DNA from: Acidobacteriaceae bacterium
Lineage (GTDB): Bacteria; Acidobacteriota; Terriglobia; Terriglobales; Acidobacteriaceae
NCBI GenBank assembly: GCA_003140075.1
Contig: PLIO01000142.1
Span: 26,856-90,855, forward strand
DNA: 64,000 nucleotides
Direction: 5' to 3'
Below are positions 1 through 64,000 of the stretch, piece by piece; position 1 is the first letter of the stretch; every line of letters starts with the position of its first letter. The position numbers and the translations under genes are program-made. The notes beneath the pieces were generated by a model. That model was not told the DNA's origin, ran no database searches, and saw nothing but the letters and a program-made list of their open reading frames with translations.

Positions 1-187
1 ACCATAGATGCCGCCTCCAGGTAACCCGGATAGCACTTACGGGCTATTGCCGCGACGAATGGCCCCGCCTATGATTCAAGTCAAGACCAGCCTCGGGATA
101 AAAATTGATCCGGTCACAGATTGACGTTGATTATTCTCCCATGCACGCAAAAAGGTACGGTTAAACGAAGTTCAAGGAGCGGAGCCC

Positions 188-388
188 GTGGCACGAATTC
201 TAAAAAGTACCTGGCAGGATCTTTGGCGGAATCTTTGGCAGAATTTCTGGAAGGATGAGCAAGGACAGGATATCGCCGAGTATGCGGTGATGCTGGCGGT
301 TATCCTGGTGATCGTAGTCGGCACGATCCGGCTCATCGGCTCGAACGCCAACAACGTATTCTCTAACGTTGGCAGCGCCATCCAGTAA
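188..388 (+). CDS. Flp/Fap-type IVb pilin
   Basis: Small type IVb pilin subunit, 66 aa, expected to be cleaved by a prepilin peptidase and assembled into a Flp (tight-adherence) pilus. The cleavage signature is visible: Gly26 followed by QDIAEYA, giving the family's Glu at +5 and Tyr at +6, then a continuous hydrophobic stretch of about 20 residues. The leader carries a regular Trp pattern (DLWRNLWQNFW). The start is a GTG with an AAGGAG ribosome site at 174-179, eight bases upstream. No other tad/flp assembly genes lie in the window, so it is either an orphan subunit or the edge of a locus to the left. Length and motif fit the family closely. Confidence 0.9.
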   Translation: MARILKSTWQDLWRNLWQNFWKDEQGQDIAEYAVMLAVILVIVVGTIRLIGSNANNVFSNVGSAIQ

Positions 389-692
389 GAACGAGACCGG
401 AGAGCGAACAGACTATTCTCGCAACGCGCCGCCCGGCGCGTCATTGACCTTGCTGCGATTGGGCGTGCGGATCCTTAACACATTGAGCCCGTGGAGCGTA
501 CAGAAAAAATGGGCCGAGCAATAAAGCTCGACCGTTTCCAGAATTGCGCCAGGAATTCAATTCAGTCTGTGGTCCACCGCCGGAATGATTTTATCTAGCG
601 GAGGCTCTGTCTTGATAATGGGCCGAGGTTGTATCCTGCGCCATTACGGTGGCTGTGACTAGCATGAAGGGCGAAACAGATCGTCGAGGTCT
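389..692. other. Intergenic region after the pilin gene
   Basis: About 300 bases without a convincing gene. It holds one GC-rich hairpin (424-441) just after the pilin and otherwise no recognisable promoter, RNA gene or repeat on reading both strands. Confidence 0.4.
424..441 (+). terminator. Possible hairpin terminator after the pilin gene
   Basis: Perfect 7-bp stem ACGCGCC / GGCGCGT with a GCCC loop, 35 bases after the pilin stop codon. No T-run follows, so it may be a weak terminator or an mRNA 3' stabilising hairpin. Confidence 0.35.
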
Positions 693-1190
693 TCACTGGG
701 ATGCTTCTTGGCGATAGGCATCAAATTCCTTTTGCGAGATAAGGACGTGCCTACCCGGCGCGTCTGGGTCGGGGCGAAAGTACAATCCCGGGGATAGCCA
801 CTCGGTTCCATCGTCGAAAAACAGGGCGTTGATGCCGACCATACACGTTGTGACGGTGGAAAGCGGCCGCTTTTTTTCGATCATTGCCTTCACACGCTCA
901 AACTTCTCCACAACAGGAATTATCGCTTCGCGGCTTGGTTCCACGCTGATGGTCGGGCCGGGGACGTCATCCGGGCGAGCGCCTGTACCCGCAGAGGGGA
1001 GCGCGAGGTGAAGCCGTTGGCCGGCGGAAATTCGGGCCATAACGGCCAAGTTCTCAGCCGTTGCGTCGCCGGTCTCGGGGAAACGCAATTGGCCGGATAC
1101 GAAGACGATCTTTTTCGCGGTTACGTTCTCGATTACAACCCCAAAGTCCTTGAACCAATCGTCGCCGGCCTGGAAAGGAATCTCCGGCAT
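693..1190 (-). CDS. Hypothetical secreted protein, body (probably frameshifted)
   Basis: I do not recognise this 165-aa product. The open frame starting at 1190 has no signal peptide and no good ribosome site, and its frame stays open upstream to a stop at 1251-1253, encoding a Cys-rich stretch (CESCQNSC). A clear signal peptide (MRTQLLATCFVLLTLAGVAA...) sits immediately upstream on the same strand in another frame (1357 down to about 1250). The simplest reading is one secreted protein of about 220 aa broken by a single frameshift near 1250, either a real mutation or a sequencing error. No catalytic motif is visible. It lies upstream of nothing on its strand except intergenic DNA, and downstream of the M48-type peptidase gene, perhaps in the same transcript. 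Confidence 0.5.
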   Translation of the reverse strand: MPEIPFQAGDDWFKDFGVVIENVTAKKIVFVSGQLRFPETGDATAENLAVMARISAGQRLHLALPSAGTGARPDDVPGPTISVEPSREAIIPVVEKFERVKAMIEKKRPLSTVTTCMVGINALFFDDGTEWLSPGLYFRPDPDAPGRHVLISQKEFDAYRQEASQ

Positions 1191-1357
1191 CGCCTCAGCG
1201 CCGCGGCAAGAATTTTGACAACTCTCACAAGGTGGCTGGGGAACGACGGCTCAAGATGTACTGTTCTTGGGGCCGTCGCTTTTCCGTCTTGCGCGAATGC
1301 CGCGACGCCAGCCAGCGTGAGAAGCACGAAACAGGTTGCCAAAAGTTGGGTTCTCAT
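1191..1357 (-). pseudogene. Signal-peptide 5' end of the frameshifted gene at 693-1357
   Basis: The ATG at 1355-1357 opens a frame with a textbook signal peptide (Arg at position 2, hydrophobic core LLATCFVLLTLAGV, AFAQ cleavage region) and about 36 plausible residues. After about 1250 this frame turns Arg-rich and stops at 1133, while the neighbouring frame continues into the 165-aa body. I therefore treat it as the detached 5' part of that gene. An alternative is a genuine short secreted peptide of 74 aa. Confidence 0.45.
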
Positions 1358-1390
1358 GGCGAACGTCCCACAGTCTATCCTCGCACCGAT

Positions 1391-3124
1391 TCACTTTGTC
1401 ACCGGTGCCGTAAGCGCAACCTTCTCGCTACCCGGAACCGAGAGTCGGGTGAGGTAGGGGAAGAATGGCGTAATCGCGAACGGCAATTTTTCCCGGGCTG
1501 AGACCAGAGGGACCGGCTTTGCCTTGGCCAGTTCGACCTGGTCGCTCCAGGGATCCAGCTTGATCCGTCCGCCCAGTGGAAGCGCGGCGATCTGATCGGT
1601 GCGTTTCGCTTCCAGTTCGGGTGCGGAAGTGAGCAGCACCGACATCCGGATGCCCTTGCCGTTGGCCATACTATTTCCCAGGTGTGGGCGAATCAGGTTG
1701 GGCAGCTCGGGAGCACTCTGCTGCAAGGCCTTCAAGAACAACCCAGCACTCCCCAGCTTGTCTTTGTAGGGAGAATTCTTCAGCAATTCCAGAGCCTTGG
1801 TGTCGGCCGCTTCCTCGTCGCCAGGGCGGCGTTTGAAGTCGAACCGCTGGAACGAGTCTTCATCGGGAAAGAACAGGCGGTCGTTGAATGCCAGCTTGGT
1901 GTCGAACGGGTGTCCCAGAACGATGTGACTCAGTTCGTGGGCCAGAACCATGGCCAGAGATGCCTCATCGGGAAGCACATCGAGCAGACCACGGCTGATG
2001 ACGATGGTGTGACCGATGGTGAACGACTCGAGAGGAGAAGTGAGCAGGATCCGGCAGCGCACGTCCGTCTGCAGATCGATGTTGTTGGTCACCAGCAGGT
2101 TGTTGACTACGGTCTGAAGGACCTTATCGACCTCGCCGGGAGGCGCCAGCAAGCCAATCTTCTGCAGGCGCTCGACCGCGTTATCTTCAGCCTGCCGTTC
2201 CCACATCCGCTCGGCGACCACCGGAGTTGCGTCCGCTCCCACATCGCTCTGATCTTTCACCGACTGAGGAGAATCCACCAGAATCTGGGTGAACTCCGAA
2301 TTCTTATTCAAGGCCTTCAAGTCGTATCCCCAAAGACGGGTCTGCGCCCGGAAGTGCAGACTCTTGGCGATGCCATACTTCAGGTTTGATTCCTCGCTGT
2401 AAATGTAGGCGGGCAGCCACATGCCGGCACGCAGGTTCAGCCGCCAGGTATCGAAGTGCAGGTAGAAACTGGAGTTCGGACGCGAATAGTATGTGCCGTT
2501 AAAGCGGACAATGTTGTAGTCCTGGTCCTCTACCCAAATACGTCCGATGAAGCGCCCCGGCGATGCATCTTTCTTGGGTTCCACGTCGATCACCAGGCAG
2601 CGCACTTCGCCCAGGAACTCGCGGCGCACGAAAGTGAAGTTGTAATATTTCTTCTGAAAATCGGTGTCGAGCACAACCATCTGGGCAAAACCCAGCGGCA
2701 GGAAATGCATCGAGTAGAGTCCGGTGAGGCGGTTCAGCATGCGGCGGCCGAAGCCGGGCTGACCCACGAATGACGTGTCTTCCGGGCCGTCGCTTAAGTC
2801 GAGACGCCCGAGGAAATATTCGTCTTTCACCGGGGAATCGTTTTCGTCTTTGCCCGTCTTGAGATCCTGGAGATAAGTCTCGACCATGGGATGCATGTGG
2901 CGCATCTGCGCCAGGAAGAAGTGCTCCCGCTGCACCACGCGATCCATGACGTCGTTGAACGAGGCTGGAGGCGGCGGAGAAAGAGGAACTCCGCTTTGTC
3001 CCGCAGCGCCCGCATCCGTTGCCACAGCTTGGGGCGTGGCGGGCGCAGGATCCTGCGAAAGCGCCGGGATCGACCACCCCAGCAGCAACCAAATTGAAAC
3101 CAAACCTACCCGGGAGATACTCAT
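1391..3124 (-). CDS. M48-family-like secreted metallopeptidase
   Basis: 577-aa protein with an N-terminal signal peptide (hydrophobic residues 7-22, cleavage near ALSQ) followed by a Pro/Ala-rich linker. The zinc site of M48 peptidases is seen: HELSH at residues 396-400 and a downstream EEAAD (Glu438) as third ligand. The N-terminal 300 residues are a beta-rich region of outer-membrane lipoprotein-sorting type character that I cannot name with certainty. It is expected to act in the periplasm or envelope. The ATG at 3122-3124 has an AAGGA ribosome site. The TonB-family gene ends 25 bases upstream on the same strand, suggesting a shared transcript. Confidence 0.8.
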   Translation of the reverse strand: MSISRVGLVSIWLLLGWSIPALSQDPAPATPQAVATDAGAAGQSGVPLSPPPPASFNDVMDRVVQREHFFLAQMRHMHPMVETYLQDLKTGKDENDSPVKDEYFLGRLDLSDGPEDTSFVGQPGFGRRMLNRLTGLYSMHFLPLGFAQMVVLDTDFQKKYYNFTFVRREFLGEVRCLVIDVEPKKDASPGRFIGRIWVEDQDYNIVRFNGTYYSRPNSSFYLHFDTWRLNLRAGMWLPAYIYSEESNLKYGIAKSLHFRAQTRLWGYDLKALNKNSEFTQILVDSPQSVKDQSDVGADATPVVAERMWERQAEDNAVERLQKIGLLAPPGEVDKVLQTVVNNLLVTNNIDLQTDVRCRILLTSPLESFTIGHTIVISRGLLDVLPDEASLAMVLAHELSHIVLGHPFDTKLAFNDRLFFPDEDSFQRFDFKRRPGDEEAADTKALELLKNSPYKDKLGSAGLFLKALQQSAPELPNLIRPHLGNSMANGKGIRMSVLLTSAPELEAKRTDQIAALPLGGRIKLDPWSDQVELAKAKPVPLVSAREKLPFAITPFFPYLTRLSVPGSEKVALTAPVTK

Positions 3125-3149
3125 TCAGTCCTTCTTAACAGAGGACAAC

Positions 3150-4196
3150 TTACGCCATCTGAAAAATGATATGCAAAACCACAGTGGAATCGGTGGGTTG
3201 GCCGTCCCTCATCGCCGGCTTGAAGCGAATCTGTTCGGCAGCCTTGACCGCGTTGTCGTCAAGACCATGACCCAGTCCGCGCACCACGCGCACCACGCGC
3301 AGGTTGCCGGACGCCTCCAGAACCACCTCCAGGAGAACTTCGCCTTCAATCCGCAGACCCCTGGCTTCCGAAGTATAGATGGGCGTCGGCTTGGAAAGGA
3401 TTTCCGCAGGTACCGCCCGCGCGGCGGCTTCTGCCGGACGAGAACGCACGGTGGGCGGAGCCGGAACATCGCCATCACCAAAACCGCTTTGTTGAACTGT
3501 AGTCTGCGCGGTGGAAACGCGCGCGCGGCTGTCTCCGATAGCGGTACCGTTCCCAAAACCGGAGCTTACTACTACACCGGGCACGCCCTTGGCGCCGCCG
3601 CTGCCGTTGCCGTAGCCTGCCCCGGATGGCAGATCGAAAGATCCGAGAGCCGCGATGTTAACGGCTTTCCCCGGATTGCCTTTGGCGGGAATTCCATTCG
3701 GGTCGCCGAACCCTCCGGTCTGCACCCGAGAGGGAGCGCGAGCGAGCGTCGGAGCCGCCGAGCTGCCGGTTGAGAATACGTTCGTTTTCACCGCTTGCTT
3801 GGGAATCACAGGCGCTGAATCCGGAGGCAGAGGTTCTAATTTCTTGGGCGCGATATTCACCGTGGGAGCGGGAGCTTCTTCCACCTGCACGGCAGCTTTC
3901 GGCTGCGGGGCTGGAAGGCGTAATGCGTTAGCGGACGGCTCGAAATTCGCCACCAGTAACGGCTTTTGCGGCAACGGCTGCGGCTGATGGTTGATCGGAA
4001 CCGGAGTGCTCACCAGCGGAATCAAACGAAAATTGGTGTCGGGAGGCGAGACGATTGCCGGGTAGAGCACGCGCACCCACACCAGAAACGCGATCACGAC
4101 GGCCTGTGTCCCGGTGCTGAGAACGAACTCACTCCAGGGAGTCCTCGTTTTCGGGAGGAGAGCGAAGAGAGTCTCTTGGGAAGCAGAAGAACTCAT
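3150..4196 (-). CDS. TonB-family energy-transducer protein
   Basis: 348-aa protein with TonB layout: short cytoplasmic N-terminus, one membrane segment at about residues 26-46 (VVIAFLVWVRVLY), a long Pro/Ala/Gly-rich periplasmic linker, and a C-terminal TonB domain of about 80 residues containing the conserved YTSEARGLRIEGEVLLEVV and IRFKPAMRDGQP segments. Such proteins couple inner-membrane energy to outer-membrane transport, but many relatives with this domain serve other envelope roles. No ExbB/ExbD or receptor gene is adjacent. An AAGGAG lies 16 bases upstream of the ATG, rather far for an ideal ribosome site. Confidence 0.85.
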   Translation of the reverse strand: MSSSASQETLFALLPKTRTPWSEFVLSTGTQAVVIAFLVWVRVLYPAIVSPPDTNFRLIPLVSTPVPINHQPQPLPQKPLLVANFEPSANALRLPAPQPKAAVQVEEAPAPTVNIAPKKLEPLPPDSAPVIPKQAVKTNVFSTGSSAAPTLARAPSRVQTGGFGDPNGIPAKGNPGKAVNIAALGSFDLPSGAGYGNGSGGAKGVPGVVVSSGFGNGTAIGDSRARVSTAQTTVQQSGFGDGDVPAPPTVRSRPAEAAARAVPAEILSKPTPIYTSEARGLRIEGEVLLEVVLEASGNLRVVRVVRGLGHGLDDNAVKAAEQIRFKPAMRDGQPTDSTVVLHIIFQMA

Positions 4197-4600
4197 AGCA
4201 GCTTTTACTCGTCTCCTTGTGTCAAAAACACGGGTAAGGGATGGAAAGTTTCTCTGCCCGCTGGGTGACCCTGGGGAGACTGCACAGGCCTAGAAGTCCT
4301 TAGTCTACTACCCAAGCTCAAAATCTGCACGGCAAAGGCCATTTCACTGGCAACCTGGAAGTCTATCCGGTTGATCTTTCAATTAGTTACGACTGCTCCC
4401 CCTGCGGCCTGCGCGGGCCCCGCCGGAAAGAGCAAAAAATTACATCCTGAGCGACTCTTTTACTTCCGGGCGGCAAGCGCCCTCCGGAGCCTACAACCTT
4501 CGAATCGCTGACGAATCGAACCCGTCACCGAATTCCTGCCCACAGAGCGATCAGAAGCTTGCAATCACCCGGCCACACGCTACCTTCCCGGCACTTTCGG
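4197..4600. other. Intergenic region between tonB-like and wbpA-like genes
   Basis: Roughly 400 bases lying upstream of the reverse-strand TonB-family gene and downstream of the reverse-strand dehydrogenase. I see a GC-rich partly self-complementary patch near 4405-4430 but no convincing terminator, RNA gene or small ORF. Confidence 0.4.
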
Positions 4601-5971
4601 TTAGCACCGCACGACCTTGGGGCTGTTAATGCCCTTGGTCGCGTTGCGCGTGTCGACCACCAACTGCGCTTCGCCGACGATCTTCTTGTAGTCGTAATCG
4701 GAGTGATCGGTGACAATCACGACGCAATCATATTGCCCCAGTTTCTCCAGTTCCGAGCGCTTCATCTGCAAATCGTACTTGCGCCCTTTTCCGATGAAAG
4801 GAAAGTACGGATCGTGATAACTGACCTGAGCGCCTTCCTTCTGCAGCAGTTCGATGATGGTGAGAGCCGGCGACTCCCGCAGGTCATCGATATCTTTCTT
4901 GTAAGCCACGCCGAGAACGAGCACCCGCGACCCGTTCAGCGATTTCTTATGGCCGTTCAGCGCCCCACCGATGGAGGCGAGCACGTGATACGGCATGTTG
5001 ACGTTGATCTCTCCCGCCAGTTCGATGAAGCGCGTGCGGAAGTCCCATTCCTTGGCTTTCCAGGACAGATAAAAGGGATCGACGGGAATGCAATGTCCAC
5101 CCAGTCCTGGTCCGGGATAGAAAGGATGAAAGCCGAAGGGTTTGGTGGAAGCGGCTTCGATCACTTCCCAGATGTCCAGCCCCATGCGCAGGCAGAGAAG
5201 CTTAAGCTCGTTGACCAGTGCGATATTGACGCAGCGGTAAATATTCTCGAGCAGCTTCGTCATCTCGGCCGCGGCGGGCGAGGACACCGGAACCGTGCGC
5301 GCAAAAATAGAACCGTAGAGCGCCCCAGCCAACTCCGAGGCCTGCGGGTTCACTCCTCCTACCACCTTGGGAATGTCGCGGCGGGCGACCGTAGTGTTGC
5401 CCGGATCTTCGCGCTCGGGCGAGAAAGCCACGAAGAATTCCTTTTCGGCATTGGGATTGCCCGAGGAAGTCCCGCGAGCGGCCTTCAGGCCGTTCTTGTT
5501 CTCCTGCTCGAGAATCGGCACCATGACTTCTTCCGTGGTACCCGGGTAGGTTGTACTCTCAAGGACGACCAGCTGTCCGGCCTGCAAATGCGGAGCAATG
5601 GCATGCGTGGTGTCGGTGATGAAGCTGAGGTCGGGTTCGTGATATTGGTTGAGGGGAGTGGGGACGCAGATAATGACAGCGTCCATTTCTTCCAGCTTGG
5701 CGTAGTCGGAGGTAGCCGAAAAGCCCTGCGCCTTGGCTTTCTGGATTTCTTCCGCGCTGATGCGGTAGATGTAGGATCCGCCCTGGGCGAGGGTGTCGAC
5801 CTTGCGCCGATCAATGTCGAAACCGGTTACGGTAAACTTCTGCTCGCTGAACAGCAGGGCCAGCGGCAGTCCCACATAACCGAGGCCGATAATGCCAACG
5901 CGGGCCTGGCGCTGCTGGATCCTGCTCTTGAATTGATCGGGTAAGCGATTTACGGCAGAGTGATTCGTCAT
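4601..5971 (-). CDS. wbpA: UDP-N-acetylglucosamine 6-dehydrogenase (WbpA/WecC type)
   Basis: NAD-dependent nucleotide-sugar dehydrogenase, 456 aa, that oxidises C6 of a UDP-HexNAc to the uronic acid. Seen: Rossmann motif GLGYVGLPLA near residue 29, the segment ESTTYPGTTEE, and the active-site block GGHCIPVDPFYL with catalytic Cys294; the C-terminal UDP-binding domain contains GVAYKKDIDDLRESPA. These features match the WbpA/TviB subgroup better than UDP-glucose dehydrogenase. It would supply HexNAcA units to the polysaccharide encoded downstream, which could then be amidated by the AsnB-type enzymes. It is divergent from the ydcF-like gene across a 130-base gap. Confidence 0.88.
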   Translation of the reverse strand: MTNHSAVNRLPDQFKSRIQQRQARVGIIGLGYVGLPLALLFSEQKFTVTGFDIDRRKVDTLAQGGSYIYRISAEEIQKAKAQGFSATSDYAKLEEMDAVIICVPTPLNQYHEPDLSFITDTTHAIAPHLQAGQLVVLESTTYPGTTEEVMVPILEQENKNGLKAARGTSSGNPNAEKEFFVAFSPEREDPGNTTVARRDIPKVVGGVNPQASELAGALYGSIFARTVPVSSPAAAEMTKLLENIYRCVNIALVNELKLLCLRMGLDIWEVIEAASTKPFGFHPFYPGPGLGGHCIPVDPFYLSWKAKEWDFRTRFIELAGEINVNMPYHVLASIGGALNGHKKSLNGSRVLVLGVAYKKDIDDLRESPALTIIELLQKEGAQVSYHDPYFPFIGKGRKYDLQMKRSELEKLGQYDCVVIVTDHSDYDYKKIVGEAQLVVDTRNATKGINSPKVVRC

Positions 5972-6103
5972 CGTTGCGACAGGTAGTCTCTTCTGGATTA
6001 GTGGATTTCGGTTTCGATTCTAGCACCTTCCAGCGGGGCACGCCGTGCGGGAGCGAGGCGAAGTACTGCTGAATTTGAGTCAATTTTCCGTGGATGGGAG
6101 CTT

Positions 6104-6700
6104 ATGAAAAAACCGGGCGCAAGCGGATATGCATGGTTCGCGGCCTTCGCCATATTCGGAGCACTGTCGGTAGGGTTGGCGGCGAGAGCCGGCAAGTTCT
6201 TGTTGGTGGACGCGCCGCGCCCATCGGACGTGATCCTGGTGCTGGCGGGAGAAACCGACCAGCGTCCCCGGCGGGCTCTGGAGCTTCTGGCGCAGGGATA
6301 TGGACGGCGAGTCGTCATCAATGTGCCCGCGGCCGCGAAGGTCTATGAGTTCAGCCAGGTAGAATTGGCACGGAAATACATCCAGGATTTGCCCCAGGCA
6401 GCCTTGGTGAGCGTCTGCGCAACCGAGGGGCTGTCGACCAAGGACGAGTCGAAAGATGCCGAGAAATGCCTGGAGCGCGAAGCGGCTAAGAGCGTTTTAA
6501 TCGTGACCTCGGATTACCATACCCGGCGTGCTCTGGATATTTTCCGCCGGGAACTCCCCGGGCGCGAGTACTCGGTTGCTGCCGCTCGCGACGACTCGCA
6601 ATTTGGAACCCGGTGGTGGAGGCATCGCCAGTGGGCGAAAACTTTTGTGGACGAGTGGCTGCGGTTGATCTGGTGGAAAGCGGTTGATCAGTGGCGTTGA
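6104..6700 (+). CDS. YdcF/SanA-type DUF218 membrane protein
   Basis: 198-aa protein with one N-terminal membrane segment (residues about 10-30) and a DUF218 domain: PSDVILVLAGE near residue 40, RALELLAQGYG, and the diagnostic SDYHTRRAL block near 145. Members of this ElyC/SanA/YdcF family act in envelope or glycan metabolism, but the reaction is not established for most. It lies between the nucleotide-sugar dehydrogenase and the polymer-export genes, which fits an envelope polysaccharide role. ATG with GGGAG upstream. Confidence 0.8.
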   Translation: MKKPGASGYAWFAAFAIFGALSVGLAARAGKFLLVDAPRPSDVILVLAGETDQRPRRALELLAQGYGRRVVINVPAAAKVYEFSQVELARKYIQDLPQAALVSVCATEGLSTKDESKDAEKCLEREAAKSVLIVTSDYHTRRALDIFRRELPGREYSVAAARDDSQFGTRWWRHRQWAKTFVDEWLRLIWWKAVDQWR

Positions 6701-6772
6701 AGCCGGTTGAGCTCATCTTCATTAAAAAGTTTTCCACTGCCGATGCCCTTTGGACACACAAAAGGCATTGAC

Positions 6773-6787
6773 TGGCAAGAACTTTGG
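6773..6787 (+). promoter_or_regulatory. Weak sigma-54-like -24/-12 element
   Basis: TGGCAAG-AACT-TTGG about 50 bases before the start at 6838. It matches the GG and spacing of the -24/-12 consensus but has TTGG instead of TTGC. Only a candidate; no enhancer-binding protein is encoded here. Confidence 0.2.
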
Positions 6788-6837
6788 AGGGTAGGATGCG
6801 TTACAGGTCATCAAGTTAGTTATTAACGGAGCGTGGG

Positions 6838-7521
6838 ATGGGCATGTCTGCTTTCCGAAAGATGGTAAGTTGCGTGCTGCTTACGATTTTTCCCGGTTCT
6901 CTGCTGGCCGCCGACTCTGGCGCCGCCATGCTTTATACGCATGGAGCTGCGTGGTTGAACGGTGCCCATGTGCCTACCTCCTCGGCAATTTTTTCCGGTG
7001 ACCTGGTGCAGACCCGGTCTGACTCCGCCGCTAATATCAGCGCGCCGGGCTCGAGTGTTACGGTTCTCGGCGATTCTCTTGTGCAATTTGAAGGCGCCTC
7101 ATTGAAGGTGGAACACGGGGGCGTATCCGTCTCCACCTCCAAGGGCGTGGCCACCACCGCCGGGGATGTGCGGGTGGCGCCGGTATCCAATACCTGGACG
7201 GAATTCAACGTCACTGATACCGACGGCACGGTGCGAATTGCGGCGGTTAAGGGAGATCTGAGCGTCACCGATGACAACGGCACGGTCACGCTGGCCCAGG
7301 GCCAGCAAACCACCCGGGACGAGCAATCCGATCAGTCGACAGACACGGACAAGGATAAGAAGAAGAACAAAAAGCGCGCTACCGGCGCCGCTCCCGGAGC
7401 CGTCGGCGGTGTGCTGAGCTCTCCCTTGGCCATCGGGATTGGCGCGGCGGCAATCGCCGGCGTGACCGCCTGGGTCCTCATCAGGAACGACAATCCCGTG
7501 AGCCCTTCAACACCACAATAA
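6838..7521 (+). CDS. FecR-like exported protein with C-terminal membrane anchor
   Basis: 227-aa protein: signal peptide (residues 8-24), a beta-rich FecR-like domain of about 130 residues (AAWLNGAHVPTSSAIFSGDLVQT... typical of FecR-domain proteins that sit on surfaces), an Asp/Lys-rich segment (TDTDKDKKKNKK), then a Gly/Ala-rich transmembrane helix near 195-212 and a short tail. There is no sigma-factor partner, so it is unlikely to be an iron-signalling regulator; in polysaccharide loci such proteins probably bind or organise the polymer (inference). ATG preceded by GGAG. Followed by a strong hairpin terminator. Confidence 0.7.
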   Translation: MGMSAFRKMVSCVLLTIFPGSLLAADSGAAMLYTHGAAWLNGAHVPTSSAIFSGDLVQTRSDSAANISAPGSSVTVLGDSLVQFEGASLKVEHGGVSVSTSKGVATTAGDVRVAPVSNTWTEFNVTDTDGTVRIAAVKGDLSVTDDNGTVTLAQGQQTTRDEQSDQSTDTDKDKKKNKKRATGAAPGAVGGVLSSPLAIGIGAAAIAGVTAWVLIRNDNPVSPSTPQ

Positions 7522-7549
7522 GCCACGGCGAAAAGCTTTTCGACATTTC

Positions 7550-7576
7550 GGGCCGTCCGGCATTGCTGGACGGCCC
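7550..7576 (+). terminator. Rho-independent-like terminator between convergent genes
   Basis: Perfect 9-bp stem GGGCCGTCC / GGACGGCCC with a 9-base loop, followed by AGGCTTTTG. It lies between the convergent FecR-like and O-antigen-ligase genes and may serve both strands. Confidence 0.7.
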
Positions 7577-7599
7577 AGGCTTTTGTATGGGGTTAGGTT

Positions 7600-8970
7600 T
7601 CAGAAGTTTGTAGCAGGCTGTTGCAAAGATTCCGGCGGGGGTAGCATCTCTTCCTCCGGAGCCCTGCTGCGCACCGCGCGGCGCTTGCGGGCTGGCTTGG
7701 CGAACGGTTCCGCAGCTGCGACCGTGCACAGCACATAGAACAGCGCGGCATTGGCTGGAATCTGAAGATTAAAATCGACGGCGCTGTGGACCAGGATTCC
7801 GCTCAAGCCAAGCAGGCAGGCCAGAGTCATCGCGCCGCTGATCTCCCCCGCCCAGTTCCCAATTTTCTTCACGGCGCGAACGTAGACGGTTACCAGAAAC
7901 CAAACCATGGTCGCGAACCCGAGCAGACCCATTTCGATCAGCAATTGCAGGTAATCGTTGTGCGCCTCGTTGACGAAGAAATTGGTATAGAAGGTTCGGA
8001 ACTCCGGATACACAACCGGGAACGTTCCCAGGCCCCAACCGAAGACCGGTTTCTTCAGGAACATGCGGAAGCCGTCGCGGTTGATATAGGAGCGAATGTC
8101 GCTAGAGAGTTCGGAGTGCCCCGGTCCCGCCGTGGCAATGCGCCGGGAGAGTTCGCCGCCGCCAATCCAAACCAGCAGTCCGATGACAATCGCCATAAAC
8201 ACGCCAATTCCGATGGCGGTGCGCAGGCCTCGCTTCTGCTTGATGAGAAAGGCCGCCAGGATGACCAACTCAACCACAATGGCCAGCATGCCGCCGCGCG
8301 ATCCGGAAAGAAAAATCGTCCCGACCATCACCGCTGCGGCTGCCGCCGCCGCCGTGCGAACCTTCGCCGGGGCCAGTCGCGTCAGGGCCAAGATCAAAGG
8401 AATCGGCACCAGCATTTCCATCAGGCCCGCGTAATGGTTGTGATTGACGTAGGGCCCGTAAACCCAGCCTCCCATGCGCGGCTGCCGCGCCCAATAGAGC
8501 TTGCCGTTCGAGGAGATGCCCTGCAACAGCGCGAAGCCAGCCATCGCGGCTCCGTACACCGAAAAGATCAGTGTAAGGCTGCGCGCCTGAGCGCCACGCA
8601 GCAGGGTCTGCCCCGCGAGGAAGCACAGCAGGCCATAGGCGACGTACTGCAGCGCAATCGACACGGTGTCGTGCGGGTACGCAGTCACTCGAAAAACGAG
8701 CTGCGAAACGATGAGCAGGCCGAATACTCCCATCGGGAGGAACAGCGGATTCCACCGGACCTTCATTGTTCCGTCCAGCACCTGCTTGCCGATCCACAGC
8801 AGGAACAGGACCGTAGCGCCGGCTTCCACCACGAAGATCGACCATGGTTCCACCGCGCCGAAGGCGACCGGACCAAACAGGAGGAGACTGAAGATCCCGT
8901 ACAGCAGAATCAACTCGGCTTGCGCCGAGCGTTCGCGGCGATTGATGGCGGTAATGCGGGTCGCGCTCAT
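7600..8970 (-). CDS. O-antigen ligase/polymerase family membrane protein (Wzy/WaaL)
   Basis: 456-aa polytopic protein with about a dozen hydrophobic segments and one long periplasmic loop. The family signature is present: GWGLGTFPVVYPEF, then HNDYLQLLIEMGLLG in the late part of the protein. Members join lipid-linked glycans (polymerase) or transfer them to an acceptor (ligase); sequence alone does not separate the two. It is the only such protein in the window, so it is the likely polymerase for the polysaccharide made here. The TPR gene ends 27 bases upstream on the same strand. Confidence 0.85.
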   Translation of the reverse strand: MSATRITAINRRERSAQAELILLYGIFSLLLFGPVAFGAVEPWSIFVVEAGATVLFLLWIGKQVLDGTMKVRWNPLFLPMGVFGLLIVSQLVFRVTAYPHDTVSIALQYVAYGLLCFLAGQTLLRGAQARSLTLIFSVYGAAMAGFALLQGISSNGKLYWARQPRMGGWVYGPYVNHNHYAGLMEMLVPIPLILALTRLAPAKVRTAAAAAAAVMVGTIFLSGSRGGMLAIVVELVILAAFLIKQKRGLRTAIGIGVFMAIVIGLLVWIGGGELSRRIATAGPGHSELSSDIRSYINRDGFRMFLKKPVFGWGLGTFPVVYPEFRTFYTNFFVNEAHNDYLQLLIEMGLLGFATMVWFLVTVYVRAVKKIGNWAGEISGAMTLACLLGLSGILVHSAVDFNLQIPANAALFYVLCTVAAAEPFAKPARKRRAVRSRAPEEEMLPPPESLQQPATNF

Positions 8971-8997
8971 GAGATTGAATGCATCCGATTCGAGGAG

Positions 8998-10254
8998 TTA
9001 CTGCCGTTTTTGCGTCAGGCGGAAATCGTCGACCCAGAGCTTACCACGGATCGGACTTCCTTCCGGCACGCGCCGAACATGCAGCACCAGCAGTCTGGTA
9101 TCGGCGGCCGTAGTGAATTCACCGGTAGCAGACTTCCAGAATCCTGCCTCTTTCAGTTCGTCGCTGTCATACAGCACGTCCCGGGTGAAGGCATCCTGAA
9201 GCGTAAGATGCGGGCCTCCAGCTCCCTCGAAATCTCCATTCTTGTAATAGGCGGAGAACTCGTAAACAGTATCGGGCTGCACGGCGATGAACTGGCGTAT
9301 TCCGGCATCGGTCACTCCCGGTCCGTCAAACGAGATCAACAGCGAACGATGGCCGCCATGAAAATCGCTGGGATCCAAAGTAAGCGTAACGCTCTGCTGT
9401 TTCTGATACTGCCAATCGAAGCCGCCGTTCAATACGTCCAGGCTGAAGTCTCCATTCACAATCAGATTACGTCCCGAAGGCAGGTAAGCGGAGAGCCCGA
9501 AACGCGGAGCCGCCTGCTGCCAGACCAAACGCGCTTGATCCACATCCTTGTGGTCGAGCAGATACTGGAAGTATCCAAAGACATAGCGCAGCTCGAAAGT
9601 CTGGGGCGTTGCCATCAGCGCAGCCCACACTTTGGCCGTGGCCGCCGTTTCCTGTTTCTGCATCAGCAGGTTGAGAAACGCAAGGTAGGCTTCGGACCGG
9701 GGAGGAACGACGTCACGCAGAAGCGCATCCACATCCGGGTTGATCCGCCAGCAGAACTGGATGGCGGGGTCCGCCAGGGTCGGTTCATTCTGCAAGACCA
9801 CGCGGAATTCACGCAAAGCCCTCTCGTCATCGCCCTGCACCAGATAGAAGTTCGCCGCTTCCCAGGCCACGTCCGGCGTGGTGGGATCGGCCTCGATGGC
9901 TTGTCCCAGGGCCACGGTTTGATTGGAAATGTCGCCCAGCACCTGGTAGGCCGAAGCCAAGTCGAACCAGTAACGCGCCGAATGCGGATCAAGCTGCACG
10001 GCAGCCCGGTAAGGCTCGATCGCCGCGCCCGGATCTCTCGCCACCAGGGCATAATAGCGCCCCAGATGATTGCGATAGTCTGCGTTCGAGGGGTCGAGAC
10101 CTGCGGCTCGCTGCAGGCTCGCCAGCTCCGGCCTGTCACCGAAAAAAGAGGCGACGAACAGCCGCCCTGCCAAGACAACATAAATCAGGCAGGGTACAAC
10201 GGCGGCGCCAATAACGAGTCTTTTCCGCCAAGCAGAATTGAGGACTATTTCCAT
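8998..10254 (-). CDS. TPR-repeat protein with C-terminal jelly-roll-like domain
   Basis: Single-pass membrane protein of about 418 aa: N-terminal membrane segment (residues about 11-30), several tetratricopeptide repeats (ADYRNHLGRYYALVARDPGAA, ARYWFDLASAYQVLGD, AWEAANFYLVQGDDERAL), and from about residue 270 a carbohydrate-binding-module-like beta domain (NLIVNGDFSLDVLNGGFDW start typical of CBM4/9-like folds). A periplasmic scaffold for polymer assembly is likely (inference). I chose the ATG at 10252-10254; a GTG seven codons upstream (10275) is also open. Lies between the Wzc-type kinase and the O-antigen ligase, both on the same strand. Confidence 0.72.
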   Translation of the reverse strand: MEIVLNSAWRKRLVIGAAVVPCLIYVVLAGRLFVASFFGDRPELASLQRAAGLDPSNADYRNHLGRYYALVARDPGAAIEPYRAAVQLDPHSARYWFDLASAYQVLGDISNQTVALGQAIEADPTTPDVAWEAANFYLVQGDDERALREFRVVLQNEPTLADPAIQFCWRINPDVDALLRDVVPPRSEAYLAFLNLLMQKQETAATAKVWAALMATPQTFELRYVFGYFQYLLDHKDVDQARLVWQQAAPRFGLSAYLPSGRNLIVNGDFSLDVLNGGFDWQYQKQQSVTLTLDPSDFHGGHRSLLISFDGPGVTDAGIRQFIAVQPDTVYEFSAYYKNGDFEGAGGPHLTLQDAFTRDVLYDSDELKEAGFWKSATGEFTTAADTRLLVLHVRRVPEGSPIRGKLWVDDFRLTQKRQ

Positions 10255-10298
10255 AGGATCGCAGTGGAAGCGCACTCAGGAACGTACCGTGCTCTTGA

Positions 10299-12656
10299 TT
10301 ACGCGCTGTTGGGCGATGCCTCGGCGGTCTCCTCGGAGTCATCGTCCTCGTCATCGTGCGACGCATCGTCGCGATAATAGCGAGCGTACTTGCCCTGGTA
10401 TTCGTAATAGTAATAATAATCGGGCGAACTCAGGTCGACGGCATTCAACAACACGCCCGAGACCTTTGCGTTCACCTGCGTCAGAATGTCCCGCGAGCGC
10501 CGCAGCGCCTGCTTGGTGGTCTGCCCGGAACGGATGACCAGCACGATGGCATCGGCTCGCGGCGAAAGTACAACCGCGTCAGTCACCGACAACGTGGGCG
10601 GAGTGTCGACCACAATGTGATCGTACTGCCCGCGCAACTCCTGCAATACGTCTCTCATGTTGGTCGAGGCCAGCAGTTCAGCCGGATTCGGTGGAGGAGT
10701 TCCGGCAGGCAATACATCCAGGTTCGGCAGGATGGGAGAGCGCGTGATCGCAGTTTCCAGCGTCGCGCTCCCGGTCAGAACGTTGCTGAGTCCGCTGCGC
10801 GGCCCCATGCCCAGGGTCTTGTGGATACTGGGCCGCCTGAGGTCGGCGTCGATTAACAGAACGCGAATGCCTTTCTGAGCCAACACCACCGCGCAGTTGA
10901 TGCTGGTGGTAGTTTTTCCTTCCTGGGGCAGAGCACTGGTCACCATGATCACTTTCGGCGGAGCTCCCAGGTTTGATAACAGCAGAGAGGTTCGCAACGC
11001 GCGATAGGATTCCGCCATCTGCGACTGTGGCCGTACCTGTGTGATCAACTCCACCGCTTCCTTGGAAGTGGCGATCACCAACCGCTTTGCGCTCGGACCC
11101 TCCCGCGCTGATCTCGATCCTAGTGGAATCATGCCCAGAGGCGGAAGGCCGGAAATCATTTGCGCCTGTTCGGTAGTGCGCACGGTGTTGTCCAATCCCT
11201 CAAGCAGGAAGGCAAGGCCCACGCCCGAAGTCAGTCCCAGCATAAAAGCGAAGGTAAGATTGCGCGGGATGTTGGGTTCGACCGGCGTGGTGGGCACGCG
11301 GGCGACGTCGACGATACGGAAATTGTTGGAGCGTAGTCCCGCTGAAACTCCAGCCTCCTTTAGTTTTTCCAGCAGTCCTTCATAGAGCTGGCGGTTGGTA
11401 TCAAGATCGCGTTTCAGCAAACTGTACTCGATGGCGCTCTCGTTGAGTTTGTTCGCCTCCTGCTTCTGTTTCTCCAGAGCGTCGTGCAGCATGCTCTCCC
11501 GCTGCAGCGCGGCCATGTACTGCCCCCGAATCTTACCCCCTACCTTCCTGGTTTCCGCCAGAAGCTGCGCATCCACTTCCTTAAGCTGGTTATTCAGTTG
11601 CGCCAGTTTCGGGTAGGACGGTCCGAATTGCGTGTTCAGTTCGGCGGCTTGAATCTTCAGGTCGGCTTCCTTGGTGCGAAGATTTTCCAGCAGGCCCGAA
11701 CCCGCCTGGTTTCCGGCTCCCGCAGCGTCCAGCGCACTGGCAGCTGACGCAATGGTATCGCCATCCCCAGCCTCCACCAGGCGGTAAACCGATTCTTTGT
11801 CCATGCGCTCGGATTCTGCCGTGGTGAGAGCTTTATTCAGCTCATCGAGTTTCTGGGTGGTTATGTTCTGCTTTTCGTCGATTCCCAGAATTTCATGCTC
11901 TTTCTGGTAGCGCACCAGTTTTTCCTGGGAGGTTTCCACTTTCATCTGCAAATCCACGAGTTGCTTGGAGAGCCAGTCGGAGGCCTGCATGGTGGAGTCG
12001 AAGCGCGACTTGAAATTATTCTCCGTGTAGGTGCTCATCAAAGTATTGACCACCGTGGCCGCCAAATCCTTGTCGGCACTCCGGTAGTGCACCTCGACGA
12101 TATGAGTATTTGGAGCGAGCGTTACCTTCAGACTGCCGCGAAAGGCAGACAGCAGGGAAGACGTTCGTCCGCTATCGGCTTGCAGCGGATCGGGCGCAAG
12201 ATCGAGCGAAGAAGGCAGCGGCGTCGTTCTTCCGCCGAACTCCGGCCGGCGGTCCAAGCCCAGTTCTTTCACAACTTGGAGCGCCAGAAGATCGCTCTGC
12301 AGGATTTTTACTTCGGTTTCCAGTTCCGTCGGATCGTAATAATCGAGGTTAAATGTTGGAGAGTTATTGAAGTTCACCAACCCCGAGTCCGCTTTGTTGA
12401 TGGCGATGCTGCCGCTGGCCTCGTAAACCGGCGTCATCTTCAGGCTGGCGATGGCTACTATGGAAAAAATGGTGAGGAGGCAGGCTAGAACCGTCCACTT
12501 GCGCTTTGCTAAAACGCGGACATATTCGCCAAGGGCCGATTCCTGAGACAGAAGTTCGGGGTAAATGCGCGGGCCAGCGTTTTTCCCCAAGTCCGCGCTC
12601 GATTGCATGTCGCGAATGATTGGAGCATTGGCCTGCACCAGCGGTCCGGAATCCAT
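10299..12656 (-). CDS. Wzc-type polysaccharide chain-length regulator with BY-kinase domain
   Basis: 785-aa inner-membrane protein. Order of parts: Wzz domain after a first membrane helix (near residues 55-75), a long coiled-coil periplasmic region, second membrane helix near 455, then a cytoplasmic bacterial tyrosine kinase with Walker A (QEGKTTT, Lys581), Walker A' (VLLIDADLRRP) and a C-terminal Tyr cluster (DYYYYYEYQGKYARYY) that is the autophosphorylation target in this family. It controls polymer length and export with the Wza-type protein, which is encoded 44 kb away in this window. Strong ribosome site GAGGAG before the ATG. No Wzb phosphatase gene is seen. Confidence 0.92.
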   Translation of the reverse strand: MDSGPLVQANAPIIRDMQSSADLGKNAGPRIYPELLSQESALGEYVRVLAKRKWTVLACLLTIFSIVAIASLKMTPVYEASGSIAINKADSGLVNFNNSPTFNLDYYDPTELETEVKILQSDLLALQVVKELGLDRRPEFGGRTTPLPSSLDLAPDPLQADSGRTSSLLSAFRGSLKVTLAPNTHIVEVHYRSADKDLAATVVNTLMSTYTENNFKSRFDSTMQASDWLSKQLVDLQMKVETSQEKLVRYQKEHEILGIDEKQNITTQKLDELNKALTTAESERMDKESVYRLVEAGDGDTIASAASALDAAGAGNQAGSGLLENLRTKEADLKIQAAELNTQFGPSYPKLAQLNNQLKEVDAQLLAETRKVGGKIRGQYMAALQRESMLHDALEKQKQEANKLNESAIEYSLLKRDLDTNRQLYEGLLEKLKEAGVSAGLRSNNFRIVDVARVPTTPVEPNIPRNLTFAFMLGLTSGVGLAFLLEGLDNTVRTTEQAQMISGLPPLGMIPLGSRSAREGPSAKRLVIATSKEAVELITQVRPQSQMAESYRALRTSLLLSNLGAPPKVIMVTSALPQEGKTTTSINCAVVLAQKGIRVLLIDADLRRPSIHKTLGMGPRSGLSNVLTGSATLETAITRSPILPNLDVLPAGTPPPNPAELLASTNMRDVLQELRGQYDHIVVDTPPTLSVTDAVVLSPRADAIVLVIRSGQTTKQALRRSRDILTQVNAKVSGVLLNAVDLSSPDYYYYYEYQGKYARYYRDDASHDDEDDDSEETAEASPNSA

Positions 12657-12963
12657 GCGTTCTCCTCAAACAGTTTTCTAATTCCCCAGGTCTCTCAGGT
12701 CAGACCCGCACTCGCAACCTAAAAGAAAGCCAAGCGACTCGATGGCTGGTCATCGAGCCTGGCTACTGCCTGCGAATTCTCTCGCCACAGTTATGGAAAG
12801 GTTTCGACGACATTCTAGCATTGCTTGCCGACAAAAAAACCTGTCAATCGAGGTACAGCGCGTTCGGTGAGTTGGCGTGTCCGAAGGACCATTCGCGCGG
12901 ATGTAAAAAACTCCGCTATACTACCTTGCACTCGACAATTCCAGCCCGAGAAGTAAGGAAAAC
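12657..12963. promoter_or_regulatory. Divergent promoter region between wzc-like and pseB-like genes
   Basis: About 300 bases separate two divergent operons and must contain promoters for both. On the + strand a TATACT hexamer at 12917-12922 lies 40 bases before the start at 12964 with no good -35 partner; AAGGA at 12955-12959 is the ribosome site. No other feature recognised. Confidence 0.45.
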
Positions 12964-13983
12964 ATGTCCCAGGTAGCTTTGATGAATTGGTCCGAACAGG
13001 AAGTATTGGTCACCGGCGGGACGGGTTCGTTCGGGAAGAAGTTCGTCGAAATCATGCTGCGGGAATATCATCCCAAGCGGCTGGTCATTTTCAGCCGCGA
13101 CGAACTGAAGCAGCATGACATGCGTGCCGCCGGCTTCGACCACGCCAGCCTGCGCTATTTTATCGGGGATGTGCGCGATCCAGCCCGCTTGCTGCGCGCT
13201 TTTGCCGGGATCACAGTCGTCGTGCACGCGGCCGCGCTCAAGCAGGTTCCGGCCTGCGAATACAATCCCTTCGAAGCGATTCAGACCAACATCATGGGCG
13301 GCCGCAACGTGATCGATGCGGCGATCGACCGCGGCGTTCACCGCATCCTCGCTCTCAGCACCGACAAGGCGGTAAACCCCGTCAATCTCTACGGAGCCAC
13401 CAAGCTGTGCGCCGAAAAAGTGTTCGTTCAAGCGAACGCCTATGCCGGGGCGCAGGATACTCGCTTCAGTTGCGCCCGCTATGGCAATGTTGTCGGCAGC
13501 CGCGGCAGCGTTATTCCCGTCTTCGTGGAGCAGCGCAAGCGGGGCCGGATTACGATCACCGATCCTCGTATGACCCGTTTCTGGCTCACTCTGGAGCACG
13601 GCGTGCGTTTTGTAATCCGCTCGATTGAGCAGATGCACGGCGGCGAAATTTTTGTGCCCAAGATTCCCAGCATGCGGTTAGTCGATCTGGCCGAGGCCGT
13701 CGCTCCGGGATGCGCCGTGGAGTACATCGGCATTCGGTCCGGAGAGAAATTGCACGAGGTCCTGCTTTCCGAAGATGAAGCGCGCACCGCAGTGGAAATG
13801 GATGATATGTATATCGTCCAACCGTCGCATCCCTGGTGGAAAAAAGGAAACTGGGTTCACGGCCGGGAACTGCCGCCGGGTTTTCGCTATACCAGCGACA
13901 GCAACGAACAGTGGCTGAGCCACGAGCAACTCCAGGAACTGATTGAGCCCGGAGCCACGGCAAAGTCGCGGGTACCTGCGTAG
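12964..13983 (+). CDS. pseB: UDP-N-acetylglucosamine 4,6-dehydratase (inverting), PseB
   Basis: First enzyme of pseudaminic acid synthesis: removes water from UDP-GlcNAc and inverts C5, giving a 4-keto-6-deoxy-L sugar nucleotide. 339-aa extended SDR with TGGTGSFG (near residue 18), HAAALKQVPACEYNPFEA and the active-site block with Tyr143-x3-Lys147 (YGATK). The KQVP and EYNPFEA segments are characteristic of soluble inverting dehydratases (PseB/FlaA1) rather than retaining membrane enzymes. First gene of the nonulosonate operon, with a good AAGGA ribosome site; the pseC gene follows within 50 bases. Confidence 0.9.
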   Translation: MSQVALMNWSEQEVLVTGGTGSFGKKFVEIMLREYHPKRLVIFSRDELKQHDMRAAGFDHASLRYFIGDVRDPARLLRAFAGITVVVHAAALKQVPACEYNPFEAIQTNIMGGRNVIDAAIDRGVHRILALSTDKAVNPVNLYGATKLCAEKVFVQANAYAGAQDTRFSCARYGNVVGSRGSVIPVFVEQRKRGRITITDPRMTRFWLTLEHGVRFVIRSIEQMHGGEIFVPKIPSMRLVDLAEAVAPGCAVEYIGIRSGEKLHEVLLSEDEARTAVEMDDMYIVQPSHPWWKKGNWVHGRELPPGFRYTSDSNEQWLSHEQLQELIEPGATAKSRVPA

Positions 13984-14028
13984 ATTGCCGTGTCGAGGCC
14001 AGAACCTCCGCCAAGCGAGATTATTGCT

Positions 14029-15243
14029 ATGCCTGTGACCACAACAACGACCCAATCATTACTCGCGATCGACGGCGGAACTCCCGTGCGGAAGACGCTT
14101 CTTCCCTACGGCCGGCAGTCGATTGGAGAAGATGACATCCAGGCTGTCACCGATGTCCTGCGCTCCGATTGGCTCACCACGGGCCCGAAAGTAGCGGAGT
14201 TCGAGGAAGCGTTCGCGGCCTGGGTTGGAGCCAGGTATGCCGTGAGCTTCAGCTCCGGCACGGCGGCATTGCACGGCGCGGCCTTTGCCGTCGGACTGAA
14301 ACCAGGCGACGAAGCCCTCACGACTCCCATGACGTTTGCCGCCACGGCGAACTGCGTGCTCTACCAGGGTGCGACTCCGGTTTTTGCGGACGTGAGCCCC
14401 GATACTCTCAACCTGGATCCGCAGCAAGTCGCAGCGCGAATCACGGCGCGCACGCGCGCGCTTCTTCCCGTGGATTATGCCGGCCATCCGGCAGATCTGG
14501 ATGCGATCATGGAGCTCGCCGAGCGGCACGGACTGATTGTGATCGAAGACGCCTCGCACGCGCTGGGCGCCGAATACAAGCACCGGCGCACCGGCAGCAT
14601 CGCCCACATGACCGTCTTCAGTTTTCATCCCGTGAAGCACCTTGCCACTGGAGAAGGCGGCATGGTGACGACCGATCGCACCGATTGCGCCGAGGCGCTG
14701 CGGCGGTTTCGCAATCACGGCATCTCAAGCGACGCGCGGCAACGCCAGGCCGACGGGCAGTGGCACTACGAAATGGTCCTGCTCGGTTTCAACTACCGGC
14801 TCACCGATATTGCATGCGCGCTGGGACTGTCACAACTGAAAAAGCTGGAGCCGAATCTTTCGCGCCGGCGGGAGATCGCGGCTCGCTATTCGACTGCGTT
14901 CAGCGATCTTGCCGGCGTAACGCTCCCTGCGGTTCGAACCGACGCAAACCCCGCTTGGCATCTTTATCCCATCCGTCTCAATCTGGAAAAGCTAAGTGCG
15001 GACCGACGCCAGGTCTTCCGCGCATTGCGGGCGGAAAATATCGGTGTCAACGTTCACTACATTCCCGTACATCGCCATCCCTATTACCGCGAGCGCTTTG
15101 GATATCGCGGAGGCGAGTATCCCATCGCCGAGGACGCCTACGAGCGGCTGATCAGCCTCCCGATGTTTCACGCGATGAGCGACCAGGACGTGGAAGATGT
15201 CATCACGGCGGTAAAGAAGATCATGGTAGCGTTTGCCGTATGA
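14029..15243 (+). CDS. pseC: UDP-4-amino-4,6-dideoxy-N-acetyl-L-altrosamine transaminase, PseC
   Basis: PLP-dependent DegT/DnrJ/EryC1 aminotransferase, about 404 aa, that adds the 4-amino group to the PseB product. Seen: SSGTAALHGAAFAVGLKPGDE, VIEDASHALG, the Schiff-base lysine in FSFHPVKHLATGEGG (Lys203 counting from this start), and the GFNYRLTDIACALG and VHYIPVHRHPYYR segments typical of PseC. I chose ATG 14029; a GTG at 13990 would add 13 residues. Ends with an ATGA overlap into the next gene, implying translational coupling. Confidence 0.9.
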   Translation: MPVTTTTTQSLLAIDGGTPVRKTLLPYGRQSIGEDDIQAVTDVLRSDWLTTGPKVAEFEEAFAAWVGARYAVSFSSGTAALHGAAFAVGLKPGDEALTTPMTFAATANCVLYQGATPVFADVSPDTLNLDPQQVAARITARTRALLPVDYAGHPADLDAIMELAERHGLIVIEDASHALGAEYKHRRTGSIAHMTVFSFHPVKHLATGEGGMVTTDRTDCAEALRRFRNHGISSDARQRQADGQWHYEMVLLGFNYRLTDIACALGLSQLKKLEPNLSRRREIAARYSTAFSDLAGVTLPAVRTDANPAWHLYPIRLNLEKLSADRRQVFRALRAENIGVNVHYIPVHRHPYYRERFGYRGGEYPIAEDAYERLISLPMFHAMSDQDVEDVITAVKKIMVAFAV

Positions 15244-16259
15244 ACGCGGTGCCGGTCCCCTTCGCTCAATACTCGGTGCTTGTAGCTGGCGCGGGGTCGA
15301 TTGGGCGTCGTCACATGGCGAACCTCCGACAGTTGGGAACGAGAAGGCTAGCCGTCACCGATCCCGATGCCAGCCGCCTTCAACCCATCGTGAACGAGTT
15401 AGGCCTTCAGGGTTTCGCCAATTTCGAGGAAGCGCTCTGCACGTTCAAGCCGGATGTGGTTTTGGTTTGCACTCCTCCTGTCTATCATGTCGAGCAGGCT
15501 TTGCGCGCTCTGCGGAGTGGCGCCGATGTATTTATTGAAAAGCCTCTCAGCAACCGTCTCGATGGAGTCGGCTCACTCCAAGTCGAAGCGGCGAAACTCC
15601 GGCGCGTGGTGCATGTTGGATATAACCTGCGCTTCAATCCTGGCATACAAACGCTCAAGCGATTAGTCGAGGAAGGTGTTGCCGGCCGTTTTTTGTGGGC
15701 GCGCGCAGAGGTGGCGCAGTACCTTCCCGATTGGCGTCCCTGGCAGGACTATCGCCAGAGCTACACCGCACGCCGCGAGTTGGGTGGCGGCATCATCCTG
15801 GATGCCTCGCATGAGATCGACTACATCCTGTGGCTTCTGGGACCGCCGCGCGAACTCACTTGCATGGCCGGGCAGGTCAGTGGCTTGGAGACGAACGTCG
15901 AAGATTGCGCGACCATCCTGATCCGTTTGCGCTCCGGCGCCCAGGCCGACGTACACATGGATTTTGCCCAGCGGACTGCCTCCCGCTCCTGCGTGCTGGC
16001 GGGAGACCGCGCCCGGCTGGAGTGGAACCATGCTCGCAATCAAGTGGAAGTTATTCGGCCAGAAGGTCCGCCCGAAATCATAAATTACGACTTCGAGCCC
16101 AATCAGATGTATCTTGCGGAGCTGGAGAATTTTTTTTCCTGCGTACACAACCGGGTGACCTCGAACCACAGTTTGGCCGAATCGGAGTTGACTCTCACGG
16201 TCGCGCTGGCCGCCTTGACTTCAGCCTCCGAGCAAAAGTGGGTGAGCTTTGAGCGGTAA
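15240..16259 (+). CDS. Gfo/Idh/MocA-family oxidoreductase
   Basis: 339-aa NAD(P)-dependent sugar oxidoreductase. Rossmann motif VAGAGSIGRRHM near residue 15, EKPLS near residue 100 (the conserved EKP with the active Lys), and a C-terminal sugar-binding domain with GGGIILDASHEIDYILWLLG. The substrate is unknown; the family reduces or oxidises sugar nucleotides or free sugars. It starts in an ATGA overlap with pseC and runs into the first cytidylyltransferase, so it belongs to the nonulosonate operon although it is not one of the six canonical Pse enzymes; similar genes do occur in nonulosonate and surface-glycan loci. Confidence 0.85.
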   Translation: MNAVPVPFAQYSVLVAGAGSIGRRHMANLRQLGTRRLAVTDPDASRLQPIVNELGLQGFANFEEALCTFKPDVVLVCTPPVYHVEQALRALRSGADVFIEKPLSNRLDGVGSLQVEAAKLRRVVHVGYNLRFNPGIQTLKRLVEEGVAGRFLWARAEVAQYLPDWRPWQDYRQSYTARRELGGGIILDASHEIDYILWLLGPPRELTCMAGQVSGLETNVEDCATILIRLRSGAQADVHMDFAQRTASRSCVLAGDRARLEWNHARNQVEVIRPEGPPEIINYDFEPNQMYLAELENFFSCVHNRVTSNHSLAESELTLTVALAALTSASEQKWVSFER

Positions 16260-17010
16260 TCTGATCGCCATTATTCCGGCCCGCGGCGGCTCGAAGCGGC
16301 TTCCGGGAAAGAACGTGCGGCCATTCTTCGGACACCCCACGCTGGCATATTCGGTTTCGGCGGCTTTAAACAGCGGGCTGTTTGCCGAGGTGATCGTGTC
16401 TTCGGACGACCCTGCTATCGGCCGCATTGCAGAGTGGTATGGCGCCACTTTCGTGCTTCGTCCGCCCGAACTCGCCAGTGATTCTGCGCAGCTTGTCGAC
16501 GTGGCCCGCCACGTTCTTGTTGTCCTGCGCAGTCGAGGCATAGAACCCGATGCCATTTGCCAGTGCATGCCCAACTGTCCCCTGGTGCGCAGCGTCGATA
16601 TTGTCGAGCACTGGCGTATGTTCAATAGCGGCGACCGTCTTTTTCAAATCTCCGTGATCCCTTATCGAGGCGTGTATCCGCATTGGGCAGTAGTCTCCGA
16701 TGAGCAGCAACGCGGACGCTGGCTCTTCGGGAATCCGAGCTTGGTCAGGAGCCAGGATCTACCGTCGACATTTTGCCCGACGGGTGCGATCTGGTGGGCG
16801 CGTACGAAAGACTTTCTTGCGCAGAACGCTTTCTATGGCTCTCCGTTTCATCTCGCGCCGATGGATCCGAACCGCGGGATCGACATTGACGATGAAGAGG
16901 ACCTCAAACTGGCGGAGCTTCTGGTTCATGGATTGACGGTGCGAAATGGCTCGTCTCCGTTGGAACCGGCCAATCGCGCGGCGTATGCGCCGGGGAACTC
17001 GAATGGCTGA
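16249..17010 (+). CDS. pseF: CMP-nonulosonate cytidylyltransferase (PseF-like)
   Basis: 253-aa acylneuraminate cytidylyltransferase that would activate the finished sugar as a CMP derivative. Seen: IIPARGGSKRLPGKNVRPF at the N-terminus (nucleotide-binding loop), LAYSVSAALNSGLFAEVIVSSDD, YGATFVLRPPELASD, and the terminal metal/sugar block GIDIDDEEDLKLAE. The ALNSGLF and RPPELASD stretches resemble PseF. Starts with TTG, overlapping the previous gene by 11 bases, and overlaps the next cytidylyltransferase by 8 bases. Assignment as the Pse rather than another nonulosonate enzyme is an inference from operon position. Confidence 0.75.
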   Translation: MSGNLIAIIPARGGSKRLPGKNVRPFFGHPTLAYSVSAALNSGLFAEVIVSSDDPAIGRIAEWYGATFVLRPPELASDSAQLVDVARHVLVVLRSRGIEPDAICQCMPNCPLVRSVDIVEHWRMFNSGDRLFQISVIPYRGVYPHWAVVSDEQQRGRWLFGNPSLVRSQDLPSTFCPTGAIWWARTKDFLAQNAFYGSPFHLAPMDPNRGIDIDDEEDLKLAELLVHGLTVRNGSSPLEPANRAAYAPGNSNG

Positions 17011-17701
17011 ACGAATGCTCTGCACCATCCCAGCGCGCGCCGGCAGCAAGCGCCTGCCCGGAAAAAATCTGCGTCCTCTGGCGGGCAAGCCGCTCATCGC
17101 CTATACCATCGAAACCGCGCGGCAGAGTGGACTTTTTGAGGACGTGTATGTTTGCACCGAAGATAAAGAAATCGCTGAGATCGCGCGCGCCTGCGGCGCA
17201 AGCGTGCCGATCCTGATGCCGCCAGAATTATGTGGCGATCTCGTCGCCTCGCACATTCCCTGCCAGCGCTTGGCTGCACATCTCGCCGGGCTCGGCCGCC
17301 CCACAGATACGCTAGTATGCCTTCAGCCCACATCGCCGCTGCGCAGCGTCGAGGACTTAACAACCGCTGTGAATAAGTTTCAGAGCGGTGATTTCGATTT
17401 CCTCGTAAGCGTGACGCCGGTGGATCCGCACGACTTCCATTGGGCGGTGGTGCCGGATGGCGACGATTATTGGCATATGTACTTCGGCAACAAATATCTG
17501 ATGGAGCGTCCTCTCCTGCCGCCGGTGTTTCGCCCCAACGGGTCCATCAAAATTGCCCGCCTGCCGGCGCTGGCGCGGGTTGGTCACTTTTTCGGAGAAC
17601 GCATGGGCGTGGTGGAGACTCCTCCGGAGCGATCCGTTCATGTGGCTTTGGAGTTCGATCTCAAGCTGTGCGAACTGATCCTGGCGGAGCGAACGGCATG
17701 A
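17003..17701 (+). CDS. Second acylneuraminate cytidylyltransferase-family protein
   Basis: 232-aa nucleotidyltransferase of the same superfamily as its upstream neighbour: TIPARAGSKRLPGKNLRPL, AYTIETARQSGLFEDVYVCTED, LQPTSPLRS, and a C-terminal FDLKLCELIL. It lacks the DIDxxEDL block seen in the first copy (it has VALEFDLKL), so its metal site or substrate probably differs; it looks closer to NeuA/LegF-type enzymes. Starts at ATG 17003 inside the end of the previous gene and ends in an ATGA overlap with the SDR gene. It could activate a different sugar acid or an aminosugar phosphate. Confidence 0.75.
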   Translation: MAERMLCTIPARAGSKRLPGKNLRPLAGKPLIAYTIETARQSGLFEDVYVCTEDKEIAEIARACGASVPILMPPELCGDLVASHIPCQRLAAHLAGLGRPTDTLVCLQPTSPLRSVEDLTTAVNKFQSGDFDFLVSVTPVDPHDFHWAVVPDGDDYWHMYFGNKYLMERPLLPPVFRPNGSIKIARLPALARVGHFFGERMGVVETPPERSVHVALEFDLKLCELILAERTA

Positions 17702-18471
17702 AGGGACTCAAGGACCGCGTTGCGCTCGTTACCGGAGCCACAGGTTTGCTGGGAAGCGCGATCGCGACCCGTCTGGCCGCGGAGCAGGCCACCGTTGTCA
17801 TCGCCTCTCGTGACTCTTCAAAAGCCGAGCAGTGGGTGCAACGGCAGGAGAAAACCAGCGGGAGATACCTTCCCGTGCAGCTCGATTTGGCCAGCGAGCC
17901 GAGCATTCGAACCTGTCTCGACCGCATCGTCGAACAGGCCGGAGTACCGACGATCATTGTAGCCAATGCCTCCCTCCGGGAGGGCGTGGGCGTACCCTTT
18001 GAAAAGCTTACGCACGATTCCTTTACGAACCTGTTTGAAGTTGATATCGCAGGCCATGTGTTGCTGCTGCGGCACAGCGTGGATCGTCTGGCAGGCCAAC
18101 CTGCGAGCATAGTGTTTCTATCCTCGATTTACGGGCAAGCGGGAGTGGACCATCGCATTTATCCGGAAGGAATGTTGCCGACGCCGGTGCAATATGCGGC
18201 TGTGAAGGCAGCCGCCGAGGGCGCAACACGCTGGTTGGCCGCCCTTTGGGGTGAGCGGGGAGTGCGGGTGAACGCTCTCGTTCCCGGCGGAGTGGCTTCC
18301 GCACAGCGGCAGTCCCAGGAGTTTGTGAAGAGATATTCCGAGAAGACCATGCTCCGGAGAATGGCCACGGCTGAAGAAGTGGCGAGCGCGGCCGCATTTC
18401 TCGCGTCTGACGAAGCTTCTTACATCACCGGGCATTGCCTGGTGGTGGATGGCGGACTGACCGCCTGGTGA
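17698..18471 (+). CDS. SDR-family oxidoreductase (PtmA-like position)
   Basis: 257-aa classical short-chain dehydrogenase: TGATGLLGSAIA cofactor motif near residue 12, SSIYG serine, and Tyr166-x3-Lys170 (YAAVK), ending in the usual C-terminal GHCLVVDGG. In Campylobacter-type flagellar glycan loci a similar SDR (PtmA) sits with the nonulosonate genes and acts on the sugar precursor; that function is an analogy here. ATGA overlap with the upstream cytidylyltransferase. Confidence 0.82.
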   Translation: MKGLKDRVALVTGATGLLGSAIATRLAAEQATVVIASRDSSKAEQWVQRQEKTSGRYLPVQLDLASEPSIRTCLDRIVEQAGVPTIIVANASLREGVGVPFEKLTHDSFTNLFEVDIAGHVLLLRHSVDRLAGQPASIVFLSSIYGQAGVDHRIYPEGMLPTPVQYAAVKAAAEGATRWLAALWGERGVRVNALVPGGVASAQRQSQEFVKRYSEKTMLRRMATAEEVASAAAFLASDEASYITGHCLVVDGGLTAW

Positions 18472-18476
18472 ATTCC

Positions 18477-20246
18477 ATGAGAGTCCTTCTGATCGATCCT
18501 CTCGATACTGCGGATGCGGGCGCATGGGCCGGCGAGCGCTGGGATCGGATCGTGGACCTCGGAATGGGCGGGAAGAATACCTACGCGCGCTGGCGCCGCC
18601 AGTTCCAGTGTCCGGTGACCACGCTGGATTCCCTGCGGAATGATTTCGACACTTTTCGCCGGGTGCGTGAGTTGCTGGGCTTGGGATGCGGGAGGCTGGT
18701 GGACGAGTACGGTCTGGATTTGTGGGAGATCATGTCGATTCTCCTGCACGCGGAGATGGAAGCGCTGGTCGTGTTGCAGATACTTGCGCAGACGCTTGGC
18801 TCCAGCGATCAAGTGTATGTTTCGCGTCCCGGGCTTCACGCCAGCCTTCTGCAGCACTTGCTCCCCGCTCGGGTGAACATTTTTCCCTTGCAGCGGGGAG
18901 CACAAAAAGGAGGTCTGGCGCACTATCTGCGGGTTTTCAACAAACTTTCGGTGCCGCAGATCATGGACGTTCTCTGCGACAAGTACGACGGCGGGTATCA
19001 ACTTCGTGGACACTTCTCCCGCAAACGCCGTCATTCCGCGCGGCCGGTGGTCCTGCTTCCCACGGCATATATAAATGTTTCGCGAACCGGCATCGCCTAC
19101 GCGAACACTTTTCCCGAGGAAAACTTTCTCTTGCTTGCGACCCGGCGAAGCGGGTGGATGGAGAATCTCCCGCGAAATGTAAGCGCCGCGTGGCTGTCTT
19201 CGTATGCCTCGCTGCGTGATCGCAGCGCTGAGAATGCGGAAATGGAGGGCCGGTGGCGGCCTCTGCTGAAGGAATTGAGAAGACTGCCGGAATTCGAGAC
19301 TCTACATCGCCTGGGATATCTGGACGTTGTTCCGATGTGGTTCCGTCGCGGACTCGACGTTCGCGACTCCTGGCGCAACGTTCTGGATACCGAACCGGTG
19401 CAGGCGGTGCTGTGCGCCGACGACAGCAATCCCAATTCCCGGATTCCAATGCTCTTAGCGCAAGGTCGCGGCTTGCCGAACATTGCCTGCCATCATGGAG
19501 CCCTCGATGGCCGTTACATGTTCAAGCGCAGCTACGGGGACATCGTCTGGGCTAAGGGAAAAATGGAGCAGGATTATCTGGTGCGGAGATGCGGAGTGCC
19601 CGCCGAAAAAGTCGAAATTGCGGCTCCAGCGTTGCCGGCGAATTGGCACGGGTCAGGGAAGTCGCGCCCTCCAGTTCTGCAGCCACACCTTCTTTTCATC
19701 TCGGAAGCGTCGGATGTGGGGGGTGGAAGGCCAGAGGAGTTTTACAAGGATCTCTTGCCTCCTCTCGCGGACCTGGCGTCAGCTCATGGCCGCGAACTGA
19801 TCGTGAAGTTGCATCCGGCGGAAAGCGAACGCGAACGCGCTGGCACGCTGGCCCGCATACTTTCCCCGCAACAAAAAAGCGTCACGCGCATCGTCAGCGG
19901 CCCGCTCACTGAGGATCTATTGGCGAACGCTTGGTTCGGGATCACGATACTCTCCACCGTCGCAATTGAATGCGCCATTCGCGGGATTCCCTGTTTCTTG
20001 TGCAAGTGGCTGGAATTCTGGCCTTATGGGTATGTGGAGCAATTCATCCGCTTCGGAGCGGGCATCGGTCTGAATGATCCGGGCGAGATCGCGAAGATTC
20101 CAGAATATCTGCAGCACCCTCCGGGCGCGACAGATGTTCTGGAGAATTGTTGGCGTCCGGCCGCTGCGGGACGTTTACGGGAGCTGATGACCTCTTCGCG
20201 AAGAGAATGTTCGCCGGAAAAGTGTGCGACGACGACGATGCGTTGA
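18477..20246 (+). CDS. Putative GT-B-fold transferase of the nonulosonate operon
   Basis: 589-aa protein that I cannot assign to a named family. Its C-terminal half looks like a GT-B transferase of the CDP-glycerol glycerophosphotransferase/capsule type: GRELIVKLHPAESERER (HP motif) near residue 440 and ILSTVAIECAIRGIPCFL near 500. The N-terminal half has no recognised motif. Start at ATG 18477, five bases after the SDR stop, so it is translated with the Pse genes. A nonulosonic-acid transferase using the CMP-sugar is a reasonable hypothesis because no other candidate lies in the operon; it is not proven by sequence. Confidence 0.6.
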   Translation: MRVLLIDPLDTADAGAWAGERWDRIVDLGMGGKNTYARWRRQFQCPVTTLDSLRNDFDTFRRVRELLGLGCGRLVDEYGLDLWEIMSILLHAEMEALVVLQILAQTLGSSDQVYVSRPGLHASLLQHLLPARVNIFPLQRGAQKGGLAHYLRVFNKLSVPQIMDVLCDKYDGGYQLRGHFSRKRRHSARPVVLLPTAYINVSRTGIAYANTFPEENFLLLATRRSGWMENLPRNVSAAWLSSYASLRDRSAENAEMEGRWRPLLKELRRLPEFETLHRLGYLDVVPMWFRRGLDVRDSWRNVLDTEPVQAVLCADDSNPNSRIPMLLAQGRGLPNIACHHGALDGRYMFKRSYGDIVWAKGKMEQDYLVRRCGVPAEKVEIAAPALPANWHGSGKSRPPVLQPHLLFISEASDVGGGRPEEFYKDLLPPLADLASAHGRELIVKLHPAESERERAGTLARILSPQQKSVTRIVSGPLTEDLLANAWFGITILSTVAIECAIRGIPCFLCKWLEFWPYGYVEQFIRFGAGIGLNDPGEIAKIPEYLQHPPGATDVLENCWRPAAAGRLRELMTSSRRECSPEKCATTTMR

Positions 20247-20274
20247 CGTGCGCGGAAATGGTTGGGATCAGGTT

Positions 20275-21774
20275 GTGGGTGAGGGGACGCTCTTAATTCG
20301 CGCAGACGCCAACGTTGCCATGGGGACGGGGCACGTGATGCGGTGTCTCGCTCTGGGCCAGGCATGGCAGGACGCTGGTGGTCGTTGCGTTTTTGCGATG
20401 TCAGCATCGACGCCCGCGGTGGATCGGCGCCTTAAAGAAGAGGGGATGGGAATAGAACATCTCGATGTTGCCGCCGGGAGGCCGGAGGATGCGAAAGAAA
20501 CAGCGTATGTTGCCAGTAAGAAGGCGGCCGAATGGATCGTCGTCGACGGCTACCAGTTCGACTCGGAGTATCAATCGGCGATCAAGGCGGCTGAATTCAA
20601 ATTGCTGTTCATCGACGACAATTCCCAGGCAGGACCTTACAGAGCTGACCTAGTCTTGAACCAGAATACGCACGCAAGATCAAGCTTCTATGCGAAGAGT
20701 GAGCCCTCGACGCGATTACTGCTCGGGCCTCGCTACGCCCTGCTTCGCAGGGAGTTTCGCGGCTGGCGTAACTGGCAGCGCGAGATTCCCGCCGTAGGGC
20801 GAAAGATCTTGGTCACGATGGGTGGCAGCGATGCCAACAATCTGACCGCAAAAGTGCTCGATGCGTTCCGGGAGCTTTCCCGTCCGAACCTTGAAACGGT
20901 CGTCATGGTCGGAGGCAGCAATCCGCATTTGTGCTCGCTAAAGGCGTCGATTCAAAAGGAATCGATGCGTTTGATCACGGACGCGACCAACGTGCCGGAG
21001 CTGATGGCGTGGGCCGACGTTGCGGTTGCTGGGGCCGGCACCACATTCTGGGAGATGTGCTTTCTTGGTTTGCCGGGCATTCTGCTGGTGCTCGCGGAGA
21101 ATCAGACGCATGTGGCTGAGACCGCCGGCAAAATGGGGATCGCCTGCAGCCTGGGCAATGCGCCAGACGTCAGCGTGTCCACGATCGCCGGAAAGCTTGC
21201 GGCGTTGCTCGACTCACGAGATGCCAGAATGAGCCAGTCCGAGAAGGGGCGAAAGTTGGTGGACGGCCGGGGCGCGGAGCGGGTGGTTGCGTTTTTATCA
21301 GGTCTGGAGTTGCGGCGTACGGTGGCCTCCGATTGCGAGGTGTTTTGGGAGTGGGCGAATGATCCGGAGGCGCGAGCTGCTTCCTTTAACGGCAAAGTGA
21401 TCTCGTGGGAAGACCACTCGCAATGGTTTCGAGCCAAGCTGGGCGATCCGCAAGCCCTGTTCTACACGGCGAACAAAGATGGCCAGCCAGTGGGGGAGGT
21501 TCGTTATCAAATCAGCGGGAAGCGCGCGGTGTTGTCGATCAGCTTGGGTGAGAGATTTCGAGGGCGCGGCTGGGGCCAGAAGATCCTCGCAGTCGGCGCC
21601 GAAAGGGTTTTCCAGGACACCGAAGTTGAGTTCATCGATGCCTACGTCAAGCCGAGCAACCAGGCGTCGCTAAAGTTGTTTGCCGGCGCTGGTTTCCAGC
21701 GATTCCCGTCGGAAGTAGTCGAGGGACAGGAGGGTGTCCACTTCGTGCTGGAGAGGCATGATCGAAGCCTTTGA
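20275..21774 (+). CDS. pseG: PseG-PseH fusion: UDP-sugar hydrolase plus N-acetyltransferase
   Basis: Two Pse enzymes in one chain of about 499 aa. Residues 1-340: PseG, which releases UDP; GTGHVMRCLALG with the catalytic-type His (His20 here), GSDANNLT, and AGAGTTFWEM. Residues 345-495: a GNAT acetyltransferase like PseH (N4-acetylation), with VFWEWANDPEARAASF, GEVRYQ, the acetyl-CoA loop RGRGWGQKIL and NQASLKLFAGAGF. Usually these are separate proteins. The start is uncertain: GTG codons at 20224, 20248 and 20275 are open; the last puts the His where PseG proteins have it. Overlaps the next gene by 4 bases (ATGA). Confidence 0.88.
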   Translation: MGEGTLLIRADANVAMGTGHVMRCLALGQAWQDAGGRCVFAMSASTPAVDRRLKEEGMGIEHLDVAAGRPEDAKETAYVASKKAAEWIVVDGYQFDSEYQSAIKAAEFKLLFIDDNSQAGPYRADLVLNQNTHARSSFYAKSEPSTRLLLGPRYALLRREFRGWRNWQREIPAVGRKILVTMGGSDANNLTAKVLDAFRELSRPNLETVVMVGGSNPHLCSLKASIQKESMRLITDATNVPELMAWADVAVAGAGTTFWEMCFLGLPGILLVLAENQTHVAETAGKMGIACSLGNAPDVSVSTIAGKLAALLDSRDARMSQSEKGRKLVDGRGAERVVAFLSGLELRRTVASDCEVFWEWANDPEARAASFNGKVISWEDHSQWFRAKLGDPQALFYTANKDGQPVGEVRYQISGKRAVLSISLGERFRGRGWGQKILAVGAERVFQDTEVEFIDAYVKPSNQASLKLFAGAGFQRFPSEVVEGQEGVHFVLERHDRSL

Positions 21775-22577
21775 TGGGATGTGAGCGGACGTTCCACACT
21801 GCCGCAAGCGATATAGTGAAGATTGCAATCTCACAACCGGGGTACCTTCCGTGGGCCGGATTCTTTGACCTGATCGATCAGGTTGATCAATTTGTCCTGC
21901 TGGATGATGCGCAGTTCGTGAAGCAATCGTGGCACCAGCGCAACCGGATCAAGTCTTCGACCGGCCTGCAATGGCTGACCGTGCCGGTTGTTTTTCGAGG
22001 ACGCCTGGGACAGCCGCTCTGCGAGGTGGAGATCCGCGAGCCGCAGTTCTGGCGGAAGCACCTGCGCAGCGTTGAGGTGAACTACGGCAGGGCTCGATAC
22101 TTTGAGGACTATTTCCCGCAACTCAAGGAAATCCTGGAGAAGCCGCGAGAAAAGCTGATTGATCTCAATCTAGCTCTCGTGCAGTGGCTTGCAGGCGAGC
22201 TTTCGATCAAAACTCCGATGGTGCGATCTTCAACTTTACACTTGGAAGGAAATCGGTCTGGACATCTGGTGGCGGCGTGTGAACGGCTGGGGGCGACGGA
22301 TTATCTCTCTCCTCACTCGGCGACCTATCTGCTTGACGATCTGGACATGTTCGCGGAAGAAGGCATCGCAGTGCATTTTCAAAATTACAACTGCCCGGAA
22401 TACGAACAGCGCTTTCCCCCGTTTCTGCCGTACGCTTCGGTGGTCGACCTGCTTTTTAACGAAGGCCCACAGTCCGGGGATATCATGCGCAAGGGACGCG
22501 GAACGCCGTTGACTCCCGATCAGGTCCGCGCTGCCGTCGAGAAGATGAAGCAAGAGCGAGACATCCCGCGAATATGA
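21771..22577 (+). CDS. WbqC-family protein
   Basis: 268-aa protein of the WbqC-like family: KIAISQPGYLPWAGFFDLI at the start, LDDAQFVKQSWHQRNRIK, and LNLALVQWLAGEL. WbqC-family genes are found in O-antigen and nonulosonate clusters and are thought to be transferases acting on the sugar's amino groups, but the reaction is not settled. The ATG at 21771 overlaps pseG-pseH; a GTG at 21816 would give a protein beginning exactly at the conserved KIAISQP, and is an equally good start. Ends in ATGA overlap with pseI. Confidence 0.83.
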   Translation: MMGCERTFHTAASDIVKIAISQPGYLPWAGFFDLIDQVDQFVLLDDAQFVKQSWHQRNRIKSSTGLQWLTVPVVFRGRLGQPLCEVEIREPQFWRKHLRSVEVNYGRARYFEDYFPQLKEILEKPREKLIDLNLALVQWLAGELSIKTPMVRSSTLHLEGNRSGHLVAACERLGATDYLSPHSATYLLDDLDMFAEEGIAVHFQNYNCPEYEQRFPPFLPYASVVDLLFNEGPQSGDIMRKGRGTPLTPDQVRAAVEKMKQERDIPRI

Positions 22578-23620
22578 AAATCGGACGCCGAAATATCGGT
22601 CCGGAACATCCTGTATACGTGGTCGCGGAGCTGTCGGCAAACCACAATCAGGACTTCGACCACGCGGTGCGCATCATCGAAGCCGCCAAAGAAGCTGGCG
22701 CCGACGCCGTCAAGCTCCAAACCTACACGCCTGACACGATCACCATCGCCAGCGATCGCGAGGAATTCCTCGTCAGCGGCGGCACCCTCTGGGATGGACG
22801 CAACCTGCACGATCTCTACGCCGAGGCCTTCACACCCTGGGAATGGCAACCGAAGCTCAAACAAGTTGCCGAAGATCTGGGGATGGATTGTTTCTCCAGC
22901 GCCTTTGATTCGACGGCGGTAGATTTCCTGGAGGAGATGGGCGTTCCGGCTCACAAGGTCGCTTCGTTCGAACTGGTCGACATTCCTCTCATCCAGAAAA
23001 TGGCGCGTACCGGCAAGCCGCTCATCATGTCCACCGGCATGGCCACGCTGGATGAGATCGAGGAAGCGCTGCAGACCGCTCGCGGCGCTGGCGCAACGCA
23101 GATCGCTTTGTTGAAGTGCACCAGCGCGTATCCCGCGCCCGCCGAGGATATGAACCTGCGCACAATTCCCGAGATGGCGCGAAGGTTCGGTGTCCCGGTG
23201 GGATTGTCCGACCACACCATGGGGATCGCGGCGCCCCTGGCCGCGGTTGCGCTGGGCGCATGCGTCCTCGAAAAGCACCTCACCTTGTCGCGCTCCACTC
23301 CCGGCCCGGACAGCGCCTTCTCGCTGGAGCCGCACGAATTCAAGGCGATGGTGGATGCGGTACGGATCGCCGAAAAAGCTCTCGGCGAAGTGCACTTCGG
23401 GCTGAGTGCCAAAGAACAAGCCAGCCGTAGGTTTCGCCGGTCTCTGTTCGTAGTGGAGGACGTGAAGAAGGGCGAGATTTTCACCGCGGCCAATGTCCGC
23501 TCCATTCGTCCCGCACACGGGCTGCACACGCGGCATCTGCCGGAAGTGCTGGGCCGGAGCGCCGCCCAGGAGATCAAGCGAGGCACTCCCCTGAGTTGGG
23601 AACTTGTCGTCCGATCATGA
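22574..23620 (+). CDS. pseI: Pseudaminic acid synthase, PseI
   Basis: 348-aa NeuB-family enzyme that condenses the hexose derivative with phosphoenolpyruvate to make the nonulosonic acid. N-terminal TIM barrel with AELSANHNQDFDHA, ADAVKLQTYTPDTIT, KVASFELVDIPLI, STGMATLDEIEEAL and KCTSAYPAP, then a SAF-like antifreeze domain from about residue 285 (RRSLFVVEDVKKGEIFTAANVRSIRPAHGL). The ASFEL(V/T)DIPL and SDHTMG segments match PseI rather than NeuB/LegI. Last gene of the overlapping operon. Confidence 0.92.
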   Translation: MKIGRRNIGPEHPVYVVAELSANHNQDFDHAVRIIEAAKEAGADAVKLQTYTPDTITIASDREEFLVSGGTLWDGRNLHDLYAEAFTPWEWQPKLKQVAEDLGMDCFSSAFDSTAVDFLEEMGVPAHKVASFELVDIPLIQKMARTGKPLIMSTGMATLDEIEEALQTARGAGATQIALLKCTSAYPAPAEDMNLRTIPEMARRFGVPVGLSDHTMGIAAPLAAVALGACVLEKHLTLSRSTPGPDSAFSLEPHEFKAMVDAVRIAEKALGEVHFGLSAKEQASRRFRRSLFVVEDVKKGEIFTAANVRSIRPAHGLHTRHLPEVLGRSAAQEIKRGTPLSWELVVRS

Positions 23621-23747
23621 GATGCTGGTTGTGGCTCGGCTATAAGAATAGCGTGTTGAAGTCGGGGCGCATGTGTCGAACTTTCAACTTTACTTCTGCT
23701 CTCGCCTCTCCAGAGAGGCGTTACAAAGACTCGGATCTTGATTCGCG

Positions 23748-24620
23748 GTGGCCCTTACGAAGCTCGAGACCAAGACCGGTTCCAGGCCAGATCCCAACAT
23801 CCTGACTTACAACGCGCCGGCAGTGGCGGAGTACTATGCGACGCTCGACTATCTAACGCCTTGCGAGAGTCTGTTGTTCGATCAGTATCTCCGGTCAGGT
23901 ATGACGATTCTGGACCTCGGGGTTGGAGGGGGACGAACCACCTCTTATCTTTCGTCGATTGCCGGCCGCTATGTAGGGGTTGACTACGCGGCGCAGATGA
24001 TTGCTGCCTGCCGAAAAAAATTTCCTCGGCTGGAGTTTGAGGTGGCCAACGCCGCCGATCTATCGAATTTCGTTTCAGCGAGCTTTGACGCGGTCGTAAT
24101 GGCTTTCAACGGCATGGATTATGTGATTCCGAACGAATCCCACTTTTGCGCGTTACGAGAAATTCGGCGCGTGCTCAAGCCCGGCGGAATTCTGATTTTC
24201 TCCTCGCACAATCCGCGATCGATCTGGATGCGTCCATCGTGGAACCCGCGGCGCGTGCAAGACATGGCACAGACCATGGCGGGGAACAACTCCGTTCTGT
24301 TTCGGCCATTGCTCTGGTCCTTGACCGCAGTGCGCTTGATTCTGGCGGGACTGCAAGCAACCCTGCACTCGTTCAGTCGGGCAGCGCGCAGGCTGCCAAC
24401 GCGAACCTTCTGGCTGGGCCAGGGCTATTTGCTGGATCCCGCGCATGGCGGCCTGAAGACTCATTATGCCGTCCCTGAAAAAGTCGAGCATGAACTCGGC
24501 GGCTTCGGCTTCCAGCTATTGCGTGTGCTCGGGGATGACTACCCGCGGATGAGCCGGCCATATGTGACAGACTGGTACTACTATGTGTTCTCAAGAATTG
24601 GAGCGACGGGAGAGAAGTGA
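23748..24620 (+). CDS. Class I SAM-dependent methyltransferase
   Basis: 290-aa methyltransferase with motif I LDLGVGGGRTT near residue 55, YVGVDYAAQMI (acidic ribose-binding position), and LKPGGILIFSSHNPRS after the core. Its substrate is unknown; in this setting a sugar or nucleotide-sugar hydroxyl is likely. GTG start. Separated from pseI by 127 bases, so perhaps a new transcription unit, and overlaps the following acyltransferase by 4 bases. Confidence 0.82.
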   Translation: MALTKLETKTGSRPDPNILTYNAPAVAEYYATLDYLTPCESLLFDQYLRSGMTILDLGVGGGRTTSYLSSIAGRYVGVDYAAQMIAACRKKFPRLEFEVANAADLSNFVSASFDAVVMAFNGMDYVIPNESHFCALREIRRVLKPGGILIFSSHNPRSIWMRPSWNPRRVQDMAQTMAGNNSVLFRPLLWSLTAVRLILAGLQATLHSFSRAARRLPTRTFWLGQGYLLDPAHGGLKTHYAVPEKVEHELGGFGFQLLRVLGDDYPRMSRPYVTDWYYYVFSRIGATGEK

Positions 24621-25750
24621 GTCTGCGCATCGTTCTGCATAGGCAAATTCCCGACGATCCCAGGCTGCTGCGGCAGTGGAACGACGTGGCGTTGCAGATG
24701 GAACGGCCGCAGGTGTTTTACACGTGCGAGTGGGCGCTCGCCGTGCAAACAGCTTATCGAGCTTCTCTCAAGCCTCTGCTCTTTCTTGGTTACGACGGAG
24801 ACGATCTGATCGGTGTGGCCTCTCTGGCTACGGATATGGCCGGAAAGAAGATAGGCTTTCTTGCCGCTACTACGGCGGACTATTGCGATTTCCTGACATC
24901 GCCGCCAGGGCGAGAGGAGTTCATCGATGCTGTTCTCGACGAACTGCGGAAGACCGTGCCGGCCGATATTTCGCTGGCGAATCTTCCGGCCGATTCCAGG
25001 ACACCGGAAGCGCTCCGCGCGGCGGCAGAAAAATATGGCTTTCACATTTACATGCGTCCCGCATACTTGTGCGCCCAAGTGGAGTTGGGCACTGGAGAAC
25101 AGCGCCAGGAGTTGAAGGCTTCCCTCGTAGGCAAGAAAAAGCTTCGCCGCTATCTGCGAGCTATGGAGCGCGAAGGGCCGGTCACGTTTGCTCATTTGCA
25201 GTCGCTCCAGCAGATCGAGGCGGCCTTGCCGGGATTCGCCGACGCGCATGTGGCGCGTTTCGTCGCGACCGGGCGCGTCAGTAGTCTAGCCACACCGGAG
25301 CGGCGGCAGTTCCTCCAGGAACTGGCCCGGCGATTCTCCGGCGCTGGGGTGGTCACGCTAAGCTTGCTGAGTATTGGAGACCGCCCAGTGGCGTGGAACT
25401 ACGGATTTCGATTCCACGGCGCCTGGTTTTGGTATCAGCCTACATTCGACAGCCGGCAGGAAGAGAATTCTCCCGGCCACTGCCTGCTTTCGAGAATCGT
25501 GATCGAAGCCTGTGACATGGATGAAATGCAGGTGGTTGATCTAGGCCTCGGTGCGGAAGGCTACAAAGAGCGGTTCGGAAACAGCACGCGCCAGACGCTC
25601 TATGTCACCGTGACCAGGTCGTGGCTCCGCCACCGGCTGGAAATGTTGAAGTATCAGATGGCTATTGCCCTGAAACGATCGCCGAAAGTCGAGTCCGCAG
25701 TCCGCGCTATGCAAAGGCGAGTGCAGTCTCTCCGCCGACCTCAACCATGA
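24617..25750 (+). CDS. FemAB/CelD-like GNAT acyltransferase
   Basis: 377-aa protein with the double-GNAT (FemAB/CelD-like) pattern: FYTCEWALAVQTAYR near residue 35, central KKKLRRYLRAMEREG, and the C-terminal DLGLGAEGYKERFG typical of the family. Such enzymes in polysaccharide loci acylate sugar amino groups. It starts with GTG in an overlap with the methyltransferase, so the two are probably co-translated. The C-terminal 30 residues are basic. Confidence 0.78.
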   Translation: MSLRIVLHRQIPDDPRLLRQWNDVALQMERPQVFYTCEWALAVQTAYRASLKPLLFLGYDGDDLIGVASLATDMAGKKIGFLAATTADYCDFLTSPPGREEFIDAVLDELRKTVPADISLANLPADSRTPEALRAAAEKYGFHIYMRPAYLCAQVELGTGEQRQELKASLVGKKKLRRYLRAMEREGPVTFAHLQSLQQIEAALPGFADAHVARFVATGRVSSLATPERRQFLQELARRFSGAGVVTLSLLSIGDRPVAWNYGFRFHGAWFWYQPTFDSRQEENSPGHCLLSRIVIEACDMDEMQVVDLGLGAEGYKERFGNSTRQTLYVTVTRSWLRHRLEMLKYQMAIALKRSPKVESAVRAMQRRVQSLRRPQP

Positions 25751-25811
25751 GCTACCGCCACGCGCTTCGCTACATGAGAAACGGAAAAGCATTTAGACTA
25801 GCCTCGAACCC

Positions 25812-26915
25812 GTGACCACTCGCTCCCAGCCTCGTCCCATAACCGTGTTTACGCCTTCGGATGCCAGTGCCGGCAACACCAATGCTCAAAACCTCACGGT
25901 AAAGGAGGTCGTTGCGCGTCTGCCGGAAGACCAATTTCACGTGACCATGCTTTGCGACGGATCTCCCGACCCACGCCTGAGCGTGCGCAGGAACACGCGA
26001 TTGGTAGGCTGGACCAAACGCGGAAATACGATTCGCCTGCTTCGGCACTGCCTTTTCCCTCCTCCCGACATTTATTTCTTCCCGCGGTCTGGCCCCCTCG
26101 ACCGCGTTTTCTTCAATGTGCGAAAGCGCATGGGTCTTAGAACGGCGCTCATCACCTATATCGTGATGGCCATGGATGCAGTCACCGGCAGCGGGATGAT
26201 CGGGCGCTCGATCCGAGAAGGCGACATGGTATTCGGCAACTCCAAACATGTAGCCGAGACGATTCACCAGATGTTCGGGGTGCAAGCGACACCGATCTAC
26301 GATGGTCTCGACCGGCGGTATTATTTTCCCGTCAACAACAAAGACAAAGCTCGCCAGGAAGATGCTGCGCCAGTTGTGCTTTATGCGGGATCTTTGCAGC
26401 CGCGCAAACGAGTGGAAATCGTGATCCAACAGGCCGCCCGCTTTTCCGGCCTGCAGTTCCGGATCGCGGGCAAAGGTGAAACGGAAAAAAGTTGCCGCGA
26501 TCTCGCGCAGCAATCCGGCTGTCGCAACGTATCTTTTCTCGGGCATTTGTCTTCGGAAAAACTGGGCGAGCAAATGCGCCAGGCCGATATTTTCCTTTTC
26601 CCCAGCATCCTCGAAGGGAATCCGCAAGTCCTGCTGCAAGCCAGCGCCTGCGGCTTGCCCTGCATTGCCATGGATCTTTATCGCTCCGATTATGTCGTAG
26701 ATGGGGAAACCGGCTTTCTAGTCCGCTCCGACGCCGAGCTTTCCGAGAGCCTGGATCGGCTCATCGGCAACGCCGACTTGCGCCGTTGTTTCTCCGCTGC
26801 CGCCATCCGCCACTCCAATCGATTTGATTGGAATGACATTGCCGGGCAGTGGGCCGCCGTTTTTCGGGAAGCGGTGGCGAGGCGTCAGTTTTACGATCGA
26901 CAGAGAGCTTCTTAA
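25812..26915 (+). CDS. Glycosyltransferase family 4
   Basis: 367-aa GT-B glycosyltransferase. The C-terminal GT4 donor domain is clear: VVLYAGSLQPRKRVE, FLGHLSSEKLGEQMRQADIFLFPSILEGNPQVLLQA (the E-x7-E type block) and FLVRSDAEL. The N-terminal acceptor domain has GNSKHVAETIHQMFG. Donor and acceptor sugars cannot be told from sequence. GTG start. Followed 17 bases later by the flippase gene. Confidence 0.85.
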   Translation: MTTRSQPRPITVFTPSDASAGNTNAQNLTVKEVVARLPEDQFHVTMLCDGSPDPRLSVRRNTRLVGWTKRGNTIRLLRHCLFPPPDIYFFPRSGPLDRVFFNVRKRMGLRTALITYIVMAMDAVTGSGMIGRSIREGDMVFGNSKHVAETIHQMFGVQATPIYDGLDRRYYFPVNNKDKARQEDAAPVVLYAGSLQPRKRVEIVIQQAARFSGLQFRIAGKGETEKSCRDLAQQSGCRNVSFLGHLSSEKLGEQMRQADIFLFPSILEGNPQVLLQASACGLPCIAMDLYRSDYVVDGETGFLVRSDAELSESLDRLIGNADLRRCFSAAAIRHSNRFDWNDIAGQWAAVFREAVARRQFYDRQRAS

Positions 26916-26932
26916 CCAGTGTTTCCCCGCGC

Positions 26933-28369
26933 ATGGTGACTCCAACCGCGAAACCGTCGAGTGCGCTAGTGCGCTACGGTGGATATTTTGTGTCGGTGGG
27001 AACCGCGCGCGTGCTGGGGCTCTTGATCACGTCGGTCACCTTCCCGATTCTTGTGCGGCGCCTCGGCGTAGAGACCTATGGACTGTGGAGTTACGTGGTG
27101 GCGCTGTGCACGTTTTTGGATGTGGTGGCCAATCCTGGGCTTTCCACTCACATCACGCAGCAAGCTGCCGCACTCCGGCACGCCGCCGCCGAACTCGTTC
27201 CCGACTTTCTAGCGTTGCGCGGATTGAGCAGCCTCGTTGCAATCGTCATCCTGTTGGCGATTGCCGGTTTTGAGGTTCGTCCGGATGTGCGCTCCTTGCT
27301 GCGCTGGTACGGCGTGGGCGCTCTCTGCGTAGGTTTGACGGGGACCGATTTTCTGTTGACTTCCCTGGAACTGTTCCACGTTCGCTCCCTGCTCGCTTTG
27401 ATTCAGCAGGCTCTGTATGCAGTTGGGGTTCTAACTCTTGTTCGCACTCCGAAAGACATCGTTTGGCTTCCCGCCAGCATCCTGGGTTCGGCGCTTGTAA
27501 CCAATCTCGCGGGGTGGCTCGTGCTCTGGCGCAACGGATTCCGGCCCCCGCTGGTGATTAATCCAAGCCGTTGGTGGGGAATTCTTGTGCCCAGCCTCCA
27601 CTACGCCGCGACCACCATGATGGCTACGGTCTACCACCGGACTGGTCATATCGTAGTGCGCTGGTTCCTCGGCGACTACGCTCTGGGACTTTACGCGGCC
27701 GCAGTTCGCTTCGTGGATCTCCTGCGCAACTTCGTGAGTATTGCGTTGAGCGTGCTCATGCCCCGGATGGCGCTCGCCGCTCGATCCAGTGCGGGGTTAA
27801 GGCGGCTGGTGCAGGCTGCCGTGTCCGCCCTGGCTGTTACCAGCATCCCGCTAATGCTGGGAACACTGAGCACCGCACACCTGGTGGTGCCCTGGGTACT
27901 TGGAGCTAGCTATGCAGGTGCGGTAGTTCCGGTGCGGTGGATGTCCGCTTTTCTGCTGGCGGCTCCGATTGCATCGCTGCTATCCGGGACCGTTCTCTAC
28001 GCTCTCGGGCGGCATCGTGCCTATCTGGCCTCTGCCACCGTGGGTGCTGTGGTTGCAGTGCTGTCCTGCCTGATACTTGTGCATGTTTTCGGCCTGACCG
28101 GCGCGTGCGTGTCCTTTGTCCTCGGGGAACTCGGGGTCGGCGTCACTGCCTACCTCTTGATCCCCCGCGACCTGCGCGATCTCTGGAAGAATCCCATGAT
28201 CGCCGTCGCCGGATTTTCCGCCGTGTTAATGGTAGGTGCGGTCCGGCTGGCGAATTCCTACACCGCTCGACCACTGCTTGTGGTGGCTGTCGGCGCAGCC
28301 GTCTACCTGATTGCCGCGGCTGTACTGGGAAGAAAGTTGCTGCTGCAACAATTCGGAGACGCCAGTTGA
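26933..28369 (+). CDS. wzx: Polysaccharide flippase (Wzx-type, MOP superfamily)
   Basis: 478-aa membrane protein with about 12-14 hydrophobic helices in the lipopolysaccharide-flippase pattern: GTARVLGLLITSVTFPILVRRLG at the start, and a second half with IVVRWFLGDYALGLYAAAVRF typical of the oligosaccharide flippase family. It should move the undecaprenyl-linked repeat unit to the periplasm. ATG at 26933, 14 bases after the GT4 stop. Overlaps the next GT4 by a TTGA. Only flippase in the window. Confidence 0.87.
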   Translation: MVTPTAKPSSALVRYGGYFVSVGTARVLGLLITSVTFPILVRRLGVETYGLWSYVVALCTFLDVVANPGLSTHITQQAAALRHAAAELVPDFLALRGLSSLVAIVILLAIAGFEVRPDVRSLLRWYGVGALCVGLTGTDFLLTSLELFHVRSLLALIQQALYAVGVLTLVRTPKDIVWLPASILGSALVTNLAGWLVLWRNGFRPPLVINPSRWWGILVPSLHYAATTMMATVYHRTGHIVVRWFLGDYALGLYAAAVRFVDLLRNFVSIALSVLMPRMALAARSSAGLRRLVQAAVSALAVTSIPLMLGTLSTAHLVVPWVLGASYAGAVVPVRWMSAFLLAAPIASLLSGTVLYALGRHRAYLASATVGAVVAVLSCLILVHVFGLTGACVSFVLGELGVGVTAYLLIPRDLRDLWKNPMIAVAGFSAVLMVGAVRLANSYTARPLLVVAVGAAVYLIAAAVLGRKLLLQQFGDAS

Positions 28370-29550
28370 CTGCAAGTGCACAGTCCAGACCTCGGACGGT
28401 GGCGGTCTTGCTCTCCGGACGCGAGCAGTTCAGCCCTTACTTCGGTGGAGCCGTCGCTCGTTGGACTTACGAAGTCTATAGCCGATTGACTGACCGAGTG
28501 GAAGTTACCGTCTTCGGTTTCCCTACGAGAAAAAAAAACTTGTATCCGCTCCGCCATGAAACCAGCGAAGCTTGGCGGGCTTGCGCTCTGTTGGCTCGAA
28601 TTCCTCTTGCCCGTCGACATGAAGAGACTCTGTGGTTGCGGGCGCTAATCCGCCGGCTGCGGCAGTTCGACACGGTTCACATCCACAATCGTCCGCAATG
28701 GGTGGCCGCGTTGCGCAGCATGGATTACAAGGGAAAGATCGTGCTTCATTTGCACAACGATCACCTCGGCCACTGGTCCGGCCCTGCGCTCGACGCCCTG
28801 GCTGCAAAGTTGGACGCGGTTGCGGTCTGTAGCCATTACTTGCGCAGCACCTTTGCCTTGAGGTCCGCCCTTCTCAATGCCAAGACCCAAGTGGTTTTTA
28901 ACGGCGCGAACCTGCAATTATTTTTTCCCCGGGAAGAAGTCCGCGAACCCAGGACGATTTTCTTTGTCGGACGTTTTGATCCCGAGAAAGGCGTGCTGCA
29001 ACTCTTGCGCGCGTATGAAAGAGTCCTGCACGCGCATCCTGACGCGAAGCTGGTAATCGCCGGCACAACTAGTTTTGGAACCCACCGCGAAACGCCCTAT
29101 GTCCGCCAGGTCCGCGAGTTGGCTGAGTCTCTCCAGAAGCACAAACAGGCGCAGGTTCACTTTACCGGCTATCTGGACCACGATCGCGATCTGCCTCAGT
29201 GGTTCCAGAAGGCAACCGTCTTTGCCTGCCCGTCTCTTTTTCAAGAACCATTTGGGCTGGTCAATGCTGAGGCGATGGCCTGTGCCACCACCGTGGTCGG
29301 AGCTAATCGAGGCGGAATTCCGGAAGTAATCGGCGACGCGGGGCGGCTTGTAGATCCAGAGGACGCCGAACAGTTTGCCGCTGCGATTTCAGAACTACTG
29401 GCAAAGCCCCAGTATTGCAGGCTTCTGGGGCAAGCAGGGTATGAACGGTGCCGCGAAATGTTTGACTGGAGTGTGACCGCCAAAGCCTGGATGAATTTGC
29501 TGGAGATCGTAGCTCGCTCCCAGACTTCTCCTGTTGCTCGGCATGGTTAA
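28366..29550 (+). CDS. Glycosyltransferase family 4
   Basis: 394-aa GT4 enzyme. Start is a TTG in a TTGA overlap with the flippase stop. Visible: FGGAVARWTYEVYSRL near residue 25, HLHNDHLGHWSG, VFFVGRFDPEKG (donor-domain start), and ACPSLFQEPFGLVNAEAMACATTVVGANRGGIPEV, a very typical GT4 nucleotide-sugar site. Part of the flippase/GT transcription unit; its acceptor is probably the growing repeat unit. The next gene is on the other strand. Confidence 0.87.
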   Translation: MTASAQSRPRTVAVLLSGREQFSPYFGGAVARWTYEVYSRLTDRVEVTVFGFPTRKKNLYPLRHETSEAWRACALLARIPLARRHEETLWLRALIRRLRQFDTVHIHNRPQWVAALRSMDYKGKIVLHLHNDHLGHWSGPALDALAAKLDAVAVCSHYLRSTFALRSALLNAKTQVVFNGANLQLFFPREEVREPRTIFFVGRFDPEKGVLQLLRAYERVLHAHPDAKLVIAGTTSFGTHRETPYVRQVRELAESLQKHKQAQVHFTGYLDHDRDLPQWFQKATVFACPSLFQEPFGLVNAEAMACATTVVGANRGGIPEVIGDAGRLVDPEDAEQFAAAISELLAKPQYCRLLGQAGYERCREMFDWSVTAKAWMNLLEIVARSQTSPVARHG

Positions 29551-29571
29551 GAGACGCGCGAAGTCCTTCCG

Positions 29572-30384
29572 CTACCCTTCCGGAGCCAGACCATTCAGGA
29601 TATCTTCGCGAACATAAACCGCATCCGCGTACAGCACCCTGACGCCGCGATGATAAGGCGCAGAAAGCTGATACAGTCCGAATCCTTTGCTGGCCATGAG
29701 TTGGTGCAGCTCGGGAAATCCCGAGTCATCTTCGTAGTGTGAAGTAAAAGTAACCTCCATGATGATGCACTTTGTCTTTCTGAGCCCTTCCTGCGAATTC
29801 GAAAGCACTCCCATCTCCGCCCCCTGAATATCGAGCTTCAAGATGGATATTTCATCCTCGCCGCCGACCAGTTGGTCATAGCTGATTTTGCGCACATCCA
29901 CAGTTCCAATCACGTCCCAGGAGTTCGCGGCAAATTGTTTGACAACGTCAGCCCGAGGTTTCAGGAGCGACGACCCGGCAGGATGCCTGAGCTGATTAAA
30001 CCTTGCTGTACCTTCACCCTCGGCGAGAGCCGCATCCACTATCGCGACGCAGGGGAACGCTCCGAATCTCGCCTGGAGAGGCCCCACCATCCGGGGTTCA
30101 CACTCGACCGCGATAACGCGCTCCGGCCGGAACAGGTCGAGCAAAGCCTGCGTCCAATTTCCCGCGTTCGCCCCGGCATCGACACAAGTCCGCAACGCAG
30201 AAAGAATAGGCGTGGGTACAAGATTCAACCGCGCATCGCACAACGTCTGATATCGGCGGGATGAGATCGCGATCCGGCTAGCCTGGTACCTGTCGATTCC
30301 CAGCCGCATGTAGTCGTGCCGGCGCACGGAGTACTCGCAGATTCCGTGAGGCATCACCGCTTTAACGAGATCCTTCAAAGCCAT
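29572..30384 (-). CDS. FkbM-family methyltransferase
   Basis: About 270-aa SAM-dependent FkbM-type O-methyltransferase: CVDAGANAGNWTQALLDLF (motif I), VIAVECEPRMVG, ISILKLDIQGAEMGVL, the family's hallmark KxDxQGxE block. Reverse strand, convergent with the GT4 before it. I prefer ATG 30384 (protein beginning MALKDLVKAVMPHG). An ATG at 30474 is also in frame, but it lies inside the terminal inverted repeat of a small transposon-like element at 30467-30575, so its 30 extra residues look like an accident of insertion. Confidence 0.83.
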   Translation of the reverse strand: MALKDLVKAVMPHGICEYSVRRHDYMRLGIDRYQASRIAISSRRYQTLCDARLNLVPTPILSALRTCVDAGANAGNWTQALLDLFRPERVIAVECEPRMVGPLQARFGAFPCVAIVDAALAEGEGTARFNQLRHPAGSSLLKPRADVVKQFAANSWDVIGTVDVRKISYDQLVGGEDEISILKLDIQGAEMGVLSNSQEGLRKTKCIIMEVTFTSHYEDDSGFPELHQLMASKGFGLYQLSAPYHRGVRVLYADAVYVREDILNGLAPEG

Positions 30385-30466
30385 GTCGCTAAAGTCTAGC
30401 AGGCCGGTCTTCTCCGCTTCATCACTGCAAAGCTTTGGTATTAGCCCAGTTTGAACACCAGTGCAT

Positions 30467-30575
30467 TTTGTCATTCCGAACCGGCGTTCTTTGCCGGTGA
30501 GGAATCTGCTGTTGGCCGGACCAAAGCAGACCCCTCGCGCGATAAATCTGCGCTACGGCGCTACGGAATGACAAA
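30467..30575. mobile_element. MITE-like element with 12-bp terminal inverted repeats
   Basis: 109-base element with perfect ends TTTGTCATTCCG (30467-30478) and CGGAATGACAAA (30564-30575). It has no coding capacity and lies between the divergent FkbM and GT4 genes. No target-site duplication is obvious. The ends resemble dispersed intergenic elements seen in many GC-rich soil bacteria (recognition by eye only). Confidence 0.6.
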
Positions 30576-30806
30576 CTTTTCAAACTGAGCCACTACCAAA
30601 GGTCTCTCTCGACACGAACGATCCCATCCGTCCACACCCGGCCCTGCCTCGCGAGTCGCCGCCGTGTACTATGACTCTCTGCGCCATGCTAAACGGGCTC
30701 ATGTGATCATGCCGCTCCTCAGTCTCGCATTCGTCCACGCCAGCCGTTCGCTCGCGCACTCGGGCGGTCGATCGCACGGTCGGCAGTTCCACAGGGAGTC
30801 CCTTGC

Positions 30807-31949
30807 GTGATCCCTAAGCTCGTAATTCTCACCGAGATCATTGCCCCATACCGGATTCCGGTTTTCAATGCCTTGGCCCAGCGCCCAGAACTCAATCTGC
30901 ACGTTATTTTCCTCTCCGAGAACGATCCCACTCTGCGCCAATGGCGCGTCTATAAGGACGAGATCAGATTCCAATATGACGTGCTTCCATCCTGGCGGCG
31001 CCGCCTCGGCGGATACAACGTCCTGCTCAATCGTGGAGTGCACGCGGCCCTGAACCGAATCGAGCCTGATGTTTTATTGTGCGGCGGATACAACTATCTG
31101 GCCTCCTGGCAAGCCGCTTACTGGGCAAGACGCCGTCGCGTGCCGTTGCTGCTCTGGTCCGAGAGCACAGCTTTTGACCGGCGACGCGGCTATCGCTTCG
31201 TGGAATTCGCAAAGACGCTCTTTCTGAATCTGTGTGCCGCATTCGTGGTGCCCGGCAGATCGTCGTTGAATTACTTGCAGAATCTTGGAATCACTGAGCA
31301 GAGGATCTTTACCGCGCCTAACGCGGTCGATGTTTCACTGTTTTCGCAGTCTGCAGAGGCGGCGCGGCAGAGCGGGCCTCAGCCGGGCGGCAACCATCGA
31401 CTTCCCTCGCGGTACTTCCTCTACGTAGGCCGGTTGGTGAAAGCCAAAGGAATTTTCGACCTCGTGGAAGCCTACGGCAAACTGAACGCCGAGATCCGCA
31501 CGCAAATTGGTTTAGTATTTGCTGGAGAAGGTTCCGACCGCGGCGAATTGCAGGAGCGAGCCGCAAGAATCGTGCCCGGGACCGTCCAAATCCTGGGTTT
31601 TACTCACCGCGAAGAATTGCCCGGCCTTTACGCCCTGGCTGACGGTTTCGTTTTCCCCACTCATAGCGACCCTTGGGGTCTCGTGGTGAACGAAGCGATG
31701 GCGTGCAGTTTGCCTGTGATTGTCACAAATGTTGCAGGATGTGCTTTAGACCTGGTACAGGATGGCTGGAACGGATTTGTAGTCCAGCCCCGCGATCCGC
31801 TTCAACTCGCCGCAGCGATGGCACGTTTGGCGGGGAACTCCAGTCTACGCGCGGAAATGGGCGCCAACAGCCGGGAACGAGTAGAGGCTTACTCTCCGGC
31901 CACATGGGCCGCAGGAATGGTCGAAGCAGTCTGCAAGACGAGAAAGTAA
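30807..31949 (+). CDS. Glycosyltransferase family 4
   Basis: 380-aa GT-B enzyme, GTG start. N-terminal half with LTEIIAPYRIPVFNALAQRP (a typical start for GT4 of this subfamily) and LLLWSESTAFDRRRG; donor domain with FLYVGRLVKAKGIFDLVEAY, LVFAGEGSDRGEL and VFPTHSDPWGLVVNEAMACSLPVIVTNVAG. Precedes the aldolase gene by about 60 bases and may share its transcript. Acceptor unknown. Confidence 0.86.
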   Translation: MIPKLVILTEIIAPYRIPVFNALAQRPELNLHVIFLSENDPTLRQWRVYKDEIRFQYDVLPSWRRRLGGYNVLLNRGVHAALNRIEPDVLLCGGYNYLASWQAAYWARRRRVPLLLWSESTAFDRRRGYRFVEFAKTLFLNLCAAFVVPGRSSLNYLQNLGITEQRIFTAPNAVDVSLFSQSAEAARQSGPQPGGNHRLPSRYFLYVGRLVKAKGIFDLVEAYGKLNAEIRTQIGLVFAGEGSDRGELQERAARIVPGTVQILGFTHREELPGLYALADGFVFPTHSDPWGLVVNEAMACSLPVIVTNVAGCALDLVQDGWNGFVVQPRDPLQLAAAMARLAGNSSLRAEMGANSRERVEAYSPATWAAGMVEAVCKTRK

Positions 31950-32011
31950 TATACTGGCTGCAACAAATCAGTTGAATGGTCAAGGCGTTTGCAGGTTCCG
32001 GAGAACTCAGT

Positions 32012-33922
32012 ATGGCGGATCGACTAGAGTCGCGCACCATAGATGAGGGAACGACTCAACGGCTTTCCGGCCGGCGCGTGGAGATCCTCGAGTGCACTTT
32101 GCGCGATGGCAGCTACGCCGTCGATTTTAAGTTCACCGAAAACGATACCGCGATTCTGGCGGGTGTTCTGGGACGGCTGGGTTTCCGCTGGATTGAAGTA
32201 GGCCACGGCGTAGGCTTAGGCGCTGCGCAGGCCGGCAAAGGTACGATGCCAACCTCCGATGAGCGCCTGATTGAAGCTGCAAAACGCGCCGCACCCAACG
32301 CCCAGATCGGCTGCTTTTTCATTCCCGGCATCGGCACCGCCCGCCAGCTGAAGTCCGCGCGCGCAGCCGGCCTCGATTTTGTCCGCATCGGCTATAACGC
32401 TCCGGAAATCGAAGACGCTTTTTCCTACTTAACTCTGGCCAAAGAATTAGGCCTCAAGCCCTGTCTGAATTTCATGAAGACTTATGGCATCTCGCCCGCC
32501 GCATTCGCCGAGAAGGCCAGAGCCGGCGCCGCGGCCGGGGCGGATGTTGTTTACTGCGTCGACTCCGCGGGCAGCATGCTTCCCGAAGACGTGCGCAAAT
32601 ATCTTAGCGCCGCGCGCGACCGTTGCGAGTGCGAATTGGGCTTTCACGGCCACAGCAATCTGCAGTTCGCCGTCGCCAATAGCGTGGAAGCGGTTCGCTG
32701 CGGCGCCAGCTTTATCGATACCACGCTCTACGGATTAGGACGAAGCGCAGGTAACGTGCCCACCGAAGTCGCGGTGGCAGTCTTCAATAATCTCGGGATC
32801 GAAACCGGCATCGATCTCTTCGACGTCATGGACGCCGCCGAAGAATTCATGGGCCCCCTGATGTCACAGATGCAGCTTTACGACATGATGTCGGTGGCGA
32901 TGGGATGCAGCCAGTTTCATTCTTCGTTTCTGCCCAAGGTCACCGCTGCCGCTCGCCAGCATGGAGTCGAGTTGCGCCGGCTAGTCGTTGCTATGGGCAA
33001 GCTCGATCCCGTCAATCTCGACGAAGAAAATCTGAACCGCGTGGCCGCTAACCTTCCGAAAGCCACGCCGGGCAAAGCGCGGGAAATGCTGACTTCGTTT
33101 TTCGTGCCCGGCATTTCCGCGCACAGCATCAGCAGCTCACTTTCGGCAGTGCAGTCGTTGGTTGACGGCATGACCGTTACCTGTGCCAAACGCCGCGCCC
33201 GCCCTGTGCTCGAACTCGTCGCCTCGGAATCGCCTGCGCCAGCTTTAGTTTTGCCCGACCTCGTGCTTGCCGAAGGTCCGGTCGTGCTCGGTCGAGTCGT
33301 CTACGGTTCGTTCGAGGTACTGGAGCAAGTCTTACGAATGACCGGCAACAGCATTCCGTTATATCTGAACGACAAGGACGGAGGCTCGTGGGCTGCGGAG
33401 TGGCCTGCGTCGCTGAAAGAAATTGTCGGTGCGGAAAGAATCCTGCCGATCCGTTCGAAGCGTCTGTTTGCCGGCTACATGGAAGAGGTTGTGCTGGCCA
33501 CGGCCCATCGCCACGGCGACTTCTGCATGATGATCTACGGAAGTCCGAGCCGTGCCCTGCTGCAAAATTGCTGCGAGACTTTCAGTAACGTTGTGGTGCA
33601 CGGAGAATTACCGCCAGAGGCTCCGGCAAACTGTTGGCAGATGGCGGATTTCTCCGACCGCATGCATTTCGATTTAGGAATTGGGGTTGCGCTGCTTCTT
33701 TGTCCGCCGAGCGGAGCCGACTCCTCTTCGATCGACCAGCTGCTGTTGCCCGAAGGAGTAGTGATCACCGCCGGCCACTTTCCCCGCTTCGAGACGGATA
33801 CCCCGGGCCGCGCGGTTCTGCGGCTCGATCCCAACCAGGCCTACCGTGGCCAGATCGATCGATGGGTGGCCATCTCGAATCTCATGAAATCGGCGCAACC
33901 CAGTCCCTTGGCGATGCAATGA
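32012..33922 (+). CDS. DRE-TIM aldolase-like protein with unknown C-terminal domain
   Basis: 636-aa protein. Residues about 25-290 are an HMG-CoA-lyase-like/4-hydroxy-2-oxovalerate-aldolase-like TIM barrel: ECTLRDGSYAV (the LRDG metal/catalytic loop) and GFHGHSNLQFAVAN with metal-ligand His212 and His214. Such enzymes cleave or form a hydroxy-keto acid from pyruvate and an aldehyde. After a helical linker to about residue 400, a further 230-residue region (from LVLPDLVLAEGP) matches nothing I know. I chose ATG 32012 because GGAG lies 8 bases before it; an ATG at 31976 is upstream. Head of the module with the ligase, cyclase and ACP. Confidence 0.75.
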   Translation: MADRLESRTIDEGTTQRLSGRRVEILECTLRDGSYAVDFKFTENDTAILAGVLGRLGFRWIEVGHGVGLGAAQAGKGTMPTSDERLIEAAKRAAPNAQIGCFFIPGIGTARQLKSARAAGLDFVRIGYNAPEIEDAFSYLTLAKELGLKPCLNFMKTYGISPAAFAEKARAGAAAGADVVYCVDSAGSMLPEDVRKYLSAARDRCECELGFHGHSNLQFAVANSVEAVRCGASFIDTTLYGLGRSAGNVPTEVAVAVFNNLGIETGIDLFDVMDAAEEFMGPLMSQMQLYDMMSVAMGCSQFHSSFLPKVTAAARQHGVELRRLVVAMGKLDPVNLDEENLNRVAANLPKATPGKAREMLTSFFVPGISAHSISSSLSAVQSLVDGMTVTCAKRRARPVLELVASESPAPALVLPDLVLAEGPVVLGRVVYGSFEVLEQVLRMTGNSIPLYLNDKDGGSWAAEWPASLKEIVGAERILPIRSKRLFAGYMEEVVLATAHRHGDFCMMIYGSPSRALLQNCCETFSNVVVHGELPPEAPANCWQMADFSDRMHFDLGIGVALLLCPPSGADSSSIDQLLLPEGVVITAGHFPRFETDTPGRAVLRLDPNQAYRGQIDRWVAISNLMKSAQPSPLAMQ

Positions 33923-33923
33923 A

Positions 33924-34012
33924 GATCGGCCAAACGAAGATCGGCGAAATCACGATCAGCGAAATGCGATCACCGAAATGACGATCGACGAAATAACGAC
34001 CCGCGAAACGAT
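33924..34012 (+). repeat. Tandem array of imperfect 15-base repeats
   Basis: Six units of the form GATCNNCGAAATNAC (33924, 33939, 33954, 33968, 33983, 33998). The third unit has 14 bases. The array covers the gap between the aldolase stop and the ligase, including the ATG at 33978, and ends just before the next in-frame ATG at 34014. Confidence 0.7.
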
Positions 34013-35615
34013 CATGAACATCGTAGCGCGCCGCGAGCAGCACGTCTTCCTCGTCGACGCCACCACCCGCCGTGAAATCACCTACGGCGATTTTCACCGG
34101 CAAGCCTGCGCCCTGGCTGCGGAACTCCGCCGGCGCGGCGTACGCAAGGGCGACCGTATCGGCGTGATGGTTCCGAACTGCTGCGAGCTGGCGGTCCTCT
34201 ATTTCGCGTGCATTTATCTCGGCGCAGTCATCGTCCCCATCAATCCGTCGCTTAGCAAGAGTGACCTCCAATTCATCCTGCAGAGTTGCAAGCCTGCGCT
34301 CGTCGTAGCGAGCGCAAGCGGCACACAAGCCATCAGTGGCTTTCACGCGAATGTGCTGCAGTTGGTAACGGCGCAGGAAGCGGCCAAAGACTTCAACGAT
34401 CCCGGCCAGATTAAGATTGATCTTCTCAGCGAGATGCAAGAATTCGTCCCGCTCGAATCGGCGGATGGCGAAGACTTGGTTGTCATCATGTACACCTCCG
34501 GCACCTCCGCAAAACCCAAAGGCCTCGCCCACAAGCTGGGACGGATGTTCCGCAACGCTTCCGCTTTCGCGAGCGCTCAGCACGTCGATCAGGATTCTCG
34601 CTTCTATCTGACGCTTTCGATGTCCTACATGGGCGGTTTCTACAACCTGCTCGTTCTGCCCTTTCTATGCGGCGCCAGCGTCGTGGTCGATCACGTCTTC
34701 GATGCGCGCTCGAGCCTGCATTTCTGGGACAAGGCGAAGAACAACCAAGTCAATACGCTCTGGCTGGCTCCCACTGTGTTATCCATTCTTTTGAGAATGG
34801 ATCGTGGCCGCACCGGCGAAGAGTTTTGCCGCAGCTCCGTGCGCCATGCGTTTGTCGGCTTCGCTCCGCTTCCGCTCAAAGTGAAAGATGAGTTCGAAGC
34901 CAGGTACGGCGTGCATCTGATCGAGAATTACGGCCTGTCGGAGACTCTGTTTGTCACCGCCCGCTCCCGCCGCGATCTCGGCGTCGGCGGTTACGTGGGA
35001 GAAGCGCTGCCCGGAGTGGATCTTCGCGTCGTCAGCGACCGACAAGAATCGATTCCCTCTGGCATCGATGCGAAAGTGGAGAATGGCGAAGTGGAAATCC
35101 GTACGCCCGACTTGATGGCTGGCTATCTGGATGCCGACGGACGTTTGTTGGAAGCCGATGCCGCCGTCTGGTTTCCCACTGGTGACATAGGCCATCTCGA
35201 CGAACGCGGTTCGCTCTTCATTACCGGACGCAAGAAAGACCTCATCATTCGCGGCGGCGTCAATATCAGTCCCGCCGCAATCGAAGAAGAGCTGATGCGC
35301 GTTCCCGGTATCGCGGAAGTGGCTGTGGTGAGTATTCCTCACGAACTGTACGGCGAAGATATTGTGGCTGTCTTAAAACTCGAGGCGGGCGTGGAACTCG
35401 AGTCCATGCTGGATTCTGTGGTCGCGCACGCCAAGCGCAATCTGGCGCAGCATCAGCAGCCTGCCCGCTACATCGCCATCGATGAACTTCCTAGAACGGC
35501 GAACGGCAAAGTGCGGAAGGCCCGCATTCGCGAGTTAGTGGCGGAGAAGCTGCAAGTAGGTTCGGCCTCGACTCCTCGGACCCAACCCATAGAGAGCGCA
35601 GGTGTAGCCCGCTGA
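33978..35615 (+). CDS. AMP-forming acyl-CoA synthetase/acyl-ACP ligase
   Basis: 545-aa ANL-superfamily ligase that activates a carboxylic acid as an acyl-adenylate and passes it to CoA or an ACP. Seen: VVIMYTSGTSAKPKG (phosphate-binding loop), ENYGLSETLF (A5), WFPTGDIGHLDERGSLFITGRKKDLIIRGG (A7-A8), and the catalytic lysine in PRTANGKVRKARI. The dedicated ACP two genes downstream makes acyl-ACP loading plausible. The start may be 33978 or 34014: the first 12 codons are made of 15-base repeats, and MNIVARREQHVFLVD looks like the natural N-terminus. Confidence 0.85.
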   Translation: MTIDEITTRETIMNIVARREQHVFLVDATTRREITYGDFHRQACALAAELRRRGVRKGDRIGVMVPNCCELAVLYFACIYLGAVIVPINPSLSKSDLQFILQSCKPALVVASASGTQAISGFHANVLQLVTAQEAAKDFNDPGQIKIDLLSEMQEFVPLESADGEDLVVIMYTSGTSAKPKGLAHKLGRMFRNASAFASAQHVDQDSRFYLTLSMSYMGGFYNLLVLPFLCGASVVVDHVFDARSSLHFWDKAKNNQVNTLWLAPTVLSILLRMDRGRTGEEFCRSSVRHAFVGFAPLPLKVKDEFEARYGVHLIENYGLSETLFVTARSRRDLGVGGYVGEALPGVDLRVVSDRQESIPSGIDAKVENGEVEIRTPDLMAGYLDADGRLLEADAAVWFPTGDIGHLDERGSLFITGRKKDLIIRGGVNISPAAIEEELMRVPGIAEVAVVSIPHELYGEDIVAVLKLEAGVELESMLDSVVAHAKRNLAQHQQPARYIAIDELPRTANGKVRKARIRELVAEKLQVGSASTPRTQPIESAGVAR

Positions 35616-35649
35616 TCGCTCCAGTACTCACTCTCGGAAAATTACACGC

Positions 35650-36309
35650 ATGAAAATCATCGACCTTTCCTTACCTATCGAAGAAGGCATGATGACCTTC
35701 CCCACGCACTGGCATCCCGTGGTCGAGATCACGATTCTCGGCCGCCACGGGATTGAAGGCCGCGAAACCCGCAAGCTCGTCCTGGGAACGCACATTGGCA
35801 CCCACGCGGATTCTCCACGGCACTTCGTCCCCAACGGCAGGACCATCGATGAAATTTCTTTAGACGTGCTGATTGGCCCGGCCACCGTTGCGGACTTCAC
35901 CGGCTGCCGGCCACTGCAAGAGATCGACGTTGCGGACCTCCAGCAAAGATTGGGCGAGAAAGTACCGGCGCGCTTGATTTTGCGCACCGGTTGGTCCGAG
36001 TATTTTGGCCATATGAAGTTCTATAACGAGTATCCGTTTCTCTCCGAAAATGCCGCGCTGTGGCTGCTGGAGAAGGGCGTGCGGCTCATCGCCATGGACA
36101 CGCCCTCGCCGGATAACCCCGCGCATTCACGTGGAACTCCCAAGGATTCTCCCAATCACAAAGTGCTGCTCGGTGCCGGCGTGGTGCTGGTGGAGTACCT
36201 CACCAACCTCAAAGCCGTGACCGCGCCGGAGGTCGATCTCATCGTGATGCCGCTGAAGTTGAAAGGATGTGACGGATCGCCCGTCCGCTGCGTGGCCATT
36301 GAAAAGTGA
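35650..36309 (+). CDS. Cyclase-family (kynurenine-formamidase-like) metal hydrolase
   Basis: 219-aa protein of the cyclase family. The metal-binding motif HIGTHADSPRH is complete (His48, His52, Asp54, His58), with DLSLPIEEGM at the N-terminus and AMDTPSPDNPAHSRG in the middle. Members hydrolyse formyl-amides or act in polyketide and diverse small-molecule pathways, so the reaction here is open. It sits between the ligase and the ACP, all on one strand with short gaps. No kynurenine-pathway gene is nearby, which argues against tryptophan degradation. Confidence 0.82.
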   Translation: MKIIDLSLPIEEGMMTFPTHWHPVVEITILGRHGIEGRETRKLVLGTHIGTHADSPRHFVPNGRTIDEISLDVLIGPATVADFTGCRPLQEIDVADLQQRLGEKVPARLILRTGWSEYFGHMKFYNEYPFLSENAALWLLEKGVRLIAMDTPSPDNPAHSRGTPKDSPNHKVLLGAGVVLVEYLTNLKAVTAPEVDLIVMPLKLKGCDGSPVRCVAIEK

Positions 36310-36342
36310 CGAGGTGAAGAGCAAAGTGAGCGAGGGGAAGAG

Positions 36343-36627
36343 TTGAGAGCACAGGTACAAGAGTGGCTTACAGACTGGTTCGTGAGCAGGGCAAAGATTG
36401 GCAAAGAAGCGACCGGCAACCAGGCGCGCGAATCTCTGCTGGCCGTCGATTACTTCGAGGCCGGATGGCTCACTTCGATGGAAGTCGTCGAGTTCGTCAC
36501 AGAGATCGAGCAGCGTTTTAACATGCAGTTTTCCGATCGCGATTTGCAGGACCCGCGCTTCGTGACCATCGCCGGGGTGGCCGAGCTGATCTTGGAACGC
36601 ACGGCTGAGACCAGCGAGAGCAGATAA
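36343..36627 (+). CDS. Acyl carrier protein
   Basis: 94-aa carrier of the phosphopantetheine type: acidic, helical, with FEAGWLTSMEVVEFVTEIEQRF in which Ser45 takes the place of the pantetheinylated serine (the usual DSL is here LTS). TTG start preceded by GAGGGGAAG. It is the last member of the aldolase/ligase/cyclase/ACP module and would hold the acyl group activated by the ligase. No ketosynthase or phosphopantetheinyl transferase is present in the window. Confidence 0.82.
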   Translation: MRAQVQEWLTDWFVSRAKIGKEATGNQARESLLAVDYFEAGWLTSMEVVEFVTEIEQRFNMQFSDRDLQDPRFVTIAGVAELILERTAETSESR

Positions 36628-36671
36628 CTCCAACATTGCGCATCCCGCCTCAGCTCGAACCTGGACGATAA

Positions 36672-37835
36672 GTGGAGAAAGGCATCCCAGCAAAACTGCA
36701 CATCCTGACACTCACTCCCTTTTACCCCTCCGACGGGGACGAAGTGAGTGGTTGCTTTATCGCTGAGAGCCTGCGACAGCTCAGCGAATTCGGCGTGTTG
36801 TCTTCCGTGATCGCCGTCGATTCCATTTACCATGCCCGCAAAAAAGCAAGCCACAAGTCTCCCGCCGAATGGATTCGTTATCCCCAACTGCCCGGAAACT
36901 TCGGCCTGTCGAGCGCGGGCAAGTTCCTCGGCGCAGTGCTTCTGAGCCGGGTCCAGCAGCTTCATCGACAATCTCCGGTTCATGTGATCCATGCTCATGC
37001 CGCGTTGCCTTGCGGCCAGGCAGCGGCATTCATTTCTCACCGCTTGCGCATTCCTTTTGTTGTTACCATTCATGGCTTGGACGTCTTTAACCGATGCTTC
37101 GAGGATGGCATTGCCGCAGGATGGCGACGGAAGGCTTCGTTGCGCGTCTATGAGAACGCGCGCAACGTAATCTGCATTAGCGACAAGGTGCAGCAATTGC
37201 TCACGAAAGGCATGAATGCGAAAGTTCACTCTGAAGTCGTGTACAACGGCACGGATCCCGACCTGTTTTCACCCGGCTCTGTGCCAGACCAGCCGCCGAC
37301 AATTTTGATTGTAGGAAATCTGTTGGCGGGCAAAGGACAAGAGCTTGTACTCCGAGCCTTCGACCGATTAAAGGATTCGCATCCCGGCCTGCAATGCCGC
37401 ATTATCGGCGAAGGTGCAGACCGAGATCGTTTCGCCGCTCTGGCCCGAGATCTGAGCATAAGCGGTCAGGTTCATTTTCTGGGGCGGCGAAGCCGCTCCG
37501 GCGTGGCCGAAGCCATGCGCAACTGCACGGTTTTTGTTCTGCCCAGCCGGTACGAAGGCCTCGGATGTGTTTATCTGGAAGCGATGGCGAGTGGCAAGCC
37601 CGTAATCGCATGTCGGGGCCAAGGCATCGACGAAGTCATCGATCACGGGACCAACGGCTGGCTGATTCCAATCGACGGGCTCGACGAACTCGTGCAAGGC
37701 CTGCAAGTCCTCCTCGGGGATTCCAACCTGCGCGCGCACATCGGCCAAGCCGCCCGGCAGACAATCCTCGACCGGCTGACCTTGTCGCATCAAGCTCGAA
37801 GCCTCATGCGAATTTACGAGGCCGCCGCGCGATGA
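36672..37835 (+). CDS. Glycosyltransferase family 4
   Basis: 387-aa GT-B enzyme, GTG start. N-terminal HILTLTPFYPSDGDEVSGCFIAE and VIHAHAALPCGQAA; donor domain ILIVGNLLAGKGQELVLRAF, CRIIGEGADRDRF and VFVLPSRYEGLGCVYLEAMASGKPVIACRGQGI, very characteristic. Follows the ACP by 44 bases and overlaps the next GNAT gene by an ATGA, linking the acyl module with glycosyl transfer. Confidence 0.87.
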   Translation: MEKGIPAKLHILTLTPFYPSDGDEVSGCFIAESLRQLSEFGVLSSVIAVDSIYHARKKASHKSPAEWIRYPQLPGNFGLSSAGKFLGAVLLSRVQQLHRQSPVHVIHAHAALPCGQAAAFISHRLRIPFVVTIHGLDVFNRCFEDGIAAGWRRKASLRVYENARNVICISDKVQQLLTKGMNAKVHSEVVYNGTDPDLFSPGSVPDQPPTILIVGNLLAGKGQELVLRAFDRLKDSHPGLQCRIIGEGADRDRFAALARDLSISGQVHFLGRRSRSGVAEAMRNCTVFVLPSRYEGLGCVYLEAMASGKPVIACRGQGIDEVIDHGTNGWLIPIDGLDELVQGLQVLLGDSNLRAHIGQAARQTILDRLTLSHQARSLMRIYEAAAR

Positions 37836-38920
37836 CCACTCCCACGCCGCTCCCGCAACAAACTTCGCGCTCCAAACTCGTCAGTCTCTCAGAGAACGAT
37901 ATAGCCGAAGTCGCAAGCTTCATCGCGGTTCAGTCCGGCCGCACCAGAGAAACCGTAGAGCCGCATCTGCGCTGGTTCTTGCTCGAAAACCCAGCACGCC
38001 AGCCGCAGGACCCTCTAGGTTTTGCACTGCGCTCCGCCGATCAACTCGTAGGATGCATCTTGTGCACCCCGCAAGCCTTTCACTTGGAAAGCAAGAGAAT
38101 TCTTTTTATGGGTTCGAGTTCGTTCTACGTAGACGATCGTCATCGTGGTCAGGGCGGCCGCATCTTCCTGCAGTATTGCCGCCTCGCCAGGCAGTGGCCG
38201 CTGTTCGGAACCTCGGCGAACCCCGACGCCGCGGCCTTGTGGAAAGCGGCTGGAGCATGCCCGATCCCATACTCGGACGGTGAACTGTTCGGTGTTCTTC
38301 GTTGGCCGCCAGTCGTCGAAGAGTTCGTTCATCGACGAAATTCGAATCGCTTCCTGACCCGTCTGGCAGGCAGCCCCATCTCCAACCTCGCGCGTCTGGT
38401 CCGTCCGTTCAAGATCGATTGCGCTACGTCAGCCGCGCTTCAACTTCTTAACTCGGCGGAGCAGGTGAACGATCTATCGATTCACGCTCCCTCCCCAAAG
38501 CTCACTTCGATGCGCGACCTGGCCTATATGCGCTGGCGCTATTTCTCCGGCAGGGACTCAACCACCGCGGCGTTCGCATTTCGCAGCCGCCGTCCGGACC
38601 AGGAAATCCTGGTCGCGGTAAATCAGCGAACTCGCGGATACCGCGGCCAAATCAACACTCTCAACGTGCTCGATGTTTATCCCGAAGTGCCTCCAGAAGA
38701 GTGGCGGCGAATCGTTGGGGCACTGGCCGAGCGCTACAGGCACATCGTCGACGCGATAGTGCTGCGGAGCCAGAGCCCGGACCGGCAGAAGCTATTGTGC
38801 CAACGAGGTTTTCAATACCGCGCATTCGATGCCCCGATTGGATGGTTTCTCGATAAGGCGAAGCTCCTGCCAACACACGATTGGTATCCCGTGCCGGCAG
38901 ATGGCGACGCATTGATCTAG
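37832..38920 (+). CDS. GNAT-family acyltransferase
   Basis: 362-aa protein with a GNAT fold in the first 150 residues: SENDIAEVASFIAVQ, FALRSADQLVGCIL, the acetyl-CoA loop (DDRHRGQGGRIFLQYC) near residue 105, and SANPDAAALWKAAG. A second half of about 190 residues has no clear motif but could be a second GNAT unit. ATGA overlap with the GT4 before it. It is a natural candidate to transfer the acyl group from the ACP made upstream to a sugar amine (inference). Confidence 0.72.
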   Translation: MTTPTPLPQQTSRSKLVSLSENDIAEVASFIAVQSGRTRETVEPHLRWFLLENPARQPQDPLGFALRSADQLVGCILCTPQAFHLESKRILFMGSSSFYVDDRHRGQGGRIFLQYCRLARQWPLFGTSANPDAAALWKAAGACPIPYSDGELFGVLRWPPVVEEFVHRRNSNRFLTRLAGSPISNLARLVRPFKIDCATSAALQLLNSAEQVNDLSIHAPSPKLTSMRDLAYMRWRYFSGRDSTTAAFAFRSRRPDQEILVAVNQRTRGYRGQINTLNVLDVYPEVPPEEWRRIVGALAERYRHIVDAIVLRSQSPDRQKLLCQRGFQYRAFDAPIGWFLDKAKLLPTHDWYPVPADGDALI

Positions 38921-39101
38921 TAGAAAACGCGGAGAAGCTCGAGAACGCAGGCGGCGGCAGGCAGTAACGTGGAAGAGCGGCGTTTTAGGGCCGCGTACAG
39001 CGTCTAGAGTCATCGAGGGCTTTGGCCCCTGTGGTCGTATTTTTGCGAGCGCGAGGTTTCCGCCTGCTAGAACCGCTGAACACGCTGATAGTCTTCACGC
39101 A

Positions 39102-39998
39102 ATGAACTTCAGAAGCCAAGCTCGGGCATTGCTGATTCGAACCGCCACACTGGCCGGTCTCGATGAACTTGCCCTCCGCATTCAGAAGCTCAAAGGCGGC
39201 GCGCACGGCCTGGTTATCGGCGTTCATGAAACGCCGGCGTCTTTGGAGTCGCAGTTCCGCGCCCAACTAGAATGGGCGTCACAGCATTTTACGATTACCA
39301 GTCTGGAGGGCTTCGCACAGCTGTGGGCGCAGCCGTCCGTATCTCAAGCCTCGAAGCCTCTCGTCTTATTCACTTTTGATGACGGGAGAGAGAGCAACTA
39401 CGCTGTCGCAGCGCGCCTGCTTGAGTCTTTCGGAGGACGAGGTGTCTTCTTTGTCGTGCCCGCCTTTGCGGAGTGTGCTCCCGGCGAATCCCTCTCCTTC
39501 TATCGCAACCGGATTAATCCCGACTCCAAACCCGGCGACGAGAAATGGGAGGACTGGAAGCCAATGAATCCCAGTCAGATCGAGGAACTCGCAGCGCGAG
39601 GCCACGCAATCGGCAACCATACGCTCACGCATCAACGGCTCGTGGGGCTCGCGCCTGCCGAATTGGAGCGGGAGATTGGCGACAGCGCGCGCAAGCTCGC
39701 CGCCTGGACGAAGAAGCCGGTCGACGCCTTCGCCTGGACATTCGGCTGGGATGCGGTGGATGCGAACGCCTGGAAAGTAATTCAGCGCTACCATCGTTTC
39801 TGCTTCTCGCCCTGCGCCGGCGCCATCGATAGCCGATTGGACAGCCCGGCCTTGCTGTGGCGTCGGGAGATCGAAGTGAAATACTCGCCCGCCGAATATC
39901 GTTTTCTTTACTCGGGACTCGTAGATCCGTGGTGGAGCACTCGAAGGCGACGCCTGCGCCAGATGCTGCGCGTCTCGCAGGATGCAAATGTTGGCTGA
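39102..39998 (+). CDS. Polysaccharide deacetylase (NodB-type)
   Basis: 298-aa carbohydrate esterase 4 protein: TFDDGRESNYAVAARLLESFGGRGVFFV (motif 1 with TFDDG), HTLTH (motif 2, metal-binding His pair; near residue 170) and a later FAWTFGWD. It removes N-acetyl groups from GlcNAc-like residues. No signal peptide is convincing, so it may act on the cytoplasmic lipid-linked repeat unit. Preceded by a 180-base gap without a visible gene. Confidence 0.85.
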   Translation: MNFRSQARALLIRTATLAGLDELALRIQKLKGGAHGLVIGVHETPASLESQFRAQLEWASQHFTITSLEGFAQLWAQPSVSQASKPLVLFTFDDGRESNYAVAARLLESFGGRGVFFVVPAFAECAPGESLSFYRNRINPDSKPGDEKWEDWKPMNPSQIEELAARGHAIGNHTLTHQRLVGLAPAELEREIGDSARKLAAWTKKPVDAFAWTFGWDAVDANAWKVIQRYHRFCFSPCAGAIDSRLDSPALLWRREIEVKYSPAEYRFLYSGLVDPWWSTRRRRLRQMLRVSQDANVG

Positions 39999-40037
39999 CT
40001 TTTTAGTTGCACCTGATGCCGGAAATCGCCAGGAGAG

Positions 40038-41210
40038 ATGATTCACCTTTTCATCAACGCGCTCGCGGCCAGTGCTGGAGGGGGGCTCACCTACGTTCGC
40101 AACGTGCTGCCTCGCCTTGCGGTTCGGGACGACGTGCGCACAACCTTGCTCGCCGGAGGGCAACTGCGCAACGAAATCACAGAATCGTCTCGCGTTACTC
40201 TTCTGCGCATTGACGGTCCCGCCGGTTCCGCGAAACGGCTGTTCTACGAGCAGCGCAACCTTTCGGACTTGATTCGCCGGTCCGGCGCCGACGTCCTGCT
40301 GTCGGCGGGAAACTTTGCGCTCTTCCGCTCTCCCGTGCCGCAAATCCTTCTCAGCCGGAACGCACTCTACACCTCGTCCGACTTTTTGCGTGATCTGCGG
40401 GACCGCGGCGACTATCGTCTGTGGCTCGATACTGCGGTCAAGGCCACGCTTGCCCGATGGTCCGTGCGCGCGGCGGACTGCACGGTCGCTCCCAGTGAAG
40501 CCTTTGCCAGCGACCTGCGGCGGTGGACGGGGAAGGATGTGGTCTGCATCCACCACGGTTTTAATCACGAGGCCTTCTTCCGCGAGCAATCGCCGTTGCC
40601 GCACGACACGCAGGAAAAGCTGGCTGCGACCGAAGGCTCTCTCCGTCTGTTGTTCGTCAGCCACTACAACTACTACCGGAATTTTGAAACGCTGATTCGC
40701 GGCATAGCCGTCCTGAAGAAAAAAATGCATCCTCGAACCGTCCGCTTGATCCTCACGTGCAAATTAAATTCCCAGGACAATCCCGGAAGTTATCGTGCAG
40801 CTACAGCCGCGGAGTTGGTGCGTCAGCTCAAACTCGGCGAGGAAGTCATTGAACTAGGCGCAGTATCCTACCCGCTGCTCCATCACCTCTACCAGGCATG
40901 CGATTTCTATGTGACCCCCGCCTACGCCGAAACCTTCGCTCACCCACTGGTTGAAGCGATGGCCAGCGGCCTGCCTGTGGTCGCATCGGATTTGGCGGTG
41001 CACCGCGAGATCTGCGGCGAGGCTGCGCTCTATTTCCCGCGTTTTTCTTCCGGGGCGCTTGCAGAACAGATCATGCTCGCGGATCGCTCGCCGGCGCAGG
41101 CCACGTCCATGCGCGAAATAGGAGTCAAGCGCTCCCAAGATTTCAGCTGGGATAAACACGTCGAAGAATTGCTTCAGCTCGCTCGACGCCTCGCGAAAGA
41201 GCGACTCTAG
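40038..41210 (+). CDS. Glycosyltransferase family 4
   Basis: 390-aa GT-B enzyme: FINALAASAGGGLTYVRNVLPRL at the start (a glycine-rich loop of the WbaZ-like subgroup), VAPSEAFASDL near the hinge, and LYQACDFYVTPAYAETFAHPLVEAMASGLPVVASDLAVHREICGEAALYF in the donor domain. Follows the deacetylase by 39 bases. No donor can be assigned. Confidence 0.86.
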   Translation: MIHLFINALAASAGGGLTYVRNVLPRLAVRDDVRTTLLAGGQLRNEITESSRVTLLRIDGPAGSAKRLFYEQRNLSDLIRRSGADVLLSAGNFALFRSPVPQILLSRNALYTSSDFLRDLRDRGDYRLWLDTAVKATLARWSVRAADCTVAPSEAFASDLRRWTGKDVVCIHHGFNHEAFFREQSPLPHDTQEKLAATEGSLRLLFVSHYNYYRNFETLIRGIAVLKKKMHPRTVRLILTCKLNSQDNPGSYRAATAAELVRQLKLGEEVIELGAVSYPLLHHLYQACDFYVTPAYAETFAHPLVEAMASGLPVVASDLAVHREICGEAALYFPRFSSGALAEQIMLADRSPAQATSMREIGVKRSQDFSWDKHVEELLQLARRLAKERL

Positions 41211-41316
41211 CAATTGAAACGGCACAGAAAAATTCACCGCTCGGTTCCGCGCCGGTCCCCAGCGCTCGCGCTTCACGTAAGATGATTGCCTAAGCCCTGA
41301 GGGAGCAACGCTTCGG

Positions 41317-43248
41317 ATGTGTGGAATTTTCGGCATGATTGGCCTCAACGCGCGTGTGCCCGCGGAACTGCTCGAGCGCGCGATCCAGTCCCTGTCTCAT
41401 CGTGGACCGGACGACGGCGGCACCGTCATTCTGCACGATTCCGCGCACCAAGCTGTAGAAATCGGTCTGGGCAATCGCCGCCTCGCAATCGTCGATCTGT
41501 CTCCGCAAGGCCATCAGCCCATGAACGATCCCGCGACCGGAAACTGGATCGTCTACAACGGAGAGGTTTACAACTTTCGCGAGGTCCGCGCGAAGCTGGA
41601 GCGGGCGGGGCTGCAATTCAGCAGTCATTCCGACACTGAAGTCATCCTCAAAGCCTATGGGCTTTGGGGCGAAGCTTGCCTGCGCGAATTTCGCGGCATG
41701 TTTGCCTTCGCAGTTTGGGATGCGCAACGTCACCGCCTCTTCATTGCCCGCGATCCGATGGGCATCAAGCCGCTCTACTTCTGGCACTCGGAGCGCTACT
41801 TCATGTTTTCTTCCGAAGTCCGAACCCTTCTTGGAACCGGTCTCGTGCCTCGCAACATAGATGCCGCAGGCTTGGTGAACTACCTGACCTTCGGATCGCT
41901 TTACGACCCGAACACGCTAGTGGAAGGAGTGAGCGCCCTCCCGCCCGGCTGCTACTTGACTTGGAAAGATGGGCAGGTCAAGCAAACGCAGTACTGGGAC
42001 CTGGTCGATCCCGGGCTGGTTGAAGATTGCCGTTACGCTTGCGATGCGGGCGCAGAAGAGCGCGGCGAACTCGAAGCGCACATTGCGCAACTGCTCGACG
42101 AGTCGGTGCGCATGCAACTCGTGAGCGATGTGCCGGTGGGTGTGTTTCTTTCCGGCGGTATCGATTCCAGCAGCCTGGTCGGCGTCCTCAATCGATGCGG
42201 CGTCCAGCCGAGCACGTTCTCCATCGTATTTCAAGAGGCCGACTACTCCGAGGCAGAGTATTCCCGCGCCGTCGCACAGCACTTTCGCACCGACCACCAC
42301 GAGATCACCGTTTCCCAGTCAGATTTTTTTGCTGCAATAGCCCCGGCCATCGGTGCGATGGATATGCCCACCATCGATGGCATCAACACATATTTCGTCT
42401 CGGAGCGAACCCGTGCGGCGGGTGTGAAAGTTGCCCTTTCCGGCTTGGGCGGTGACGAAGTGTTTGCCGGCTACTCCAGTTTCCGCACCGTGCCGCGCAT
42501 GGAGCGATTCGCCCATGCGTGGGATCGCATCCCTGGCGCGGTCCGCCGTCCCTCGATAAATGTGTTTGCGGCGCTCGCTCCCTCTAGCGATCAGAATCGC
42601 AAGTTGAATCTTCTCGCCAGGAACGGCAACGGAATCGCTCATCCCTATTTTCTTTCGCGCATGCTGTTCACACCCGAGCAGCTGTATGAGTTGTTGCCCG
42701 CAATCAAGATGAACTCCGCGTCTCTGCGTCGGGCGGAACAGCCATTGGCCGACAGCCTAAGCCGCGCCAGCAGCCTGGACCCGATTAACCGTGTTTCCTA
42801 TTTGGAGGCGCGCTGTTATATGCTCAACACCCTATTACGGGACTCGGACTTCATGAGCATGGCGCATGGTTTGGAGGTGCGGGTGCCGTTGATCGACCAT
42901 CAGTTAGCGCGCCGTATCCTGGCCCTGCCCGGGGCGTGGAAGCTCGATGCCACAACCCCGAAGCCTTTGCTGGTCAAAGCGCTCAGGGGACAACTTCCGG
43001 ATAAAATTGTCCATCGACCGAAGCGAGGTTTCACCCTGCCATTCGAGCACTGGCTACGCGATGCGTTACGTCCGGCGCTCGAAAAGTCGTTCGACGGGAT
43101 TGCGGACAGCCCGCTTGGCAAAATCGTTAGCGCGCCTGCCGCTCGCCAGATTTGGAGTGATTTCCTGCACGGCAAAACGTCCTGGTCTCGCCCCTGGGCC
43201 TTGTATGTGTTGCAACTCTGGTGTGACCGGCACTCAATGACTAGCTGA
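41317..43248 (+). CDS. asnB: AsnB-type glutamine amidotransferase (first copy)
   Basis: 643-aa class II glutamine-dependent amidotransferase of the asparagine-synthetase family. Catalytic Cys2 (MCGIFG), SHRGPDDGG, VYNGEVYNF in the glutaminase domain; SGGIDSSSL (PP-loop) and LSGLGGDEVFAGY in the synthetase domain. In polysaccharide loci these enzymes usually amidate hexuronic acids rather than make asparagine, and a WbpA-type dehydrogenase is present to provide the uronic acid. ATG, 110 bases after the previous gene. A second, related copy is encoded at 46619. Confidence 0.9.
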   Translation: MCGIFGMIGLNARVPAELLERAIQSLSHRGPDDGGTVILHDSAHQAVEIGLGNRRLAIVDLSPQGHQPMNDPATGNWIVYNGEVYNFREVRAKLERAGLQFSSHSDTEVILKAYGLWGEACLREFRGMFAFAVWDAQRHRLFIARDPMGIKPLYFWHSERYFMFSSEVRTLLGTGLVPRNIDAAGLVNYLTFGSLYDPNTLVEGVSALPPGCYLTWKDGQVKQTQYWDLVDPGLVEDCRYACDAGAEERGELEAHIAQLLDESVRMQLVSDVPVGVFLSGGIDSSSLVGVLNRCGVQPSTFSIVFQEADYSEAEYSRAVAQHFRTDHHEITVSQSDFFAAIAPAIGAMDMPTIDGINTYFVSERTRAAGVKVALSGLGGDEVFAGYSSFRTVPRMERFAHAWDRIPGAVRRPSINVFAALAPSSDQNRKLNLLARNGNGIAHPYFLSRMLFTPEQLYELLPAIKMNSASLRRAEQPLADSLSRASSLDPINRVSYLEARCYMLNTLLRDSDFMSMAHGLEVRVPLIDHQLARRILALPGAWKLDATTPKPLLVKALRGQLPDKIVHRPKRGFTLPFEHWLRDALRPALEKSFDGIADSPLGKIVSAPAARQIWSDFLHGKTSWSRPWALYVLQLWCDRHSMTS

Positions 43249-43273
43249 AACCGTTCCCGCCTAACATGCTGCC

Positions 43274-43418
43274 GAAAACCTCGATTCACACCCTTGATTT
43301 TGGGTGGCGCAGCGGTTCACCGCTGCTATAAGTAGCCTACTTTCAAAAGCGGCAGCGGCTTTAGCCGCCGGGTGTACCTCCGGCGAGGAAACTGAGTTTT
43401 TCAGCAGCGTAGCTGAAA
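43274..43418. repeat. Palindromic intergenic repeat block
   Basis: A block of short hairpins between convergent genes: GCAGCGG-TTCA-CCGCTGC (43309-43326), GCGGC-TTTA-GCCGC (43355-43368), TTTCAGC-(6)-GCTGAAA (43399-43418). It begins with GAAAACCTCGATTC (43274-43287), which recurs at 59526-59539. The structures could also help transcription termination of the flanking genes. Confidence 0.6.
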
Positions 43419-43479
43419 TCGACACTTTAGAGAACTTTAGGCGACTGACGCGCTAATCGCTGAAGGGTTAGCGCTCGAT

Positions 43480-44637
43480 CTAACTCCGACACAACTGAAA
43501 TTGCTCGAACTTGTGCAACGCGGCCTCCACCTGCTGTCGATGGACTCGGGACTTGCCCCGGCCGATCCAGTTCCAGCGCTGCACCAGAAGTGTTTGCTGC
43601 GACCGGTCGGTTTTGAGGTCGAGCGCAGCCACGATCCGATCCCCGATCAGAATTGGGCAACAGAAATATCCAAACACCCGTTTGTGCTTGGGAACGTAAG
43701 CTTCGAAGCGATACTCGTAATCGAAGAAGAGCCGGAGCCGCTTGCGCTGGATGATCAGCGGATCGAAGGGGGACAGGATGTGAATCTGTTCCTGCGCCGG
43801 ATCGGGAATGGCATCGAGCGTATCCGGACGGACCCAGTGCGGCGATTCGCCCGCTCCTTCCAGTTGCACGGGGATCAGCTCCTTTCGACGGACTCGCGAC
43901 TCCAGCAGACGCCTCATCGCTGGTTTGCGTGGAGCGTCCAGATGACAGATCGATTCCACACTCACGATCCCCTGCGATTGCAGGGCACGATCCAGCAGGT
44001 AGTTCAAAGTTTCCCTTTCGGTGGCTGCACGCGGCAGACGGTCCCAGCCGAAATGGCGAGTCATAAGCTCATAAGTTTTCAGCATTCCGGCCCGCTGACT
44101 GATCGTCAGCAAACCCTTGTAAAAGGCCAACTCCAGAATGCGCTTGGAAGGCTTGCGGCTGGCCCACGCGTAGTCTTTTTCCACTGGCTCGTCCTCGATG
44201 TCGCGGATGGTGAGGGCGCCCTGCCTGCGAATGCGCGACAGCACTCTGCGCAGGTCAGCATTTGAAACCGTGCCGAACCAGCCGTTGCGACGCTGCCAAT
44301 CTTCGCCTGCCTGGCGCATATCGCGCACATAAAACCGCAGGCTCTCCGTGGGCACGTACGATAGGGCGTGCGTCCAATACTCGAAAACGGTCTTGTCGAT
44401 GCTCTGTGCCTGATGCAGATGCTCGCGCCGATACGTAGGGATGCGCGTGTAGAGGATGTGGTGATGGCTGCGCTCGATGACGTAGATGGTGTCAATCTGC
44501 AAGTAGCCCAGGTGCGCCACCGCTGCCGGAGTGGCCTTCGGACCGGAGCCGAAGGGTTCGGTGGTGTCCAGGCGCTGGGCATGCAGCCAGATTCGGCGGC
44601 CTTGGACGGAGGTGAGTTGGATGAGCGGATTCTTCAG
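43480..44637 (-). CDS. YcaQ/AlkX-like winged-helix DNA glycosylase
   Basis: Crosslink-repair DNA glycosylase family (YcaQ-type), about 385 aa. Seen: GYLQIDTIYVIERSHHHILYTRIP, VFEYWTHALSYVP, and ILSPFDPLI with RLRLFFDYEYRFEAYVPKHKRVFGYF (the family's QxD catalytic motif is not certain by eye). The frame stays open past the GTG at 44518-44520, and the extra N-terminus (RRIWLHAQRLDTTEPFGSGPKATPAAVAHLG) belongs to the family, so the true start lies upstream; only a CTG at 44637 is available there. It stands out from the polysaccharide genes in function and strand. Confidence 0.7.
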   Translation of the reverse strand: MKNPLIQLTSVQGRRIWLHAQRLDTTEPFGSGPKATPAAVAHLGYLQIDTIYVIERSHHHILYTRIPTYRREHLHQAQSIDKTVFEYWTHALSYVPTESLRFYVRDMRQAGEDWQRRNGWFGTVSNADLRRVLSRIRRQGALTIRDIEDEPVEKDYAWASRKPSKRILELAFYKGLLTISQRAGMLKTYELMTRHFGWDRLPRAATERETLNYLLDRALQSQGIVSVESICHLDAPRKPAMRRLLESRVRRKELIPVQLEGAGESPHWVRPDTLDAIPDPAQEQIHILSPFDPLIIQRKRLRLFFDYEYRFEAYVPKHKRVFGYFCCPILIGDRIVAALDLKTDRSQQTLLVQRWNWIGRGKSRVHRQQVEAALHKFEQFQLCRS

Positions 44638-44679
44638 TAGGGTCTCTGGTGACTAAGAGAATTTTTTCAGCGTAAAAGC

Positions 44680-44708
44680 GTTGTAGATCACGCCGCTTCG
44701 GCAGTCAA
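44680..44708 (-). promoter_or_regulatory. Sigma-70-like promoter for the ycaQ-like gene
   Basis: On the reverse strand: TTGACT (44703-44708), 17-base spacer, TACAAC (44680-44685). Transcription would start near 44673, about 36 bases before the CTG at 44637. Matches the consensus at 5/6 and 4/6 positions. Confidence 0.4.
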
Positions 44709-44799
44709 GAGTGACGTTACTATAGGAGATTTGTTTTCTTCTATTGAGGTGCTGCTTGGCTTTCCGTGCAGTTCACCCATGCGGTTCTGACTTCTTAGA

Positions 44800-45612
44800 T
44801 TAAGGCTTTTTGGTCGCATTCACCAGCAGAAACAACTTCCACGTCCCCGCCAGCCTCTTCACCAGCCAGCGTGGATAAATCTTCCAAACCAACCGATAAA
44901 ACGCGGATTGGAATTGCGCGGAAGGTTGATGAACCAGCAAATCGCCCGGACTGAAAACCAGCCTCGCACGCACGTCCCGAAACCCCTGCATCAGCGCAAC
45001 CGCTTCTTCCCGCGTGTAGGTCTTTGTTCCCGGACTCTCCAGGTTATCGTAAACCGACTGCCGCAAGGACTTGCCCCGCCAAACGCCGTAGCGCAGCCAA
45101 AGCAACAGTCCCGTCATCGAGGGATGGTGATACAGCATGATCCTGGCTTCGCCGCCGGGCTTCAATACCCGCCACGCCTCACGCAGGCAGCGCGCCGTGT
45201 CCGGACTGTGATGCATTACTCCGTAGGAATAAACCACATCAAAGGAGTTGGAAGGGAAGGGCAGATTCTCCGCGTCGGCCACTCGCAAGTCAGCCTTGTA
45301 TCCGGCGAGTTCACAGCGCAACCGGGCCCGCTCCAGAGATCCCTCTGACAGGTCCACTCCAGTCGCAAGCGCTCCCGCCTTAAGCCACTCGATGTAATCG
45401 GCTCCCATGCCGACGCCAATCTCTAACACTTTCAGCCCGCGCGCCGATTTAAAGTCGGCGAACTCGTGGATGTACGGTTCCAGCGCGTAGCGCATGCGCG
45501 CATGCGCCTCAAAGTCCTGGCGCTGCTCCAGGTAGCGCGATCCACAAGGTTCGGCGTCCCAGAACTGCCGCACTTCTTTCTTTTGTTCGATGGAAGAATC
45601 AGATAGGGCCAT
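44800..45612 (-). CDS. Class I SAM-dependent methyltransferase (MethyltransF 11/25 type)
   Basis: About 270-aa methyltransferase. Motif I VLEIGVGMGADYIEWLKAG, followed by GVDLSEGSLERARLR, ADAENLPFPSNSFDVVYSYGVMHH and WRVLKPGGEARIMLYHH. The N-terminal SSIEQKKEVRQFWDAEPCGSRY is a recognised start in sugar or ubiquinone-type methylases. I chose ATG 45612; a TTG two codons upstream is open. Reverse strand, same direction as the ycaQ-like gene downstream, divergent from the GT2 gene. Confidence 0.82.
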   Translation of the reverse strand: MALSDSSIEQKKEVRQFWDAEPCGSRYLEQRQDFEAHARMRYALEPYIHEFADFKSARGLKVLEIGVGMGADYIEWLKAGALATGVDLSEGSLERARLRCELAGYKADLRVADAENLPFPSNSFDVVYSYGVMHHSPDTARCLREAWRVLKPGGEARIMLYHHPSMTGLLLWLRYGVWRGKSLRQSVYDNLESPGTKTYTREEAVALMQGFRDVRARLVFSPGDLLVHQPSAQFQSAFYRLVWKIYPRWLVKRLAGTWKLFLLVNATKKP

Positions 45613-45709
45613 GGGCAAATCTGTTCCCGGATATTAGCAGCTCCACCCGCCATTTCGCCATATTTATTCGCTCCCAGTCAGGATAATATGTTCAGAGCCT
45701 TTTCTCTCC

Positions 45710-46612
45710 ATGCAGAACCTAGCCGAGTCCGCTTCAGCCCCGGTTGCGCGCCCCATCGCTGCCATTCCGGTCAGCGTGATCGTTGCCGTCCGCAACGAGG
45801 CGCGCAATCTGCCGCGTTGCCTCGAATGCTTACGCGACATGGGCGAGGTGTACGTCGTTGACTCCCAGAGCACCGACAACACAGTCGAAATTGCCCGCTC
45901 CTACGGAGCCAAGGTGGTGCAATTCCATTACCAGGGAGGGTGGCCGAAGAAGCGGCAGTGGGCGATGGACACGTTGCGGCTGCGCCACGATTGGATTCTC
46001 CTGCTGGATGCGGATGAAGCCCTCACTCCGGAGCTCACCGACGAAATTCGATCCGCCATTCGTGATCCCCGCTACGACGGCTATCACATCGCGCTGCGCA
46101 TTTATTTTCTTGGCCGCGAGTTGCGCCACAGCGGCGCCAGCTTTCGCAAGCTGGCATTATTTCGCCGCGGAAAAGGCCGCTTCGAATGCCGGTTGAAGGA
46201 GCAGGACGCATCCATGGCGGATATGGAGATTCACGAGCACATTGTGGTGGAAGGACCCACTGCGACGCTGAAGCACCCCGTCCTCCATCACAACTTCTCC
46301 TCGCTCTCGCATTACATTCGCAAGCACGATGAATATTCCAACTGGGAAGCCAAAGTATGGCTCAACCGCGACGGAGCGGACCAGGAATTGACTCCCTCGC
46401 TAACCGGAACGCAAGCACAACGCCGTCGATGGCTGCGCCGTAAGTTCTTCGCGCTGCCGGCTTCGCCGCTCGCTTTCTTTCTCTACAAATACATTTTCCG
46501 TCTTGGATTCCTCGACGGCGTCCCGGGTTTGATCTACTGCTGCTTTCAGGGAATTCAATTTTTTCACATCAAAGCGAAGATTTATGAACTGAAGCGGACC
46601 TCGGGGGATTAA
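45710..46612 (+). CDS. Glycosyltransferase family 2
   Basis: 300-aa GT-A enzyme: VSVIVAVRNEARNLPRCLECL at the N-terminus, VYVVDSQSTDNTVEIARSYGA, the DXD motif in LLLDADEAL (near residue 102), and a C-terminal tail with one hydrophobic segment (FALPASPLAFFLYKYIF). Similar to GT2 proteins of the WaaE/KdtX type that transfer a glucose-like residue. Seven bases before the second AsnB gene, suggesting co-transcription. Confidence 0.88.
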   Translation: MQNLAESASAPVARPIAAIPVSVIVAVRNEARNLPRCLECLRDMGEVYVVDSQSTDNTVEIARSYGAKVVQFHYQGGWPKKRQWAMDTLRLRHDWILLLDADEALTPELTDEIRSAIRDPRYDGYHIALRIYFLGRELRHSGASFRKLALFRRGKGRFECRLKEQDASMADMEIHEHIVVEGPTATLKHPVLHHNFSSLSHYIRKHDEYSNWEAKVWLNRDGADQELTPSLTGTQAQRRRWLRRKFFALPASPLAFFLYKYIFRLGFLDGVPGLIYCCFQGIQFFHIKAKIYELKRTSGD

Positions 46613-46618
46613 CCGGAA

Positions 46619-48610
46619 ATGTGCGGCATCACTGGTCTGGCAAATTGGGGCGATCGGCAAGTACTCGATCGCATGACGCACGTCGAGGCGCATCGCGGCC
46701 CCGACGACTCCGGCTTGTGGGAGCGGCGCTTCCCCGATGGTTCCTACGTTGGCCTCGGCAGCCGCCGCCTTGCCATCCTCGATCTTTCTGCCGATGGCCA
46801 CATGCCGATGTGCAACGAAGACCGCTCCCTCTGGATCACCTACAACGGCGAAATCTACAACTTCGTCGAACTTCGCCGTGAGCTGCAAAACAAAGGCCAC
46901 CGCTTCGCCTCCAACACCGATACCGAAGTCATCCTCCACCTCTACGAGCAGGAAGGTGCGGATTGCGTTCATCGCCTCAAAGGCATGTTTGCATTCGCCA
47001 TCTGCGATCTGCGTTCCGGCAAGCCGGAGTTATTTCTGGCGCGCGATCATTTTGGAGTGAAGCCCTTCTATTACTGTCACCGCGGTAGAAAGCTCGCGTT
47101 TGCTTCTGAAGTGAAGGCCTTGCTCCATGTGCCCGAGCTTGATGCCGAACTCGATCTTGACTCCTTGCATCAGTATCTGACCTTCCTCTGGGTTCCGGAT
47201 CCCAAAACGATGTTCCGCGGCATCTACAAACTTCCCGCGGGACACTGCGCCACCTTTCGCGACGGCGAATTGAAGATCCGCCAGTACTGGGACTTAACCT
47301 TTCCCCGCGCCGACGCGCCGTATCCGCGATCCGAAGCCGATCTCGCCGGCGAAGTTCGCGAGCGCTTTCGGCATTCGGTGGAGCAGCAGATGGTGAGCGA
47401 CGTCCCCATCGGCGCATTTCTCAGCGCGGGATTGGATTCGTCGAGCATCGTGGCCATGATGTGCCGGGCGGCAAAACAGCCCGTCCGAACCTACACGATT
47501 ACTTTTCCGCACAAGTATCGCGTCGGCGAAACCACTCTGGATGATCCCACGGTGCCCGCAAGGTTGGCGCGCCAACTGGGCTGCGAAAACCAGCAGCTTG
47601 TGGTTGAGCCGGACGTCGCCGAATTGCTGCCTCGTCTGACCTGGCACATGGATGAGCCCACAGCCGATCCCGCAATCATTACGGCCTATCTGGTTTGCCG
47701 GGAGGCGCGCAAGCAAGCCACAGTGTTGCTCTCTGGCGTTGGCGGAGACGAATTGTTCGCCGGATATCGCAAGCATGCCGCGCACCGCTGGGCGAGCGCG
47801 TATCAGCGAGTCCCCGGCGTGTTGCGTGCAGGCGTCGAATCCGCGTTGGGCACACTGCCCAGCTTGCGCGGCACTGCCATGAAGGGGAGCGTGCGCCTGG
47901 TCAAGAAGATGGCTCGCAGCGCGTCGCTCGCACCGCAAGACCGCTTCATTCGCAATTGCACCTATCTCGATGACGACCAAAAGATGAGTTTGTACACGCC
48001 TGAGGTTCAAGATCAGCTTCGCGTCTCCGATCCCGCCGTTCGTCACCATGCCCGCTTCGATGAAGTACGCGACGCCGACTTCCTGAACCAGATGCTTTAT
48101 CTCGACACCAAAATCTTCATGGTGAGTCTGAACCTGAACTACAACGACAAAATGAGCATGGCGTCGTCGGTTGAAGTGCGCGTCCCGTTCCTTGACCGCG
48201 AGCTGGCCGAGTTCTCCGCCTCAAATATTCCGCCGAATCTCAAGCTGAAAGGTTTTTTCCGGCCCACCACCAAGCACATCTTCCGCAAAGCCATGCAGGA
48301 TGTTCTACCTGCCGAAGTCTTGCGGCAGCCGAAAGCCGGCTTCGCCGCACCCGTCGACTACTGGCTGGCGCACGATTTGCGGGAAATGGTCGACGATTTG
48401 CTTTCCGAAACAAACATCCGCCAGCGCGGCTTATTCCGTCCGGAAGGCGTGCGCCGCTTTGTCGATGAGCAGCGAAGTGGGGCCGAAGATTGGTCGATGC
48501 AAATCTGGCAGTTCCTGACCCTGGAGCACTGGATGCGCATCTTCCTCGACGCCGGAGCACAGCAGAGCGCCGAAGATTTCAGCCAAACCCGCGAGGCGGC
48601 CACCGCGTGA
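46619..48610 (+). CDS. asnB: AsnB-type glutamine amidotransferase (second copy)
   Basis: 663-aa class II amidotransferase, same family as the protein at 41317. Cys2 of MCGITG, HRGPDDSGLW, ITYNGEIYNF, then SAGLDSSSIVAMM and LSGVGGDELFAGYRKH. It differs clearly from the first copy, so it is not a recent duplicate. A uronamide-forming role on a polymer sugar is likely by context. Six bases after the GT2 gene and in GTGA overlap with the toroid-protein gene. Confidence 0.9.
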   Translation: MCGITGLANWGDRQVLDRMTHVEAHRGPDDSGLWERRFPDGSYVGLGSRRLAILDLSADGHMPMCNEDRSLWITYNGEIYNFVELRRELQNKGHRFASNTDTEVILHLYEQEGADCVHRLKGMFAFAICDLRSGKPELFLARDHFGVKPFYYCHRGRKLAFASEVKALLHVPELDAELDLDSLHQYLTFLWVPDPKTMFRGIYKLPAGHCATFRDGELKIRQYWDLTFPRADAPYPRSEADLAGEVRERFRHSVEQQMVSDVPIGAFLSAGLDSSSIVAMMCRAAKQPVRTYTITFPHKYRVGETTLDDPTVPARLARQLGCENQQLVVEPDVAELLPRLTWHMDEPTADPAIITAYLVCREARKQATVLLSGVGGDELFAGYRKHAAHRWASAYQRVPGVLRAGVESALGTLPSLRGTAMKGSVRLVKKMARSASLAPQDRFIRNCTYLDDDQKMSLYTPEVQDQLRVSDPAVRHHARFDEVRDADFLNQMLYLDTKIFMVSLNLNYNDKMSMASSVEVRVPFLDRELAEFSASNIPPNLKLKGFFRPTTKHIFRKAMQDVLPAEVLRQPKAGFAAPVDYWLAHDLREMVDDLLSETNIRQRGLFRPEGVRRFVDEQRSGAEDWSMQIWQFLTLEHWMRIFLDAGAQQSAEDFSQTREAATA

Positions 48611-49884
48611 ACAGCAGCAGAGAAAACGCCATCACCGGTCAACTCGCCAAGGCGGTGACCGAAGCCACGGGCTTGCTCCGCGGACCCCAGCGTTTGTTTC
48701 CGCTGATCCGGAAACTTGTCTCCGACAAGCTGCGGCTAACTTTCGAGCAGCGGAGTCTTTACTCGTACTCGACCACCAAGCGGCCTAGCAGAGACACACT
48801 GAACTCGCTGCTTCGCTGGATTCTCGAAGCACAGCGCCCCGATGGCGGCATCGCCGCCTATTACAGCCTGCTCACGGGATATTCCGAATCTTATCCCGAA
48901 GTTACCGGCTACCTCGTTCCCACGCTGTACGATCTTGCGCACGCGAATCGCAACGACAAAGCGGTTGCTGCCGCGGAGCGAGCCACGCAGTGGCTGCTCT
49001 CGCTACAGATGCCAACCGGTGCTTTTCCCGGAGGATTGCACGGTAGCCAAGCGCAGCCCTCGGTCTTCAACACCGGCCAAATCCTGCAAGGCTTAGTTCG
49101 TGCTCAAGTGGAAACGAACCATCCGGAGATTCGACAAGCAGCCATCGCCGCCGGCGATTGGCTGATCGGCATGCAGCAAGCAGATGGATCGTGGTCCGGT
49201 CCCGCCGCGTATCAAGGCGCGGCGCACACTTACTACAGCATGGTAGCGTGGGCGCTCGCAGAATTGTCCAAACACTCCGATCAACGTCACGACCGCGGCG
49301 CAGATTATGGCCGCGCTGCCGAGAAGAATCTCGATTGGGTTTTGTCGCACTTCCGGCCCAGCGGCTGGATCGATGGCATCAACCTGCGCGGCCATCCCAA
49401 CTATCTGCACTTCATCGCCTACGTGCTCCAGGGTGTTCTTGAGTGTGCCATTCTGCGCCGGCGCAGCGATGCCATCGACGCGGTTGCAAAGTCCGCGTGG
49501 CTGCTGCTGCGAAAGTTTGAAACCAATAAATATTTGTCGGGCTCCTACGAACCGGATTTCAAAGGCGGCCACCGCTTCACTTGCCTCACTGGAAACGCGC
49601 AGATGTCATCCGTCTGGCTGCGGCTGTTTGAAGTCACCGGCGATCTGCGTTACCTCAATGCTGCCCTCAAGATAAATGAGATGCTGAAGCAATTGATTCC
49701 CGCGCGCGGGCTCCGGGGCATTGCAGGTGGAGTAAACGGATCATATCCAGTCTGGGGACGCTATCAACCGCTGCGCTACATCAGTTGGGGATGCAAATTC
49801 TTCGCGGACGCTCTCCTGCTGGAGCAGCGCCTCACGCGGTCATTCGAGGAATCAGCATGCGAGGCCTTGCCATGCGCATCGTAA
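48607..49884 (+). CDS. Alpha/alpha-toroid protein (terpene-cyclase-like or glycan-acting)
   Basis: 425-aa protein of unknown function. GTG start in overlap with the AsnB gene. It has repeated helical-hairpin sequences with aromatic Gly motifs (ILEAQRPDGGIAAYYSLLTGYSES, WLLSLQMPTGAFPGGLHGS, WLIGMQQADGSWSGPAAYQ), typical of (alpha/alpha) toroids as in prenyltransferase/squalene-cyclase-like, lyase and epimerase folds. No DXDD or catalytic signature of terpene cyclases is visible. In EPS loci such proteins sit beside heparinase-like genes and probably act on the polymer. Confidence 0.6.
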   Translation: MNSSRENAITGQLAKAVTEATGLLRGPQRLFPLIRKLVSDKLRLTFEQRSLYSYSTTKRPSRDTLNSLLRWILEAQRPDGGIAAYYSLLTGYSESYPEVTGYLVPTLYDLAHANRNDKAVAAAERATQWLLSLQMPTGAFPGGLHGSQAQPSVFNTGQILQGLVRAQVETNHPEIRQAAIAAGDWLIGMQQADGSWSGPAAYQGAAHTYYSMVAWALAELSKHSDQRHDRGADYGRAAEKNLDWVLSHFRPSGWIDGINLRGHPNYLHFIAYVLQGVLECAILRRRSDAIDAVAKSAWLLLRKFETNKYLSGSYEPDFKGGHRFTCLTGNAQMSSVWLRLFEVTGDLRYLNAALKINEMLKQLIPARGLRGIAGGVNGSYPVWGRYQPLRYISWGCKFFADALLLEQRLTRSFEESACEALPCAS

Positions 49885-50693
49885 TTCTGTGCTCCAGCGT
49901 GTACAGCGAATCCGCTTGCGCCATGGCAGTCCGCATGGCCCAGTCAGGATACGTTCCCGCCGGCGCCCTCACTCTTTCAACCCTCAATCGCGGAACTCTG
50001 CTGCGCAAGCTTGGACAGTGGGGTGTGCGCGACGTTGCGCGCTACGCCCGCGCGAAACTGATCCCGAGTCAGAGCGGCGGGCAGGCACAGCTGCGGAACC
50101 CGTACCTGGAACCGGCACTCAAAGACCGCAGCGGAATTTTCCGCACCCTCCGGGAAGTGGCCTCGGCCTATGCCTTCCCGGTTGCGATCTGCAGCGACCA
50201 GAACTCGCCAGATGCAATTTCACTCCTAAAGGCGTGGTCTCCCGATCTAATCATCTTCACCGGCGGCAACATCCTGAGCAAGCAACTCCTGGAAATTCCA
50301 CGCCTCGGTGTTCTCAACGCCCACCTCGGCTTACTGCCGGAAATCCGCGGCATGAGCAGTCCAGAGTGGTCGTTGCTCAACTGCGTTCCACTCGGCATCA
50401 CCATCCATTCCATGGACACAGGAATCGATACCGGGCCGATTCTCCAGAGCTACGAATTGCCCGGCGCCGCTCACTGCGCATCGCTCAACGACTTGCGCAA
50501 CCGCCTCATCGCATTCGGTGTGGACAAGATGGTAGAAGTGGTTGCCGCTCTCGATTGCGGCACGATCTCTGCAATCCCTCAGTCAGATCTTCACAAAGAC
50601 AATCAGTTCTTCGTCATGCATGAGTGGCTCCAGCAGCGAGCGGCCGAACGCCTTACGCAGAGCCGAGTGCCCGTCACGGGAGTGAATGGATAA
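49857..50693 (+). CDS. Formyltransferase-family protein
   Basis: 278-aa protein with the formyltransferase N-domain fold. The Asn-His-Asp catalytic set is seen: LNAHLGLLPEIRGMSSPEWSL (Asn and His) and TIHSMDTGIDTGPIL (Asp). It probably adds a formyl group to an aminosugar using 10-formyl-THF, as known for surface-glycan N-formyltransferases. The start at 49857 has GAGGA six bases before it; ATG 49872 is also possible. It overlaps the previous gene by 28 bases. No C-terminal extra domain of ArnA or Fmt type. Confidence 0.82.
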   Translation: MRGLAMRIVILCSSVYSESACAMAVRMAQSGYVPAGALTLSTLNRGTLLRKLGQWGVRDVARYARAKLIPSQSGGQAQLRNPYLEPALKDRSGIFRTLREVASAYAFPVAICSDQNSPDAISLLKAWSPDLIIFTGGNILSKQLLEIPRLGVLNAHLGLLPEIRGMSSPEWSLLNCVPLGITIHSMDTGIDTGPILQSYELPGAAHCASLNDLRNRLIAFGVDKMVEVVAALDCGTISAIPQSDLHKDNQFFVMHEWLQQRAAERLTQSRVPVTGVNG

Positions 50694-50694
50694 T

Positions 50695-50745
50695 CCGAAT
50701 GGGCAAGCCGATGAGTACGCCGAATGAGCAAGCCGAATGAGTAAG
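50695..50745 (+). repeat. Tandem duplication of a 25-base unit at the heparinase-like gene start
   Basis: Two nearly identical units, CCGAATGRGCAAGCCGA..., at 50695-50719 and 50720-50745. The start ATG (50737) lies in the second unit. Confidence 0.6.
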
Positions 50746-52938
50746 ATTGGCGCCATGTTGCAGGTCGGCCGCACCTTCGGGATGCGTGACGGCATGCTCC
50801 GCCTGGAATACGAACTCCAGCGTGGCAGCGGCCTCATGCTATGGCGAATGCGGTCCGTGCAGGGCTGGGATTCCTGGGACCTGAAACGGATTGCACCCGG
50901 CGTTCCAGCAAAGGACCTGCGAATTGCTCGACAAGATGGCACGCACCGATTTTTCTTCGCAAACGCGCCGACCTTGAAATCGAGTATCAGAGAAATCGTT
51001 GGCTCCGACGGTGAGAAGCAAATCATCGCCGAAGCCGAACGGATTCTCGCCGGCAACCTGCCATTCTTCGGCCAACTGTCCCTTGCTTCCGAATTTCCGC
51101 CGCAATGGTTCCGCAATCCTGCGACCGGTCAAACTGTTTCACCGCAGCAGCCGTGGACGCAAATGCGTTTCGCCTCCCCCGTCTACGGCGACCTGAAATT
51201 TATCCTCGAGCCCTCCCGGTTCTTGTTTGTCTACCCACTGGTCCGCGCTTACGCTCTCACTGGCGACGAGCTCTATCCGCAGGCTTTCTGGAACGCGATC
51301 GAGGACTGGGCTCTGCACAGCCCGCCCATGGCCGGTCCGCTCTGGATTTGCGGGCAGGAATGTTCGCTGCGCATATTGGCGTGGACGTTCGCGCTGCACG
51401 CCTTCGTCAATTCGTCCTCTACCACCGACGAGCGTGTTGCTTTGCTCGTCTCCATGATCGCCGCACATGCCTGGCGCACCGCGCAAACCCTCGGGTACGC
51501 CCGCTCGCAACGCAGCAATCATTTAATCAGCGAGGCCGTCGGACTCTGGACGGCAGGCACGCTCTACCCAGAACTGCGAGAGGCGCAGGTTTGGCAGAGC
51601 CTCGGCACGCACTTATTGCGCGAGGCCGTTCTCGACCAGATCACCCCAGAAGGAGTTTCGCAGCAGCACTCCTTCAACTACCAGCGCATGATTCTGCACC
51701 TCTTGCTGTGGACGCTGCGTCTCGCCGAGATTCACCAGATTCCGCTTCCCGAAGAAATTCGCGCCCGCACCCAATCCGCGTTCGAATTCATGCGCCCGTG
51801 GGTAGACCGCGAGAGTGGCTTCACACCGAACCACGGCTCCGATGATGGCACTCAGATCCTCCCACTCGCGTCTTGCCAGTATCGCGATTTTCGTCCCCTC
51901 CTGCAGTTAGGCGCCGCCGTTCTCCATCGTCCCGCACTCAAGCCAGGGCCTTGGGATGAGGCTGCACTATGGTTCGGTATCAAGCCTGCCGTTGCCCAGG
52001 AATCCGCGCTTGCTCCGACTCTGCCAGCCGAGACCGGATACTTCCGCCTTGGCGATTCGCAATCCTGGGCGCTCGTTCGCGCCGGCCGCTACAAGCGCCG
52101 GCCTTTTCAGGCCGATCAATTGCACGTCGATTTGTGGTGGCAAGGCATCAACCTCGCCCGCGATGCCGGAACCTATCTCTACAACGGTCCTCCGCCGTGG
52201 AATAATGGACTTGCAGGGACAGCCGTTCACAACACCATCACCGTCGATCATCGCGACCAGATGCGCCGGGCTGGCCGCTTTCTTTGGGTTGATTGGGCCC
52301 AGGCGTCAGGCCGATCGCACTCTTCCGCCGATCAGCCCTATGTGGACCGCTTTGAAGGTGAGCATGAGGGATATAAAAATCTTGGCGTCACGCACCGCCG
52401 CATGGTGCAGTGGTTGGCGGGCTCGGGCTGGGTCATCGTGGATGACGTCGAGGGAGCCGGCTTGCACCACGTCCGCTTGCATTGGCTGGCAGCGGATTTG
52501 CCGTACGATGTTTCTGACTCGCCTTTTCAAGTTGCGTTCACCGCGGGGCAGAGCTGGGTGCGCTGGAATATTTTTGCCAGCGTTCCCGCGAGTGCGGCGA
52601 TCATACGCGCAGGCAGCCTGGCATGGAAGGGAAGTGGGATGAGTCTGGCTGCGGAAGTCGCGCGCGCCGACGCGCAGATGCTCGGGTGGGAGTCGCCCAC
52701 GTATGGCGATCTTCAGCCGGCGGTTTCTCTGGTTTACGAAACCCGATCGCAATTGCCAGTTCGATTCGTCACGGCCGTTCTCACCGACGAACGATGCAAA
52801 GTTGAATCGTCAGTTGGCCAGGTAGTTATTATGCGCGATGAATCCGAGGTCTATCGAGTGAATCTTTCAGCAAGAATAAAAACTAAGAGGCCTAGCGCAG
52901 AACCACAACTTCCCGCCGAGAGCCCGCAAAACGCATGA
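50737..52938 (+). CDS. Heparinase II/III-family polysaccharide lyase-like protein
   Basis: 733-aa protein with the heparinase II/III layout: N-terminal alpha/alpha toroid (WNAIEDWALHSPPMAGPLWICGQECSLRILAWTFALHAF; QRSNHLISEAVGLWTAG; HSFNYQRMILHLLLWTLRL; the NHL and YQRM-type motifs hold the catalytic residues) and a C-terminal beta-sandwich (YFRLGDSQSWALVRAG, HNTITVDHRDQMRRAG). No signal peptide, so it may act inside the cell or leave by another route; in EPS loci such proteins are thought to trim or modify the polymer. ATG 50737 and ATG 50755 are both open. ATGA overlap with the following gene. Confidence 0.85.
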   Translation: MSKIGAMLQVGRTFGMRDGMLRLEYELQRGSGLMLWRMRSVQGWDSWDLKRIAPGVPAKDLRIARQDGTHRFFFANAPTLKSSIREIVGSDGEKQIIAEAERILAGNLPFFGQLSLASEFPPQWFRNPATGQTVSPQQPWTQMRFASPVYGDLKFILEPSRFLFVYPLVRAYALTGDELYPQAFWNAIEDWALHSPPMAGPLWICGQECSLRILAWTFALHAFVNSSSTTDERVALLVSMIAAHAWRTAQTLGYARSQRSNHLISEAVGLWTAGTLYPELREAQVWQSLGTHLLREAVLDQITPEGVSQQHSFNYQRMILHLLLWTLRLAEIHQIPLPEEIRARTQSAFEFMRPWVDRESGFTPNHGSDDGTQILPLASCQYRDFRPLLQLGAAVLHRPALKPGPWDEAALWFGIKPAVAQESALAPTLPAETGYFRLGDSQSWALVRAGRYKRRPFQADQLHVDLWWQGINLARDAGTYLYNGPPPWNNGLAGTAVHNTITVDHRDQMRRAGRFLWVDWAQASGRSHSSADQPYVDRFEGEHEGYKNLGVTHRRMVQWLAGSGWVIVDDVEGAGLHHVRLHWLAADLPYDVSDSPFQVAFTAGQSWVRWNIFASVPASAAIIRAGSLAWKGSGMSLAAEVARADAQMLGWESPTYGDLQPAVSLVYETRSQLPVRFVTAVLTDERCKVESSVGQVVIMRDESEVYRVNLSARIKTKRPSAEPQLPAESPQNA

Positions 52939-55178
52939 AGCAACTTTTTCAGGACGCCCGCAGCGCCGAAATCACCGTGGTGGAAGTTCCTGCCCCGAAA
53001 TTGCTGGCGGGGTGTGTGCTGGTTCGCACCGCCGCGTCCGTGGTTTCCGCGGGCACGGAGCGTGCTTCTTCAGAATTTGCCGGCAAGAACCTGCTGCAGA
53101 AAGCGAGAATGCGGCCCGATCTTGTTCGCGAGGTCCTGTCCAAGATCAGCCGTGATGGCTTGCTCGCAACCGTATCCACCGTGCGCAGCCGTCTCGATCA
53201 ACCCAGCGCCTTGGGCTACAGCAGCGCCGGAACTGTCGTTGCCGTGGGCGAAGGCGTTGCCGATATCAACCCCGGAGATCGCGTGGCATGCGCCGGCGCC
53301 GGTCACGCCGTGCACGCCGAGTTCGCCTGCGTCCCTCGCCTTCTCGTCGCGCGCGTTCCTTCTGAGTCCGTCAGCTTTGACGAAGCTGCCTTCACTACTC
53401 TCGGAGCCGTAGCGCTTCACGGCGCGCGCAACGCCGATGTGAAGCTCGGCGATATCGTCGCCGTGATCGGCCTGGGCCTGCTTGGTCAATTGACGGTGCA
53501 AATTCTCAAGGCCGCCGGCTGCTGCGTGCTCGGAATGGATATCTCGGCCGAACGAGCAGAACTTGCCGTGCGCCTCGGAGCCGATGCGGTCAGCACTTCC
53601 TCCACGGGTTTTCAGGACTTATGTCTGCAGCACTCCTCCGGCCATGGTGCCGACTCCGTTCTCATTACCGCGCAGACGGAGAGCAATGATCCCGTGAATC
53701 TTGGCGGAGCCGTGGCACGGAATCGCGCCGTCGTCGTCGCTGTGGGAACCGTTGCCATGGATATTCCGCGGAGATCGTTCTACGAGAAAGAGCTCGACTT
53801 CCGCGTCTCCCGCTCCTACGGTCCCGGCCGCTATGACTCAACCTACGAGCAAAAGGGAATCGATTATCCCATCGGCTACGTGCGCTGGACGGAGACGCGG
53901 AACTTGGAAGCTTTTCTAAAGCTTCTCGCCGATCGCAAATTGAATTTGAATGCATTGGTCACGCATCGCTTTTCGATCGCGCAGGCGCACGCCGCCTACG
54001 ATTTAATCACCGGCAAAAGGCACGAGCCTTTTCTGGGCGTGTTAATTACGTATCCGGAGGTTGCAGACGAAACCCGCAACGTAAACCTGTCTGAACCTGC
54101 CCGGCCTGTCGCAGGCCAACAGTCCATTCACATCGGTCTTCTCGGCGCAGGCAGCTTCGCCACCAGTACGCTGCTCCCTGCGATCAAACGAGTTGGCGGC
54201 GTAGAAATGATCGTAGCCAGCGCTGCGAACGGTTCGCATGCTCGGCATGCCGCCCAGAAATTTGGATTTCGTTCTTGCACTACCGACGAGCACGAAGTGC
54301 TCAACAATCCGGCGGTCAACACGGTGGTCATCGCCACGCGCCACCATTTGCACGCCGAGCAGGTCATCGCGGCTCTCACTGCCGGCAAGCACGTCTTCTG
54401 CGAAAAGCCGCTCTGCCTCAATGAAGAAGAACTGGGTGGAATCATTGCGGCACACGACGCCCCACACAACGAGCAACTCTCCGCTGGCCGGATTCTGATG
54501 GTCGGATTCAATCGCCGCTTCGCCCCGCTAGCTGTTCGACTGAAGAATTTTCTGCGCGAAGCGCGTGAGCCGCTTGCTCTTCACTATCGCGTAAATGCCG
54601 GCTTCCTTCCCGCCGATCACTGGCTTAACGATCCGCAACAGGGCGGCGGCCGCATCATCGGAGAAGTCTGCCACTTTGTCGACTTCCTGTGCTTCCTGAC
54701 GGGCTCATCCCCCGTGGAAGTTGAAACTCGCAGCCTCGCCAATCCCGGTCAATACAGCAATGACAACGTGGTATGCTCGCTGCGTTTTGTGAACGGTTCT
54801 CAGGGAACCATCAGCTATCTCGCCAACGGCGATAAATCTTATTCCAAGGAACGAATCGAAGTCTTCGGCGGCGGCAGTGTGGCCGCTCTCGAAGATTTTC
54901 GCCGGCTGGAACTTGTGCGCGGCGGAAAGAAGCGCGTGCTCCGCTCGCTTCTGCGCCAAGATAAAGGTCATCGTGGCGAGTGGCAAGCTTTCGTCTCGGC
55001 AATTCAAACCGGAGCCGAGTCGCCAATCCCATTTCGCGAAATTGTGAGCACGATGCGGGCAACGTTCGCGCTCGAAGAGTCACGGTGTCTAGGGCAACCG
55101 ATAGCTGTGCCAGCCGCGCCAAATGGCCTTCGCACCGACGACGCTCCCGACGCCAGTGGCTTCGATCGAGCTTCCTGA
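52935..55178 (+). CDS. Two-domain oxidoreductase: Zn-alcohol-dehydrogenase-like plus Gfo/Idh
   Basis: 747-aa fusion. Residues 1-360: MDR/zinc-ADH-like domain (GYSSAGTVVAVGEGVADINPGDRVACAGAGHAVHAE; VIGLGLLGQLTVQILKAAG). Residues 390-720: Gfo/Idh/MocA domain (IHIGLLGAGSFATSTLLPAI; HVFCEKPLCLNEEEL; EVCHFVDFLCFLTGS). This bi-domain architecture is found in polysaccharide loci beside heparinase genes; the sugar oxidised or epimerised is not known. ATGA overlap with the heparinase-like gene, followed closely by a WbuB-type transferase. Confidence 0.86.
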   Translation: MKQLFQDARSAEITVVEVPAPKLLAGCVLVRTAASVVSAGTERASSEFAGKNLLQKARMRPDLVREVLSKISRDGLLATVSTVRSRLDQPSALGYSSAGTVVAVGEGVADINPGDRVACAGAGHAVHAEFACVPRLLVARVPSESVSFDEAAFTTLGAVALHGARNADVKLGDIVAVIGLGLLGQLTVQILKAAGCCVLGMDISAERAELAVRLGADAVSTSSTGFQDLCLQHSSGHGADSVLITAQTESNDPVNLGGAVARNRAVVVAVGTVAMDIPRRSFYEKELDFRVSRSYGPGRYDSTYEQKGIDYPIGYVRWTETRNLEAFLKLLADRKLNLNALVTHRFSIAQAHAAYDLITGKRHEPFLGVLITYPEVADETRNVNLSEPARPVAGQQSIHIGLLGAGSFATSTLLPAIKRVGGVEMIVASAANGSHARHAAQKFGFRSCTTDEHEVLNNPAVNTVVIATRHHLHAEQVIAALTAGKHVFCEKPLCLNEEELGGIIAAHDAPHNEQLSAGRILMVGFNRRFAPLAVRLKNFLREAREPLALHYRVNAGFLPADHWLNDPQQGGGRIIGEVCHFVDFLCFLTGSSPVEVETRSLANPGQYSNDNVVCSLRFVNGSQGTISYLANGDKSYSKERIEVFGGGSVAALEDFRRLELVRGGKKRVLRSLLRQDKGHRGEWQAFVSAIQTGAESPIPFREIVSTMRATFALEESRCLGQPIAVPAAPNGLRTDDAPDASGFDRAS

Positions 55179-55211
55179 ACATAGTCTTTCTGAACCGCAG
55201 TGCACCGTCTC

Positions 55212-56495
55212 ATGAAGATTCTCTACGTTTCGCAGTATTTTCCGCCGGAGATGGGCGCACCCGCCGCTCGAGCGGCCGAGTTGTCGCGGCACTGGGCTGC
55301 CGCCGGGCACGAAGTCACCGTGCTCACGGGATTTCCCAATCATCCCACCGGTGTGGTGCCGCCCGAATACCGCCGCAAGTTTCGGCGTCTGGTAGCTCGC
55401 GAGCAAACAGACGGAGTAAATGTAATTCGCACTTGGCTGCTTCCTTTTCCCAACCGGAAAGCGTACGAGCGCATTTTGAACTACAGCTCGTTTTGTGCAT
55501 CGGCCGCGAGTACCGGTCTTTTCCTCGCGCGGCCTGACGTTGTGATTGCCACCTCACCGCAGCTGCTGGTCGCACTCTCCGGTTGGTGGCTGGCGCGGTG
55601 CAAGCGTGTGCCGTTCGTCTTCGAGGTCCGCGACCTCTGGCCCGAATCTCTGGCCGCAGTCGGCGTGGGCGACGCCAATTCGCTCTTGCACCGGACTCTG
55701 GCGGGAATTGCGGCCTTCTTGTACCGCCATTCCGATCGGATCGCGGTGGTTACCCCGGCTTTTGAAGACTACCTCGTCGAACACTGGCGCGTGCCTCGAG
55801 AAAAAATTTCCGTGATTGAGAACGGTGTCGAGACCAGCCTTTTCGCTCCCGAACCACTTACCGGAGACGCGGAAACCGGTTTGCGAAGGGAACTGGGCGT
55901 GGAAGGAAAGTTTGTCGTCTCCTACATCGGCACCATGGGAATGGCGCATGGGCTGGAAACAATCATCGCCGCTGCCCTGCAATTGCAGGATGCGAATCCT
56001 GAGATTGCTTTTCTGATCGTCGGGGAAGGCGCCGAAAAAGATCGCATCCTCTCACTAGCCCGCGAGCGCGGTCTCAACAATCTGCGTTTTATCGATCAGC
56101 AGCCCCGCGAAAGAATTCCTGCCTACATCCGCGCCTCCGATGTTTGCCTCGTTCTGCTCAAGAAAGCCGAGGTCTTCAAAACCGTGATCCCCACCAAGAT
56201 GCTGGAGTTCATGTCGTGCGCGCGCCCTGTAATCCTTGGAGTCGACGGTCAGGCCCGCAACATTTTGGAGGAAGCCCGTGGCGGGCTTGTGATCGAGCCC
56301 GAGAATTCGGTCGATCTGGTGAATGCGATTCGTTACTTGTCAGCTAATCCGCAAATTGCCCGCGAATTGGGAAAGAACGGCAGAGAGCACATCGTGCGCA
56401 AGTTTTCCCGCCGTCACACAGCGGAAAAATACATTCGCATGCTCGAACGCCTGTTGAATCTGCCGGCTCGGCGTGAAACAGAAATCGCCGCGTAA
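55212..56495 (+). CDS. wbuB: WbuB-family glycosyltransferase (GT4)
   Basis: About 427-aa GT4 enzyme with the WbuB pattern: ILYVSQYFPPEMGAPAARAAELSRHWAAAGHEVTVLTG, FEVRDLWPESLAAVG, and VSYIGTMGMAHGLETI, then IPTKMLEFMSCARPVILGVDG. WbuB in E. coli O26 transfers an L-fucosamine-type residue, so an aminosugar donor is possible. ATG 55212 preferred; a GTG at 55200 is open. Ends 18 bases from the convergent Wza-type gene. Confidence 0.87.
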   Translation: MKILYVSQYFPPEMGAPAARAAELSRHWAAAGHEVTVLTGFPNHPTGVVPPEYRRKFRRLVAREQTDGVNVIRTWLLPFPNRKAYERILNYSSFCASAASTGLFLARPDVVIATSPQLLVALSGWWLARCKRVPFVFEVRDLWPESLAAVGVGDANSLLHRTLAGIAAFLYRHSDRIAVVTPAFEDYLVEHWRVPREKISVIENGVETSLFAPEPLTGDAETGLRRELGVEGKFVVSYIGTMGMAHGLETIIAAALQLQDANPEIAFLIVGEGAEKDRILSLARERGLNNLRFIDQQPRERIPAYIRASDVCLVLLKKAEVFKTVIPTKMLEFMSCARPVILGVDGQARNILEEARGGLVIEPENSVDLVNAIRYLSANPQIARELGKNGREHIVRKFSRRHTAEKYIRMLERLLNLPARRETEIAA

Positions 56496-56513
56496 AATCG
56501 ACCTCCAGCTCAC

Positions 56514-57596
56514 CTACGGGTGGGCTGCCAGAATTGCCAATCCCGCGGTCGCGGATATCGCCGCGTTAATCCCCGTGTCGGCCGCCGATCGGACGCCGCT
56601 GAGCGGCACGAAGAGGATGTCATCGGCCTGCAGTGTTATGTCGGGAGCCTTTGCCTCCAGCATCTTCTTCAGCGGAATTCGTGTTTCGGTCATTCCCGCC
56701 GGGCTCTTGCGGATGATACGGATTCCCCCCAGCTTTGCCGTGTGATTTGTACCGCCCGCGAGCGCCAGCGCCTGCAGTACGGTCAGACTGCCGTTATCGA
56801 TCAGCAGCCCGGCCGGGCGTCCCACATCCCCCACCACATAAATGATCGGCGCCCGCGGTATCGTAATGGTGTCGCCAGGATTGATCTCGATATTATCTTG
56901 CAGATCGTCCGCCAGATTTCGCGGCAGGTTCACGGTGATCGGCGTAGTCTGCGTGTGTTGCCGGATGACACTTACTTTTCGTCCTGCCGCCGGAGTAAAG
57001 CCGCCCGCCGCCGAGATCATATCGTACAACCTGCGGTCCCCAGGTGCCGGGTAGATGCCGGGCCTGGTTACTTCGCCCAGAATCGTCACTCCCTGCGCTG
57101 CCGATTCGTCGATGAAGATCGTAACGTGAGCACTGCGGACAAAGCCGCGGTCATCGAGCCGCTTCTCGATCAACGCTTGCGCCTCTTCCACGGTGAGGTC
57201 GCTCACATGCACGTAGTCGATCAACGGAAGATAAATATCTCCCGAAGTGCCGACCCGCGCCTTGGTGGTCAGTTCCGGCACGTTATAGACGCTGACCTCA
57301 AGCAAGTCGCCGGCGCTGAGCCTGAGCAGAGAAGAACTGTCGGCGCCGGGCGTAACCACGCCGACGGAAGCCGCAGCGTCCGCAGCCTTCGGCGTGTCAG
57401 CGTTGTTGGGCACACTTCCGACGGCAGCTTGAGAGACCGGCTGCCCCGCCGGCAGTACGGGTACAGCCGTGGATGAGGCTGCCGTCGTCGCCGCTTGTTG
57501 TGCCGAGAGCTTGAACTCCGAACTGAAAAGCAATACGAGAGCGGCCGCGAGCAGGCTACCGCTCCGGGCAAAACTGAATCTGCCGAACTCCATCAC
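56514..57596 (-). CDS. Polysaccharide export protein (Wza-type, SLBB domains)
   Basis: 360-aa envelope protein: signal sequence (residues 10-30), Poly_export domain (LSAGDLLEVSVYNVPELTTKARVGTSGDIYLPLI), and two SLBB-type beta-grasp repeats (VTILGEVTRPGIYPAPGDRRLYDMISAAGG; YVVGDVGRPAGLLIDNGSLTVLQALALAGG). It should form the outer-membrane channel with the Wzc-type kinase. There is no lipobox cysteine, unlike E. coli Wza; the hydrophobic C-terminus (near 335-358) may span the membrane. Reverse strand, convergent with wbuB. Confidence 0.88.
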   Translation of the reverse strand: MMEFGRFSFARSGSLLAAALVLLFSSEFKLSAQQAATTAASSTAVPVLPAGQPVSQAAVGSVPNNADTPKAADAAASVGVVTPGADSSSLLRLSAGDLLEVSVYNVPELTTKARVGTSGDIYLPLIDYVHVSDLTVEEAQALIEKRLDDRGFVRSAHVTIFIDESAAQGVTILGEVTRPGIYPAPGDRRLYDMISAAGGFTPAAGRKVSVIRQHTQTTPITVNLPRNLADDLQDNIEINPGDTITIPRAPIIYVVGDVGRPAGLLIDNGSLTVLQALALAGGTNHTAKLGGIRIIRKSPAGMTETRIPLKKMLEAKAPDITLQADDILFVPLSGVRSAADTGINAAISATAGLAILAAHP

Positions 57597-57886
57597 GGAC
57601 CTCTGGTGGAAGAAGGATCGCTGAAAAGTTTAGCACAGCGCCCCGCTCCCATCGCATCGCTTTGTCGCTAGACGCCTTGTGTGTCTGAGTTTTCCACAGA
57701 TTTCTCGCCGGAGGCGATTGAAACTCATCCTTAGGGCTGCTAGATTCGCAGAAACTATAGAACGCAGACGAACGCAGACGGAATCTGTTAACTCACTACC
57801 GGGCAGCACCGCCGTGCTGCATACTTTAACCGTCGGATCAAGATCACTCGCACCGACGTTCGCATAACTGGCCGGAGGGGGGACAG

Positions 57887-59464
57887 TTGACAGTAGTCTT
57901 CTTTGCGATTTTCTTCCTGTCGCTACTGTTCTCGTTCATCCTGACCCGCTATGTGCGGGACGTTGCCTCCCGCCGCGGGTGGGTGGCGATTCCTTCGGAT
58001 GAGCGTCACCTGCACGCCAGTCCGCTGCCGCGCCTCGGTGGCGTGGCTATTTTCATTTCCTTTTCGCTGACCATGGTGGCGGCCGCGGTCCTCGGTTCCT
58101 ACCTGCCCCACCTGCACTCGGCGTTCTCCCTCAAGACCCTGCTCACCATCCTGGCGCCGGCGTCGGTTGTTTTCCTGCTTGGCGTCTATGACGACCTCTA
58201 CACCGTCGGCCCCTACGTCAAGTTCGCGGTGCAAGGTCTCGCTGCCACCATGTTGTTCATGGGTGGCCTTCGCATTCTCAACATCCCTGTATTATTCGGC
58301 GAGCACCAACTGCCCTGGTTTGTCGGCTTGCCCTTTACCATCCTGTGGGTCCTGGCCATCACCAACGCCTTCAACTTGATCGATGGCCTGGACGGCCTGG
58401 CCGCTGGTTCGGCATTGTTCTCCACGCTGGTCGCTTTCGTAGTCGCCCTGCTGAGCGGGTCTTCCCTCGTTACTGTGATGGCCATTGCTCTGGCGGGCGC
58501 CATCCTCGGCTTTCTGCGCTATAACTTCAATCCCGCAACCATCTTCCTGGGAGATTCCGGCAGCCTTTTCATCGGCTTCCTGCTCAGCGCGCTCGCTCTC
58601 GCAGGTGCGCAAAAAGCCCCCACCATCGTCGCCGTTGCCATTCCTGTCGTCTCCTTCGGCCTGCCGATTCTGGAGACCTCGCTTTCCATTCTCCGGCGCC
58701 TGGTCAGCGGCCGCCCGGTTTTTACCGCGGACCGCGAGCACATCCATCACAAACTGCTCCAGCACGGACTCACGCACCGCCAGGTCGTGATCGTGCTCTA
58801 CGGTGTCTCCGCCGTCTTCGCGCTCTTGAGTCTGTTCCTGCTTTGGCCCACAGGCAGCTCTTTGGGCCTGGTTCTCGCTGTTCTTGGAACCGGCATCTGG
58901 ATCGGCGTTCAACGCCTCGGTTATCTTGAGTTGGGCGAACTGGCTCGCGTCGCCCAGCGCACTTTCGAGCAGCGCCAGATCGTCATCAATAACCTCGCCA
59001 TCCGGCGAGCCACCCAGGAACTCAAAGCCGCTCGCGACTACGAACAGGTTTGCCGCGTGCTGGAGGCCGCCTTCGCTTCCAACGACTTCGATGGCTTCGA
59101 CGTTCGCTTCAAAGTCTTTCCCGGTGAAGCCCATCCGTTCGGCGCAGTCGATCCCGGCACGCCACCCCGGCATGGAGAAGTCCTGTTTCATTGGGGTAAG
59201 AGCAGGGGATCGAGGTCTCTTGATGGTCTTGCGGTTTGGACTCTTTCGCTCGACCTGGTCAGTTCCGCCAATCGCCACCGCGGTGCGCTCGTGGTTCACC
59301 GCTTGTATTCGCAGCGCCACCTGCAGCTCGACATCAATCTTCTGACCACGGGCTTCCCCACGGCTCTCGCCGACGCTCTGGATCGCACTCTTCAATACGG
59401 CGTCCAAGTCCTACAACACGCGGGTCAGGATAATCAGGGATTTGTCGCCGCCCAGGCCAGCTAA
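57887..59464 (+). CDS. WecA/TagO-type initiating sugar-phosphate transferase with extra C-terminal domain
   Basis: 525-aa polytopic enzyme that puts the first sugar phosphate on undecaprenyl phosphate. Core residues 1-340 are MraY/WecA-like: LGVYDDLYTVGPY (DD motif), AFNLIDGLDGLAAG (NxxD motif), IFLGDSGSLFIGF, and DREHIHHKLL near residue 282. About 175 residues follow after the last helix as a soluble region with a coiled segment (LAIRRATQELKAARDYEQVCRVLEAAF) and no named motif. TTG start behind a GGAGGGG ribosome site. It begins the repeat unit of the locus. Confidence 0.87.
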   Translation: MTVVFFAIFFLSLLFSFILTRYVRDVASRRGWVAIPSDERHLHASPLPRLGGVAIFISFSLTMVAAAVLGSYLPHLHSAFSLKTLLTILAPASVVFLLGVYDDLYTVGPYVKFAVQGLAATMLFMGGLRILNIPVLFGEHQLPWFVGLPFTILWVLAITNAFNLIDGLDGLAAGSALFSTLVAFVVALLSGSSLVTVMAIALAGAILGFLRYNFNPATIFLGDSGSLFIGFLLSALALAGAQKAPTIVAVAIPVVSFGLPILETSLSILRRLVSGRPVFTADREHIHHKLLQHGLTHRQVVIVLYGVSAVFALLSLFLLWPTGSSLGLVLAVLGTGIWIGVQRLGYLELGELARVAQRTFEQRQIVINNLAIRRATQELKAARDYEQVCRVLEAAFASNDFDGFDVRFKVFPGEAHPFGAVDPGTPPRHGEVLFHWGKSRGSRSLDGLAVWTLSLDLVSSANRHRGALVVHRLYSQRHLQLDINLLTTGFPTALADALDRTLQYGVQVLQHAGQDNQGFVAAQAS

Positions 59465-60215
59465 ACGCCTCACAACAAATGGAAAGGCCGCAACGAACGG
59501 GAAGAGCACGAGTTCACAGCCTGCGGAAAACCTCGATTCGCGGCGGTTTTGAAAGGGCGCGACTTCAGTCGCGCCGCAAAACCTAAAATTGACAGCCGCC
59601 CCGCAGCCGCGAAGCGGCGGCAGAATGCAGCCCACAGCCTGCCCTGAGCTCGTCGAAGGGGCGCAAGCCGTGGGTCAGGAAGCTGGAAAGGAGTAGCCCC
59701 GGAGGGGCGAAAGAGAAGTTCTCACACACTCAGCGCTGCGACAAAGCGAATATATCCGCGCTTTGGCGCCTGAGCCGTAGAGGCCAGGCGCAGCAGGCAC
59801 ACGCCCAATTACCACCCAGGCGCGCCGCAAAGAGTTAGGGGGGAAGGCTGACGGTTAAAGCTTTGCGCTAACGTAAGAGTTGATTTCGCAATTCAGGCAA
59901 ACTTCTTCAAAAGCCGGTGCTGTCCACTGCATGATTTCCCCCAGTATCAAGGCATTTGCTGCCTCGAACATGAAATCAGTTTAAACCAGCACTCGTCCCG
60001 GATCAATAGCCCAAGCGAAAAAATCTATCGCCCAACGAATGGTTGCAATTTCTTGCATACTCCCGCCATGCGATCCAATCCTCGCAAAAGGCGGACTTTG
60101 CCTCAAGAAACGTTTTCCACAACCCGGAACCACTCCCGCTACTTCTTCATCCCGCCATCCCTATTTACCTTAGGACACCTCATTTTCCTGCGGGATTACT
60201 GAAGGATCGCAAGCA
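59465..60215. other. Long intergenic region with dispersed palindromes
   Basis: About 750 bases without a supported gene. The first part is repetitive: GAAAACCTCGATTC (59526), a perfect palindrome (59556-59575) and GCCCC-GGA-GGGGC (59696-59708). The second half, up to the GAF gene, is less structured, with an A/T-rich segment near 59990-60060 that could hold the promoter of the GAF gene. No RNA gene recognised. Confidence 0.5.
59526..59708. repeat. Palindromic intergenic repeat block
   Basis: Contains GGCGCGAC-TTCA-GTCGCGCC (59556-59575) and GCCCC-GGA-GGGGC (59696-59708), with GAAAACCTCGATTC at 59526-59539 that is shared with the block at 43274. The TTCA loop is also shared. Confidence 0.55.
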
Positions 60216-61088
60216 ATGTTTAGCAAGACTGTTTACGGCACCACGTTCAAAGACGTAAATTTCGTTCCGCTTCAGTCCGCCACGTTTTGCATCCAGTGCG
60301 AACTGATCGGCACCAATAGCAGGCCCTTTTGCCTCGCCTGTGGCAATACGTCCCTGCTCAGCCTCTCGCGCGTTCTGGGCGGGTCGCTGCGCCATCAGCA
60401 GACCGCACATCTCATCACCGATTCCGAGCTCGACAGCCTCGTCCGCGACCTGCTGCGCACTGTCCCCGACCCACAGATCCGGGACAGAGAATCTCTGAAC
60501 GTTGCCGACTTTCAGACGCGCCAGCCCTCGAGTGTTCTCCGCAGCCAGCTTCGCGTAGCCAACGCCGCCCATCCCGTCTCCGGTTTTCGCGCCGTGCACC
60601 CGGGCGAGGAAGTCGAGATTCACTCCGCCGAACTCGACCTCGAACCTGCCATTAGCGCCATCACCGAGCGCGCCCAGCATCTTACCGGCGCCACCGGTGC
60701 AGCCATCGCCCTGCGCGCCGGCGAAGAGATCGTCTGCCGCGCCCGTGCCGGCCGCACCGCTCCCGACCTCGGCGTGCGCCTGCAAACCGACGCCGGCATC
60801 TCCGCCGAAGCCGTTCGCACCGGCGAAGTCATGCTCTGCCACGATGCCGAGCGCAACCCGCGCGTCGACCTCGCCAGCTGCCGCCGCCTCGGAGTCCGCT
60901 CCATCCTGGTCTCTCCGCTGCGCTACTATCGCCGCACCCTCGGCGTCTTCGAAGTGCTCTCCTCATCTCCCAGCGCCTTCGACGAAAAAGACGTCGCCAC
61001 CATGCAACTCCTCTCCAGCATGATGGTCGCCGCCATCTCGCGTATCTCCAGCCTGCACCAGTCCCGCGCCGCACGCATGGCCGGATAA
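60216..61088 (+). CDS. GAF-domain protein with zinc-ribbon-like N-terminus
   Basis: 290-aa cytoplasmic sensor-like protein. N-terminal Cys set Cys25-x2-Cys28 ... Cys39-x2-Cys42 (CIQCELIGTNSRPFCLACG) looks like a small zinc ribbon. Residues about 145-275 form a GAF domain (AERAQHLTGATGAAIALRAGEEIVCRARAG..., VRSILVSPLRYYRRTLGVFEVLSS). There is no catalytic output domain, so it may bind a ligand or partner. No RBS of note; ATG start. Confidence 0.75.
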   Translation: MFSKTVYGTTFKDVNFVPLQSATFCIQCELIGTNSRPFCLACGNTSLLSLSRVLGGSLRHQQTAHLITDSELDSLVRDLLRTVPDPQIRDRESLNVADFQTRQPSSVLRSQLRVANAAHPVSGFRAVHPGEEVEIHSAELDLEPAISAITERAQHLTGATGAAIALRAGEEIVCRARAGRTAPDLGVRLQTDAGISAEAVRTGEVMLCHDAERNPRVDLASCRRLGVRSILVSPLRYYRRTLGVFEVLSSSPSAFDEKDVATMQLLSSMMVAAISRISSLHQSRAARMAG

Positions 61089-61145
61089 AGCGGCGCCCCG
61101 AATGTGGCCCTCCGCCAAGTTGGGTCGCTACGTGGCTAGCCGCAA

Positions 61146-62366
61146 TCATTGCCCGTGATGCGAGACGCAGCCATTAGTGACACCCTCCATGTCCTGCTCA
61201 ATCGCCTGCCATCCGTAGGTGACCCCGTAGTTTGACGGCGGGATGCCGCTGCCCACTTCCTCTGCGTTCCCGCAGCCCGACACGCCGTTGATAGTTAGCC
61301 CCTCGTATTGCGACGAACTCGTGAACTGGGCGAAGAACAGCTGCGCCTCGGGCGAGGAATTGTTCATCGCTCCGTTATCGACGACGCTCGAACACAGCCA
61401 GCCCGTGATGTTCGTACTGGGGTAGCTGAAGGTTCCGATGTTGCCGTCCACAATGCTCATCGCCCTCCAGTTGTTACCCTCGGTTTCGTTTGTGTCGTAG
61501 GGACCGCCGCAGTTGTTGTCCCCAGCCCAGCCGCGCACGGAGCCCAGCCCGTCGCCGCTGTACTGAACATTCTGATACCAACTAGGAGGGCTATTGAAAG
61601 TGTTGCACCCGAGCTGGCCGGAAGGGCAGACCTCAGTTGGCGCAGGGATTACCCCGTTGTTGTAGTAGCAGCCCTGCGCGATGTCGCTCAAGGAAGGGGA
61701 CGAGAGCAGTGAGAGCTTGTCGATATAGTTTTGATTTTGCCCGGTGCCCGAGCCGGCCCCGTACCACGCCATCGGAAAAACCGCTGCGGCTCCTCCGGCA
61801 CTTTCTCCCTGCACGCACATACCTCCTTTGCTCCACAGGGGCGGATTCGTGCCCGACCCGAATCTTATGTACGCGAGGAAGGTTGCTGGGCGGCATGCTG
61901 CATCGCCCACGCTTCCGCCGCTGCCGCTGGTTGGATCTTCCCATCCGTCGGCCGGATTCCCATTGTAGGTCGTGTCCCAGGCCGTCTGCACGACCTCGTA
62001 GTGGGCTGAGTAGTCGCCCGCGTAATCCTTGATGCTGTGGCACGTCTCATAAGTGCAAGTGGACGTGTCTTCGCTTCCCGTCGGGGTGGTACCGTCGCCG
62101 TCGCTGAAAAACACGATAGTCCCCTCCGGCGACGTTGGGCCCTCATATGCATAAGTCATCCCCAGCGACGCGACTCCGCTCGCAGCCGCACAGTTCACTA
62201 TCGCGTGGCTGCAAGTTACTCCGCTGCCCGATATCCACTGGTCGCCCGAACAGGTTCCAGGCCCGACGTTTGTAACCGTTCCAATGGGCAGCGGGCCGGA
62301 CTGGGCGCTCGCCGAGATCACCAATCCCCATGCGAAGAAAATCAGGACCACAAACCGTTTGCTCAT
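61146..62366 (-). CDS. Secreted alpha/beta-hydrolase-like protein
   Basis: 406-aa exported protein of uncertain activity. Signal peptide with hydrophobic core FVVLIFFAWGLVISASA. The GESAGG block (Ser189) fits a nucleophile elbow GxSxG and is followed by AAAVFPMAWYG; the C-terminal GCVSHHGQ could supply the catalytic His, and Asp residues are abundant before it. Many Cys residues suggest disulfide bonds. An esterase on plant or microbial polymers is possible; no family name is certain. Convergent with the GAF gene. Confidence 0.6.
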   Translation of the reverse strand: MSKRFVVLIFFAWGLVISASAQSGPLPIGTVTNVGPGTCSGDQWISGSGVTCSHAIVNCAAASGVASLGMTYAYEGPTSPEGTIVFFSDGDGTTPTGSEDTSTCTYETCHSIKDYAGDYSAHYEVVQTAWDTTYNGNPADGWEDPTSGSGGSVGDAACRPATFLAYIRFGSGTNPPLWSKGGMCVQGESAGGAAAVFPMAWYGAGSGTGQNQNYIDKLSLLSSPSLSDIAQGCYYNNGVIPAPTEVCPSGQLGCNTFNSPPSWYQNVQYSGDGLGSVRGWAGDNNCGGPYDTNETEGNNWRAMSIVDGNIGTFSYPSTNITGWLCSSVVDNGAMNNSSPEAQLFFAQFTSSSQYEGLTINGVSGCGNAEEVGSGIPPSNYGVTYGWQAIEQDMEGVTNGCVSHHGQ

Positions 62367-62592
62367 AACCCAAGCTCCTCTTTGATTTCTCGGGGCTGGG
62401 CTGGAGACGTCCGCCCCAAGGTCCGCGAGTATACCCGTTCCAGCCGCCTTGCGGCCAAAATCGTAATCCTGTTATGAAAAACGAACAGCCTCGAATATGC
62501 TGGAAATAGGCCGTGGTTAGTGGTAACGTGTTTGACCGGTCGCGTCCGACGGACGTATCGCCCGGCGCAAGGCGGCCTTTGAGAAGACAGGT

Positions 62593-64000
62593 ATGGCTAA
62601 GTCGAGCCGAATCGCACGCGGACTATTCCTCCTCCTCTGCGTCCTCGCACTTCGGGTGCCTAGCCTGGCCCAGTTTGAGGCGCGCGGACAGTTTCTAGCC
62701 CAGTCAGGCTCGGGCCCTGTATCAGTCGCCGTTGGAGACTTTAACCACGATGGCATACTCGATCTGGCTGTTGTTTCCGACTGCTGCGCTGGGACCGGAG
62801 TGGCAATTCTCATGGGTAGAGGTGACGGGACGTTTGATCCAGCTGTGGTGTACGCCGCCGGGGATCAGCCTTTCTCTGTTGTAGCTGCCGACTTCAACCA
62901 CGACGGCAATCTTGACCTGGCGGTGGCCAACTCGCTCAGCCCCTACCTCACGATTCTGCTGGGAAACGGCGACGGAACCTTCCGCTACGGTCCGCAGAGC
63001 CCGAAGACCCCGGCATACGAAAACTACGTCACTGTCGGCGACTTCAACAACGATGGCACCCCCGACCTTCTGGCGCTTTCACTTAGTAACCCATGCAAAT
63101 GCATCAGCGTCCTGATTGGCAACGGGGACGGGACGTTCCAGGAGGCAATAAACACCGAAACGTCCTTTGGAGTGCAAACCTTGGGAGTGGGGGACTTTAA
63201 CGGCGACGGCAAGCTGGATCTGGCGACCGCGGGAACCGTCGGAGCCTCCAGCGCCGTCAACATCCTGCTGGGCAACGGGGATGGCTCGTTCAGCTATGGC
63301 GCCAGTTATCCCGGCACGGAGGTAGAGCCGCAGGCAATTGCGGTTGCCGATTTCAACCACGACAACCGGCTGGACTTCGCCGTGGCCGCCCTCTTCGGGG
63401 GGATAACCGTTTTCCTCGGCAATGGCGACGGTACATTTCGGCCGGAGCCGGAATACCGTGTGACCGCTCCGGGTTGGGTGGCAGCGGCCGACCTGACCGG
63501 CGACGGCAACGTCGACCTCGTGGTCGCGAACAATGAGTCGACATTAGGCAACGCCGGAGTGACAGTGCTGATGGGCGAGGGCGACGGCACCTTCCACTCG
63601 GCTAAATACTACCCCTGCGCCAATGAAACCTATTACGTGGCCGCGGGAGATTTCAATGGCGATCGGAAGCCCGATTTGGTCGTCGCGAATTACGGCGGGG
63701 ACAACGTTTCGATCCTGTTCAACACAGGTGCCGTCGCCTTCTCGCCCACGATGCCGCTGAATTTCAAAAAGCAGGCGGTGGGTACCAAAAGCAACCCGCA
63801 GGCCGTCACCCTCACAAATACGGGCACCACTGCGCTGAGAATCGCGTCGATGAAAGCCAGCTCCGAATTCGGCGTGGCCTCGACCTGCGGCGCAAGAGTT
63901 GCGCCGGGAGCGGTGTGTACCATCAGCGCGACGTTCTCACCGACCAAGCAAGGCGCAGCACAGGGCACCATCACCATCATCGACAGCGCGTCAACCAAGC
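62593..64000 (+). CDS. Secreted FG-GAP/VCBS repeat protein, partial
   Basis: Incomplete gene, 469 residues seen, cut by the window end. Signal peptide (residues 10-27, AQ cleavage) followed by at least seven FG-GAP-type repeats, each with the calcium-binding DFNxDGxxDLxVxN-like motif and a LLGNGDGTF block (for example DFNHDGNLDLAVAN, DFNGDGKLDLATAG). From about residue 385 a new domain starts (LNFKKQAVGTKSNPQAVTLTNTGTTAL) like the anchor-D/ASH domains of surface proteins. ATG at 62593. Role likely adhesion or cell-surface display (inference). Confidence 0.85.
   Translation, partial: MAKSSRIARGLFLLLCVLALRVPSLAQFEARGQFLAQSGSGPVSVAVGDFNHDGILDLAVVSDCCAGTGVAILMGRGDGTFDPAVVYAAGDQPFSVVAADFNHDGNLDLAVANSLSPYLTILLGNGDGTFRYGPQSPKTPAYENYVTVGDFNNDGTPDLLALSLSNPCKCISVLIGNGDGTFQEAINTETSFGVQTLGVGDFNGDGKLDLATAGTVGASSAVNILLGNGDGSFSYGASYPGTEVEPQAIAVADFNHDNRLDFAVAALFGGITVFLGNGDGTFRPEPEYRVTAPGWVAAADLTGDGNVDLVVANNESTLGNAGVTVLMGEGDGTFHSAKYYPCANETYYVAAGDFNGDRKPDLVVANYGGDNVSILFNTGAVAFSPTMPLNFKKQAVGTKSNPQAVTLTNTGTTALRIASMKASSEFGVASTCGARVAPGAVCTISATFSPTKQGAAQGTITIIDSASTK

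Follow-up and report, generated by a model that had tools for sequence, protein, structure and literature searches.

A PseG hydrolase and a GNAT acyltransferase of a separate clade joined in one chain in a pseudaminic acid operon of an Acidobacteriaceae bacterium

A pseudaminic acid (Pse) operon that seems to lack pseH raises the question of which protein carries out step 3 of the pathway, N-acylation of the 4-amino group of the sugar. The operon considered here lies on the + strand of a 64,000-nucleotide stretch of contig PLIO01000142.1 (the window; all coordinates refer to it), and encodes PseB for step 1 (12964..13983; TIGR03589, 487.4 bits against a cut-off of 407.75), PseC for step 2 (13990..15243; TIGR03588, 486.5 against 423.5) and PseI for step 5 (22574..23620; TIGR03586, 501.1 against 340.25). 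Two PseF-like cytidylyltransferases (16249..17010 and 17003..17701) score 167.3 and 119.7 bits, below the TIGR03584 cut-off of 205.7, and a Gfo/Idh oxidoreductase and an SDR belong to the same gene run. The gene at issue, at 20275..21774 (+), encodes a PseG domain followed by a GNAT domain, and is separated from the PseI gene by a gene for a WbqC-family protein (21771..22577, +; Pfam WbqC, 234.9 bits).

Several neighbors of this gene invite separate comment. The tandem PseF-like genes may provide for two CMP-sugars, or one of them may be a repurposed enzyme. The 603-residue protein encoded directly upstream of the fusion (18435-20246) has a sub-threshold match to Pfam DUF6716 (putative glycosyltransferase) and no NCBIfam match at E<=0.01. 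Farther along, near glycosyltransferase genes, 31976-33922 encodes an HMGL/4-hydroxy-2-oxovalerate-aldolase-like protein (its C-terminal part of ~280 residues has no Pfam match at E<=0.001), and the next gene (33978-35615) is of the AMP-binding, acyl-CoA-ligase-like kind.

That the fusion is real, and that it is part of a Pse operon, is confirmed. A single frame of 499 codons runs from a GTG at 20275 to 21774 without an internal stop, and its 499-residue product matches the PseG profile and then a GNAT domain (by NCBIfam and Pfam search and in an AlphaFold model), just as a preliminary description of this DNA had proposed; the two motifs quoted there, GTGHVMRC (which contains His20) and RGRGWGQK (starting at Arg429), are both present. 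The program-made open reading frame begins farther upstream, at 20224, inside the preceding gene; the start at 20275 is backed by a genome of the same genus (G029), where the gene also begins with GTG and its product opens with the same VxEGTLLIRADAN. A frameshift or assembly artefact, the event that would have split the chain, is ruled out by the continuity of the frame: the only same-genus relative that looks split is G029, and its apparent split in the search is due to a stretch of Ns in that assembly where the two halves meet. Substitutions relative to three relatives (L071, L073 and L075) are most frequent at third codon positions across the junction (residues 321-360; 40 codons in each comparison), as they are in both flanks, with an excess that is clear in L073 and L075 and slight in L071; that third positions lead in all three fits one translated frame.

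The N-terminal half is a PseG domain by a curated standard. Residues 6-282 (20290..21120, +) align with positions 3-278 of the 280 of TIGR03590, the PseG equivalog, at 225.5 bits, well above the NCBI cut-off of 153.55, and the domain reaches to about residue 340. Solved relatives detectable by sequence at E<=0.001 are two, both from Campylobacter jejuni: PseG (3hbm, 1.1e-12) and, weakly, PseH (4xpk, 1.9e-4). Foldseek comparison of the AlphaFold model places the PseG structures 3hbn and 3hbm at the top of its matches; the likeness extends to fold and to the positions of three residues, whereas the C. jejuni protein is a single-domain enzyme with only 22-23% identity in structural alignment. Those residues, His20 (20332..20334, +), Tyr93 and Asn276, align with His17, Tyr78 and Asn255 of 3hbm, which we take to be active-site residues of C. 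jejuni PseG, and are invariant in 49 fused proteins.

The C-terminal half (residues about 344-495; 21304..21759, +) is a GNAT N-acyltransferase domain, scoring 44.4 bits on Pfam Acetyltransf_3 over residues 344-475 (cut-off 25.4). The preliminary description called it PseH-like, and this stands as to its place in a Pse operon and its probable role. It does not stand as a family assignment: on TIGR03585, the PseH equivalog with a cut-off of 93.1, the whole protein scores 45.9 bits (residues 349-477) and the C-terminal half alone 49.6 bits. The highest TIGR03585 score of any fused domain in the 80 genomes or records searched is 68.0. Ranked by profile among solved structures, PseH comes 17th for this half, after phosphinothricin- and spermidine-type acetyltransferases; Foldseek returns AAC(6')-Ib and spermidine-type acetyltransferases, with PseH absent from the 50 matches listed.

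On the question of which ACETYLTRANSFERASE, an unrooted tree of 93 GNAT domains gives a separate clade (support 99/99, stem 1.04) that gathers 59 fused domains, six stand-alone domains of the fused type and one unlabelled row. Ten of 11 PseH-type rows (so defined by more than 100 bits on our own profile) form another clade (96/93) together with the PseH-type fusion of Rhizobium tumorigenes; the eleventh (L158, 79.5 bits and thus under the NCBI cut-off) is placed elsewhere, and the PseH of L147/L156, which passes that cut-off with 112.6 bits, stands next to the PseH clade in a weakly supported position (81/21). A later survey by phylum points the same way. More than 90 residues follow the PseG domain in 35 of its 83 loci, and 34 of these tails (two of them had been profile seeds) score higher on the fused-clade than on the PseH-type profile (the lowest 82 against 28 bits), with none the reverse; the remaining tail (L199) is a formyltransferase. 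The GNAT domain thus falls outside the curated PseH family, in a clade whose members, in the loci surveyed, are for the most part fused to PseG and occasionally encoded on their own within the PseG locus. The notion that the fused half is simply PseH is rejected as a matter of membership, on score and clade, and retained as a likely role: since it falls below the cut-off and outside the PseH clade, the domain is PseH-like in its probable role and is not a demonstrated PseH.

What the domain has in common with PseH, and what it does not, can be read at individual positions (mapped to H. pylori PseH numbering by motif spacing, and to that extent inferred). The GNAT fold and the W-x-N and H-x-x-W/F positions are shared with the TIGR03585 family (C. 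jejuni 4xpk, H. pylori), as is, probably, the slot in the pathway. A segment of particular interest extends from Ser465 to Phe469 (21667..21681, +); RimL-type enzymes presumably use a Ser near the position of Ser465. Phe469 corresponds to Tyr138, the proposed general acid of H. pylori PseH; the substrate contacts of that enzyme are His49 and Phe52, with Arg30 as a modelled contact (PMC4363471). At the Tyr138 position the fused domains have Phe in 58 of 59 cases and Leu in one, and the PseH-type rows have His in 10 of 11 and Tyr in one; Tyr is also found in the over-cut-off PseH of L147. Tyr is accordingly not universal in PseH either, and, with most sampled PseH-type rows carrying His, the change from Tyr to Phe is not claimed as proof of a different mechanism. 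The Arg30 position is Arg in all 11 PseH-type rows and variable in the fused domains (Ala in 37, Arg in 10, others in 12), with Ala361 in the window protein. The other two contacts are largely kept: the His49 position (His381) is His in 56 of 59 fused and 10 of 11 PseH-type domains, and at the Phe52 position (Trp384) a Trp is found in 58 of the 59 fused domains and in all 11 PseH-type rows. Substrate-side features are thus partly common with PseH, and the catalytic side is different.

The preliminary description also held that PseG and PseH are usually separate proteins, which understates how often they are joined. The survey of homologues proposed there retained 80 loci from 577 confirmed matches, a sample biased toward full-length matches; both halves lie in one frame in 53 of them, which are spread over many phyla of bacteria and include four genomes of archaea (one of the 53, L078, is cut by a contig end). 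Searches with the TIGR03590 family are less biased. With the genome at the center of each search left out (two of the three centers had been chosen from fused loci), fusions of the fused-clade type account for 9 of 29 PseG loci in Pseudomonadota (10 of 30 with the center; best 30 of 53 genomes matching at E<=1e-40), 9 of 22 in Cyanobacteriota (9 of 23) and 14 of 29 in Bacteroidota (15 of 30; best 30 of 34 matches). In the phylum of the window, nine of 396 genomes exceed the PseG cut-off: two have the window-type fusion (the window's own and G351), three a PseG-formyltransferase, one a PseG-ATP-grasp protein and three PseG alone. The PseG-GNAT fusion is an ordinary, widespread form. Changes between states on a FastTree tree of 119 PseG rows (unrooted, with long branches, so that the counts are rough) come to 24 for fusion against PseG alone and to 25 for fusion against all other rows, 13 of the latter forced by starred branches, and imply that fusion and separation are labile.

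One might expect fusion and PseH to exclude one another, and the counts at first suggest as much: a PseH above the cut-off is found in one of 55 genomes or records with a fusion (G512, which has both) and in six of 25 without, in a set of 80 that are related to one another, with many incomplete assemblies and with three of the 55 being single plasmid records. That inference is weakened by the other 19 of the 25 non-fused genomes, which also have no PseH above the cut-off, so that its absence is not special to fused genomes; four of the 25 have, in the locus, a stand-alone domain of the fused clade at more than 100 bits.

The two domains meet closely. The junction (residues 333-347; 21271..21315, +) consists of a helix (333-341) followed directly by the first GNAT strand (344-348), and the spacing from Gly333 to Arg347 varies among the 49 fused proteins only from 14 to 21 residues (median 16), leaving little room for a flexible linker. 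Structure prediction of the linker, as the preliminary description had suggested, yields none: the AlphaFold model (mean pLDDT 95.3, pTM 0.93, with the 49 fused proteins as input alignment) passes from one domain into the other, and its high pTM suggests that the two are held in a defined arrangement. Across the same 49 proteins the distances of the PseG and GNAT halves co-vary (r=0.60, a value reached in none of 1000 permutations). The further idea that the intermediate might be channelled from one site to the other is at most compatible with the two-domain model and with a junction that is short and varies little in length.

The same observations bear on whether the fusion might be nominal, the two domains being made as separate proteins by internal initiation or by processing. 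In-frame GTG or TTG codons do occur near the junction, at residues 328, 329, 337, 346, 350 and 356, and some PseG loci elsewhere carry a stand-alone gene for a GNAT of this clade. Against these stand the frame that stays continuous in 53 of 80 loci, the constancy of junction length and the pTM of the model, which together make separate products very improbable.

The reading that we prefer, with a probability of about 0.8, is of a bifunctional pseudaminic acid enzyme that would acylate the 4-amino group and then remove UDP. Step 3 would fall to the C-terminal GNAT domain, which would acylate UDP-4-amino-4,6-dideoxy-beta-L-AltNAc at its 4-amino group, most probably with acetyl donated by acetyl-CoA; in step 4 the N-terminal PseG domain would release UDP from the acylated product; and the sugar so freed would be condensed with PEP by PseI. 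(What we infer from sequence and model is the activity of each domain, the source of the acyl group and any coupling of one site to the other.) This reading draws on a PseG domain above its cut-off in one frame with a GNAT, in an operon whose PseB, PseC and PseI also exceed theirs; on the invariance of His20, Tyr93 and Asn276 and the presence of His381 and Trp384 at substrate-contact positions; on the co-variation of the halves; and on a RefSeq product name for the same architecture. It draws, too, on the genome (5.77 Mb in 276 contigs, contamination estimate 5.8), in which the fusion gene is the sole PseH match at E<=0.001, in agreement with the earlier remark that the acetyltransferase is present only as the C-terminal domain of this protein. 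With the content of the operon this accounts for steps 1-5, provided that the fused GNAT carries out step 3. Counted against the bifunctional reading are the missed PseH cut-off, Ala361 in place of Arg30 and Phe469 in place of Tyr138, the rank of PseH among solved structures, the 19 non-fused genomes that do without PseH, the co-occurrence in G512, and another GNAT-fold gene nearby (Acetyltransf_6, 24617-25750). A search of open-access PMC literature, in the portions of text available, found no assay of the fused enzyme or of any GNAT of its clade.

Two departures from the preferred reading concern the GNAT half. The GNAT half could perform step 3 with a different acyl-CoA (3-hydroxybutanoyl-CoA, for example), yielding a Pse with a group other than acetyl at N7. 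The clade is separate from PseH and has a different residue at the position of the proposed general acid, an acyl-CoA-ligase-like gene (33978-35615) is present in the window, and in Acinetobacter baumannii a closely related locus has psaG/psaH in place of psaD/psaE, with psaG/psaH going with acetyl or 3-hydroxybutanoyl at N7 (PMC6586298). On the other hand, the stand-alone A. baumannii partner (L152) is of PseH type and falls outside the fused clade, and the ligase-like gene, at a distance of 12 kb, may have another purpose; on balance a non-acetyl donor seems unlikely. The second departure assigns step 3 to an unlinked GNAT and has the fused domain modify an intermediate further along the pathway, or a different amino group. 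It would make sense of the missed cut-off and of the acetyltransferase-fold gene nearby, the extra SDR and Gfo/Idh genes suggest a modified Pse, and the many non-fused genomes without recognizable PseH make it evident that step 3 can be done by something that the model misses. This genome has no second PseH match, however, and related loci either have a PseH-type domain attached to PseG (R. tumorigenes) or encode PseH and PseG side by side (Peribacillus, Sinorhizobium meliloti, A. baumannii), so that this second departure is judged less probable still than the first.

An origin of the gene in a phage or plasmid was considered and rejected: of 50,697 phage records searched two match, neither covering 80% of the fusion protein, and all 54 matching plasmid records are below 60% identity to it. 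(A GNAT encoded in the immXl/immXu region of Rhizobium phage 16-3, DQ500118.1, 18315-18695, is weakly similar to the fused domain, with 27.7% identity over 27% of the query.)

The fusion is not new: it has been published, and RefSeq has a product name for it. In PMC7874193 a two-domain PseG/PseH protein in the Pse locus of Aeromonas caviae Sch3N is credited to Tabei 2009; as described there, it resembles the window protein in combining a PseG domain and a RimL-like acetyltransferase domain in one chain. The RefSeq bifunctional hydrolase/GNAT family N-acetyltransferase has the same domain order, a similar length (486 aa) and a GNAT half in the same clade, and its gene likewise shares an operon with those for PseB, PseC, PseF and PseI, but it is only 26% identical to the window protein and comes from a different phylum. 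Three public records annotate a fused protein simply as pseG (two of the fused clade, one PseH-type). Looser parallels also exist. The nucleotidase and N-acyltransferase of A. baumannii (psaD/psaE, psaG/psaH) are exchanged as a pair, comparable with the fused pair of the window, but are encoded by separate genes (slightly overlapping in L152, where the acyltransferase is PseH-type). A PseH homologue in the Pse cluster of Vibrio B9-25K2 is also one domain of a two-domain protein; its partner is a domain linked to lipid metabolism, and PseG is listed separately (PMC7371886).

GNAT domains of this clade are not the only modules attached to PseG. A genome of the window's genus has PseG with a RimI-like GNAT (L061; 39.2 bits, under the RimI cut-off), and R. 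tumorigenes (L154) has the PseH-type GNAT referred to above. Within the phylum of the window, three genomes have PseG followed by a formyltransferase domain (PF00551, cut-off 26.1) with 31.1, 32.6 and 37.8 bits (loci L017/L160, L019/L161 and L020/L162), as does a cyanobacterium (L199, 31.1 bits); an Opitutaceae record (L138) has a match below cut-off, at 16.9 bits. The frame of L017/L160 runs off the contig end and a separate GNAT is encoded near the fusion in L160, while the fusion of L161 is accompanied by relatives of PseB, PseC and PseI. A formyltransferase is a plausible candidate for the enzyme of step 3; no PseG-formyltransferase fusion was found in the accessible portions of open-access PMC literature. 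PseG is joined to an ATP-grasp domain in G335. In G193 (L028:1306-2787, -) the order is reversed and agrees with that of the pathway, a GNAT being followed by a PseG-like domain that scores 131.4 bits, below the PseG cut-off. Separately, a cytidylyltransferase (PF02348) shares a frame with a PseG-like domain, also below that cut-off, in L030:16-2535 (+) and L032:1222-3423 (-).

In A. baumannii the unfused psaD/E can give way to psaG/H, an exchange linked to the N7 group (PMC6586298). Taken with the varied fusions and their lability, this suggests that a hydrolase and its N-modifying partner may be retained as two matched enzymes. A more general proposal, offered tentatively and with the odds against it, is that PseG can be thought of as a carrier of exchangeable N-modifying modules, fusion having repeatedly joined the enzyme that sets the group on the 4-amino nitrogen to the hydrolase acting on what it makes. 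The modules would then comprise the GNAT clade described here (of which the window protein would represent the commonest type), the PseH-type and RimI-like GNATs, the formyltransferase and the ATP-grasp ligase. The 4-amino nitrogen of the sugar becomes N7 of the nonulosonic acid, and the module could predict what N7 bears: acetyl or another acyl group, formyl, or aminoacyl.

The fusion may explain how some Pse operons seemingly without pseH are nevertheless complete, the NCBI PseH model scoring this GNAT clade below its cut-off. The part worth following up is the variety of N-modifying domains on PseG: if these act at step 3, they would supply a rule for predicting, from sequence, the substituent that a pseudaminic acid bears at N7.
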